Assembly: GCF_019649055.1 (NCBI RefSeq)
Contig: NW_026570325.1
Location: forward strand, 186,001-250,000
Reading direction: 5' to 3'
From: Paramacrobiotus metropolitanus
Lineage: Eukaryota; Tardigrada; Eutardigrada; Parachela; Macrobiotidae
DNA length: 64,000 nt
Part shown: positions 1 through 64,000 of the stretch, piece by piece
How the letters are laid out: each line of letters opens with the position of its first letter
How positions within the stretch are numbered: the first letter of the stretch is position 1
Notes under the pieces: generated by a model
The model's input: only the letters and a program-made list of their open reading frames with translations
The model's database searches: none
Told to the model about the DNA's origin: nothing
Program-made: the position numbers and the translations under genes

Positions 1-979
1 AGGTCAGAGCCTTCAACATATTAAAGGCACAAAAACGAGACTACAGTTGTACGTTGTTTCGCTAAGGACAATCTTCAGACAACTAACAAGAATGAATGAA
101 GATTTGTGGATTCGTACTCCTTGTGACCTTACGCAGGAACTTCAATTACGGTCAGAAACCTGATCGGAAGATTGCAGCCGTTGGTTATCCATCCAGAGGT
201 CACCGCTCAGAATGCACAAAACAGGAAAGCAGTTTGCTGTGCGTAGGTTTCTTTTTCCCTGCTTTTAGCGATAAACGCTGCGGTGATGTATCTCTAGCAG
301 CTTTTTTTCGTCTTTCCTCCATAGCTGCTTAATTTGCGCTGTTGCCTTAAGTGTTCCTTAAGGCGAAGCATGCCAGCAACGAGAAATATACTAAGATACT
401 ACTATAAAGAACAGTTAGCTAGCTAAGTGTAGTTAAATTCGTGGCAAATTCCCTGTATGCTTTGTTACTTGTGGCTCAGTCCACTTTCTTTGTCGGCGCC
501 GGAAGCGCGTGATCCAGTTGCCGCCGACTTTGCGGACGGCCTGCTCCACATTTCGCATTCTGTCCCGAGCAATCGTGCTGACTTATGCGTTTTCTACCAG
601 AGTGTTCATTTTCTCTTCTGTTTCTTTAACCACCCACCCACCCTGCATGGTGGCATATAACCGTGTTTATTGCTTTCGCAACTGCTCTGTTGCTAGATAT
701 GAATTAAACGGGGGCAGTCGGGCGGATGTGGGGATACCGGAAACTCGAACCGGTGAGGTCATCACCTGCACCTTCTATGCCGCCGCTCCGTCGACTTGCT
801 CTACCCGCAAACGCCCAATCACTTTCGTCGCGCACTCCGCTAGAATTTCCACAAGAATTTAAACGACATTAAGGTTATATTTTGGTTTTTTGGAAGACGA
901 CAAAGATTATTTAGAACGTTTTTGGGAGGACGGCACAAAAGTTAAAACAAAAAATTAGGGAAAATTAAGCAGCTTGTGG
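1..979. other. No gene recognised at left edge
   Basis: This stretch holds only short unsupported open frames without convincing splice context or similarity to the other genes in the window. A tRNA-like T-arm on the minus strand near 728-760 was considered and rejected. Confidence 0.5.
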
Positions 980-2630
980 TTATCGTACGCTATTCATTCT
1001 ATGCAGTAACTTTCCTGTCCAGTAATCGAGCGTATCTTGCGATAGAGCTTTTATTTCTTGGTTCTGGTAGCGCGAAGGATTATCTGGATCATTGTCAAAC
1101 CTCGAGAGCAGCCCATTGCTTGCCAGCAGTTCGGACGCCAGCAGCCGCTTTTTCGGATTGAAATGAAGGGAGCCTTTAGGTAACGAATTCGGAATATTAA
1201 GAAGGTTTCCGGTGTGAGTTTTATCCCTATTGAAGCGGTAAAGTACACCAATTTTAAGGGCTGACTGTTGTTTCCGAAGCACATTGCTCAATGGCGGTTT
1301 CCCCTTCAGCTGGGAGAGCGCCGCACACCCAACGCTCCACATATCGCTTCAGCACCCGATATCGTAGTCGTCGCACTTGGTAGCCAGTTCTGGAGCGATA
1401 AAGCGGCCGTCCTTGCCGCAGCGGGTATCGGTGGTATGCCTGAATTTATAATTTTCTCCTGCTTTCGTATAATATGGAAGTCTCCGAACTTCACGGTTCC
1501 CGTAAAGTTGCCTGTCGTGAAGAAGATTATACGACTGTTCAGGTTGTGTTGAAAGATGCGGTTTCCGTGCAGAAAATCTAAGCCACATAGCATTTCGTAA
1601 AACTTCTGCATCATATGCATCGGTACATAATGTGTGGCGGCTTCCTTGAAATTCCCGCCTTCAAACACAAACAAAACACGGGCTTTCCGGTTTGCAGCTT
1701 TTGTCAATGCGAGACGGAGCCGTCTCCTTTTAAAGGAGATGGAGGAATCAGGCTGAGTCCCTTCGGACCTTCGGACTGCATCAGGCCTTCGGACTGCCAG
1801 TTGCCAACAGTTACAACTGCAACGCCGGTAACAACTTTGATCACAGGAAGAACGCCAGTATACAACAGATAGTCTGTAATCAGAAAACCGGTTCTTGCGC
1901 CACCTGTCTCACAGTGACCTTTACATGCTTTACACGAACGCTTTATAGAATACACAGTCACTTGATTACGCTTTAGGGAGTGCATTATTCCGAAATGGTA
2001 AAAATGTCTCGTAAGTTGTATCTGCACTGAAGAAAACCGCGTCAACTGAAAAAATAATAATTAAGACGTGACGCATTAACCCCTGGAGAGCTCGACGAAC
2101 ACTTGGAACTCTGGCATGCCTCTTGGATCCATGGGTGCAGCGAACTGCCATCCCAAGAAGTGAATAACATTGGCATTCGTAGCTTGGAAGTAGCCGGTTC
2201 TCTCATTTGCCGTGCCAGCAGCATATTTTCAACAACAGCCTCTAGTGCAAAATTCCCCTTTCGGCCCTTTTTGTTCAGCAGTGGAAACCACCGAATTTCC
2301 GCCATCTGTCCGAATTTCCGTCTGAGAAACAGGTGATTGCGCGTATCAATTCTTCTTATAGTGCCCTCGCTCGCTGAGTACGCTTCCGTACCCTGAATGT
2401 CCCGCGCACAAAATGTATCCAACGATTTGCTCAAATCAACGAATGGATGTGCTCGGAGGATTGTAAGATAGGAGCGAGTTGCTGCGTCAATACTGAGCGA
2501 CTGCTCCAGGAAATTCTTACATGTAGAAGGCATTTTCGGAACGGGCGGAATTACCGGCCCGATGACTAGTTCTTGTTCTCCATCGGTCGGGTAAAACTTG
2601 TGAAGATTTTCCAGTAGCAGCATTTCATGC
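980..2630 (-). pseudogene. Broken two-pseudokinase gene fragment
   Basis: This is a decayed copy of the kinase exons at 42149-43908. From high to low coordinate it carries the end of one kinase C-lobe (about 2620-2400), the linker and N-lobe of the next domain (about 2400-2100), then after an intron the C-lobe (about 1660-980) with HGN...HNLNSR in place of the HRD loop. The sequence ending in EFQVFVELSRG matches EFQVFTEHCPG in the intact copy. The frame is lost at least three times: near 2190, near 1440 (before GKDGRF) and near 1350 (before MWSVGC). Upstream exons are absent beyond 2630, so it is also 5'-truncated. Its orientation is opposite to the intact copy, which implies an inversion or an end remnant of another unit. 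Confidence 0.75.
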
Positions 2631-3601
2631 GGCTCGAAGGTTATTTTTTCTGGGCTTTTTGGTCAATCGCTTGAGAGTCAGCCGGTGTTCGCGGTGTATC
2701 AACAATCGGATACATGTAATACCTGTAGGTTTATCTTTTCTGTTCACCACAGCTCGCTGTAGGTTTAGTTCATTACAGTTTCGAAACGACACCAGTTAGT
2801 GCTAACGAATTTTACAGCAAATGTCTTAATGTGTGAACAACTGATCGGTAGATAATGCGTGGCCGCTATGTAAAGGAGGTGCTGCCTCGTAGCGAAGGAC
2901 AATAAACCAATTTACACCAGCAGAAACGGCAGAGTACGAATTGTATATACCGACAAAAGTGTCCTGAAACGAATCTACGGTCCGGATGCGGATTCAGTAT
3001 TTACATTGATATGCGCAAGAAGCAGGGCGGGCTAAATTTACGGCGAACGGTTTAGCAACCCCCAGACGTTTTGGACAGTTAAGAGCCAGAACGTCCACCG
3101 GGCTTCTAAGACGTGCAGGCGTTTTAACGGTTACAAGTCTATGCACAAATGTGGAATATAAAAACACGGGCCATATCACGGCACTCCGGACAATTATAAA
3201 CCGATCCGGCTGCAGCTTTTAACTTCATACGTATACGGTACGTCCGTATATCACAGCGACGCCTAGTTTTTACAGCAACTTACCGAGCGGCAGTTCTAGC
3301 CCGGTGATCATAATGACCTAAATGGAAGGCGGTTACGCTCGGTGCGGTTCAGCTAGCAACTCAGCAGATCGAAAACAGCATATGTGGAATTTCCACAACA
3401 ACCGATCAACGTTTGACTGCACTGAACGTAACCATCTGTCCTTAGATAAGCCTTCCCAACGGGCTAGGAAAGCCGCTCGTTCAAATCGCAATTAACCGCT
3501 GCGCAAAAAAACTAAATCGCTGTGCAACCAACTGGTTATTAAGTATGTGATGCTTGCAAAAGTAACAAAACTGCAAAACCAACAAGTGTGATTCAAGAAG
3601 T
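2631..3601. other. Intergenic, nothing recognised
   Basis: This is the spacer between the 3' end of channel A and the 5'-truncated kinase fragment. No open frame here resembles any gene in the window, and I see no repeat structure. Confidence 0.5.
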
Positions 3602-6600
3602 TTACAGGAAATCTTTCCATGGAACGAGCGCTAGGTCACTCCAAGTTATGTGGGTGGCGTTATCATCATGCATCTCCTGTCGTTTGTAGAAAAGTTCTTT
3701 AACTGGTATTGTTGACTTCGGAGAAGGCTTCTGACCAAGCTTTTTGTGATAATATGTGGCCAAAACAAAATTTAAAATTGACTTCGGTAACATAGGAAGT
3801 TTATCCGCTTGATCTTTTTTGTGATATTCCGCCGGGTCTGAAATCATTTTGCTAAAAGCAGCCGGGTCTGGACTCATTTTGCTAAAAGCATCTTTCAGAG
3901 TCTGTAAATATAGATAGTAAAAATCAATTTAGGATCGTTTTGGTGGCGACATGAGACAATAACTTCAGTTTGGATCTACAGGGGATTTCATACGTTGCTT
4001 TTGCAGAGGACTATCTATACCTGCGCCTGTGCATATTGCAATTAAGACGGCCAGCAGTCAGAATTTTAGCTGCATATTCATTCGTTATAACCTTCATCAT
4101 TAGTTATAACCTTAAAACACATCTGCTTTCCTGTGTTTTAATCGGCTAGTCAGCCAGTACGCATTGACAATAAGCCTGCGCAGATTTACACTAATTAAAA
4201 TGAATAAGTTTTAAACATTGAAAAAAACCCATAATTCATATTGTCAGTACGTGGACGCAGTGTACCCAAAACAGCCGCTGCATTTTCCCCTAACTACTGC
4301 TTAAACGTTGTCTGAGAAAAGCCGTAGAACGATGTCTGCTTTCCTTCTTCTACCTATAACATCTTTCCTGTTACTTCTTTTAGTACTTTGTAGAAGCAGG
4401 GGTGATACGTTACGCTCGCAAATTGCATTGTCCACTGATGCGACCTACCGGGGACTGATATTCTGAATGGTTCGCAACCTTATCAATGATTCGGTAATAT
4501 GCATAGAACCAGTCCTGGTGTTGATCGTTTCTGATCCGTGCAGGAAGGCCAGAATTTTTCTCTGCAATCGCTTTCAGAATGTAAGAAGGTAAAAACTCCA
4601 GTTTAATAACTTGATTCGCATCCCCCTCCAGGTTCAAGCTGAAAGAAACCAAAAACACGTGTGCAACTGGACGGCTCGAGCAGTTAATGATTCTTACTCA
4701 TACTCATCGAGGACCTCTGCGAACAGTTTCTGGCGCGCCACAACATGGAATGGTCTTTCGAGGGCAAAATAATTTTGGTTATTCCGAGTTTCTCTCTTAT
4801 GGACTGCAGATTCAGGGGCCAGGATTAATAGGTTTCTCTTCGCCAGTTTTTCGGATAAAGACTTCATGGATAAGTCTTTATGAAATTGAACCTTCTCGTT
4901 TTTATCTTGTTGACCGCCTAGCGCACATCGATCGATGTCAGCGGACAATGGATTGTATTTCTTTAGTCCCCTCCACACTCGCCCGCTGCTGTACTTGGTG
5001 TAACTGGAAGACAGCTTGCTTAATACTGCCTGATTTCCTAGATAAGGACATCCGCTAACCCGCCCTTCCGGGTCTTGTTTTGGAGCATCGCAGTAGCCCC
5101 CCAAGAGAAGCAGGCGCGTTGCATCGAAAATGTCATTATCTTCATAGCATTTGAGCATCAGTGCGTCGACAATATTTGGCTTTGTGCAGTCAGCCGACAC
5201 TTTCGGCTTTGCTGAGTTGCCAGCTGCCTGGCTCCACGAGATCAATCCCACGGCATCGTGATCTGCAAGTTAAAAATGAAAGTTCATGCTGCATAATTTC
5301 GAGTCATTTTGATCGCCTAAGCGAGAGACGGTTTGAACACGTTCTGTACCATGCAGTGCGAGATCATAAGGGTAGCCGATAAACAGACTATGCAACAACG
5401 GTGATTACAACAACAGATTATGCAAGAATGCAACAACAGACAACGGTGATTATGCAACAACAGACAACGGTGATTACAATTTGAAAACGTGCGATACGGT
5501 ATATGTGCTTCGTTTATATTTATTTTTTCGCTGGCTCACCATGAGAGCGGCTATTCTGACCACCGTTATCTGGATACTGGATTTTGTATCCGCAGATACA
5601 CCAAGTACGCCCTGCATATGCCCAGCTGAATTAGACTGACTAATCATTTCTAGTTTCCTCGTTTCATAAGGCGGTCAATTTCTTAATTTGTTTAATGAAT
5701 TATAAAGCTTTACATTTATTTGACCTTATCCTCAACTAAATACTTCAAGTACGAGCGATTTCCCTCAAGCTGTCTTTTATCCCGTGAAGCTCTTTTTCGC
5801 ATCTGATCATACCAGATCCTTAGCTCATTTTATCTGACAAAGGTTTCTCGAAGATCTCAGGGCTAAACATTTTACGTAAAAAAATTGGACTTCTTCTTCC
5901 GGAGCTACTGAAACAAATTAAATTTCTTTTTTCCTTTTCAGTTGAAATTCTATTCAACTTGAAAAAGATCGAGAATACAAACGCGACAAGAAAATCGGAA
6001 TGCCGGCTAGGCGCGAATGGTGTTTAGTACGACTGTACGACAGTACGAGTACTAATAATTGCTTGTTTAGCATAATCACATATTTCCAGTGAATTCATTA
6101 AAAAGTTCTATTTTGATTTTCGGTTTGGTTTAAACGCTCACGTTATTCGCTTCTGTAACCCTGACACTAAAAAACTGAGATTGTCAGTAGGAAACCAGGA
6201 TTTCTTTAAAAACTTTCACTGGGTTAAAGCTGGTGCATTAGTGTTGACCTTTGTACAATATAATTATGTACTGTAAATAAGAAATCGAAATTTTCTCTAC
6301 CGATAAACCTGGCAAGGGCGATGCTGCGCTTTGCTAACCAGATAAAACATCACGAACTCACAATTGCCAGTTAAATAAATACTGCTGCACGGTTAATCTA
6401 CTGCTACAAATTACATTAATCTTACGTATGCAAGTAAGGATCTCCTCCGGTAGCGGATCGCAAGCTTCCCGAAAATGCTTCAAAAATTGGATCAGCTCCA
6501 ACTCAGCTTTCTCGGGAATTAAATTATATTTTCCGATGATTTGCTCTACACAAATCCGTAAAGATTTGTAATTTTCTTCACGGAATCGTTCGAATATCTG

Positions 6601-9600
6601 TTTCAGATTCGAATCCAATATCGTATCAAACGAATCTGCAAAGTCTTGCATAACTTTTATGCAATCTTCTTGCATTGGGTCATATTCGCCGCGTATTCTT
6701 CTTAAAAGCGTTTCTGCCTTCTGGATTACAGCAGTATTTCTTCCAAAAAGCGTTGCCAGCAGCTCTTGAGTTTCGTTGGCGCCATTTTGGAGCTCGCTGT
6801 CACTTTCGCTGCGATATTGCAATAGTATTGTAACTTCGTTAATAACATATTCCGGAAGTGGATCCGTTTCTCTAGGCAGATTAAAGCACGCGAGGACAAC
6901 CGACTCGACGGTTTGTACGGTCAGTGGGGCGTCTTGAAAACCAAGGACAAATTCGGTGAAATCTTCATGGCGACGACCCTTAACTGCCTCGTTGGTCTGC
7001 GGCATCGGTGTTTTTGAATTTTCAGTAATTTCTTCAACGGCTTTCTGAACGAGCTTCTGGCTCTTAGTGCGGTACGTTTCCATGATTTTCGTCAAATTTG
7101 TCAGATGTTCCTCCTGCATTTCCACGCCATTTTGACATAGTTCCTGTGTGTGCCATTTTGCAGTGATCCTTGTATCATTTGCTTGGCGAATTCTTTTAAG
7201 GAATTCCAATAGTTCGCCGCTTTGTTCGCCGGTCGTTTTCAAAAGCTTACTGATATCCACCATAGTCATTTCGGCGAACTGGTCTCGCTTCTTCCGAAGT
7301 GTTTTAAGCTGTGCTTTGGCAGATGCTACAGCATGTGTTCCTAATTCGTCTTCAACTATGTTGTATCTCTTCAGTATTTCTTCTATGACCTTCGCTGCCT
7401 GTTCGATCAACAAATCTTTTCGCTCCGACGTTCGTTTAAGGTATTCCGTGATAGCTACGGTGGCTAAAACTGCATTCACATGCCGGTAAAAATGCTTGGG
7501 GAGTATCGGCCATATCAGATCAGCATTTGCCGAAAGGCTCCATTTTTCAGATTCTTCTTGGGGGCGCTCACTGGCATCCACAATCAGGCACATTCGGCTA
7601 GCTTGGATATTTATGGCTCGCAGGTGGTTATCGTTAAGCGGGGTACCCTGCACAAAGTTCAGATTTCATTTTCATTCATCATCCAGAAACGAAGTTTAGT
7701 CAACCGAACACTTTCATACAATTTGAGCAACCGGCACCCACGGGCCAAGCTGCGTTTTAAATGCTGATCGCTCCCTAATTTGCTTGCACTATCCAGAAAT
7801 TTTGAGTATGTTTACACACTGTACTACAGATAATTTTCCTATAGAGCTTGTTCCCTCGGATTAAATATTTTGTAAGTGTTATTTCGATTTTTATTCGAAG
7901 CCTCTTTTCTGAGTTTTTTTGAATTAACAGTAGTTTACTTTTTCACGTTCAGAATACTTCAGTAGGTGTGAGGCCGGCTGCTGAGATATGCCGATGTTTT
8001 GTAAGCATGGTATGCCCCTAGAAGCCGCCGCCACCGCCTACATAATAGTGATAATAGTACGTAGTTCTATTAGGCCATTGCCGCTCTACAAAGGTACAGA
8101 CTGACTTGTATATTTACCGTCCTACCGGGTTACAAATTATTTGATGGTATACCAGCTGTACTACAGACACTCCTGAAGGCATGACAGAGACCAGAGATCA
8201 GTTTCCGCGGCCGTTCTGAGCGATAATGAGATTTTTACAGGAAAATATGTAATATTATGGAGATACCCACCTTGACTGGATATATATTAGGAAAATCGCG
8301 AAGACTGTCCCATTCTGTAGCCAGAAAGTCGGGTTCTCCCAGAATGACCACAACTGGCGGAACTGCGTGGACACTTCGTAGCGGCTTAATAAAGTTGACT
8401 AGTCCAATAGGCGTTGCGCTTCGATCCGAGATAACACAGATCACAACATGTTGTTCTAGTGTGGACAATTCACTGTCTTTCTCGTCAGCACACTGTACCA
8501 TTTACCCAGTATGTGATTAGGGATGACAAAACGGGACGGCATAAATTGCAGATTATCGCAACATACCTTTAGCGGAATGGCTCCTTTGGTCGATTGGTAA
8601 TGCCGATACTGTCCCGTTGGATCCCATATTTCATCTTTATTTTCCTCCATTCTAAATAAGGAGGGACAGACATAATTTTCATGGGGGATTGCGAAGGCAA
8701 AATGCAGCCGCGTAATCATCACTTACGATGCAGTCATCGTTTGGAGTTGCGGAATCATGTTTTTGGTGCAATTTGTGCACACAGTGACAGATTCCGGATC
8801 ACATGCCAAGCCTAGCTGTCGTTTTTTATTATCAAAGCAATTCTCGCAGAGTGTTCTTTGCAGCAGATTAACAGAGGCGGATGTAATAAAGAACAGCTTG
8901 GCACCGTCTTTCAAAATAAGATTTTCTCGGGGATACAGATGAAATATTTCCTCTTGCAGTACAGCGAATAAAATACCCTTCCCTTTGAACTTAGCCTGCA
9001 ACATACAGAAAGTGCTTGTGCAGCGTGCGACGTTCTTCACTTCAGAAAAACAACAGTGGCCTCACCTCTATGTCTTTGTAGAGTTGTATCTTCTTAGGAC
9101 TTGGATTCAGAGGCTCATGTACGACGATCGTGGTTTCATTTTGGACTTGTTGGAGAGGTGTTTCTTCGGCAGGCGTGTTTTGTACCTCCGGCGGACAGCA
9201 CCGCATTTGTACACTTTGTGCGTAGCGCAATACTTGTTCTCTAACCCTTGCTAAAAAAGGGCGTGGAGGTTCGAGGAATTTTTCCATGGGTGTGTGATAT
9301 CCAATACACCGGATGGTTTGTCGACCGGACCGACTAAGCCGCTTCTCGGCACCTTCCGCAAGTGATGGTCTAAGCTCTGCATAGGAATTCCGCAACGTTT
9401 TCAGGAAGCGCCACAACTTTCTTAGGCTTACTCTATTTTTTTTCTTGGGTGGTTTTGAGAACCAGTCGTAAACAACCTGCGATATTCCCGGTGCAAAATA
9501 ACGTTGAGCTAGAAGTGAAAACTGAATTTCAGCTGTGCAGACGATGCCATCAACTTGAAGAGACGGATCTGCGCTAGCTTTTCTCCAGTTTGGTATGTCA

Positions 9601-12600
9601 TAAAATCGTTCCTGCAAGTGGAAAAATGTTATATATGGCAAAAGTGGGTAACCGACAAACCGATGCCCAAAGGTCATCATCCGTAAATTTTGCGTGTCCA
9701 ATTATTTGCGCAGACATATTTCGGAGTGTCTTCGCCCTGCCGCCCGGCCGATTAAATCAGACTATGAGTCGACCCCGGGAGTAAAAATTCTATAACCTCA
9801 GTAATTATTTCTATGCAAATACGCCATTTGTAAAAACCGAAAACGGACTTTTAAATACCGAAGACTTGCTGACGACCTTTTTGCTAACCGACAAAATGTT
9901 TACCCGATAATTTGTAAAACACACAAAATCTCCTGATGACAATCCGACGATTAATAGAACCGTGCACAAAATGTAGAAATACTGAGAAAATCTAAGGAAA
10001 TCTGAGAAAATTCAGGAATACCAAGTATAAGACATTACCAAACCCACGAAAACCGAAGGAAGCCTAAACCACCGTAGAAATACAAGGACCAGGGCTTAAA
10101 AAACTAATGGACTTGAAGTTTTTTGCGAAGGTTAAAACAACACGAGAACCTCGATTTCCTGTTCGTGTTTCCATAAATGAGCACGTGACTATCCGGGCTA
10201 ATTGTTAATCATTGTCTGATTGTGATCATAAACTACGGAAACGGGCCAAATCTGCTTGCACGATCATTTTGGCGTTTCCCATATTTTACAGTAGCGTAAC
10301 GGCAGATGCCAACGCCATCTTTTACGCTCTGCCCGTAAGCCGGACACTTTTGTCGCACGCTTGTTTTTGGTCAATTAAAATACGCCGTAATCGTTAAAGC
10401 ATTTAGCTGATTACTCTATTTTAGACTTACAAGAAAACAACTAAAATCACGAACCTTGTTTTCATATAGAAGAACCTTGACGATGACCCTAACTTTAGGG
10501 TGGTATCGTTTCAGTGCATGAACACGCAGGAAATTGCAGTGGTCCTCGGCGGTAAAGTTTGGCGCACTTTCATTAGCAAAAAAGAACGCACACTGGCAGT
10601 GCTTTGAAATGACGTTTTTCAGGTCCTGTTTCTTGAAAACTGAACCTGACACAATGGTCAGGATATCCCGATACTTTCCTGCCACTGTATTCATTTCCTC
10701 TGTTGCGTCGTCTGATGCTTCTGGCCTATAAAATCATGAAAACATAGTCCAATATTGTTTTTTATGTTAAGGTTACCGCCTAGCATTCCTATAAAACCAG
10801 GACGGGCACAGCTGGAGAATTTTGAACGTACTCTAGAAGAACTGCAATGTTTTCACCAGGGTTTGTTGATCGGAAGGTGCCTGCAAACCTCTCCACGGCA
10901 TCCGGATTTATGGAACCCAGCAATGCGACATATCTACAAAGCTCTACCGCTAAGTAATTTCGATAAATTTTACAAACAGCACCTTATAGTATGTACTTTG
11001 TATCTCTTTTTCGGTACACGGTGTCAAATGCGCGAATTTTTAAAATTCTTGGTAACTGCTTCAGCATTTCCGGTATGATTTGCACGAGAAATATCTGCAA
11101 ATTATTATTTTTAGTGACTGTCGCCGGCATCGTTATCATTTCCCCAGCTCACCAGGGTGATGGCTTGAACAATGTACACGGAAATCTTTGCGGTTGTCGT
11201 TTCAAGTTGCGCAGAAGTCACATCCAGAAAAACCAGTTTGCCATAGAGAAACGTCACGACCTTGCCGTATGACAAATCTTTTTGTCCGTTGTAAGATTGT
11301 AGCCAGAAATCGCCCAGAATTTCCATCTAAGACGGAAAATAATTATAATTTATTATTATGCAACATTCTCAAGAGTTTTTTATAGGGCAGACAACCTTGG
11401 AGACGAATTCAGACTAAAACTTCATAGCATTTCTTCCAACATATACGTAATTAGAAAATTGTCAAATTTGAGACTAATCGTCTTGTAATCACATTCATGT
11501 CCTTAGGTTAGTTGTATAATGTGTTGAGGAGATCGGATAGAAGTAACGTGCACAGCAAACCCATTCAAACTTTTACGACACATGTACCATACATGTACAA
11601 ACTACAAACCATGTGGTTCTACAAAGACATGTGTAATACAACGCAGCAAAAACTGCGTAAAAGTGCGCGAAAGCGCACTTTTAAACAGTTTTTGCGTTCA
11701 GTCATGTACTGTACTCGTACATAGCCATCGTGTACAAATCGAGTGATTTAAATTCCTTTCGTAAAGGGTGCTTCAAATTTAAGCTCGATGATTGCCCTTA
11801 GAAAATAGCCACTACACTACGACTATCGCAATGATAAACTTAATTTTTCCCATGAATGATTATATTTACAGTAATATGATAAATTCGACTCACAAATTCT
11901 TCGATTTTTACGACAAATATTTTATGCTCATACGATAATAATATTAAATTCTGACGTGCATCCGCCATGCCAAATGCTCGTACAGAGTCTGGAAGTAAAA
12001 AGTGTGGAGTGATGGGCCGGGATATGGAGGTTAGTTATACCATGAATGACTGAACCTGAATTTTCCGCTGTGCCTAAATCACCGCGCCGGGCTTGTACAT
12101 ATGCTGAATTAAATTGGCGTCATCGCCGTCATGTACAGATGTTCCCCGCCATTTTCTCTTAAAGCAGCATTACTAACCAGCTGAATCCATGCTGCACAGC
12201 TCAAGAAGCAACAGGCAATCCATGTTATCCTCCTCATGACAGTGCCAATCTTTAGTGGCAACTTCGGAAAAATGCGTATTATTTCATCGCAAAACCAAAT
12301 TAAGCAAAACAGTCGAAGGAACTGTAAGCCTGCAGAGCAAATTAACATTATCTGTTAATTTTGACAAATCTATCAGTAACAGCCCTAATACTCTTACTTA
12401 TGACCGCCACTTTCCATAAGCCAGGCATGGTGTAATCGACACAAGCAACAATACATATTTCATAAAACACCAGCGGCAAATTAGCCATGTTGGAAACGAA
12501 TTCCCAGTCCCGCAAAAGGTTAAAAACACTGGCTGCTAATCGTGCTGGCTTGCAAAAACCTCGGAAGAACCGTGAATAACCTCTTCCCGTCGGAATAAAA

Positions 12601-13520
12601 GGCACCGAGCCATCATTCCAGCATTTGAACTAAAGCATTGGTACGATATTTTGTTAGATCTATTTTATTTCCGTTTTTCTTAAACGCTAACTAACAAGTT
12701 GTAAATGATAGCCGACCTTGACGGGCTTAAATACGAGAAGCATCAGTAAGGCGATATTGAGAGCGAAATCGGTCCTAGCCGCTTTCCGGTCTTCGGTAGG
12801 TAGAGGTGCGTGCCACTGATGGTTTAATTTCCTACGAGCAGGGCGTGCTTAGTGTCATCGATTATAAAAACGGATTAAAGATTTTTCTTTGCGACGAAAT
12901 AGGACATACCCATCAGTCCAAAACATGTATGGTCCAAAAAAATTGTTTGACAGTGAGGTTATGCTTAGAGCGAAAACGAATAATCCCCGCAAGAAAGGAA
13001 TCGGTGACAGCAAGAAATGCCGGTAGACTCGTTTAAGGAAAACGTAAATGTACCACGGAACTCTAATAACTGCGTGGAATAATATGAAAATTCCAACTCC
13101 GAAAAGACTGGCGAAGCAAAAACCGTAATATGTCCACGGAACTTTAGCCAGGGATGCTGCAACCCTGCAAACATAAACGCGAGCAAGTTACAAATTATAT
13201 TTCAGTAGCCGCTGTTATAGAGTAGTATAGTTTTGTGTTTGCGTTCGGTTATTCCGGTATGCCGGCAAATACCGTAAGCTGCGCTACACACTACCATAAT
13301 ATTATTCTATTATGGGATTTATTAGAAATTTGGTTACGATAAACTGATTGGAGCATTGCCGCGCTTAAGAAGCATAATAATTAGGAACGGATCTTTACGT
13401 TGTATTGGCCAGTGTCGTGTTATCCAATGTTATGAGCCAGCATAGTCCAGGTTGTCCAAAACTGCACGTTCCGTTGTCAGTATCCGGAGATGTTGCAAGC
13501 GATACATTGGCCACAGCCAT
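3602..13520 (-). CDS. slo-like: Slo1/BK-like channel A, complete, 17 exons
   Basis: Exons: 13520-13399, 13164-12910, 12831-12717, 12629-12398, 12329-12178, 11326-11153, 11094-10997, 10933-10832, 10725-10455, 9611-9066, 8995-8727, 8651-8567, 8492-8271, 7647-6426, 5262-4698, 4638-4449, 3901-3602. All junctions are GT-AG and keep phase, giving one open frame of 1639 codons plus TAA. The order follows BK channels: glycosylatable N-terminus (1-41), S0 (about 52-75), S1-S4 (about 105-255), S5/pore/S6 (262-370), RCK1 (383-780), RCK2 (about 790-1540). Diagnostic stretches include GTPLNDNHLRAIN (BK: GTPLSRADLRAVN) and FAPGISQ (BK: LAPGFST). Departures from BK are the absent TVGYGD filter, a weakened S4, no visible acidic calcium bowl, and an insert of about 400 residues. 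It is divergent from kinase gene A, with starts 942 bp apart. The plasma-membrane location is inferred from family membership. Family assignment is firm; conductance is unknown. Confidence 0.85.
4698..5262 (-). CDS. slo-like: Channel A exon 15: C-terminal half of RCK2
   Basis: HHDAVGLISW...VDALMLKCYEDNDIFDATRLLLLGG matches BK [34 protein letters not shown], and NLLILAPES...YFALERPF matches the last RCK2 strands. Exons 16 and 17 (4638-4449, 3901-3602) finish the protein. Exon 17 begins with a near-duplicated FSKM-SDPA motif seen once in B. Confidence 0.75.
5384..5479. repeat. Short tandem repeat in channel A intron 14
   Basis: About three imperfect copies of a 24-27 nt unit built on atgcaacaacagacaacgg/tgatt are visible, in the 1.16 kb intron between exons 15 and 14. 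The rest of that intron shows nothing recognisable. Confidence 0.8.
6426..7647 (-). CDS. slo-like: Channel A exon 14: RCK2 strand plus about 370-residue helical insert
   Basis: A single 1222-nt exon. It opens with GTPLNDNHLRAINIQASRMCL, the BK RCK2 GTPLSRADLRAVN segment, and continues into about 370 residues rich in Lys, Glu, Leu and Gln with heptad-like spacing, so probably helical or coiled coil. The position corresponds to the BK linker that carries the calcium bowl; no run of aspartates is present. The insert ends DPLPEEILTCIR, and a similar DPLPE(Y/H) motif occurs earlier in it (DPLPEYVIN), which hints at an internal repeat. It is conserved as one exon in B (28276-29485). Confidence 0.75.
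8271..8492 (-). CDS. slo-like: Channel A exon 13: start of RCK2
   Basis: Encodes LEQHVVICVISD...GLVNFIKPLR...VVILGEPDFLATEWDSL, the counterpart of BK SGHVVVCIFGD...GLRNLVMPLR...IVFVGSIEYLKREWETL. Exon 12 (8651-8567) supplies the preceding DPTGQYRHYQ segment (BK: DSTGMFHWCA). Confidence 0.8.
8727..8995 (-). CDS. slo-like: Channel A exon 11: end of RCK1, CxxC motif
   Basis: Encodes FHLYPRENLILKDGAKLFFITSASV, matching BK [25 protein letters not shown], followed by CENC where BK has the haem-linked CKACH motif. The cysteines are kept and the histidine is lost. Confidence 0.7.
9066..9611 (-). CDS. slo-like: Channel A exon 10: late RCK1 plus lineage-specific tail
   Basis: Begins ERFYDIPNW...GIVCTAEIQFSLLAQRYFAPGISQ, the counterpart of BK NIPSWDWKQGDD...[20 protein letters not shown]. 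It then has a basic, variable region and ends KKIQLYKDIE, conserved with copy B. Length differs between copies (546 nt in A, 504 in B), so the middle is fast-evolving. Confidence 0.75.
10455..10933 (-). CDS. slo-like: Channel A exons 8-9: RCK1 core
   Basis: Exons 10933-10832 and 10725-10455 encode YVALLGSINPDAVERF...VLLE and YRDILTIVSGSVFKKQDL...CAFFFANESAPNF...EDHCNFLRV. This matches the BK RCK1 order (VVCGHITLESV, VEFYQGSVLN, ACLILANKYC, DAEDASNIMRV). The BK calcium-site residue D367 appears conserved as the Asp of AED; the D362 position is not acidic. Confidence 0.75.
11153..11326 (-). CDS. slo-like: Channel A exon 6: pore helix and degenerate filter
   Basis: Encodes residues 293-350, including DLSYGKVVTFLYGKLV, then FLDVTS at 325-330, then AQLETTTAK and the start of S6. 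An ungapped alignment to BK (LSYWTCVYFLIVTMS, TVGYGD, VYCETVLGR) puts FLDVTS exactly on the TVGYGD selectivity filter. Both filter glycines are gone. The exon is 174 nt (58 codons) in all three copies. Confidence 0.85.
11646..11695. repeat. Hairpin palindrome in channel A intron 5
   Basis: gcaaaaactg...aagtgcgc, a gaaa loop, then gcgcactt...cagtttttgc form an almost perfect inverted repeat of 50 nt. It lies in the 851-nt intron 11327-12177, which otherwise holds no coding signal. Confidence 0.75.
12178..12329 (-). CDS. slo-like: Channel A exon 5: S4-S5
   Basis: Encodes LQFLRLFCLIWFCDEII followed by RRITWIACCFLSCAAWIQL, aligned to BK GLRFLRALRLM and S5. Of the three S4 arginines of BK (R207, R210, R213 in human numbering) only the middle one is kept; the others are Q and C. 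The exon is 152 nt in all three units. Confidence 0.8.
12910..13164 (-). CDS. slo-like: Channel A exon 2: S0 and S1
   Basis: After the acceptor tttgcag it encodes SLAKVPWTYYGFC, a hydrophobic S0 segment, a basic loop, then a second hydrophobic stretch (LFVFALSITSLSNNF) corresponding to BK S1. The exon is 255 nt in both A and B, phase 2 in and out. Confidence 0.75.
13399..13520 (-). CDS. slo-like: Channel A exon 1: extracellular N-terminus
   Basis: Starts MAVANVSLAT and contains three N-glycosylation sequons (NVS, NGT, NTT) and a CSFGQPGLCWLI block shared with copy B (GLCWLI is also in C). It is followed by the phase-2 donor gtaaag. BK channels have an extracellular N-terminus before S0, which fits. 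The ATG was chosen because it begins the block conserved with unit B (ATG 34923). Confidence 0.75.
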
Positions 13521-14462
13521 CTTTTCGGCGCTTTGGAACTTTATAGTTGTGGTTCCAGTCTGCTGTTGGCATATATTAACAGCGCTCCAGAAAGTCTAGT
13601 TGGCTCTCCCGGTGATGCATTTCTGAAACAAAAGGTTTAAGAACGGCAAAGAAACGAAGGCTAACTGACTGCATGAATGCATAGTAAATAATATAGGTAA
13701 GTAATTGAAGCTGTCTTCATTTCAAATTTGCCGGTATCCTGCAAGGACCAGCAGCTACAGGCCAACAGCTATAGTTACAGGTTGCCTTGATCGCTTGACA
13801 GTAATCTCCAAGCGATAAGCAGTGCAAATAAGTTAATGCATGGAATTATCGATGCGTGTGCTTCGACCATTCTGCTTTCAGATTTTCACCAGTGTTTGAA
13901 GGCCCCTAGTACAATATGTATTACTGACTGTAAGAATCAAGAAATTACTTAAATTATTACACTTTTCCAACGTTGACGTTATCGCTTTAACCGGTATCTG
14001 ATTGTCTGTTTACAGTGCAAACGCAAATTTATGTACTTACTTACATACAAATATTATACTGGCGTCAACTTCCGTTAAGTTTGGTACTTGCTTGCATTTG
14101 TTAGTTAGACTGCAACGCTAAGCTCAGTTTGTAGTCTTAAGCAATGCACGAACGGCTAAAGAGCAATGTTTGTTTGTTCAACGTTAGTTAAACGATCGTA
14201 AATTTCATTTTCAAAGCTAGTACATTGTGAGTCGATCGTTTTTAATAGCAAAGAAGATACCAATATTGTTCAAATTTCCCGTCGCTTCCTCGTGTATGAT
14301 TGTATCTGTAGATGCTTGCACGTTATGCCAAACCGATCCAGCAGCGCGTACAGTTTATGAACAGTCATTGATTGGTTGAGCAAAATCGTTTTTCTGCGTT
14401 CGATCGTGACGATAGCTGGCCCATTTTGAATATTATTATAGTACTAAAGCAGCTAAAGCAGG
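13521..14462. promoter_or_regulatory. Divergent intergenic region, unit A
   Basis: This 942-bp gap separates the start codons of channel A and kinase A and must hold both 5' UTRs and promoters. Short blocks recur in the same order in the unit B gap: cggctaaa-gaatgtt (14153-14170; B 35213-35230), acat-gtgagtc (14222-14233; B 35321-35333) and gtcgctt-ctc-tg (14281-14294; B 35390-35403). Conservation amid otherwise diverged sequence suggests shared control elements. No TATA position can be fixed. Confidence 0.5.
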
Positions 14463-14853
14463 ATGTCATCGGTATACGCAGTGGGTTTTCAGTATAAATT
14501 CTCTTCACCGAATTCAACAACGTATTCTGTTAACGTCGAACGAAAAGATAATACATATCTTCCGAAAAAAGATGATTTAAAATTATCTGGTGACCATCTC
14601 GAAAAATCTGGATTCGATGGACTGGAAAATGCGCTGGCGCTGCCGCAGAAAGCTGAGCTAACGACAATAGCGTCAGATCGCGCGGATGCCCAGAACGAAA
14701 TTCAGGCTTTACGTGCCGCACTTCTCCCCTTAGTCACCGCGTTCGCCAAAGAACATCACAATGTCAACGTACAGCGATATTACGGCGTTGATTATACTTC
14801 TGGAAAAGCTGGACTAACTAGGACCTGTTATATTCTAGCAGAACACTGCCCAG
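14463..14853 (+). CDS. Kinase A exon 1: N-lobe of D1
   Basis: Starts MSSVYAVGFQYKF and ends RYYGVDY...CYILAEHCPG, which lines up with kinase strands beta4-beta5 and the hinge. The phase-1 donor gtaaag follows the hinge glycine codon's first base. The beta3 lysine position appears to be Thr. Copy B (35583-35973) has exactly the same length, 391 nt. Confidence 0.75.
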
Positions 14854-17800
14854 GTAAAGTTTGTAAAAATAGCGCCGGTTAAAAAAATGTCCAGTTATTT
14901 TGACATTCTTTACTTTAAGGTGCCTCTCCTTTAGAATAGCACGCGCACAAAGGAATCACATGTTCCATTTACGTTGCAATATTTTGTGTTGTACATGCAA
15001 AAGAATTTGGCTTTGCACAGATCTCGTTCAAAACAGTGCAACCACTACTTAAAATGTGTTCCGTAATTAAGTCTTCATTTTCTGCTCAGATTCTTTCAAA
15101 ATAAAAAGCTGATCCTCCTGAAATCAAAGCCATGTCACCCTTCCAGACCGAGCAGTTCAAATATGTCACGCGTCAGCAACCTCTAAAATTTACTAGCACG
15201 ACATTATGGCGCTTTTTGCCCCTTAATTTGGTCACTTGTTTCAACCTAGGTTCCTATTTGCCGTACTTTGGACTCGGAGCGGCCTATGACTAATTGCTAT
15301 AATCAATACACCTGCCACCTGTGGCACGTTTCGCACCAAAGAAAAAAAGTGAATCGTTTTTTCTCTCCTTGTAGTCACAGTAGACACTTGTATACAGGCT
15401 GTAGACACCCTGTAGACCTATCGGTAGTCACCTGGTTTCTTAGGACGTATGCACAGTGTCTAAAACGGTGTCTACAGGTTGCCTACGGATGTCTACCGCT
15501 GTATAGAAGCAGCCCTTCTTAGGTTCAGCTCGATACTCTGCCTGTATACACCGCCGTAGACACAGCGGTAGACATACTGTAGTCTGTAGTCACCTGGTTT
15601 CTTAGGTTTCTTAGGTTTTCTTAGGATGTATACAGGTTGTCTACAGGGTGTCTACAGGTGACTACCGGTGTATACAGGCAGAGTATCGAGCTGAACCTAA
15701 GAAAAACTGCCTGTATACAGGGGTAGACATCCGTAGACAGCCCGTAGACACCACTGTAGACATACTATAGTCACCTGGTTTCATAGGTTTTCTTAGGATG
15801 TATACAGGTTGTCTACAGGGTGTCTACAGGTTGTCTACAGATGACTACCGTGAATACAAGAAGGAAAAAAACGTTCCAGTTTTTTTCTTTGGTACGAAAC
15901 GTTCCATATATAAAACTTTGCCAACCGCCACGACGGCAACGGCTAAGAAACCTAAAAACACTAGATAACCTAAGAAAGTTAAGGACCTAAGAATCATAGA
16001 AATCTAATATGTACGGTAAAAAACGCTAGTTCGACTTCATGACGGGTCGACATCGTGTCTGGTCGACTTAGTGGCGATTGGGGAATTTTCGTCGACGAAA
16101 TGGCGATTCACTGGTATGACGGCAGTATTGGGTATCACTGTATCAGTAACTATATCTACAGAACCACTAAAGCGCTGATAAAAATCAGCGCCTTATTTCC
16201 AAAATGCACTTCAGCATAACGGGATTTTATGTGTTGCGGTTCTGACCGAAGCGTAAGCGAAGGTCGTGTTACGAGTATAAATGTGGCTATATAACTATCC
16301 GGGATGGTAGGGAATAGTGGAAGATGGCACTAACACTAACCAACTATACTCGCAACAAAACAGCAGCTAGTGGCAACTCTTTACTGTTGAAAAGTCCAAA
16401 TGAACAGAGTGCATTTTCTGGCAGCATCGCAGTGCTGCTTATATACTCTTATCATCAGGAACAGAAGATCAAATAAGCATAAAAACAATGAAGAAAGATC
16501 TAGAGCGTTATTTAACAATGGGGTGTGGCTCGGGTGTGATAATAGAAAATAAGCACACAATGATGAATCATATGCAACTAGTGCATTGATCCTTATTGTG
16601 TGATGGCAACAATTAAAGGGCAGCTATTAATAACTATTAGATGCTCTATTTTAAACGCTTCGATTGTCATATAATTATGCAGCAATATTTTTCCTATAAC
16701 AGTCGAGTAAGTATAAGAAAAGACTGAAAAGTGTCCGTTTGTCGGACACAACAACCCCTTGTATTGAATAGTCGTATGGTGAGCCTAGCGAAATACTTGT
16801 ATTTAGGTTGCTGGGACCGACGGACGGTCATCACTAGTTACAGCTCTATCGCACCAAGTGTGGACACTTTTTCTCAAAAATCACTAAAGGCCAGGAGTCG
16901 ACAAATTTATAATTATTTTATTTTGATATGGTTGCTGCATGTGTTCAGCATGTTTTTCATTTTGGTTTGCCCTGCTGAAAGCGTATTCTAATTGACTGCG
17001 ATATAAAAACCAAAACCGACCGGTTTAAAAATGTGGCTCGACCCATTGACAGTGGTTGCCATCTTCCGACTTAAAATTTGTTTGAAAATTTCACTGATGC
17101 CGCAAAGCAAAATTAATACGTTTGGGCTGTTTCGCAACCAAGGCTCTTGCGATATATGCAGGATACCTATCGAATTCCATGAAGCCTGCGTGACCTTTGC
17201 AAAGTTAAGACGGGCCCCGTTAAATACGGGGATGACCTCCTTTGCGCCTTCGCCGAACAGCCGCCGAATGTCGCAAGCACCCGTTCTTGATAAAATCTCA
17301 TTCAGAAGGTACTGGGCGTCCTTTTTAAGCTTTTCGTCCGCACAGTAAGCCCGAGGCATCTCGTTCCAGCAAGATTAAGCAGCAGTCTTAGCTTTTTTTA
17401 GTCGCCGCTTTAATGGTTTTTTCTACCATCCGTCCGGCACTTATACCTCCTCGCCTGTGTTGTTGATATTTGTCAACACTCTAAAATAAACTTACGTAAC
17501 CCACGACTGGTTCATGGAAGTTATCAGTTCGAGGTCACTCAGCTCCATGTGCTAGGCAACCGCATTTCTCGGTATGTCCTTTTTACCATAGAAGTCTATG
17601 GGAGAACCACTTTGTCCCGGGATCACCGCAAACAGTGATTATGCAGGATGCTTCTGATTGCGCGTAACAGACACCTTGTGGATCATTCAATAACTTTCAA
17701 AAAACTGCACGCAAAAATCTTAAGTGGTGATACTTTTCCAGGAGCATTCATAAGCAGAAACAAATGACCGCTACCCCCTCCTCTAAAATACCGCTTGTCT

Positions 17801-20800
17801 CCCTACTGGCACATCAAAAGACTTTGGCTTTGATGTTTCTGGATCCGCAATAAAAAACTACACTAGAATAGTGCAAAATAATAAACAAAATGACGTACCA
17901 AATTATTTTTAAATTTGTTTTATGCAACTGTCCACACTTGGTGCGATAGAGCTGTATATGCGTTGTGAGCATATACGTCCCTCGTGCATTTAGTTGCGGT
18001 GACCGACCGATGGAAACCGTATTTTTCATATTCACTTGATCATAGAGCAGTTTCGCTACAATTTGGTCGAATATGATTAATATAACTGTTATTTGAAGGA
18101 ATGCCTTTGGATGAACTGATGCGGTCAGTAACTGTTGACGCGGATACGAAAATAAATGATTTCGCAGTTATTATATACACAAGACAAATTCTGAAAGGAT
18201 TGAACTTCCTCCATGAAAACCACATTATTCACCGCGACATCAAAGGATCAAACGTGATGGTAAACGAAGCCACTAGCACGGTAAAAATAAAGGGATTGCT
18301 GATGGCTAAACACTTTTCGGGAGACTCCACACCGTCGAACTGCTTAGAAAATGCTGCCGGCACGGTGCCGTTCTTATCACCGGAAATGGCATCTCTCTCT
18401 GCAAAACGGTCGAATCAGCACACGTCGGTTGGTAGAAAAACCGATATCTGGAGCTTGGGGTGCACCGTCATACAAATGTTGCAGCAAGGCACACCGCCAC
18501 GTTTAGTTAGAGATAAGAGCGGTGATACCGTAGTTCCGACTGCTTCCACCCATAACTTCAAGGACATGCATTACTACTTCGGTGTCGGGTATCGGCCCCA
18601 GTATCCTACAGCTGATATCTGCGGTCATGGGTGTACGGAAAGCTGCAGTTTGGTTACAACGGATGTGATTGCCTTCCTTAATAAATGTCTAGAAAAGGAT
18701 CCTGTAAATCGGCCATTGTGTACTGCGCTTCTCCAGATGAAATACTTCGCTCGCACCATGCCGAACCACAAGAGCAGAGAAATGCAGCGGTGTGTAGTAA
18801 GGCGGTATGAAATTGATTCAGTAGCGCAAGTTGAAGACACAGAAGAAGCCAAAAGAAATAATACTATGATGAATTACCTTAAAAAATTTGTGAATCTTAC
18901 CATTAGCAAAGAGACACGGGATGAACTGGATTTACTGAAAACGACAACAAATCTTCCAGGCACAGTCAAAGACCACAAAATCCCGTACACAGTTACTTTC
19001 ATTTCTCCAGCTGAATCGCCGAGCGGTAACAGTAAATTTTTAATGGCAAACAAAGGAAGCGTCTTCGAGAAACTCACACACTCAAGCGTTCTCACGTCGG
19101 AGCACATTATCAAACATCTTGCCGCCGTACTCACCCTCTGGCCTTGAAATCCGGCTTTTCACCGAGAGTGAAGGTTTGGCTTATAATTATTTTGTACAGT
19201 AATTGGGTGTGCATGAAATTCTTTAAATTTAATAGAACAAATTTATGGTATTCCTTCTAGGCAACTTTGTGCCTTTTAGCGAATACTTGACAAGTCGTAA
19301 GTTCCAGAAGTCATTCATTCCTCACTTCACAAGCCAGATTCTTGAAGGACTAGTCGTATTACATGACCTTCACATCATCCACAAAGACATTCGATGTTCG
19401 AACATTCTTGTACAGCCAATCGACGGTCATGCAGCCAGGTACATTCTAAAGATTGCTCACTTCGAGAAAGCGTCGCAGGAAAAAGATGACAGCGCTCGAG
19501 AAGTTTGTCCGGAGGGATCATCACGCTTCATATCGCCAGAAATGATGAATCTGATGATTCCCGGCAGCAGTTCGGAACAAAATAAAATCACCACGGCTAC
19601 GGATGTATTCAGTTTAGGCTGTACCATAATCGAGATGTATAAGCGATCCCCACCGGAATGGGTATAACGGAATAAAATGAGCGGGAAAAACGAAAGATTT
19701 ATGTTCAAATCAGATGCAAACAGTCTTGATTTTTTCTCTAATTTGTGGAAGATGCTCGATCTGCAAGCTGAACCTGATGTCGCCGACATCACTGACAATG
19801 CCGATGCCCGTAATTTTGTGGAAGCTTGCTTTATACCAGGAAATAAAAGACCAACATGCAAGGAACTGTTGGAGCATTTATTCATTGTAGGATTCTCCGT
19901 TGGAAGCAGTTGCCAGTACTCCGTTCACGGTACTGGAAGGAACGCAGAAGGTCTCTCTGGAATAGTGTATAAAGCAAATATCACCGATCGCGGGAATTTT
20001 ACTGAAGACATTGCAGCTGTTAAAATATTTCATTTGCGTTTAGCGCAACCGTTGTTTGCTCTAAGCGGAAACTCAACGCTACGTCAACGGTGCGAAAATC
20101 TTCTTCAGCTTAGACATCGTAACATTGTCGGGTACCATAAAGTGACCGTAAGAAACCAGCGAGAACAAGATTTGGTTACTTTTGAGATTATGATGGACTG
20201 TTGCTCAGGTGGGTGAGGAACCTGCCAGGAAAACCACATTTACTCTTCTAATAAATAAGTGTAAAAGCGTTATTTTATAGGAGATCTTAATCAGCATCTA
20301 ATACAACTGGACAATGAGAGGCACCGATTGGGCAAGGCAACATGTATTCGCTATGCGATGGAGCTCGCAGCTGGGCTAGATTATCTGCACCAAAAAAATA
20401 TTATCCATGGAAATCTGTCTCCGACAAAAGTGCTCTACCGAAGTCACGCAAACGAGGCTGTAACAGTTGTAATTAGTGGTTTGGATTATACGATGCTATG
20501 TCAAAATAACGACAATGTGGAAAACACAAGCAGGTTTCAATGTCCAGTCCGGTATATGCCACCAGAAGCGCTGCGAATGTCCATCAAAAGTCCATCAGAC
20601 GAAATCGAACTCAGGAGCGATATCTGGAGCTTGGGATGTATCATTATAACTCTTGTTACATATGATATCAAAGGCTACGAAAGACAGTTAGTCAAGGGAA
20701 CAGAACGAGCTGGAGCAGGAAACGATATTCCGAATTCAATTTATGCAGTGCGGATTTTAGATGGATATGTTCCATTTCTGGCTGAACCTATTTCTATGGA

Positions 20801-23800
20801 CTTGATTAGTTGCATTGAGCCGTGTGTTCGTGCTGCCGTAATCGAGCGCTGCAGCGCGAAAGCTTTGTTACAGCTGTTGTCGCAAGTTGATACTTCTGAT
20901 GCTGGAGGAGTGGATTCTACTCATCATTCTAGCCCAACATTTCCATCGTGCGAGGAACATCTACCGGAGCCAACGGCTGCTCCGATCAGTGCGGCTGTTT
21001 TGGAATCGTCGGCAGCGCCTGATTACACGAGTGAAGAAAACATGGATTCCCTAGCAGAAGTCTTAGGTGTACGGTGTCAGTATCATTATGCAGATAGCTA
21101 CTCGGATTATGTTGGAAGAGGTTCAACTGGTACGATTTTCAAAGCAATGGTCACGGAAAGAGGGGATTACACCGGAAAACAAACTGTCGCTGTGAAAGTA
21201 GTTCGTTTCTCTGAAGACCGGGTATCCTTTGACTTGGCAAAGATGCGCAGAAGATTCCGGTCACTTATTTCTCTCAGACATGATAACCTCGTTGTGTATC
21301 ATAGAATATCTGTTAACCGATTCCCCTATGGATGGACAGTGGAAATCATGATGGACTATTATTCAGGTATATGCCGACAACTGCATTATAGTAATTATTA
21401 TGGCTTAACTGGAAACACCGCTAGGTCTATTGAACTCTATTCCGATTTCTGCTTCTTCAGGTGGAAATTTTTCAAATTATTTACAAACCTGCAAGGAAAA
21501 CGAGCAGTGGCTGCAGTCAGCAACGGTTATCAGATACATGGTACAGTTAGCCAGAGGACTAACAGTTTTGCACAGCAGCAATATTATACATGGAAATTTA
21601 AGTCTTCTCAATATTCTAATCAGTCACGAAGAAAATAATCGGCTAAAGCTTTCGATCGGCAGCCTGGATGGAGCGGTCCAAATGCAGTCAAGCATAACAC
21701 ATTCGGTAGATTGTGAAGATATCCGCGGGACAATACGTTTTATGTCTCCGGAGATGCTTACACGCTTCGTTAACTTTGGCTACGAGGGCGGAATCGGACG
21801 GAAAACCGATACCTTCAGTTTAGGTTGCATTTTTGCAGTAATGGCCAACCATATGCCTTGTGGTCATAAACCGAAGTTGTATAATCGAACTACAGGAGAA
21901 ACCGTGGAAGTAGACGCAAGCTTCCGTGACCTTCGTTACACAAGTTTCGTCCTTGATGGATACGTACCGCATGTTGATGAATCTATACCACCACGTTTGG
22001 CTGAAATTATACAAAGCTGTTTGAGTGTTAGCGCTGAAGAAAGAATTTCTGCAGATGGCCTCCTCAGAAAACTTATATTGGTAAGCATGAAGCGCAAAGT
22101 GCAAACCTACAATATTATGTTTTTACAAAGGTATACGTACGTTTAATTCGGTGTAAAAACAGGTCACAGGAGACATTCGTAAATCTGCCCGACACTAAAG
22201 ACAAAGGAGCAAAATAATGCAAGTATAAAAGCCAAAATCCTCTCAGGTCATACTAACTTGATCACTGGTTGAGTGGCGAAAACGCACAGCGCTTATAAGT
22301 AATACTCGCCCAGACCCCATCGGGTATAATATGATTGTGCACCACTGCACTCGAAAGTTTGGCTTTAGGCCTATCTTGTATCAGGAAACACTGAGTACGT
22401 TCCGTTTCTTATCGGTTCACAATGGACGTCAAAATTGATTTTATGCGTGGTTGGTATAAGCCTAACCCGATTTTGTGGTAGACTGGCAGTAATCTACATA
22501 GTACATACCGGGTACATATACCTATACATACATATAATCTTACCATAACATACAATCAGCGCCAACTACAGGTAGCTCGGAACGTTGATCGGATCTGTAT
22601 TTCCATACACTCGCACGATGCGCACTCGGCTGCAGCCAATAAATCGGTTTAAGGCTTTAGGAATTAGGAGTAGGGTTGGTTTTTGTATGCAGATTCACTG
22701 TACAACGGACAGACGTGAGGTGAAACGGCCTGTAGCTGTTCTGAAATTCAAGAATGGTTTAAGATTTCCTTGGAGTTCCCTATGTGCGTTCACGTCCTTC
22801 ATATAAGTACTCCGCTGCGCAATAATTATGAGCTTTTCAAATTCAAAGTGAAGCTGATTCGATACAGCAATTCTACTCACCTGTGAGGTAGCTTCGCGAA
22901 TTGTATCTGTGGGTGTGGTACTGCATACAGCTACCTTGGACTGGAGCAATCGTTGCGAATGTACGAGTACTGTAGTTTCGTTTTGATGCAGGGCTGCGCC
23001 ATCATGTTGATAGCAAGCTATGAAGGCATTTAAATAACATTAAGACGCCAGTATTTAGCAACTGTACTCTGCAGATTCAAGAAGATTTCAGCCTTGGGCT
23101 GCTACCATCAGCATTGGTATGTACTTCGGAGACAACTGATATGCTTTCACCAGCATATTGCGCACTAAGTGACCACTCGGTGACATCCGAGAGCCAGGAA
23201 GAAATACCGGTAATTTCGCTGGTAGCGACTGCGTATACGGTTACAGCAGCAATGATTGGACTGGAAAAGGCTCATTCGGCTTCGTCTACAAAGCAAAAAT
23301 TAAAGACAAAAGAAACTATATAAGGGACGAAATCGTTGCCGTTAAAGTGGCGCACTTGAATACATCAGTCCTCCCATGGAATATTAAAGATCGTACCGTA
23401 CTGCTGGCAAAATTCAATAGATTGATCCAACTTAATCATAGCCATTTGGTTAAATACCATGCAGTTAAAATGTTACAGTCTTCTAAAGGAACGAGGTTGG
23501 AGTTCCTAATGGATTACTACAACGGTATGTCGAAGCCGTAGAAACTTCTCAGTGTCGATTTCGTAACAGTCTCATCTTATAAGCATACGGGGGAATGTGA
23601 ATAGCTTACCCAGGCAATCCCTGTGGTTGCTGCCGTCAGCCGGCTGGAGTATGACGTTGCGGCATTGCGTATGGCTAAACCTAGCGCTGGACATAAGCAC
23701 CATGCATAGCCACAACCTCATAATCCGGCCGGCCAGCGGCAGTATGTAGTCGTACAGGAATTGCCTACTCTAGGCAGCAAAGCTGTTGCCATCCCCTCGA

Positions 23801-24780
23801 ATGCGCTAACGGTCAGTTTATATAATAATTATATGCTGTGTAAATGCTCACTTTATCTGCATCGAGCGCGGCGAGATGTTACCATTAAGCCTTCGTCAAG
23901 AGCATAAAATCTGTCAGACGCCACGAAGAGCGTACGTCACGCTTTTCCAATTCCACAAATCCAATACCATTTTCCAGTGGTACTGTCGCTCTCTCGGTGC
24001 GCTCATGTGGTTAAAAACCACCGCTAGTACATATCCTGTATATATGCTCAATATATATGCCCAGCATCTTTTGTTACAGATGATACTTTATCGGTGTTAC
24101 TGAGAAGGGTGAAGGATGTTGGGGGTGTGACACTACCTGAACAATCAGCCATTCAGTATGTAAGGGAAATTACGGACGGGTTGTGCTATTTGCACGGGAA
24201 GCCGTGGGAAATCGTACATGGAGACCTGAAACCGTCAAACGTCCTTGTAAGAAGTGGTAAAGGTCAGCATCGTACACTGTCGATTGGCGACCTCGACTCC
24301 TGTGTGGCATTAGATTCCCTTGACAAACGTACCAATATGCATGCAACGATCCGTTACATGTCACCGGAGATGATTCGATATTTCGAGAATGATTCAACAG
24401 AAACGATTGATCAGCTAACGGACATCTGGAGCCTTGGCTGCATTATAATAGAGCTAGTTAACTGCGTCATCAATCAGCACGATATGTGGCTAACAAAAGA
24501 CACGAAGTCTTCGGCAATTGTAGCCGGTGACCAGGTTTCCGACGTTGATTTTCCCAGATTGATAACGGACGGTTATACTCCATGGATTCGGGAATCATTA
24601 TTCACTTTACAAACTCAGCACTGGCTTGGACTTATTAAATCCTGCTTTCAAACTAAAAGTGCTAACAGAATTTCCGCTAAAGCCCTTTTGGAACAGCTGA
24701 GGAACAAAGAAGATAACTTGGGTCGCTCATCTCAAGACGACGACGGATACCAGTCACTATCAGTTCAGACGTTGACCTAA
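14463..24780 (+). CDS. Kinase chain gene A: five kinase-like domains, two lesions
   Basis: Exons: 14463-14853, 18099-19173, 19261-20208, 20281-21366, 21461-22080, then about 23195-23524 and 24080-24780. Domains D1-D5 resemble the MAP3K/STE11 group (HRDIKGSN, GTVPFLSPEM, GRKTDIWSLGC). D1 keeps HRD but lacks the VAIK lysine (AELTTIA) and DFG. D2 has HKD and AHFE. D3 and D4 have HGN and SGLD/GSLD but keep the N-lobe lysine. D5 keeps a glycine loop (GKGSFG), VAVK, HGDLKPSN and DLD. A 1-nt frameshift near 19110-19130 (copy B reads through) and an in-frame TAA at 19665-19667, where B has a tyrosine codon, interrupt the model. The D4-D5 link is inferred: no clear exon bridges 22081-23194, so D5 could be a separate gene. 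This could be a decaying gene or carry assembly errors. Confidence 0.7.
15322..15906. mobile_element. Foldback/MITE-like element with nested inverted repeats
   Basis: Imperfect terminal inverted repeats of about 55 nt (15322-15378 and 15850-15906) share acgtttcg-accaaagaaa. Inside lies a second, near-perfect 36-nt inverted pair (15518-15553 and 15666-15701; cttaggttcagctcgatact...) and many short gtagac/gtctac and cctaagaaa/tttcttagg units. It lies in the 3.2-kb first intron of kinase gene A. No coding capacity and no clear target-site duplication were seen. Confidence 0.75.
16988..17359 (-). other. Unexplained antisense open frame in kinase A intron 1
   Basis: A 123-codon frame starting MPRAYCADEKLKKDAQYLL lies opposite to kinase gene A. 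Composition looks protein-like at its N-terminal half, but I see no family, no paralogue in units B or C and no splice context. It may be a fragment of an inserted gene or chance. Confidence 0.2.
18099..19173 (+). CDS. Kinase A exon 2: C-lobe of D1 and N-lobe of D2
   Basis: After the acceptor tttgaag it reads GMPLDELM...GLNFLHENHIIHRDIKGSN...KIKGLLMAKHF...GTVPFLSPEM...GRKTDIWSLGC, then a linker with PYTVTFIS and a degenerate D2 N-lobe. The DFG position is GLL. Near 19110-19130 the frame slips by one relative to copy B; the downstream frame resumes LEIRLFTESEG before the phase-1 donor at 19174. As written the reading frame stops at a TGA at 19145-19147. Confidence 0.75.
19261..20208 (+). CDS. 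Kinase A exon 3: C-lobe of D2 and N-lobe of D3
   Basis: GNFVPFSEYL...IIHKDIRCSN...KIAHFEKAS...SRFISPEM...TDVFSLGCTIIEM belongs to D2. After the in-frame TAA at 19665 the same frame continues into D3's N-lobe, with AAVKIF (ATP-site lysine kept) and EIMMDCCSG at the hinge. Length 948 nt; copy B has 951. Confidence 0.75.
20281..21366 (+). CDS. Kinase A exon 4: C-lobe of D3 and N-lobe of D4
   Basis: GLDYLHQKNIIHGNLSPTK...VISGLDY replaces HRD and DFG; SDIWSLGC is kept. A Ser/Pro-rich linker of about 60 residues leads to the D4 N-lobe with GRGSTGT, VAVKVV and MMDYYSG at the hinge. The exon is intact. Confidence 0.8.
21461..22080 (+). CDS. Kinase A exon 5: C-lobe of D4
   Basis: GGNFSNYLQT...GLTVLHSSNIIHGNLS...IGSLDGA...IRFMSPEM...GRKTDTFSLGC. 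HRD is HGN and DFG is SLD, so catalysis is unlikely. It ends in phase 0 at the donor gtaagc; the frame runs on to a stop at 22146 if unspliced, which would make this the protein's C-terminus. Confidence 0.75.
22081..23194. other. Gap between D4 and D5
   Basis: Either a 1.1-kb intron or an intergenic spacer. No exon joining D4 to D5 in phase is obvious. A weak phase-0 acceptor (ccgagag) lies just before 23195, and a stronger cag acceptor ends at 23197 but would need phase 1. Confidence 0.4.
23195..24780 (+). CDS. D5: most kinase-like domain of unit A
   Basis: Exons about 23195-23524 and 24080-24780 are joined in phase 1 after MDYYNG. Visible motifs are GKGSFGFVYKAK (glycine loop), VAVKVA (ATP lysine), IVHGDLKPSN (catalytic Asp kept, Arg replaced by Gly), IGDLDS (metal-binding Asp kept in a DLD variant of DFG), IRYMSPEM and TDIWSLGC. 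It is the only domain in the window that keeps all the invariant Lys and Asp positions, so ATP binding and some activity are possible. It ends SLSVQTLT followed by TAA. Confidence 0.75.
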
Positions 24781-25489
24781 TCGGTAAACGAATCTGCGAT
24801 TACCGCAAGGCGCGAGTTGCAGCTGCATTTCCTTACCCTGCATTTCCTTTCCTTTACCACCTCGTGCTGCAGAATTAATAATTCTGATAAATGTCCCAGT
24901 AAAGTAAATCCATTTCTAGTATCGCATCTCCTGTTCGTTTCCAACTATTGTTTCAAAGAAGGTTGCATTTTGTCCTTTGCAGTTATTCATGCTATGTATG
25001 TCCGAGCGTTCATGGAAGTTGTGGTCGCGTATGTATGGGGACTTCGTATCCGGACATGTCTGCTTAGGGGGAAAATTTGTATATTATGAGGGGCAAAAAC
25101 GCATCCAAGAAATTTGCTCTACCTACGTGTAGGTGGCAAATTCGCATTCGGATATGCTTTTATGTAAATGAACTTGTCAGGTTTATTTATGCGCGAGTTT
25201 ATGCATTTATGCAAAATGAACCTTTCGCATTTGTTTATGCACGGGTTTGGTTCTGCAGTTCGTAACTGGGCCGCATAATTATATAACCGGTATATCATTC
25301 GAATAACTATGACATTTAAACGCTCTTGTCGTTCATTACGGTAAGACGAACTCACGCTGGACTCAGTTTATGTTTCTGCGCGGCAAAATCAGCTAAGTGG
25401 TTGCGTTTTCACTTAGGAAACGGATACGTCCTGATGTTATCAGCCAAATCTACTGCAAAATCAATTAGCATGATTTAAGAAGTTCACAG
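24781..25489. other. Convergent intergenic spacer A/B
   Basis: The 3' ends of kinase A and channel B face each other across about 710 bp. It contains a short palindrome near 25118-25142 (ctacctacgtgtaggtgg) and repeated ttatgc-rich motifs at 25160-25250. No gene is seen. Confidence 0.5.
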
Positions 25490-28400
25490 TCAATCATTCC
25501 ACTTAAGGAGCGCTAAGTCATTCCAAGTTATTTGGTCTGCTTCTACCGGCGCATTTCGTTTATAGAAAAATTCGTTGGCTGGTATTGTTGATTCTGGAGA
25601 GGGTTTCTGACTGAGCTTTTTATGGTAATATGTGGCCAAAACAAAACTTAAAACCGACTTTGGTAGCTTAGGCAGTCCAGTCGCTTTGTGATATTTCGCA
25701 GGATCAGGACTCATTTCTCCAAAGGCTGCTTTCATAGCCTGTACAGAATAGATGAACATTATAACTGTTATCGAGAATTGTACGGTTTGCTGACAAAATA
25801 ACTTATGGCTATGGCCATTATACCACCGTATTCTGCGGTGTGGCAAAATAACCTTTAGCTATTTTGCCACAAAGACTGGGGTGAAATAGCCACTTTGATA
25901 AGTTAATCATAATGGTTACTAACAACAAATGCACAGTCTGAGTTTTCTCCTTTGCCAATTTTTCTTAACTTGAATTTAACGTCGATGCGCTCGATCTTTT
26001 GCGAGTTTTATGCCCATGTTGCCTATTAAACTTGGCTGCAGTGGCCTCTCTACAAGGATAGCATGTCTCTGTTATACTTGCGCTCGAGAATTTGCCCGAG
26101 ATCACATGTGTAACCGGCAAAACCGTCCGCTTTTGCCTGTAACCGGAAAAGCCGTCCGGCAGTCCAAAAAACGTCCATCGGAAATGTTGCCCACCCAGTT
26201 GTTTATGCTCTGTTTGATCTTGTGAACGACCCGAAGTGTATATGGAGGACTATCGGTATTGCCGGACTGTATATTCGGAGGCGGACGATTTTGCCGGCTT
26301 ACCGGAAAAAGCGTCCGGCAGACGGTTCATCCACCCGGACGGTTTTGCCGGTTACAACGGCAAACAAATGAAATGGCCTTCTTATAAAACTGCATCAGCG
26401 AATTGGCTTGGGGTTAGGGCTAGTCAAACAACCACGACCGGCTGGCCGAAATGCAGTCTATTTACTGTCTAAGGTCCAGTTTATGCATTGACTAAGTCCA
26501 ACACGGGAAAACTTGTGTTTTTAGCTAATTAGTAATTATTTTTTACTGTGGAATGCAGATACAGATTTATACAGCGGAATTGATTAAAATTATGAAAATG
26601 TCGAATATATTTAATGTTTTTTCATTGCAACTTCAAAGCCGGTCGCCGCCTGTTTGTTCCTAGGATATTCTAGGAGAACTCCTAGGTTTCTTTATAACCG
26701 CTTTCTGATCGCAGTATCGTTTATGAAAACAAAAGTCGTATGTTTACGCTTGCAAGCTGCATTATTGTCAGTGGCCCGACGTACCGCTGGTATGCTTGTA
26801 GAACTTTTAGCAGCCTGATCCATAACCCTGTAATACGCAAAGAACCAGTCCTGATGATGATAGGTGCTGAACTTTTTCGGTAGCCCTGAATTCTTCTCCG
26901 CAACCGCTTTTAAAATGTAAGGAGGTAAAAATTCTAGCGAAAGAACTTTATCCGCATTTTCATCGAGATCCGAGCTGTAACAAACCAACCGTAGTTTTTA
27001 GAATGCGGGTGGACAGAATAACCACATAGCGGTTCAATTGGCAGCCAGGTGGCAACGCTTACAGTACCTAAACGAGACAAGGATCTTCGCAAACAGCTTC
27101 TGGCGCGCCACGACGTAGAATGGTCGTTCAAGGGCAAAATAGTGCTGATTGTTCCGAGCTTTCCTCTTGAGGCAGGAAGCTTCAGGAGCAAGAATTAAAA
27201 GATTCTTTTGTTTTAAGGTCTGAGATAAAGATTGCAGGGTTTCGCCGTTGCTCAGTTCAGCTTTTTCGTTGGTATCTGGTTGGCCGTTTAGTGGGCAGCG
27301 ATCCACATCAGCCGACAATGGATTATACTTTCGCAATCCTCTCCAAATTCGTCTGGTGCTGTATAGGGTGGAACTAAAAGTCAGTTTGCTTAATGCTGCC
27401 TGGTTTCCTAAATAAGGATATCCGCTAACACGCTTTTCCGGGTAATGTTTTGGAGTGTCGCAGTAACATCCTAACAGAAGCAGGCGCACAGCATCAAAAA
27501 TGTCTTTATCTTCGTAACATTTGAGCATGAAAGCGTCGACAATAGTGGGCATGGTGCAGTCAGCCAACACTTTCGGATTCGCTGAGTGTCCGTTTCCGGT
27601 TTGGTTCCACGAGATAAGGCCAACCGCTTCGTGGTCTGCGTGACAAAAAGTATGGCTGATGTTACATGAGAAAGGTGCAAGCGGCCTTAACACTACCTTT
27701 CTGGTCATTTACGTATATTAATTTTATTGTTTTATGCAATTATTACGCACACACGAGACACAAAAAGTAGTGGTCGCTTGCTCATATTTTTTATTAAAGA
27801 TAATTCTGTATAATTTTTGAAAAGGCATAAAATTCACTCAATCGTTACACGTCGCAAAGATCTGGCACTCCGTACTTCAACTTTGCAAACCTTTCTTTAA
27901 GTTTAATGCATTTTATATGGTATAATTGTATCAACTGCACCTGTATGTACTGTTACAAAAAGTTATGTCTAATGATTAAAAAAATCATTACTGCACGCTG
28001 TACCTTGCTGTACTAAAAGAAGGCTAAAACACGATGCACGTTACTGCCACAGATTGCATCGGTAAATAAGCCCTTTTCTATAGCGGAAGGAAGCGTCGCA
28101 AAACCGTGCCATGACCTAGAATGGTGCCCTAGCTGAATACCAACATAAAAAGAGGGAGGGATGCAAGGTATTTTCATTTTGTTGCGTCAGAAGAACAGAA
28201 ATACCGGTATGTGGCAAAAAACCTCAAAAGTGTCACTTAAAGTGCTAGCAACAAAACTGCTAGAAATACTCTTACGTATGCAAGTAAGGATTTCCTCCGG
28301 TAGCGGATCGCAAGTTTCCCGAAATTGCTTCAAAAACCGAATTAGCTCGAACTTTGCTTCCTCGGAAAACGGATTTATTATAATCCCTCCAATCTGTTCG

Positions 28401-31400
28401 GCACAGTTTTGAAGAGAATCGAAATTCTCTTCGCGGAATCTTTCAACCAACTGCAGTAACTTCCAGTGCGACGTTTCCGACATCTTGCCACATGATCGTG
28501 TAAAGTCTTCCATAATTTTAGTGCATCTTTCTTGCGTTGGGTCATGTACACATCGTATTCCCCTTAGAAGTGTTTCAGCCTTCTGAATTACAGCCTCGTT
28601 ATTTCCGCATAGCGTTACCAGTAAATTGTGGTATCCGGTCTCGAGCGTGTTAGCCCTTTGGTTTCGATGTTGCAAGGCTCCGCTCACATCATTTATTAAA
28701 TGTTCCGGTAATGGATCTGTTGCTGTGGGTTTACTGAAACAATCCAGGATGGCTGACTCGATGGTCTGCCTGGTTGGTGTGATGTTAGAAAAGCTAAGGA
28801 TAAAGTCAGTGACGTCTTCGTGGTGACGGACTTTGAGGGGCTTGACTGTCTGTATCAACGCGCGTACCCTTTCAGTAGCTTCTTGAACGATTCGCTGATT
28901 TTCCCTTCGATATGTTTCTACGATTTCCTTTAACTCCGCTGTGGCATCTGGTTGCACTGCTTCAACGCCTTGACACAATTCTGTTGCGAGCCGTTGCATT
29001 ACGGTCTCGGCATCACTTGCCTGGCGAATTCTTTTCAGAAATTCCAAGAGCTCGCTTCTTGCTTCCTCGGTAGCTTCCAAAAGATTATTCATTTCCAGCA
29101 GTGTCTTTTCGGTGGACTGGTCTCGATGCATTCGGAATGCCTTAAGCTGCGCTTTTACTGACAACGCAGCCTCTATTTGTAGTTCGCCTTCAAGAACGTT
29201 GCATTTCTTCAGTATCTCTTCGATGACCTTCAGGGAATGTTCGATCAAGGGATCTTTTCTTTCAGACGATCGTTTTAAATATTCTGTGATAGCCACAGTT
29301 GCTAAAACTGCATTGACATGCCGGTAAAAATGTTTAGGGAGTATCGGCAGTACCAAGTCCGCATTGGCCGACTGGCTCCATTTTTCCGATTCCTCTTTGG
29401 GACGCTCGCTGGCATCGACCACCAGACACATTCGGCTAGCTTGAACATTTATGGCTCGAAGGTGGTTATCGCTTAATGGGGTACCCTGCAGTATGCTCAA
29501 ACTGGATCTTCATATTCCAGAAACTAATGCAGTATTGGTGACAGAAAAAAAGCTGCGATAAATTTCATTACTGTAAAGCAGTTAATGAACCGGGAATTCT
29601 GAATGCATATCATACGAGTCTGTTCGTTCCACGGTCATTGTAAATGATAAACAGCAATGTAACATTACACACTTCTATACCGGATACATGCTTACCTTGA
29701 CTGGAAAGATATTAGGGAAATCGGACAGACTATCCCACTCTGCAATTAAGAACTCGGCATCGCCCAGTATGACAACGACCGGTGGTACTGCATGGATACT
29801 GCGTAGCGGTTTAATGAAATTAACGAGTCCAATAGGATTCGTTGAGCTGCTGTCCGAGATAACGCAAATTACAACGTGATGTTCCAGTGTTGACAGTTCA
29901 CTGTCTTTCTCGTCCGCACACTGTACCATGCACACAGTAAGAATGCAATGATAACCCGGCAGAATCGGAAAATCTGCAGTAATCGTAGTGTACCTTTAAC
30001 GGAATGGCTCGTTTGGGCGACTGGTAGTGTCTAAACTGTCCGGATGGATCCCATATTTCATGTTTGTTTTCCTCCATCCTAAATAAAGGTGCACAGGCGT
30101 ATAGTGTCATGTTACGTGATGGGAAGCGCAACAACGCTCACGCTGCAGTCGTAGTATTCAGCCACGGAATCATGTTTCCGGTGCTGGATTTGGGCAGTGT
30201 CACGAGATCCTTATCAGGTTGATCGCATGCCAGCCCTAGTTTTATTTTTTTGCTGTCAAAGCAATTGCTGCACAGCGTCTTTTGCAGCTGGTTAACGGAA
30301 GCTGAAGTGATAAAAAACAGCTTGGCACCGTCTTTCACAATCAGGTTTTCTCGAGGATACAAATGAAATACGCCTTCCTGCAGCACGGCGAATAAAGTGC
30401 CCTTTTCTTTGAACTTATCCTGCAAAATATTGCTTAGCTTGCAGCATTCAATGTTAAACAAAGAAGGTCGAAGCTGCGTGCACGGGCAAACCCGGGTCCT
30501 GGATGCACGGGTGTCCGGACGGACGGGTTTGGCTGCGTGCACGATGCTGGGGAACAAGTTTTAGCAGTCTGCACGGGTATTAATGTGTACTGCGTACACG
30601 GTTTTAGTATCACTTTTACATGCATTTAAACGCTTTCAAAATGTATCTTGCAAGTTATCATTTCACCATACCATTGGTCGCTTTTTCAAATTTTGTTACG
30701 AATGACGGATGTGTCAACCGGTAACGGGACATTTCTTTTTCTGTGCCAAAATCGAGGTTACTAGAACTTTGCCTTCCTGATCAGGTTTTTCTTGACCCTT
30801 TTAAGGGCAAGAGAACGGTATCATGTTGGTAGTTTCGGATGAGGTCTTCAAATGATCACTCACCAGATGTGAAGTTTCTTAATGGAAACCTTAAGTACGA
30901 TAACTCTAACTCTACGTACAGTAATTCTACCAAGCAATAACAGAGCAGAAAATTTTTTTAAAATTCCAACCATACAGGCTACAGTAAAGTATAAGAACTG
31001 TATAAAGTAATGCTTCAACAGCCTAAGCCTTCAACTACTAAAGTAGTTACCTAAGTGCTCTGCCACACACTTACTAAACGTGTATTAAGTCCATAGTAAT
31101 TTAATATTAAAAAGGACCAAAATCAAAAATAAATAGTTGACGTACCTCTATGTCTTTGTAAAGTCTAATGGTTTTGGGTCGCAGCGTCGGTGTTCCGTTT
31201 ATATCAAGTCTGGTTTCATTTAAAGGAGTCTGAGGATTATCATTTGCAGCCACTCCATTGTGAATTTGCTGCATTGGCACGTCTTGAGCATTCGTGCTGG
31301 CCGTACTACGAGGGCGTCGGTTATCGATAGATTTTTCCATGGATGTGTGGTAAACAATAGAGCGTATGGTTTGTCGACCAGACCGACCGAGCCATCTTTC

Positions 31401-34400
31401 GACATTTTCAGCTACTCCCGGCCTTGTATCTGCACTGGAATTCCAGTACTTTCGTATACTTTGCCAAATCCCTTTTCTTTTTTTGGCTGGCTTCGAGAAC
31501 CATTCATAAATAATTTGTGATATTCCCGGTGCGAAGTAACGTTGAGCTAAAAGTGAAAATTGAAGCTCGGCCGTGCAGACGATTCCATCGACTTGAACAG
31601 AAGAATCTGGGGTTTCTTTTCGCCAGTTCGGTATGTCGTAAAATCGCTCCTGAGGAAAGAAGAAGAACGTAAATAACAACCGACAATACTGAGGCCTGGT
31701 AGGCCTCGGGGCTCAAACAATCTCCTCCGTAAATTTTGTGCACTCGATTATTTCCGCCTTTTCGACATAGACTCATAGTCAGGGTGTGTCATTGGTCCAT
31801 AAACTTTAATCCGAGTGTGTCATTGTGTACAGAGTTCGAACAGGCTGGTCGCAGTAAGGACTTGCATGCCGGAAAATTGTCCGGCAGGAGTTCTTACTTC
31901 GACCATGTATCCTGCCCGAAGACGTTCCGAAACGTGTCCGTGTAGGAAACAACTTTGTTAGTGATGACTTACGGTGGAATTACATGGCACCGGGTTTTGG
32001 TTAATATTTTATGGTCAAAACGTATCGTTCACACAATGTCATATCATTGATATAAGATATGTCAACGCTTGAACTTACACCAGCTGAAACCACGAACCTT
32101 GTTGTTGAACAGAAGAACCTTCACAATCACTCTAACTTGAGGGTGGTGTTGTTTCAGTGCATGAACACGCAGGAAATTGCAGTGGTCCTCGACGGTAAAG
32201 TTCGGCGCACTCTCATTAGCGAAAAAGAATGCACATTGACAATGTTTTGAAATGACATTGTTTAAATCTTGTTTGTTGAAAACTGAACCAGACACAACGG
32301 TTAGAATATCCCGGTACTTTCCGGCCACTGTATTCATTTCCTCCGTTGCAGGGTCTGATGCTTCCGGTCTATCAAGTTCATTACAATCAGATGAAAGACA
32401 ATCTGAAAACTCCGCTGAACTATACGAATAGTGTTCGGACGGATCAAGCATACATACTCGAGCAATACTGCAATGTTTTCGCCAGGGTTTGTTGATCGAA
32501 ATCTTTTTGCAAATCTCTCCACAGCGCTGGGATTTACGGAACCCAGCAACGCTACATATCTACAAACATGAGCCATTGAATATTTCAAATATGTACGTAT
32601 AATATATGACAGTAGCAAGTATCACAGCTGTGTCGTACTTCGTGTCTCTCCTTCGATAAACGGTGTCGAATGCGCGTATTTTCAAAATTTTCGGTAACTG
32701 CTTCAGCATCTCCGGTATGATTTGTACGAGAAATATCTGCAAATAACTCATTTAGCCACTGTCGGCGGTCGGCGGCAAGGTTATCGTTTTTCATAACTCA
32801 CCAAGGTAATAGCTTGAACAATGTACACAGAGACCTTGGCGGCAGTCGTCTGTAGCTGAAGCGTTGTCACATCAAGAAATACCAGTTTACCATAGAGAAA
32901 GGTCACAACCCTCCCGTACGACAAATCTTGTTGTCCGTTGTAAGAGGGCAACCAAAAATCGCCTAGAATTTCCACCTAAAGATTAACAATGCAGTTTAAC
33001 AATAGTAGGCTGGCAAAAGTACGGTATCTATACAAGCAACATTTATTTAAAATTTCGAATAGAAACCGGCAAAAGCTGCATTCCGATATCAACATCGCAC
33101 GGTCGAGTTGTTCCGCTTGTACTTGTATTACCGTATATTAATGCGAGAACAACTGGGGTTTGGTGCAAATCATCAAACATTACAGACTGCGCAGTACTCA
33201 ATAACGGAGTTTAAAGGTCATTTAGCAGCCTGAACAAAATGTTTTGGATTCTTAAACAAGTTTCTTTCAATCATTCGTTTATAGTCAATAATGTTAATGC
33301 ATGTAGAATATATACTTTTAAAAGCAAACACATATTTGTGCATCTAAACAGACCGACTTCCGAAAGTACCTGGAATCACTGACATATACACGGTTTATAC
33401 GGGATTCGGTAATCAAGTATGTATGTCCTAAAAAGACCTAAACCAATGGGCTGCTCGTTCGAGATCAGCGTTTTTTTTATTGCGCTAAATCGAAGACGTT
33501 GTACAACTTACATACGACCTACTATAATATAGCTAGTAGCTCATCGAACAACTCAAAGGCGCGAAATACGGCGAAATACTGCGTTGAATTCATATTGATG
33601 CTTAGTATGGGTCACGCTAATCTTTATCGACGGCGCGCCACGCCACTCTGTTACGCGTACCGTCAAGTTTCTTGAAAAATCTTGATCTGCTTAATATGCT
33701 AAGTGGAGAAATACATAGAACGGGAACCTGCGTACGAACTGTTTTTAAAAACATTATTACTGACCAACTGAATCCAGGCTGCACAGCTGAGGAAGCAGCA
33801 CGCAATCCATGTTATTCTCCTCATGATCGTTCCAATCTTCAGCGGCAAATTCGGGAAAATGCGTATTATTTCATCACAAAACCAAATCAAGCAAAACAGT
33901 CGAAGAAACTGTAAGCCTGCAAAGTGAATTCTGGCGATTGCAGCGGTGACAGTCACTATTTACAAATTAGGAACATACTTATGACTGCCACTTTCCACAT
34001 CCCGGGCACGGCGTAATCAACACAAGCAACAATACACGTTTCATAGAATAGCAGCGGAAGGTTGGCCATGTTGGAAACAAATTCCCAGTCCCGCAAAAGG
34101 TAAAAGACATTGGCCGCCAGTTGTGATGGCGTTGCAGCAGCTCGACAGAAACGCACATAAATCTTCCCGGTTGGAATGAAGGGCACCCAGCCATCCTTCC
34201 TGCGTCTGAACTAAACCGTTGAAAACAGCGTTTTCTTACATTAACAGTGAACTTTTATGACAGACTGTCCACAGAATATGTAATAATTAAACCTTGATGG
34301 GCTTCAAAATCAGAAGGACCAGCAAAGCTATATTAAGCGCGAAATCTATCCTTGCCAGCTTCCGATCTTCTGTAGTCAGAGCGGAGTGCCATTGATGGTT

Positions 34401-34923
34401 TAGTTTCCTGGGGAAATATTATCTAATTATTAAAATTGTTAGTGTTCCTTCAGGTAAAAATGAGAGCTTACTCATCAGTGGAAAACATGTATGGCCAAAA
34501 AAAGTTGATGGATAACGAGGCCATGCTTAGAGTGAATGCTAATAGTCCTCGTGTAAAAGGAATCGGCGAGAGAAATAAATGCCGGCAAATCAGTTTGAGC
34601 AAACCATAAATGTAGCGTGGAGTTCTAATGATTCCATGGATAATAATCAAGATTCCAATCCCGAACAGGCTGGCAAAACAGAAAGCGTAGTACGTCCACG
34701 GAATTCTGGCCAGGGATGTAGCAGTGCTACAAGCAAGACCCATTCAGGCAAGTTGGTAATTTCGTGTTTAAAATGTAGGTTAAATTCGAGTTCTTATAAT
34801 AACTTCTTACTATGTTGCGTTATCCAGTGTTATGAGCCAGCATAATCCAGGTTGCCCGAAACTACACGTTCCTTTGCCAGTATCCAACGATGTTCCGACT
34901 GATGTTAAGTTGTCCGGAGCCAT
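25490..34923 (-). CDS. slo-like: Slo1/BK-like channel B, complete, 17 exons
   Basis: Exons: 34923-34811, 34726-34472, 34407-34293, 34210-33979, 33916-33765, 32975-32802, 32736-32639, 32559-32458, 32368-32098, 31649-31146, 30419-30142, 30078-29994, 29920-29696, 29485-28276, 27635-27068, 26974-26785, 25738-25490. Every intron position and phase matches copy A, giving about 1606 codons without interruption. The N-terminus starts MAPDNLTSVG with an NLT sequon. The pore reads DLSYGRVVTFLYGKLV, FLDVTT, LQLQTTAAK. RCK1, the CxxC site (CSNC), RCK2, the helical insert and the GTPLSDNHLRAIN segment are all present. Two intact paralogues with the same unusual pore suggest selection to keep it. It is divergent from kinase gene B (659-bp gap). 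Confidence 0.85.
26109..26356. mobile_element. MITE-like element in channel B last intron
   Basis: Perfect 21-nt terminal inverted repeats (26109-26129 and 26336-26356; tgtaaccggcaaaaccgtcc) bound a 248-bp element with further ccggaaaa-gcgtccgg inverted units inside. No target-site duplication is clear. The end resembles that of the 51.1-kb element (gtagccggcagaaa). Confidence 0.75.
28276..29485 (-). CDS. slo-like: Channel B exon 14: helical RCK2 insert
   Basis: A 1210-nt exon parallel to the A insert. It starts GTPLSDNHLRAINVQASRM and ends DPLPEEILTCIR. It is Glu/Lys/Leu-rich throughout, with an internal DPLPEHLIN motif. It is clearly diverged from A in the middle and conserved at both ends. 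Confidence 0.75.
32802..32975 (-). CDS. slo-like: Channel B exon 6: degenerate filter
   Basis: The same 58-codon exon as in A, with FLDVTT at the TVGYGD position. The pore-helix side (LSYG-VVTFLYGKLV) is nearly identical to A and C, more conserved than the flanking turret. Confidence 0.85.
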
Positions 34924-35582
34924 TTATATTGGCGCTTTAGATCTTGTGGTCACTTCCCTACACTGCTTTTAGCATATTTTACCAAAACTAAAATTTACTA
35001 TTATTCTGATGTTCATTCAACCAAATTTTTCAGAAGCCGAAATCAACAGATAATAACTGACTTGCCACACAGTAAGTCCTTTAATCAAACGATCGGTATA
35101 GACTGCATTCAAACTTGCCGGTAGTTTGCAACGGTAATTCCAGCAACGCAACATCTACAGTAGCAAGTTGGCATTAATAGTATAAACCGATGGAGCTAAT
35201 GATAACCGCCAGCGGCTAAACAGGAATGTTGTATTACAACATTAACAAAACGAAGTGGATGTTCGTGTAACGTTATACTAAGTGCACCAACATTCGCTCC
35301 GTTTCCGCTTCGAAAATCAGCACATAGTGAGTCAGGTTTTCTCAGTCACGGACTTACGGCTACAGATAAGCATCTTGCTTGAATGTTCTGTCGCTTTCTC
35401 ATGCTTGGCTGTAGAGTTGTACAACCTTCTTAAAAATGCTTAACCGCTGCAGCTCAACAAGAATGTATCACTTGCACAGTGCAACTTGTAGATTGTTCAT
35501 AAATTAACTGAGCGAAAGGAAATTTTCTATCTTTTTTTTAGCACGGTTAACTGGCTTAGTTTGACTTTCACCACTGAGCAGA
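34924..35582. promoter_or_regulatory. Divergent intergenic region, unit B
   Basis: This 659-bp gap lies between the start codons of channel B and kinase B. It contains, in the same order, the short blocks shared with unit A at 35213-35230, 35321-35333 and 35390-35403. A bidirectional promoter is the simplest reading. Confidence 0.5.
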
Positions 35583-38500
35583 ATGCCATCAGTATACGCA
35601 GCTGGTTTTCAGTACAAAGTTTCAACGGCAAATTCGACAACGTATTCGGTAAATCTCGAAAGAAAGGATGATACATACCATCCAAAGAAAAACGACCTTA
35701 AACTGCTTGGTGACCATTTTGAGAAATCTGGATTCGCCGGACTGGAAGCAATGCCATCGCTACCCCAAAGAGCTGAACTAACTACAGTAGCGTCGGATCG
35801 CGCTGATGCTCAAAACGAAGTGGAAGCGCTATGTGCCGCAATCCATCCGTTAGTCACCGCGTTCGCGGAAGAACAACGTAACGTCTACGTACAGCGATAC
35901 TATGGCGTTGATTATTCCTCTCGAAAAGCCGGTCTGATCAGAACTTGCTATATCCTAGCGGAAGAGTGCCCAGGTAAAGTACTCGTAAAATCAAAAAGTT
36001 GCAACAGAAATTATATAAAACGCAAGAGACTTATATAGCCCGCATAGAATTGTTGAATGGAACTTCTGCGACGGTAAAGGTCGGAGAGCGCACTGAGCGG
36101 CTTTACGGAAAATTTTAGAGTGGCTCTGTGAAGTGCTGTTTGTGGCTTATGTGAGGACGACACTGAACCAAAACCAATTGCACGCCACTTTCAGTTTTAA
36201 TAATAAAATTTCAAAATATATTTAAATTTGTGTTATTAATCAGACATCACCTAGAGGATAGGCCGCTGGGACTACGAAATTATTTGGTATATTACAAGTA
36301 CTTAACGAATATCAACGTACTAGCCAACTTGGAAATTGGATGTTCCACTTCGACACGTATAAAAACGGTTGGTAAGCAATACCGAATGTCATAGCTCATG
36401 GCAACCTCATGCCGACATAAATGCAATTCCGTACAGGACTACCTTGACAATGTTATGAGTTGAGTGACGTCATAATAGCTAGTCACCAATGACGCCATCG
36501 AAACACTTCAGTATTACAGACAGAGGTTCAGTAACAGACAGAGGGACACTCTTTGTATTTTTTCTAAATTAGGACCTTCGCTATTCCGGCCGACTATCCT
36601 CAATTTTAGCCATACAAAGTACGTTCAGAAGCTTAGTCAGCCAAAGCTAGATCTGAAGACGTACGTCTCTTCAAAAATTAGGAAATAAACACAAAGTGAT
36701 GCCAAAAGTTATCCAAATTCGATGATTCGCTTCGTAGGGAGTTTTTTTAAATTTTAAAATGAGCTACAGAATTTCTGAAGCTGATTTAAAGTCTAAAACA
36801 GAATGGCATGAAAGTGGTTTTATTTCTGACTCCTTGTCATAGACACATAATTACCTATGTGATTTATAGCGAAGTTTCTAGAAGACTGGAAGTTAACCTA
36901 ATCTGTAGTGCGTGACACAATGATTTAACTTAAGTTGCATGATTTCAGGCATCCACTTCAGTTCGTAACATGTTAGCAACACCGGATGTTACGCGCACAA
37001 AATGTTTTCAGAGCACTGTATCAAAATTTTTTGGGGAAGACTCCGCACACCACGTTTCACCACCAAAGTCTCCGCACACCACGAAACACCACCGCCAGGC
37101 CACACCACTTTTTATTATCTTTTAATTTTTTTACAAAAACCACCGAAATCTCCTGACACCACCAAGGGCAGAGTGCACAGTGCACACCACCACAGCCTCT
37201 GCACACCACTATTTTAAAAAAATTCAATTAATTGTTATTACTGGCGGAAAAAAGGCAGCTCTTTCGTCTCGCGGTCTGACTCCTCTTTTTTGATACCACT
37301 CGTCTGCCGCCGCTTCCGTTATAGTTAGCGAATTTTTCGGTTTTACAAACTTGCCGAAAGCAAGCTGGCAGAGCTAGTTCTTGTTCAGGTATCCCCGAAA
37401 ATCGTCAGAACAAATTTCCACTTATTCTCACCACCGGATTTCGAAATTACTGTAGCTTCTTGATAGGAGTACACGCAGCGATAAAAGCCTTGATGTATAA
37501 ACAATTTGCTGCCACGTAGGATGTGCCTTCTTGAAACTTTTTACAAAACAATTCCAAGTTTACTAATCTTTCCTTCGCTAGCAAGCCCAGAAACACTGGT
37601 TGACCCGCACCGTTGGCAGCAAAAACCAAAACATTGTAATTTAAATACAGTGTAGTTTAAGTAAAGTACTACTTCCCGTACACGCACAAAAAAAATACAG
37701 CATAGCTCCTATTAGTCGTATATACAGACTGTACGACGGAGCACCGTATGTTTTCGAAACTACGAGTATAAGGTGGTGTCCCGAGACTGCCGATATTTTA
37801 ATATATATGGTGGTGGCGCAAAAATGGTGGCTTGAGACAAAACGTGGTGCGAACAGTGGTGTGCGTAGCCAGGTGGTGGTGAAAGGTCGTGTGCGGAGAC
37901 TTTGGTGGTAAAACGTGGTGTGCGCAGCTTTCTCCTAATCTTTTGGATATACAAGTTACAAGTACGAGTTGAATACCGCGCCGTTATCCTTAAACAATCT
38001 AACCTTCACGGTGGCATGATATTTTTTTCTCAAAACAAATCTTCTTCAGAGAATTTTTATCTATACAGATATGTTGCTAAATTTGCAGCGTTTCCTTTAT
38101 TTTGTCTTCAAATCCGCGCTTGAATTCGTGCTTTTTGAAATACTCGTTTAAGCGGTCAGTTGATAGACTTTTAGTGTACACTGTATATTGATTATTGTTT
38201 GAAGGAATGCCCTTGGACGAGTTGCTGGGATCAATAAATGTCGGAACCGATACAAAAATAAATGACTTCGCAATTATTATATACACAAGACAAATCCTGA
38301 AAGGACTGAACTTCCTTCACGAAAACCACATCATTCATCGCGATATCAATGGGTCAAACGTTATGGTAAATGAAGAAAAGAACATAGCAAAATTGTGGGA
38401 ATGTCAATGGCTAAACACTTTTCGGGAGATTGCACGCCCCCGAATTGCTTAGAGAATGCTGCCGGTACCGTTCCATTCGTATCGCCAGAAATGGTGTCTC

Positions 38501-41355
38501 TGTCTGCAAAACAACCACACCAGCGCAACTCAGTTGGCCGAAAAGCGGATATCTGGAGTCTGGGCTGCACGCTCATACAGATGCTGCAGCAAGGCAAACC
38601 GCCACGCTTCATCAGAGCCGATAGGAGCCACGATACCGTCGTACTGACTGCTTCCAACCATAATTTTCAGGATATGTACTATTATTTCCGTATTGGATAT
38701 AAACCTCAGTACCCCACAGTCGACATCTGCGGTCATGGTTGTAAGGGAAGCTGCAGCTTGCTTACGCCGGAGGCAGCTACCTTTCTCGATAAATGCCTGG
38801 AAAAGGATCCTGTAAAGCGGCCAAATTGTAATGAGCTTCTTCAGATGAATTACTTTGCTCGCACCATGGCGAACTTCAGAAGTGCTGAGATGCAGCGGTA
38901 TGTCGTAAAGCGGTATGAAGTGCAATCTTTGGCCCAAATTGAAGATGCGGAGGAAACCGAAACACCTGGGGTGAATTCTCCTAAAAATATTGGGAATCTT
39001 GCCGTGAATAAAGCAGTGCATGATAACCTCAATTTACTGCAAACGGCAGTACAGCTTCCACACAGCACAGGAGACTGTAGACCGTACACAGTCACTTTCA
39101 TTTCTACGACTAACTCGGAAGGCGGTAACGACGAACTTCTAATGGCAAGCAAAGCAGCTGTTTTCGAGATACTTCGAATGCAGGTGACATCGAAGCATGT
39201 TATCAAGCATCTCGCAGCCATACCTCACAGCCTGGGCTTGCGGGTCTTTACCGAGAGCGAAGGTTTGAATGTCTGGCATAAAGTGTAAGAGCTGTGAACG
39301 TGAACATAACCGTAAATGTTTTAGGCAGCTTCAGGCCCCTGGATAAGTTTATAACGGAACGAAAATTCAAGAAATCGTTCATTCCCCTATTCACCGGCCA
39401 AATTCTGGAAGGTCTAGCAGTATTGCATGAGCATGGCATCATTCACAAAGACATTCGATGTTCAAACATTCTTGTTCAGACTGTTGACGCTCCTACAGCC
39501 AGGTATATTCTAAAGATCGCTCATTTCGAGAAATCGTCGCGGGAAGAGCACAATGGCGATCGACAAGATTATCCTGAGGGGTCTTCACATTTTGCCTCCA
39601 CGGAAATGCAGAAAATGAGATATCCCGGCAGTAGTGCCGAGCAAACCAAAATCACTACGGCAACGGATGTATTCAGTTTAGGCTGTACTGTGATCGAAAT
39701 GCATAAGCGATCCCCACCGGACTGGGTGTATCGGGACACAGTAACTGGAACATACAAAAATTTCATTTTCAAAACTGACGGAAAGTTTGCCGATTTCGTT
39801 AGCAATCTATCGCAGTTGTCCGATTTTAAGGCCGAACCTGATGTCAGCAGTATACATGACAATGCGGACGCCCGCAATTTCGTTGAAGCATGTTGTGCAT
39901 CAGCAAGCAAACGCCCCACGTGCAGACAACTCTCGGACCACGTGTTCATCGTGGGATTCTCCGTCGGCGTCCGCTGCTCGTACAGCTTCAGAACTGATGG
40001 TTGCTTAGGAAAAGGTCACTTTGCCACTGTACGTGCAGTAGAGATCAACGATGGGATTCCTGTGACAGGAAAGAACACCGCAGCTGTAAAAATAATCCAG
40101 TTGAGCTATGTGGCACCGTTATTCGACTTGCATGGTAGCTCACCAATGCGCCAGCGCTGTGAGACGCTTCTTGAATTGAAGCACCCAAATCTTGCAACGT
40201 ACTTCCAAGTTACCGTTAAGAAAAACCGGAAACAAGACGTAATATGCGTCGAAGTACTAATGGATTATTACTCGAGTATGTCAAAAATTTATGATCAAAC
40301 TGGAAGCTGCATGTAGTTACTATTCCGATTTTGTCTTTCACACAGGGGACCTTGAAAAATTCCTCCGGCAGCTTAAAAAAGAAAACAAAATTTTGGAGTT
40401 GGCAACAGGAGTTCGTTACGCAAGAGAAATAACCGCTGGACTAAATTATCTACATGAAAGGACAATTGTGCACGGACGCCTGGCCCCAGCAAAAATATTT
40501 TTCCGATATCCACCAAACGAACCGCCAATCGTTGTAATTGGTGGCCTGGACTGTATTATATTTCGACAAAATAACAATAGTCTAACAGAAGAAAGCAGTT
40601 TTGGTGATACAATCTGGTACAAGGCACCCGAAGTAATAATTCTAGTTAAAGAGCGCACAGGAGAAAGAATCGGAAGCAAAAGCGATATCTGGAGCTTGGG
40701 CTGCATTTTAATGGAACTATTTACATTTAATATCCCAGGCTACAAACGACAATTCACGAATGGAACACAATCCATTCCAGCTGAAAACGATATGAGTGAC
40801 CATGTTTATGAATCTCTGATTTTGAAGGGATATATTCCTAAGACTCCTGATCCGGTACCCTCTGCCTTACAATTGTTAGTTAAATGCATCGAGTCTTGCT
40901 TGCGGTTTGCACTTACTAAGCGCTGCTCGGCAAATGATTTGTTACACCTGTTATCTGACGTTGATATTCCGAAGGCTACAGAACCTTATTCTAGTTCAAT
41001 AGCCCCGCGCAGTGAACGCGAGTTAAACAGGGGAACCGCGGCTCTTTCTGAAACCGTTCTCCAACTGACGTCGACGCTTACCGCTGCGAAATTTGATGAA
41101 GGAGCTGATAATGTGGAGACATCAAGTGATAAGTACCAACCGGTGCCACTTACTTCGGCTCAGCCCAATTTTGATACCGAAATTTCCCGTTCGCCCACGA
41201 TTATCAGGGAGACATACCCACACAGTTCCGGTAGGGAAAGCTCGACAGTACATGTGACTCAGCGTTCAAATAAAACGGTAGCCGTCATGCAGCGAAAACT
41301 ACATAGTAAATTGGCATGGCTGAGAAAGTTTACTTTTGCGGTTTGCTTTTTTTAA
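35583..41355 (+). CDS. Kinase chain gene B: D1-D3 and D4 stub, one frameshift
   Basis: Exons: 35583-35973, 38205-39262, 39325-40275, 40346-41355. D1 reads HRDINGSN, with Asn replacing the usual Lys, and has lost DFG. D2 has HKDIRCSN and AHFE and is intact through VYRDT, where A has a stop. D3 keeps AAVKII but has HGRLAPAK and GGLD. After D3 a linker leads to a shrunken N-lobe-like stretch with KTVAVM and a stop at 41355. A 1-nt deletion relative to A near 38385 breaks the frame between VMVNEE and GMSMAKHF. A phase-1 donor at 41231 (ccg|gtaggg) could instead splice in phase to 42149, making one gene to 43908 with five domains. Confidence 0.7.
37031..37938. mobile_element. Inverted-repeat element in kinase B intron 1
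   Basis: The ends at about 37031-37110 and 37855-37938 are imperfect inverted repeats built on a repeated ccgcacaccacg / cgtggtgtgcgg unit and caccaccaaagtctccgcac. The element is about 0.9 kb and carries no convincing coding frame. It lies in the 2.2-kb first intron, the same host intron as the unrelated 15.3-kb element in unit A. No target-site duplication is certain. Confidence 0.7.
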
Positions 41356-42148
41356 AGAAAGGTTTAAAATTGAAATGCGTTTTGTAATTATGACATAAAC
41401 TTATTAACTAAGCCCCATCGTTTATTTTTATCACAAGACCTACAGAAAGAGGTTCCGTTTGCAAAAGCAGTTTTCGCTTTATCTGTGTGTCAGTCTCAAG
41501 TAAATATAGGTAAATGGTTGATCATCAATGAAAAACCATACATTTTCCTGTTGAGTCCAGCAAAAAGCTGAATAAGTCGTAACCTTCCAGCATATCTGCA
41601 TCAGCCTTCTGTGGAGGTTTGCTGCCCTTGCAACGAGGCGGTTCCATTGAAGCAATCCATCAATCCAGTGAATCCACTGATTTCATTCATGCCGGCATCA
41701 CGGCGGATGGGTTGGTCCTGGTTGGGTATCGAACATGTAATCACCTAGACAGGTAGACTGTACCAGGCAGTCGGTACAGCATTTTCAAGCACGCGCGTAT
41801 CCTGCCAAAGTGGATACCCGCAGTAATTCCACGGCAAAACCGTCATGTGCATTTTGATTTAACCACCCAAAATGTTTGAACCGAACGTTTGAACGATTTA
41901 CACGAGCTAACAAAAGTCTTCATCAAACGTTAATTATAAACTTAAATATAGCCTATTGTAGATTCCTACTCTAGAAATTTCTAAATAGCATTAATGATAA
42001 GTACATTTTGGTTCTTCTTTTTCTGCAGTCTGGCTGCCGTAGTTATGGTGGCTACATTTATATTGTTTCCGCTTTTCTCTGCGTGCTTATTTGCATTACC
42101 TGCCAGATTCGTGACAAAACCTTAGTTTCGTTGGATGTTTTGTTGCAG
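41356..42148. other. Spacer or intron before terminal kinase exons of unit B
   Basis: No N-lobe exon is visible here, although the next exon begins in phase 1 inside a kinase domain. The stretch is therefore probably an intron of the gene starting at 35583. Confidence 0.5.
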
Positions 42149-43908
42149 AAGAAGACCTGGAAACCATCCGTCATTATATTTACACCATTCTGAACACCGC
42201 TGTCACAGTGACGAAAGAATTTCCGCCATACCATGGAGGAATTTTCCGGGAAAATGTTACCGGCGTTTTCGAGAGTGATCAAGGTTATGTGGTATTGGGC
42301 AGTTGTAAAAACATAAAGGAATTGTGGACGAACTGGATCAGTGAGGGCTCCCTCAATGTGGCATACATTCCACCCGAAGGTATCTTCGCCATGCCAGCGT
42401 CAGTCGGTGATCCCAGCAAAGTGGACAGTTGGGCGCTTGGTTGTCTGGCGATCCAGATGATAAACTGTGATCGGCCATTGACAATCAAACGACAGTACCG
42501 TTACTCCCAGTCTGAATATTTAGTCAATAATGGTGACATGTTGCAACAGTTAAAGAAGATTTATAAAGGTGCCGGTCAAGCCGGTCTTGCAGTCGGCCCG
42601 GAAATTAGTTTGCCGTACCCGGTACCACGCGCCTGCGAAGAATTTTTGAGCTGCTGTTTAGAACCAGATCCGTTTAGGCGGTGGAGTTTGCAAGATCTAA
42701 AGAAGCTGCCATTTCTTAATTTAGGGTATTCATTAGCTGACCTGTTTGCCATGGAAACTACACAAAATCAGCAGCAACTGCCTGCCGAAGGGAAGTTCAC
42801 GATTACTAATGCACAAACTCATCCGTTTATGCCAAGCGACCCAGCAATGACGGTTCAACTTGGCGATATTCAATGGAACGACGGTGGAGTTTATGAAGAG
42901 AAAAACGTAGATATTTGGCGTTTTGTGCTAATGGGCAAGGACGATGAAGTGGAAAAAGAGAAACGTTTAAAAATTAAGGCATTCGGTAAACTGACTGACG
43001 CACTGACTATGGAAAGAAATACTGATGCGCGAACAAAACGTCATGCTGATTATTACGGAATACGAGCGCTACAAAAAGGCACGAAAAATGTGGTACACCA
43101 TTTTGGATGCCAGTTTTTCTCACACGCATCATTTCCAGCGGAATTTCAAGTTTTTACGGAACATTGTCCAGGTGAAATACATTCGTGCTAAAATCAACAG
43201 CTGTAGATAGATTTAATGATATCTTTATATTTAGGAGGAAACTTGAGACAAGCTGCTCTCCATTATTTACCACTTAATATGATTGGGAAGTGGATCATGG
43301 AAGTACTGGAGGGTCTCAAGTATCTTCACGGGCACGGAATCGTTCATCGCAATTTAAACAGTAACCTTATATTTTTTAGCGAAAAACCATTCCAAGGCAC
43401 CTTAAAAATTGGCGGTTTTCATTTAATGCGGCAAGTTGAACTGGAAGGAAACGCGTCCGTGCAGCATGGAATCAGTGTTCGTCAGGGCGAGGATGGGCGA
43501 TTTCTCCCGCCGGAAATGGTAGACGACCAAAAGGCGTATAATTTGCACACCGGGCGCAAGTGTGATACATGGAGTCTTGGATGTGTTGCGCTACACCTAG
43601 CCAGTGGTCAGCCACCGCTGTATAAAGGAGACAAAGATAAGCCTATCGAGCTGGAAATGGCTGTGCTCTATTACCTCAATACCATGAAAAAACCGCCGGA
43701 AATTCCGGACTGGATACCTAGTCATCTACGGAGCTTCATTCTATCGTGTCTGCAATTTGACCCAGTCAAGCGGCCGTACGCCGCGGAACTTGATACGAGC
43801 AAATTATTGTGCACTGATATCGATGATTCGCCATATTGTGCATCGCGAGGTGGAGCTCCTCTTCCGGAAGGCGTTGCTGAATACTGGAAGCAAGTTAACG
43901 CTCGTTGA
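42149..43908 (+). CDS. Two further pseudokinase domains (5' end missing or part of gene B)
   Basis: Exons 42149-43171 and 43235-43908 are phase 1 at both joints. The first exon starts after gttgcag with EDLETIRHYIYTI, then YHGGIFREN (HRD replaced by HGG), VVLGSCKN (DFG replaced) and VDSWALGC, and ends with the next N-lobe at EHCPG. The second exon has GIVHRNLNSNLIFF (HRN), KIGGFHLM (DFG replaced by GGF), GRFLPPEM and CDTWSLGC, ending KQVNAR then TGA. Both domains look catalytically dead. No start codon context exists at 42149, so it is either the 3' end of kinase gene B or a 5'-truncated gene. Its decayed relative lies at 980-2630. Confidence 0.75.
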
Positions 43909-44355
43909 GTTAAGCAGAGAGGGCTTAATTTCAAACAGTCCCCGTACTTGCTCTTGCTCCCATATCGAACGGAAATTCTCACTGCTGTTACTGCTGTAAA
44001 TTTACGATTCACGCATTGTTTCCAATTTTACCTTAAACTGTACTATTCACGTACCTGTATAACCTGCTAATTTTATCATCTCGGTAATTTTTCCTACCTT
44101 ATGTGTTTTGTTGTTTTTCTCGTGTTAACTTACTGTGCCTTAGCTTATAAGAAGGCGATGCCACGTAGCAAATGCAGACAACAACCGAGTTATGATTATT
44201 ATCTGGCTTTAAATGTTTCATATCGCTTTATTTCACACATCTGAGGCAAGCTTCGCTTAAGAATGTTGCCATTGAACGGTAGCAGTTGCCAGTGCCACTG
44301 ATACTGAATGTACCAAAACCCATCTTCAAATTTAAAGACAGTATGTAAAGCCAAG
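43909..44355. other. Convergent intergenic spacer B/C
   Basis: About 450 bp between the stop of the unit B kinase exons and the stop of channel C. No coding signal or repeat was noticed. Confidence 0.5.
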
Positions 44356-47300
44356 CTATAGTAAGTGCCAGTGGACCTTCACCATGTTCTTCCACTGCAC
44401 GGCATTCATGGGAATATCAGGGCTCTCATAGAAGAACGTGTTAACATTTATCGATGCTTCCACCGGCACAATGTTGTTGGCTCGCTGATGACCGAACGTC
44501 TGTGTTACATACGTAAAAATTCCTTTCGGCAACAGAGGTATGGCTCCTAGTATGCAGTTATTTGGGTCGATGGGAACGTTATTTATAGTAACCTAAACAG
44601 TTTACAGAACGTTTTTGACATTTGAATTAACGGTGGCGCATTCCTGAGAAGCCACTGAATAAGCTACAACATAAATTTACTGCGCAGTGTTTCCATTACA
44701 CGCGGGCCTATAAAATTTTGCCTACTCTGTAGTTTACAACTTTTCCGTTAGAGCAATTAGTGAGTGCAGCAACTGCGCGGTTATTACCTGCTTAATCTTG
44801 GCAAGTTCCAAAACAATTCCACAATATGCGAGAAACCATTCCGGATTGCTTTGTTGTCCAAAGGCTTTCCAGTTTCGTTGACCAGTGACATCTGCTGTTT
44901 GTGACGATTCAAGTTCGGAGAATTTCTTCGACAGGCTACCGCTTCCTTCTGCAACGACTTTTAAAATGTACGTCGGAAGATACTCCAGAGCTTCGAGCTG
45001 ACTGCGCGGAACCGTTGTGCCTAACCTTCGGAATAAAGTTCCGTTACTTATACAGTCAACTTCATCTTTATACACCGTAGCAATTATTACTGCATACTGA
45101 TCAAGGCATCGTAGAGCATCGCCGAGTAACTTCTGGCGTGCATCCACGTAGAACGGTCGGCGCAGTACATAATAATGTTGACTAACCACAGCTCCGGATT
45201 TCAGCATTTTATTATGCGGGACCTCCGTTCCTATGACCAAATATCCTCTATCGGCAGCGCGGTTGCAGAAGGTCTGAAAGGTTTCGAATTGGGTGAGCGG
45301 TTCAATGTCTACAACGCTGATATTTTCGTCGGATGCGTTTCGTGGTTTCTTGTTGCTGGCCTGAACCGGGGCGTATGAATTAGGGTCATATCGCTTAAAA
45401 CCATGTTGACAGCGACCATCGGATGCGGTTACGCTTGACAGGGACATTTTACATAACGCCGCTTGGTTTCCAACAAAAGGGCATCCAGAATAATTAGCGT
45501 CAGCTGCCATCTTAGCCGTCTCTTTGTACCCTCCAAGAAGCAGTAATCGTACAACGTCAAACACATCCTTATCTTCGTAGCACTCCAGCATTAGTGCGTC
45601 GATGAATTTCGGTGAGGCGCAGTCAGCTATGACGTATGGCTTTAAGGAATCCGAAATTCCGTCCTGGGTCCATGAAACTAGTCCAACTGCCTCGTGGTCT
45701 ACATGAAGTACACGCAGTTTTACTTTATCATGATATCAAACCTCTGCGAATAACCTAAGCAGCACATCTTTACTCAGTCATCAGTGGACAACGCATCCTG
45801 CAACCAATATGGGATATCTGTTCTCCAGTTATTAATTTTCTTAGTTGCACCCGTAACTCGAGCATCGGACCATTGTGTGGCATCCATTTCGCGTTACGAT
45901 ACGTGCGCTGCGCAGAATTGTACATGTACGTAATAAAATTACAACCAATTGTCAAATGGTAAAATGATTTCCAATCGAGTACGGATACCCAATGTGAGAA
46001 GGGAGTAGGTTCGTGTATTGACCCGACCCTAAGCTCACTACTCACTAATAAGCGAAAATATCCAGCTGACGCACAAGTGTATTGTGCCGTATGCGGGTAA
46101 TTGTAGAGCAGTTAATGCGTACAGAATGCAGGGAGCACACGACCGTTAAGCCTTGAATTATATTAATTGTAACTAGTACAGTAACTAGTCTTCAAATATT
46201 ATAGATACATAGTAGCGCTTTGAGAAGCTATTACAACCTGCAGCCGAGATGTCATCAACCGGACGATAGTTATTTTTTTTGAAGCTTGTTAGTACTTACG
46301 TGTACAGGTGAGGATTTCTTCGGGAAAGGTGTTGTACATGTCTCGGAACTGTTTGACCAGTTTCGTTAAAGCTGAGCGGTCATTTTCTGCTAACTCCAGG
46401 CAGTTTGTTATTCCGGTAATAGCGACTTGTAGATGAATGGTGTCGTCTTGGTAAAATCGGTATATGATCTCCTTAATTTCTGTGGTCGCTTTCTTCGAAA
46501 AACGATTATCTCCTTCGGAGGACGTATAAAAAAACCGTTTGACAGTTGCAAGAAACGTTCCCGGCGTGAGATCACCATCTTCATGCAAACGTTTCAAACT
46601 TTTTAACTCTTTGAAAATTTTTGGTGAAACGTCAGTTATAGAAAAAAATTCGTTTACAGTCGTTAGCAGAGTCTCCGGTATTCGTTCATCATTGGCGCGT
46701 AGCTGTTTTAAAAAACCTGCAATTTTGGCTGTACCGTTAGCCAACAGCCCTCGATCAGAACAAAACTTTGCGATTATTTTGGCTACTTTCCGCGCAGTCT
46801 TCTCCACCGTGGTACTGTTACTTGCTCGAAATGCCTTCAACTTTTCCCTAATCTCGTGGTTATGAAAAAATTATGATCGATGGCACTGAACATTCCAACT
46901 CCATCTGCTTGGTACAGGAGATCTCCCAGATCGCCAGCTAGTGCGGCGATATTTTCTGAAGACGTCTTGTCATCTTGTTCGCGAAACTCCTTTAGGCGCG
47001 TGGATGCTGCCAGGGTACTGAAGTCGGATACTTTTAAGTTTGGATCATGGCCCCGCAGAATATTTTCAAGACCGGTTAACGTATTTCGCAGCTTCTTGGC
47101 ATTGGTTGCATGGAAATCTTCGATAATTTCCATTATATCAATTTTCTGCGATTTGTAAGGGCGGCACCTTATTGCTTGGCAGCTGGTGAAAATATCCCAA
47201 CAATTCTTCAATTTGCGTGTAAATGTTTGAAGAACCAAGATCACATGACGTCCGGATTCGTTTCAAAAGCTCCGGCAGCCTATCGTTTGTTTCACCAAAA

Positions 47301-50300
47301 GCTTTTAATATTTTTTCGATATCTTCCATAGCTACTTTAGCTGAATGGTCAGTTTTTCTCCGGAATTCTTGAAGTTCGTTTCTCACTTTTGTCAGAGTTG
47401 TTTCTAAACTGCATGCTTGGATGGCGGATTGTTTTGCAATTTGCAGCGCACCAGACGCGGCTTCGTCCAGTAATGTGGTATCTGTTTCGTGGTACCGCTT
47501 CAAAAGTTCTTTCACTTCCACCGTCACAAGCACAGCATTAACATGCTGGTAGAAGTGTTGGGGTAATATGGGCCATAATAAGTCGACGTTAGGTTGATTC
47601 CATTTCTCCGCCTGCTCCTTTGGACGTTCGCTTGCATCTACCACAACGCACATTCGGCATGACTGGATCCTAACATCGCTTAGATGACCTCGCCAGAGTG
47701 GACTACCCTACAAGAAAAGCAGAAGGTTATATATCTTCTAAGTCGAATAACTCCTTATATATCTGTACTATGTACATAGTACGAGTGTTTTGAGGATGAA
47801 CTTCACTGACAAAAATGTGGTGTACTACGAACTATTAAAAATAGGTCCCTCATATCAAGAAAACTGTCGTGACGTGATGATAAATGTATATTTATTATCG
47901 AACTCGCAGGTCGCTGACGGCTGACTGAATGTCAGCGAAGCACAACAATGACTGGCAACTTCTATGTTGCTATGCAAAAGGTCAGTGTATATACTGCACA
48001 TATCTGACAACAAGTTTCAGAAAATGCATCCGCCAAATGTAACCCAGAAATATTCTGTCTTTTAGAACTTGGAATTGTAAAGAACGGAATTTTTGTGGCT
48101 CCGGTTTCTTTTGTTTCTGTAACTAGGTTAGCACTCAGCGTTTTTGCACTGAATTTAACAATTACTTTGTATTGTTATTACAGTTACTCTATCAGTTATA
48201 TTCTATAATTACACTTACTTAACAGTTCTTAATTCATTTATCGCAGTCTTATTTTATGGCTTTGGTGTTTTAAAACCTTCAATTTATGACTAGGGATTAG
48301 TGAAGCACCGCTGCTCGTGCTTTTTGTGATTGTTTTGAAATGCAACGTTTGATGATAATAATTATTATGACCGTGCATTACCTCCACTAAAATGCCTTAC
48401 CAAGCGGCAAGCATCTTACCTCCACTAAAATAACGTCCGGAATGTTCTGCAGATTTGGCCACTCAGATTCCAAAAAATCGCGAGGAGCCAAAATAACAAC
48501 CCGTGGTGGATGTATGTAAACGGCGCGTAAGGGTCTAATAAAATTTGCCAATCCAATAGCTGAAGGTCGCTCGTCCGACACGACACATATCACCACATGT
48601 TGTGCAAGGGTAGACAATAAGCCAGATATTTCTTCCGGTCGCTAGGGGGAATCAGCTGTTTAACGGAAATATATACTATAACTAAGCATTCTAGTACTCA
48701 CCTTTGTCTGGATTTGTTTTAGCGGCATTTGATAGTAATTATACTGGCCGGTTAGGTCGCATACCGCTGTACCCCCTTGCTCAACTCTGAAATACGAGTA
48801 TATTGTGGATTAATTATATTAACAGTATGTCTCGCTGATCTAAAAGATATTCCGCTGAAATTGCGCGTATCGCTCTTACGATTGAGCTTTCATGGGAATT
48901 TTGATGTCCTGCCTCACAAATAATGGCCTGGTTTGGGGTGTTTCATGCGAACATTTGGAGAGCTCTTTCAGAATATCTTTAATTCGTCCAGAAGAAGCAT
49001 CGGTAATAAAAAATAATTTTGCGCCGTCTTTAAGAATGAGATTATTCCGTGGATACAGATGAAATTCACCATCTTGTAATACGGCAATAATATCGCTTCG
49101 TGCCCAAACTTTCTCTGAAGAATATTCTCGTTTTCAGTAATCTGCGAAAAACTATGTTTAAAGTACATAATTGTAAGCTTACCCTTGCTTCGTCATAAGT
49201 TACGTATTTTTCGGGCTCGACATTGATTACGGTGCCCTGACAACTGTCGCCCGCTTCTCCGGCATCCGGAGTTCGGCCGTTACGCTGAATAAACGGTTGC
49301 ATTTCAAACGCTGCACCAGAACCATTACGGGCTTGCGCTGCGGCAAAACTAGGTGTGCGTCTTGCTTCCCCAGCTCGCGTTTCATCTGATGTTTTTGGTG
49401 TTTTCGATGGCGCAGCGAATACGGCAGCTTTAACAGATTGTCCTGTTTCGTTGTCTGAATGATTAAACCAGCTAGTGAAAATCTGTGATATTCCCGGCGC
49501 AAAATAGCGCCAGCAAAGCGAACTGGATTTCGGCTATGCAGATGATTCGATCGTTCTCTATATCCCAGTTCGGCACTTGGTGAAACCTCTCCTGCCAACA
49601 ACCAAACGATGGTATACGCATCAACACTTCGTTAATATGGCTAATTACAGGCTACAGCACATATATACTGCGATTTCCCTAATTTGCGTTTTAAGGGCTG
49701 CAGATTTTGTGCACACTTTCCAGTTTGTGAGTCAGAACTTTAAAAGAATGCGTACTCGAGTTAATCTCTGAGGTGGACAGTGTCAAAACGAAGTGTGTAC
49801 ATGCGAACGTGTTAGTACCGCGTATGCATTATTGCGCGCTCTTCTGTTTTGGATCAGTGACATCAGTCAGGTGTGCTTGTGAGGTCGTGACAACTTTGCG
49901 TGAAAGGATGTTTGGTGCTTGTAGAGTGTTTTGTGGTGCCCTATTAGTGGTGAACATGTAACTTCAGCATTAGTGTTTTGTACTGTGTGGGTGAGTGTGG
50001 ACGATGGCCGCTGACAGGATGCTGCCCATTTTGCTATAGTTCGCCAGCTGGGAAAGATGATATTATGGGGATCATGGGGGTCAAGTTTCGAAAACTTTTT
50101 CAAGCTACAGAAAGCTTAAGATGCCGATGAGCAAAAGCGAGTGCTACCACACTCCCTGGATGCCAAGGCGTTCAAAACGGTCCATTTAATGTTCTTACCA
50201 AGAAATCCGGCAGATTTTACCTTGGTAGAATTTCAGAACATGCAAATGGCTAGAAAGCCCTAAAAGGTATCGAATGGGCAAACTACTTCTAGTCGAAGCA

Positions 50301-51124
50301 GGAGTCTAGAGAAACGCTGTTTGACTTTTCAATAAACTGCGGAGCAAGGAATACCACTGCACGTTATCCTCCGCCGTATTAGAAGACAACATGAAGGCAA
50401 CAGTTCTCTATGGAAGGAAAATGACCTCAACAGTAGACAACTAATGACGAAAGTTCCAGCATTTTGGAGAAATCACTGCAGCAGTTCGACCAGTCCACCA
50501 AAGTTGCTGAAGACTCGAAATGGTGACGTGGACGCTGCTCAGATACGAGGAGGGGGAATGGTCAGAGCGGTGTACGTGGTAGGCAATGGTGGAGGGGTGG
50601 CGCGGGGAAATCATGAGCAGGGAAGCCATAAGCGTGGCGGTGAACGTCGGCGAACACAAGTTCAGAGCGAAGGCGACGACCAATATTTTGCGTCTGGCCT
50701 AAAAGGTCACATGATAGCAGAATTTCAGGCGAAAGAAGTTGAACTCCGTTCCTGTTTCAACCGTGGTCACTCAAGGTTCTTGGGGTCCTGACAGAAAGTA
50801 GTCGAAATTATAATAAAAAATGTCTAAAAGTTCAAGCGCTCTGGTTTTAGCAGAATTCCGAAAATCCATGACGATGGCGATTTCGCGTTAAGCACTCATG
50901 TTTCAGTCGATAACTCTGTATGGTCCCAATTTTTCTGTATGGTGGTAACAGCTACCTAGCCTCTAGCATTTAACGCTACTTAACCCTGGAAACGCCAAAG
51001 AATTGAATGGCATAACATCTTTACTCAGGGACCCTAACTATGACACTATGCTTGCTTTTGCCTTTAGCAGGTAAACACGAAACGGTGCGGGAGTCATAAT
51101 GCAAAGGATCGTGACAGGACACTT

Positions 51125-52373
51125 GTAGCCGGCAGAAAGGTGGACGGGTGGATGGTGGATGTACAATGAAATCGCATCCACCAATCTGCCGACCTTCGGC
51201 AAATTAGTGGATGAGCCATCCACCTTTTTGCCGACAAAACGATCGGCGTCTATTGATGTGACAATGACGCCATTGAGTGCACTCAGGCCCATTGTAAGAT
51301 CAATGCATGCGCACACTGCTCCGGCAGAAAGGTGGATGCAGACACTCAGATATTCTGTTACTCTGTCTGAACGTGCCATCCTACTCGTTTTTGTTTTCCG
51401 GAGAGGTTTGTTTTTATTTCGAAATTAACTTTAAACCTAGAGTTAGATGAGGAGCACCGTGCAGATAGTCAGCTGCCTGCCTCCGAAGACGAAAAAGTGA
51501 AGACCAGAACCCTTCCTCTCGTTCAGTTCTGGCTAAATCCACCCAAACAACTTTCCAATGGTTCATAAGAACATAAGAAAGCATTCGCGGGAAGTTTTTC
51601 GCACCGAGTAAGTTGCTGTCTGTTGCGAATAATTTCAGTTAGACTGTGAGATTATTAGAGAGCACTATAAGTTTGCCATAAACATGGGACAGCCAGTACA
51701 ATTGGGGTTCTCGCAGATAAGCAGTCCTAATTTTCGTTATTCGCCCCAGTCAGCATACCGAATAACTTTTAGAAGTTTTTCTTACCTTTTGGCATGTTGA
51801 CTGGTTAAATCTACTAAAAACTTAACGAGATGAAAGGATTAGGTCTTTACTTTTGCGAAGGGCTGAGCGGCTGAGCTGAGAGACAGCCAGCTGATTAGCT
51901 GATTGACAACGCGACAACAGTGCTCCTCGATTACCTTTACGGTTTTAGTTTAACTTCAGAAATAAAACAAGATCACTTCGGAGAAGAAAAGCAAGTAGAA
52001 CGACATGACGTTCAGACAGAGTAATGGGAAATTGGGAATATCTGATTAACTGCATCCACCTTTCTGCCGGAGCAGTGTACGCTTGCATTGATCTTACAGT
52101 GGACCTAAATGCATTCAATGGCGTCGTTGTGAGATCAATCGACACCGACGGGTTGGATAGGCAGAAAGGTGGACGGCTTTAGAAAAAGGTGGATGTGATC
52201 CGGCAGAAAGGTGGATGGCTCATCCACCAACCTGCCGACCTTCGGCAGTTAGGTGGATGTGATCCGGCAGAAAGGTGGACGGCTCATCCACCAATCTGCC
52301 GAAGGTCGGCAGATTGGTGGATGCGATTTCATTGAACATCCACCATCCACCCGTCCACCTTTCTGCCGGCTAC
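51125..52373. mobile_element. 1.25-kb element with long inverted repeats and ACTT duplication
   Basis: The outer ends gtagccggcagaaaggtgga / reverse complement are near-perfect for over 80 nt. Weaker inverted similarity extends to about 290 nt per arm (51125-51415 and 51955-52373), including an internal ggcagaaaggtgga motif. The element is flanked by ACTT at 51121-51124 and 52374-52377, a likely 4-bp target-site duplication. The central spacer (about 51420-51950) has no coding frame. It lies in the 3-kb intron of channel C and is a non-autonomous DNA transposon by structure. Confidence 0.8.
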
Positions 52374-53291
52374 ACTTCGCAATAACAAAGTGAGGCAAGT
52401 GGATAAACAGGATAGATGGCAAGTTACAAGGACTGACAATGGCGGATTGCATTATCGAAATGCTTTCCTATTGCGCAGGTTCAAGTCATGTGACCACACT
52501 CACCACAGTATCTGGAATCTTTTTTCAAATCAGACATACATTCAGAAAAATTCTCAGTTGCGAATACCGCACAGCAGGTTCCAATGAGGGGGTGACCTAC
52601 AACTTACCTTGTTCTGGAACAGTAAAACCTTGACGATTACTCTAGTCCTTGGTTGATATTGTTTGAATATATGGACTCGAAGGAAGTTGCAATGGTCTTC
52701 GTCCGTGAAGTTTTGAGCGCTCTGGTTAGCAAAGAAAAACGCACACCGGCATTTGTCCGTAATCACATTATCCAAATGTTTCTTTTTGAACACGGACCCG
52801 TTGACAACAACTAGGATATCTTTAAACTGTCCGGCCACAGTGTGCATTTCTGCCGATGCCGCACCGCAAACATCCGGCCTGATACCAGAGAATAGTGCAT
52901 CAGTTAACTCGCTATAGTGCACAACATGACCTACTCTAACAGCACCATAATATTCTCCCCGGGATTCGTCGTACGAAAGGTCTCAGCAAACTGCTCCACA
53001 TCGGATGGATTGATTGAGCCAATCAAGGCGACAAATCTACAACACCACGCAGCTTGTATTTGCTTTGAGAAATCAGCATTAGCCCTAATTAAAGAATGTC
53101 TGCTGTACGGATGAGTATCCTTTTTCCTGTAAGTCGTTTCAAATGATCTGATCTTTAGGATAGCGGGTAACTCTTTTAACATATCCGGTACCATTTGTGC
53201 CAGAAAAATCTGTAAATGAGTCGTATGTCTCAAACAATAGTAACAGGTCATAGGGCATAGTTGCCTTGCTCGAAGGTCAACGTGAGCTTAC

Positions 53292-53465
53292 CAAAGTGAC
53301 AGCCTGAACAATGTAGACGGATATTTGAGCGGTTACTGTTTCCAGTTGGGTGGATGTAACATCAAGAAAAACCAGTTTCCCATACAGAAAGGTCACAACT
53401 TTCCCGTATGTCAGGTTTGGTTGTCCATGGTAGGCGGATAACCACGGGTCACCAAGAGTTTCCAT
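53292..53465 (-). CDS. slo-like: Channel C exon with degenerate filter
   Basis: A 58-codon pore exon as in A and B; FLDVTS sits where TVGYGD is expected. The intron separating it from the S4-S5 exon (53466-53508) is only 43 nt. Confidence 0.8.
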
Positions 53466-56400
53466 CTGCAAACAGCAGACCAGGACAGCTAATCTGGAGT
53501 GTATGCACCAGTTGTATCCATGCAGCGCAGCTTAGGAATGAGCATATTATCCACGTTATTCGTCGTATAAAGACTCTCGTTTTGTTGGGTAACCATCGCA
53601 TTATACATATCATCTCATCGCCGAGCCATGTCAGACAAAACAATCGCACAAACTGCAAGCCTGCAATGAAAAAGGCTATGCGTAGCGCAAAGTCGTCGAC
53701 AATAACCGAATGAAAACAGAGCCGATCATACAAAAACACCAAAAAGATGGAAAAAATGTCATGTAGCGCAATCTTTGTAGCGCTATTACCACAAGGATGC
53801 GCAAGCCGTTCGGATCTTTTATCAACCAAAGCGGAGCGTCATACTTTATGTTCGGCATTAATGGAAATATGGCGTCTGTCCGTCTATCACCAGCAGGGGT
53901 GAATACAGCCCATTCCAAAAAAATATGCCATGTATGTATCGTTGAAATCATACAGTAAAGCCGAGCAAGCCCTTCACATACAACGGTATTCGAATTTCTA
54001 CTGTTAAAATTGGTACTGCATTAGATAACACTGCAGCGATTTCGAAAGCCCATAAGAAACTACGGAAACGCTATAATTTTTCACTTACTTGTGATTGTCA
54101 CTCTCCATCCAGCGAGATGCTCCCGATATGCTGTGCTTTCGGTAATGAGAAACTCGTAAACTAACAAGGGCAAATTGACCATGTTAGCCACAAATTCCCA
54201 GTCACACAGAATATGGGCCACTCTTGTTTTAAGGCAAGATGGTTCGTTTAAGAAATCCCACACAAACTGATAATAATCCTGTAATATCATTCGGAATTAT
54301 CATGCCGCAACACAAATTCGTTAAGGGAAGTGATAAAAACTCCAATTAACAGAACTATCCGTACTTGTACTGGTTTCTTTAACAACTTAGAAGAAAAGAT
54401 CAAAACGTAAGTGGCTTTACGGATAACTTATTTAAATTGTCGTGGTGAAAGACTTTGTACAACCTTCCGGTAACGTGACTGCGTACGGGAATTGGCTGTG
54501 GTCTTCTCCCTGCCTAAATCTCAATCGGTAGAGCACTCTTAAATCTCAAACTGGTAAGCGAAAACAACTTGGAGGAATGATGGAGGAACGACAGGAACAC
54601 AGGAACCAGGAATCCCTATCAGGAGCCCTGCGAAACACACGAACAGACGAACGAATGCCTTACTTCTCACTTCTGGTCTCGGGTAATACAAGGATCAGAT
54701 AAAGGCGAAGGTCGATTGTGACGCGAGTATACTGCGGCTGACTACGCTATAATCCGCAACTTGATTATGAACGCCAGTCGTAACCTTTAGAAGACACTGC
54801 CCTTTAATCTAATGCACAAGTATTTCCTCAATACATAGAAGTCAGAAAAGTAAGAAGATCAGAAATCCAGAGACTAATTCCTGACCGCTTCCGATATTAG
54901 GCATCACTCAAGCTTATATAAACTTCTAGAAGAACACGGCGTACATCGCTAGGGATTTAACATGCAACCAATCACAGGTAGAGAGATGACCAGATAATAA
55001 CATGGCGACTCGTATTTACTGGTAAAGGCGGACATCATTAGGGAATCGTACGTACGATGTGGGTACATCCTCCTCCCCACGTCAAAATTAAGAGAGTAAG
55101 TCTAGCCTTGCTGAGGTCATAACAAGTACATGGATTGTAATGAACACAGCAAGCGATAGCGCCGGGACGAGTTGTGAACAAAACAGCGTTTCTACAGATC
55201 TTTCAAGTGCATATTGTGCAAGTGCACTTACTTATATAAATACCTTCATCGGTTTAATAAGCAGCAGTATCAACAAGGTCAGATTCAACCATTTATCAAC
55301 TTGCATCCATGATAAATCATCGCTCGTCGCCCTGTACCAACCGTGTTCTAACTTTCTAAAAATTTAAGGAATTCAACAATTAGCTAGTACTATATACTTA
55401 GATGCAATGTTATTAATGGTTTAGGTACAGAACATTGCAGTCCTATGAACAACAAACTTCGCGCTTATCATCATGAAATTTGTAGTAATGGTGGATATTA
55501 CGAGTACTTTTCGTACTCGTACGTACGAACAGGTCACCAGTTTTTGGAGTTATAAGCTAGAAAATCAAGTACTGTAATCAGTGTAATGTATAAATTTTGA
55601 TCTTACCCGTCGCTCCATGTCCCCATAATATACGGCCCGAAAAAGTTATTCCACAGTGAATACATGCTAATTCCAAATACCGCTGCTCCACGTACAAAGC
55701 GCACTGGAGACAGCAGGAAATGCTTTCCCGACAGTTTCAGGCCCATATACACATGTTGACAAACTGCTGGGGATAGTCTGACGACAATAAAGAGCAGAAG
55801 TGCCAGTAGAGAAGGAAGAGCGTAAAGGTAAGTTGTCCATGGCAGGCAGGCCAATGATGGGATACTGCTAAGAAAGAGCACCACAAACACCAGCAGTTAG
55901 TATTATGTCTCGCGAAGAACACGTGGTTGTACATATGATATAGATATGTGACATGCTAGATGCATGTGAGACGCTGTTGTCGTAATTTCGCCTGGGAAAT
56001 CAAAACGAAGCCCTATGAGGAACATGGTGGAATCGACCAGAGCGGACTGCCAGCCACGCCCTTTGCGCCTCAGCAGACGAAACTATTTTTTTGTAATTAT
56101 GCTACGATGGTATACTATGTTTCTGCAAAAATGAGATTTTTCGGGTTTTGGACCCGGAAAATATGCCCTGGTAACAAAAAGTCTGGGAACCGTGAAAAAC
56201 CTATAAAAACTAGGCGCGCGAATTACTTGCGGTGAATTGGCGCATAATTCAAAAATCCCAGTACGAATTTTCCGCCGGACGTCAGGCGTCAAAGTGTCGC
56301 AAAGGTAAAATGTCAAGCAAGATGTCAGAATCCGAAATTTCCGTATGTCTGGCGGCAAAGGGTTGAATATCGAATTTGAGTGCGGCGACATGCCACACTC

Positions 56401-56832
56401 CCAGTTATTGGGGTGTGACATTTCCAGTCCGAATGAATAGCAGACATCATTTTTAGCGAGCTCCATAAACACCGCATCGGTGTCTAATACTGTTTATTAA
56501 GGTGTTTTTAGCATCGGTGTTTTCAGTTTCAGATGCTCTTCAAATTTTAATTTCTTGGTTGTTAAACTTGGTTTCTTAGGTTGTTCATGGAAAGGCGAAA
56601 TATATTGAACGCTTATAGAACTTGAGCCAGACGAAAAAAGTGTAAAACAATTCTGTTTTGAATGCCGCTTGCATTTGCTCTAACATAAAACTCACCTGGT
56701 AGTGTTTTCGTAGTTGATCAGCCAGCATAATCCGTGTTTCTGCAACTGCAATTTGACAGCAGTATAGTTAGCTAGTTGCAAATTAAATTATCATTGTTAA
56801 AAAAGGTTGTCTACCTCTGTAATGTTGGCCAT

Positions 56833-57504
56833 GGTCGCCCATGCAAAAGGACTTTCAATGGGAAGTAACTTCACGATTATTAATAACCGGCTACAGTTGC
56901 TTAAGTATTCGCGGTGAGTGTACAACCCTACTCATTCTGCGTGTTGAAAACTTTAAATTACAATTGTACTATAGCTGGCAAATACGAACCTTAAATGCAT
57001 TTTAACAGAAATTAGCAATACATTTGCCGGCGTCAATGATGTTCAAGGCTGTCTATCGCTCTCGCCATTTCTGTAAATATCGAGTACGATAACAAAATCA
57101 GATAACCGAACTACGATACTGCGGAAGCTATGAACAAACAAAAATGCCGCAGCCTTTGTACTAAGCAGCTCCATTACTCATACTGTAATTTCACGGGCGC
57201 TCTTGATTCATCTACGTGTGTGTGTGCAACGTAGAGTAAACAGACAGTGAGCTCGCCAAAAGCGCCGTGCATACTACAACGCACCATATATCAAAAAGCC
57301 TGCTGCTACAACACACCATTTACCAAATTTCATTGTAGTCCATGTTGTTTGCGGCTGAAGTTTTGAGAAACTCGTCGAGCAATTTGCTAGGACTCGTAAT
57401 CTCACAATATGATTTTGTTTCTGCTGTTGATTTTAGTTTTACGTAGTAAGTAGGAAAATTTTTAGATTTTTCTGAGCTAATTTTGCTGCCATCGCAAAAC
57501 TGCG
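56833..57504. promoter_or_regulatory. Divergent intergenic region, unit C
   Basis: A 672-bp gap between the start codons of channel C and kinase C. The short conserved blocks seen in units A and B were not found here, consistent with decay of this unit. Confidence 0.4.
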
Positions 57505-60500
57505 ATGGCTTCTCTTTATGACGTTGCGTATTAATTGTCTTCCCCCGGTTCTGTGACATATCGCGTCAAACTAAAACCAAGTACAGAATTACAAGCCACG
57601 GATGGTGCAGTACAGCTAGACGGGGAGCAATTCGAAAATGCCGGCTTCGACTATTTGCTACGGCTTGCACAGCTTCCGAAAGATAATCTGCAACGCCTTG
57701 CACAGTTCCCGGAAGTGGCGGAACTGACATTAAGGCCAGCCGTACGAGCGGATGCACAAAGCGAAATGGAACAGCTTCGGCTCTCCATTCAACATTTAGC
57801 CAAATTATTTATTAACGGACAGCGACACGAATATGTGCAAGCGTATTATGGCGTCGATTATACTGGCCGGCGGCCTGGAACTTCGATGACTTGCTACATT
57901 CTCTCCGAAGACTGCCAAGGTGCTGATATGTTAAGGGGTGCAAGCGCCCTTTTACTCTATGCAATGCTTATTTTTCTGCAGTACAGACTGTAACTTATAC
58001 GAACTAATGAACGCATACCAGAAAATTATTTGCGATTGCGTTAAATGACATATCAAAGTTTTAATGTAGTGGCTCAAGAAATGTCAAGTCGTATAAATGA
58101 CAATGCAACGCGGTACAATATTATTTTACATTTTTACTGTCGTATGCTTTTTTGACCGGATACATGGTGCCAATTCGGGTACACGTAAAAATACTTTCTG
58201 TTTCGTGCACTCCCAAAACCTTTTTGGCATCGTTTTATTGCATGTTGGTGCCGAATGATTTGTTGTGTTGTTGTGAAAACGGGAAGTGCGAGCAGCACCG
58301 GTTGGGAACATAGGGATGAAATAAGATTAAGGAGAATTTGGAGGCATGAAGGTGTAAGTACTGCACTAAAAGCCTGAATATGGGCCGATTCCTGTAAAGT
58401 TTTGCACAACAGTACACATAAAGACTGGAACGGAACCGGAAATCTACGGAACCGAAAATCTTTGTTGCTACGGAACCGAAAATCTGGTACTTTTTCCAAT
58501 TTTAAAATAAATTTACAATTTTTTAAAATTTGAAAAACATGATGAACACTTGGTTTTGTGTCAAAAAGATCTTTACGCTTAAGTTCGATTTTGTGCAAAA
58601 CTTGAAGAAGATTGGTCCATAATTAGGCTGTTGGTACGCCTTCTTGCGTTTAAACTTTTCGGGATTTGTTTTACTCTGAAGTCCCCAGCCGGATGCTGCG
58701 CCTTACAAATGATTTTCACACCAAAGCATATAAATCCTTTGGCTACAGAATTCACTAAAACGATGCAAATAGTGTTTGGAGTGCACAAACGAGAATGACA
58801 CGAATTTTGCACGTGTACCGGGTCACTTCCCTCAAGTGCAAATCAGTAACCAAGGTTGGGTTCCAATAACGTGCAAAAAAACTTGAGAATGTGTGCGCAT
58901 TTCGCTTTAAAATATGTTTTGGTTAACCCGGATTTGCTCGTTTGGATCTTGCTTGTTTTTAATATGCTCGTTTTTAACTGGGCTCGTCTCTGACTTTATA
59001 CTCTATATTATACATATATATATTATACAGTGTAGAACACTTTACTTTGTCCGCTCATGTGCTATTACTTCAGGTACACCACTGGACAGCCTTATGCAGA
59101 CCAAAATTCCGGATGAGTACAAAGTGCTTTCCTATGCACGAAAAATTTTACAAGGCTTAGAATTTCTCCATAAGCATAAGATTATTCATCAGGATATCAG
59201 AGGAGCCAATGTGATCGTGTCCGAAGGAAAGGAAACGTTAAAGATTACTGGATTAAACATGATGAAGTGTTTCGATAGTGATACAACACCGCCTGATTGC
59301 GTCGAACATGCGGCCGGCACTGTACCGTTTCTTTCTCCTGAAATGGCGAAACTTTCGACCGCCATGCAGAATGAAAAGTCGCCTGTTGGCCGCAAGTCCG
59401 ATATCTGGAGCTTCGGTTGTACCTTGGTTGAGCTAATGCAGCGAGGCCAGCCGCCGGTGTTTCACAAAAGAGAAAAAGATGGGCATCCGGTTGTCATGGA
59501 TGCGCATTCAACAACCTTCGAAAATATGCATTACTACTTCAGTGAGCAGTACAAGCCGCAGTATCCTACGGCTGAGCAGTATCATCAGATTAGGCCACAA
59601 GAGGAGAAGTTTCTAGATGCCTGCTTCATGCACAACGCCACTCTACGACCAACCGCCTCACAGCTCTTAAATATGGTGTATTTCAATCCTGTTATACCTA
59701 CCGGATCGATAGCCGCAGAGAATCAGCTTTTTTTGGTCACGCGCCATGAGCTTAAGACAGCTACTCAGATGGCTAATGAGGGGGGCAAATTAGCAGAGTA
59801 CGATCCGAATGCAAAGGCACTGACCCTGGTACAAATCAGGGAGTCGGAAGCGGAAAAAGATAGGAGCAGAAAGAATGATGAGAAGTTCTCTCTTCCCGAG
59901 ATACTGAACGGATCGTTTGCACCCGGATGGGCATCTGCCATATCAACGGTTGATAAGAACTATGACCCCGAAGGCGCATTAATGCAAAATAAGCAGCAGA
60001 TGTATGATATACTGATCAGCAGTGTGACACCGAAAACGCAGAATGTTCTCGAGCATTTCGCAGTTAGACCGGAAGACGGCGAGCTGCGAATTTTCACCGC
60101 ACCCGAAGGTATGACAATTAATACATTGAAAATGGTTTACGCTAACGCACGTACTCTGTATGTTTAGCATACGGCATGGTAACATTTCCGCTGCCATCCA
60201 TGATGCGCACCAGAGCATTCAAAACAAGTTTAATTCCGCAGTTCATCGCGCAAGTACTCAAAGGTTTGAAAGTCTTACACGAGTACGGAATTATCCATAA
60301 GGATATTCGCTGTCAGAATATTGTCGTGCACGAATTAAAAAGAGATACTGCGTCAGGCTACCTTTTAAAAATTGCCCATTTCGAGAAAGCGACATACCAT
60401 AATCAAGGCTCGAACCTGGGCGCGTTCGTCACGCAGGCGGAAGGCTCATCGCAGTTTGCTTCCAAAGAAATGCAACAGCTGTCAGCGTGGTGCTCACGCT

Positions 60501-60530
60501 GCTCAGGAAAAACAGAACAAACACCAGCCA
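57505..60530 (+). pseudogene. Kinase chain gene C, truncated, stop in exon 1
   Basis: Exons 57505-57919, 59074-60108 and 60168-about 60530. The true start is ATG 57505 (MASLYDVAY, matching MSSVYAVGF of A). An in-frame TAA follows at 57532-57534 where A and B continue. D1 is otherwise open: HQDIRGAN, KITGLN for DFG, GTVPFLSPEM, SDIWSFGC. D2 begins at 60168 with HKDIRCQN and AHFEKAT, reaches the EMQQLS segment and then loses similarity near 60500-60530, before the WSLGC-equivalent. D3 and later domains are absent. The gene is therefore interrupted at both ends. Confidence 0.75.
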
Positions 60531-61007
60531 CAAAACGATCTTTTATTAGTTTTCGAAGAAAACATTAAAGGCACAATGCCCAAAACACAATCTCATGCGG
60601 GAAAACACGGTCGAGCTGTAGAATGTAGAATTCTACAGCGAGGCTGATCACTGAATGAGAAAACCGATCGTAGATCGGTGAATCGAAAAAGCAAAAATCA
60701 CGTGCATGTGTGCACTGTGCAAAACAAAGCCCATCGGAAGTGGCGCGACTCCACCCATCTATACGGCGGCACCACTGCTCTGACATGCCACGGGTGGAAC
60801 GGCGAGGCCCTCCGAAGCCCATGGGAATCGAACAAAACACATGAACACGGTATTAGTCAAAAATATGATCAAAATGCGACCACAAACGGCGGCATATTCT
60901 ATGGTTAACAATCACAAAAGTAAATGCAAATTTAATGAGCGTCCATTCCAATAATGCTTTATCCATTCCGGAGAATCGTTGTCCTCCAATCACAGCTTTA
61001 TCCGCTT
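60531..61007. other. Breakpoint region and spacer
   Basis: Similarity to the kinase chain stops here, and no gene is visible before the stop codon of the next minus-strand gene at 61008. This is the right-hand boundary of the tandem array in this window. Confidence 0.5.
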
Positions 61008-63979
61008 TTATACGGTGTCCAGCATTTCAGCATTCGGATCCGCATCGAACAGCATATCAACGTCAACGTCAGCAGTAGCGCCAGCAGTCGCAGATTCGGT
61101 AACAACACCAGCGGCTACAACACTTAATGCTGTGCCAATCGCTTCTGAAAGCACACCTTGTGCCGGTTCGACTACTGTCGATTCAACTGGTAACGGTTCG
61201 TCCACAGTATCGTGGAAAACTTCGGTCTCTTCGCCATTTGGCGCGGTCGGTAATTTAATGAATGAATTATCTGGCATCTGGCCAGCGGCAAGTTTTTCTT
61301 TCGGCCATCGATGAATTTCGGCCGAACAGAAGTCGTATTCGTCTTTCGACATATCGGTGATTTTCTTATTTACCAGTTCGCTCAGTATGCCATGAACATA
61401 CTCATTGCTTGACGGTTCAACATGGTCGCGGAAACTTTGAGTAGTTTCGTAAAACTTTCTCTCGTGCGGTTTCATACGCGATAACGATATCGTGCTCAGT
61501 AATTTTTCATTACGAGCATTCAGCGCTGCTAATTTCGCAGCTTCTTCCGGTTTCAATTGTCCAGGCTGTTCAGCTGGAACTGATGCAGTTGGCACAGGAG
61601 CAGCCGATTGTTGCTGTCCTTGCACTTTGCCTGTTGATTTCACAGTCGTCGAACTAATCGACGCTGGGGCAGATGATACTGCTGCGGTTTGCTTCTTTTC
61701 TACCGCTCCCGGAATAAGCACAGGTTTGTTTCCCGTGAAGGCGGTTGGTTTGAGTGACGATCTTGAATCGCCTGCTACTCCCATCGGCAGCTGTGCAGAC
61801 CGATTTCCTGCGACATTGCCTTTATGTGTCGCGGGAGTATGCACGACTCGCACTTTATATATCGGTTGATCGGTTTTACTTCCCGAAAGAGTATCCGGTG
61901 AATCGGGCACATGCTTCCGCTTATTGAAGCTAGCGCCATGTTCGTACTGATTTTGACGATCTGCGAATCGCTTCATCCGCTCGTCCATATCGTCATAAAA
62001 CTGATTAGGACCACCTTGATTGGTGTCCATTTCGATCTGGCCAGCGGCGGCAAGGATATCGCGTAATTCCTGCGCCTCCTGCTGTTCGCTTTTCGGTTGA
62101 CCCAATAACAGGATCTTATCTCGCATTTGTCGATATTCTGGCCGGTCTTTCTGCTTATAAATATAATTATGAGCGCTGTGGCTTCCAAGCAGCGCGGCCA
62201 AGATGCACATTACTGCAGTCTTTAGCCCGGTGTTGTATGGAATTGACATCCAATCGATATTTCGGTTTCGAGTACAGCGGTCTAAATTACTGGCTACCCG
62301 GCAGAAGAAATAAAACTTTGCGGGGTCGGTTTCCGGTAAAATAAACTGCAGGAGAAATGTCTCCGTATTCTTATCTCCAAAAATGCGGAATAGAGAGAGA
62401 ATCTCAATGTCCACAGCGGTAATCGGTACATACAGCTGACTAATGTCCAACGCTGTACGCAATGAATTTGAACGGCGAGTCGCATATTTCTGCACGTCCA
62501 ACGATCGCACTAAATCTACGTTAGCATAATCGATTTCTAACATACGGCCTCGTAGCCCGATTCTTTCCAGCAAATCCACAGACTCGTGGATCATATTGCG
62601 CTACGTCTGGGTTTTCCTCACGGTTCGCAATTCCCAAGATGCCGGTTAATTTGTGAACATAAATTTCAGCATTGTTCACAATATGCATTACGTCCTTCAG
62701 TACGGTAGAAGGATCGATCGGTAGTGAACGATTATCACGGTATCCGCGACGATGAACATCGCGCTGCTGATTTCCAGCCGGTTGATTATTCTGCACATTG
62801 CGCTGAGTATTCGACTGCTGATCTCCAGCCGGTCGAGCGCTCTGCTGCTGTTGTTGCTGATATTCAGCCGATCGAACATTATCGCGATTGCGCTGTCTGC
62901 CGGTTCGTCTCTGCAAATCAGCAGAAATAAGTTTATTTCCCAATTCGGTCAAATCTCTACCCTCGATTATAATATTCTTGCGCGACTGTGAATGATGCAC
63001 AGACGGTTCCAGACTATATTCAATTCGATGGCGGCTACCAAATACTGGTCTGCCGCTACTACTGTCAGAGGACGGTTGTAAACACTCATTCCCTGCTGAC
63101 GTAGTCGATTCATCCAAAGACAATTTACTTACTTTTTTCATCAGTCCCGCACGCGCGTCCGGTTGATTACGCGACGTACTCGGCTGACGTTCGATATTCT
63201 GCTGTTGTGTGGCAGTTCGGCTACCAAACTGCTGCGCAACATTCGGACGATATCCGCGCTCAGCGAGCCACGGGTCGGTACTGGTCGTCGCCTGCTGTAC
63301 AGACGGAGTATTAGATTGAATTTTACATAATTTACAAGACGGTACAGTGCAGGTATTTGTCATTTACCTGCGTCGGCATCGGTTGACGATATTGCTGATA
63401 CTGCGGCTGATTAAATGCCCAGTCAGCCTGCGGATATTGCGCATTTTGCGCCGGTTGATACTGTTGCGGAAATTGTTGATAATTCAACATCGATTGCTGC
63501 GGCATCGCGTACGCCTGCAGTGAATTAACATTAAAATTCAGAATATCATTTTCCCACGTACTGGGAATCGATCGATCTAATGGGATCATTTCCCACTCTT
63601 CTGCCGATAATAAAGTACCTGCTAGGTAATTATTTACCTGTGTATTCGGTTGTGACGGTGCGTTAAATCGCATCGCCACGTGCGACGGCGCTCTCCCTGG
63701 ATCCGGCACTTGTTGCCAATGATCCGCTCGGCTATTAACGAACCCATGGACGGCATCATTAATCTGCGCCAACAACCACGGTTTCCGCTGGAGAATCAGT
63801 TCATATCGCGACTCCATTACGGTGGTGTATGCATCCAAATTGGCATGCATCACTTCGCTCACCAGCCGTGTTACAACGGTATCTGGATTCATATTATCGA
63901 TATTCTGTCCAAACAGACAGTCGGTACATTTCCGGTTGTTCGTGTTATACTTGCAGCGATCGCACACGTTCGGTTCCAT
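61008..63979 (-). CDS. Unrecognised Gln-rich protein gene, 2-3 exons
   Basis: Reads 63979-63368, then an intron 63295-63367 (cag|gtaaat ... ctgtacag, phase 0), then 63294 to about 62605. The next long open frame (62594-61008) is in a different frame. Either an intron 62490-62604 (gac|gtagcg ... gtgcag, phase 0) or a frameshift links them. The N-terminus has a CxxC-x8-CxxC motif (CDRC...CTDC) that could bind zinc. The middle is Gln/Asn/Arg-rich and disordered-looking (QQQQQ near 62845). The C-terminal part begins with a compact helical region (YVPITAVDIEILSLF) and ends in an Ala/Thr/Val-rich acidic tail. The frame is open to the window edge upstream of MEPNVC, behind an acceptor-like cttgtag, so the start is provisional. 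No family recognised; no reverse transcriptase or other viral hallmark is visible. Confidence 0.55.
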
Positions 63980-64000
63980 TCGGTCTACAAGAAGATTATT

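Follow-up and report, generated by a model that had tools for sequence, protein, structure and literature searches.

What becomes of a BK-type channel whose potassium filter has been replaced? Few membrane-protein motifs are conserved as well as the TVGYG filter, and a preliminary description had noticed FLDVTS or FLDVTT in its place in three genes (A, B and C) of Paramacrobiotus metropolitanus. These genes lie on the stretch of 64,000 nucleotides analysed here, hereafter the window (contig NW_026570325.1, positions 186,001 to 250,000). The coordinates given for the three pore exons were right, and the genes are on the minus strand (Table 1). Between positions 3600 and 61000 the window holds three units in tandem, each about 20 kb long and containing one Slo-like and one kinase-like gene. 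Three long open frames (528, 280 and 215 aa) without a Pfam match lie at 61008-63979 on the minus strand.

Table 1 Features of the Slo-like and kinase-like genes in the window (window positions)
Feature	Position	Strand	Remarks
Gene A	3602..13520	-	17 exons, 1654 aa, open frame; homology-guided splice model
Gene A exon holding most of RCK1	10431..10725	-	PF22614, E 4.7e-9, in open frame
Gene A pore exon	11153..11326	-	Pore helix, FLDVTS replacing TVGYGD, first part of S6
U14, first exon of kinase-like gene beside A	14463..14879	+	Part of kinase N-lobe
Further domains of kinase-like gene beside A	18101..24780	+	Five modelled catalytic loops, none followed by DFG
Gene B	25490..34923	-	17 exons, about 1620 aa, open; some exon ends chosen by hand
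Gene B pore exon	32802..32975	-	FLDVTT
Kinase-like gene beside B	35583..43880	+	
Gene C	44356..55864	-	Layout as in A and B; start uncertain
Gene C pore exon	53292..53465	-	FLDVTS
Kinase-like gene beside C	57508..60568	+	Partly modelled; one TAA in U14 match

The 58-codon pore exons read FLYGKLVFLDVTSAQLE (A), FLYGKLVFLDVTTLQLQ (B) and FLYGKLVFLDVTSTQLE (C), and that of gene A is bounded by the splice sites tttccgtcttag and gtgagctg. Compared with human Slo1 structures, the spliced S4-to-RCK1 stretch of gene A gave a best E of 7.9e-22; the match to Slo2 was far weaker (0.0012), and a Slo2 identity was rejected on this ground. This match, together with the place of the non-canonical clade beside Slo1 in the tree described below, bears out the BK-type identity proposed in the preliminary description. 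Gene A also aligned to human Slo1 with zero gaps from the pore helix into S6, FLDVTS standing opposite TVGYGD, as had been described. According to the models, proteins of the A/B/C type consist of S0-S6, RCK1, a variable linker, RCK2, a long C-terminal insert and a tail; the two RCK domains after S6 are seen in PF22614 matches in A and other copies as well as in the models. Two of the three genes are complete at more than 1600 codons, as claimed, and C is frameshifted, in a linker exon near 49,545; this gene may be decaying. In the version of B used for the tree and for dN/dS (1622 aa), GT is missing from one exon end; when GT/AG ends are chosen there, the frame is still open, and the alternative versions run from 1619 to 1629 aa. 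An interspersed repeat in introns of C (window 51024-52467) and of another copy, H (near C283:40400-40516), gives rise to spurious exons, with similar translations in both (GGCSM..HPPICR..., PSVSIDLTTTPLNAFR).

A genome search with the gene C pore returned 14 matches, and RCK and Ion_trans_2 family searches added canonical loci. In total 28 pore-bearing Slo loci were read, the three window loci included, and since the search was non-exhaustive all counts are lower bounds. Animals usually have few Slo genes; with at least 28 pore-bearing paralogues, the family is unusually large here. The same genome yields 34 Wnt matches, which mark it as that of an animal. The canonical filter (TVGYGD or TVGFGD) is present at 13 loci, among them L018, which is clearly orthologous to Slo1 (E 1.4e-200 to Drosophila slowpoke) and has a Ca2+ bowl. 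The other 15 are non-canonical, with TVGYG or TVGFG in none. Eight are of the FLDVT type: A, B, C, D (C105), E (C46), F (C295), G (C103) and H (C283). Five are of the LDLSG type (L008, L009, L010, L011 and L013), and two, of the TIGxx type, have half-changed filters, ATIGSPD and STIGGSE (L012, C14:1305801-1309300; L022, C3:425501-428700). Twelve of the non-canonical paralogues go beyond the preliminary description, as does the head-to-head partner gene presented below. L023-L026 (C107:84-131 kb) form a canonical Slo cluster in which the filter starts an exon, the splice site being followed directly by STVGYGD or STVGFGD. Slo pieces were present at four extra places (C18, C107:93-100 kb, C84 and C323), where no pore was found in the stretches read. 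An RCK2 piece, GTALNRADLRSVTLNTCKMCVIIGS, is identical on two contigs (L030, C84:175501-182500; L031, C323:40001-47000), which are perhaps two haplotypes of one gene.

The preliminary description had itself raised the concern of a missed TVGYG exon. A six-frame motif scan of all 15 non-canonical loci, covering for 7 of them the stretch from the TM part to RCK1, found no missed K+-filter exon: of the 4 matches, one lay 5' of gene B (window 36,181, the sole K+-filter-like match across the whole window), three were on the opposite strand, and none was at a pore place.

We then placed the loci in a tree of 365 columns and 31 sequences (the 28 loci, Drosophila and Aplysia Slo1 and human Slo2). UFBoot values were 100 for the FLDVT genes, 100 for FLDVT plus LDLSG, 93 for all 15 non-canonical loci and 89 for these with Slo1 and L027; the labels were taken from the Newick string, as in the re-rooted print they are displaced by one branch. 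With 2.0 substitutions per site, the FLDVT branch is long. The simplest reading of this sequence tree is a single origin of the altered filter, with the TIGxx loci branching first.

The replacement follows a consistent pattern at pore positions T72, T75, G77 and G79 in KcsA numbering. All 13 LDxx loci (8 FLDVT and 5 LDLSG) have Lys/Arg at T72 and Asp at G77; the 15 other loci all have Thr or Ser at the T72 position and Gly at G77. The filter is changed from T75 to G79 in each of the 13, always with a large hydrophobic residue at T75, and both filter glycines are absent. Within the FLDVT pores, the Asp and YGK are invariant (8/8). The Lys/Arg-Asp change is one event on the tree, yet it has been retained while synonymous sites became saturated in many pairs. 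Judged by its residues, such a pore could be sealed by a Lys/Arg ring beside an Asp ring; by analogy with the plant channel CASTOR, the Asp ring could instead bind Ca2+.

With 8 sequences as input, AlphaFold2 modelled the 58-residue FLDVT pore exon as one helix spanning residues 20-57, with a block pLDDT of 82-89 from residue 21 and a mean pLDDT of 73 for this isolated monomer fragment. The canonical control of equal depth gave a helix (18-32), a loop over the filter (33-41) and the S6 helix (42-56), albeit as a weak model (mean pLDDT 60). As far as a monomer fragment taken by itself can show, the predictions favour loss of the filter loop in the FLDVT pore.

Selection was estimated by the NG86 method, dS being saturated, and no ratio available, in 6 of 11 pairs. 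Over the coding sequence, dN/dS was 0.172 for A-B (1390 codons), 0.138 for D-E (858) and 0.181 for G-H (374), and 0.071 and 0.051 for the canonical pairs L016-L020 and L025-L026; selection on the FLDVT pairs is clear, and weaker than in these canonical pairs. Along A-B, the values were 0.14 (TM), 0.08 (pore plus S6), 0.12 (RCK1), 0.32 (linker), 0.16 (RCK2 N-part), 0.07 (RCK2 core), 0.32 (insert) and 0.20 (tail), and the highest 60-codon window with a value reached 0.45, two windows being saturated. The pore therefore falls far from the value near 1 that the preliminary description had named as evidence against it, and its view of genes selected rather than decayed stands. Its further statement that the altered filter is more conserved than its surroundings holds in part: pore plus S6 is below the gene-wide value, but not uniquely so, as the RCK2 core is similar. 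Pooled pN/pS was 0.225 over 41 pore codons and 0.136 over 12 filter codons in the 8 FLDVT copies, and 0.326 and 0.202, respectively, in the 5 LDLSG copies. The K+ filter has been replaced in an old clade that is under selection. Decay of A and B was rejected, given their 17 open exons each and dN/dS far below 1. Decaying genes or a gene-model error are hardly credible as an explanation: they could account for the frameshift in C and the TAA in the U14 exon beside it, but the frames of A and B run open through all 17 exons, every pair with a computable dN/dS lies far below 1 and the motif scan found no missed filter exon.

The voltage and Ca2+ sensor residues are altered as well. S4 residues R207, R210 and R213 are Q, R and C in all six aligned FLDVT copies, and tblastn matches gave the same S4 pattern in G and H; S3 Asp186 is N, S or A in the six aligned copies. 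In RCK1, D362 is present in one of the eight FLDVT copies (G) and D367 in none, Asn taking its place in all eight. Of the FLDVT copies, only A and D were aligned over the acidic Ca2+ bowl of RCK2, and neither has it. The LDLSG and TIG loci, for their part, retain S3 Asp186 and the D367 Asp (7/7), with a partly acidic Ca2+ bowl in the 4/4 genes tested, so that part of the clade looks gated. Of the 12 canonical loci aligned, a single one has R213, and both RCK1 Asp are present in 6 of 13 canonical loci; sensor loss was therefore rejected as a hallmark of the altered clade, many canonical paralogues likewise being without R213 or the RCK1 Asp. The gene models had suggested that G and H lost their TM part, which proved wrong, as their S0-S5 exons lie further upstream.

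A kinase-like gene lies head-to-head with all eight FLDVT copies. From one modelled start codon to the other, the Slo-like and the kinase-like gene are separated by 942 bp at A and by 659 bp at B, and no significant shared promoter motif was found between these two intergenic stretches. The first exon of the kinase-like gene, U14, is matched at 10 places genome-wide, and at 8 of these it lies head-to-head with an FLDVT gene. For K1, the domain after U14, these 10 loci again gave the matches below E 1e-40, ten in all; the best of the others among the 116 listed stood at 2.3e-25. As for the other two U14 loci, C484 ends 277 bases past U14, so that its neighbour is unreadable, and at C287 the flanking 9.9 kb gave no match to Slo. 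An apparent absence of pairing at D was discarded, since the stretch first searched began past the partner. In a small control, U14, K1 and K3 had no match at E 1e-4 in the 8 kb flanks of the LDLSG locus L044 and of Slo1 L045 (0/2).

Partner genes were modelled for seven of the eight pairs (not D). By pattern, each contains one to five catalytic loops, of which 17/17 were without DFG within 40 residues; degenerate variants were KGL, TGL, AHF, SGL and GDL, and several loops retain HRD. The first domain is nearest to ASK1/MAP3K5 (E 3e-24), with KGL where ASK1 has DFG. From these motifs, the kinase-like domains would be without activity. The partners beside A and B (KA-KB) have a dN/dS of 0.17 over 690 well-aligned codons, and a TAG interrupts the K1 match in the partner gene beside E.

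The preliminary description had offered three functions for such a protein, namely passing another ion, acting as a dominant subunit, or serving as a non-conducting sensor. These are indistinguishable by sequence, and we lean towards the non-conducting one. Our favoured reading, held with somewhat less than even confidence, is a Slo-derived membrane scaffold that has given up K+ conduction and operates together with the kinase-like partner. It would be a Slo1-derived pseudo-channel in which the channel body (S0-S6, RCK1 and RCK2) is retained and K+ conduction is gone. The pore would be closed or collapsed, and the gained Lys/Arg and Asp may make a salt-bridge ring. The gating ring would act as a membrane-anchored scaffold or sensor relaying a signal to its partner, the protein of tandem ASK1-like domains lacking DFG; the two genes would be co-expressed from the short stretch between them and their products would act together. 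Channels with non-conducting roles have been reviewed (PMC9364710). Pointing towards a pseudo-channel are the change from T75 to G79 with Lys/Arg and Asp in every LDxx locus, the purifying selection, the one-helix model and the complete head-to-head pairing. Several observations pull the other way. A dead pore need not retain the Asp and YGK that are invariant in the FLDVT pores, and the intact order of hydrophobic segment, polar stretch and hydrophobic S6 fits a re-entrant loop. The predicted fold comes from a 58-residue monomer fragment and eight sequences, set against a weak control. Genes one to three kb apart can stay linked passively once a block has been duplicated, and the U14 locus at C287 has no Slo match within 9.9 kb. 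Because sensor loss is found in many canonical paralogues too, we rate the scaffold reading slightly lower than before, when it stood barely short of even.

That the protein is instead a working channel of other selectivity is unlikely, though the idea carries real weight. Four Asp side chains, level with the former G77, would then create a high-field ring like that of CASTOR, and the RCK gating ring would open a pore for Ca2+ or, without selectivity, for cations. The Asp is present in 13/13 LDxx loci, the S6 register and the PE at the end of S6 are retained, some sensor residues persist in the LDLSG and TIG loci, and CASTOR itself is an RCK-gated Ca2+ channel without TVGYG in which the filter change D265N abolished current (PMC6697748). 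Such a pore is harder to reconcile with a Lys/Arg five residues before the Asp in every LDxx pore, unfavourable for cations, with the large hydrophobic residue at T75, with the pore exon modelled as one helix, or with loss of the second RCK1 Asp in all eight FLDVT copies. A second serious rival, which we consider rather improbable, is that the proteins are silent or dominant-negative subunits, joining canonical Slo subunits to shut or tune their K+ current. The genome does offer 13 canonical loci, including the Slo1 orthologue, and the body and RCK domains are retained under selection, but the length of the FLDVT branch makes assembly with Slo1 doubtful and the pairing with a kinase-like gene would be left unexplained. 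We rate as similarly improbable a two-gene signalling module, in which a pseudo-channel and a DFG-less kinase-like chain have been inherited head-to-head and have multiplied to at least 8 copies. The Slo protein with its Lys/Asp pore might then be a membrane sensor or Ca2+-passing executor and its partner an adaptor or bait, for example in self/non-self or immune recognition.

Comparison with known systems places these genes nearest to Slo1/BK (KCNMA1, slowpoke), with which they share S0-S6, RCK1 and RCK2, the GDPW turret and the ungapped pore and S6 register. They differ in that FLDVT genes are without TVGYG, R213 (in the copies aligned) and the acidic bowl (A and D), have Asn for the second RCK1 Asp in 8/8, and carry a long C-terminal insert. 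The plant nuclear channels CASTOR/POLLUX/DMI1 also have an RCK gating ring below a TVGYG-less pore with a filter Asp, but their filter is ADS/AGNHA, they have no Slo body, and their Ca2+ selectivity was measured (PMC6697748). The kinship found for gene A is with Slo1, and the likeness to CASTOR lies in the filter Asp of the LDxx loci. Departures from the filter among Kv and CNBD channels are described as rare, isolated cases, with the metazoan CNG clade as the exception (PMC7576140). As here, a whole clade rather than a single gene departs from the K+ filter; CNG channels retain TIGE (PMC7576140), whereas the 13 LDxx loci are without both filter glycines. SLOB, the Drosophila slowpoke-binding protein, is likewise a kinase-like partner of a Slo channel, but kinase activity is reported for it in the review cited (PMC9364710); our candidate partner has tandem ASK1-like domains without DFG, and we infer the partnership from gene order. 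Tandem kinase-like domains also occur in wheat tandem-kinase resistance proteins, an analogy only, as these are plant proteins of disease resistance (PMC11153570, PMC11006675) and are not known to have a Slo partner.

Searches of an open-access literature collection brought up no description of a Slo clade lacking the filter. As kinship with Slo was found and the K+-channel filter was not, we regard these genes as a new form of known kin. A selected clade of 15 filter-less Slo paralogues shows that K+ selectivity can be lost while the BK body persists, and the TIGxx, LDLSG and FLDVT types provide intermediate forms for study. The constant pairing of FLDVT and kinase-like genes offers a concrete test case, whether the channel has become a scaffold for signalling or a cation pore of a new, RCK-gated kind.
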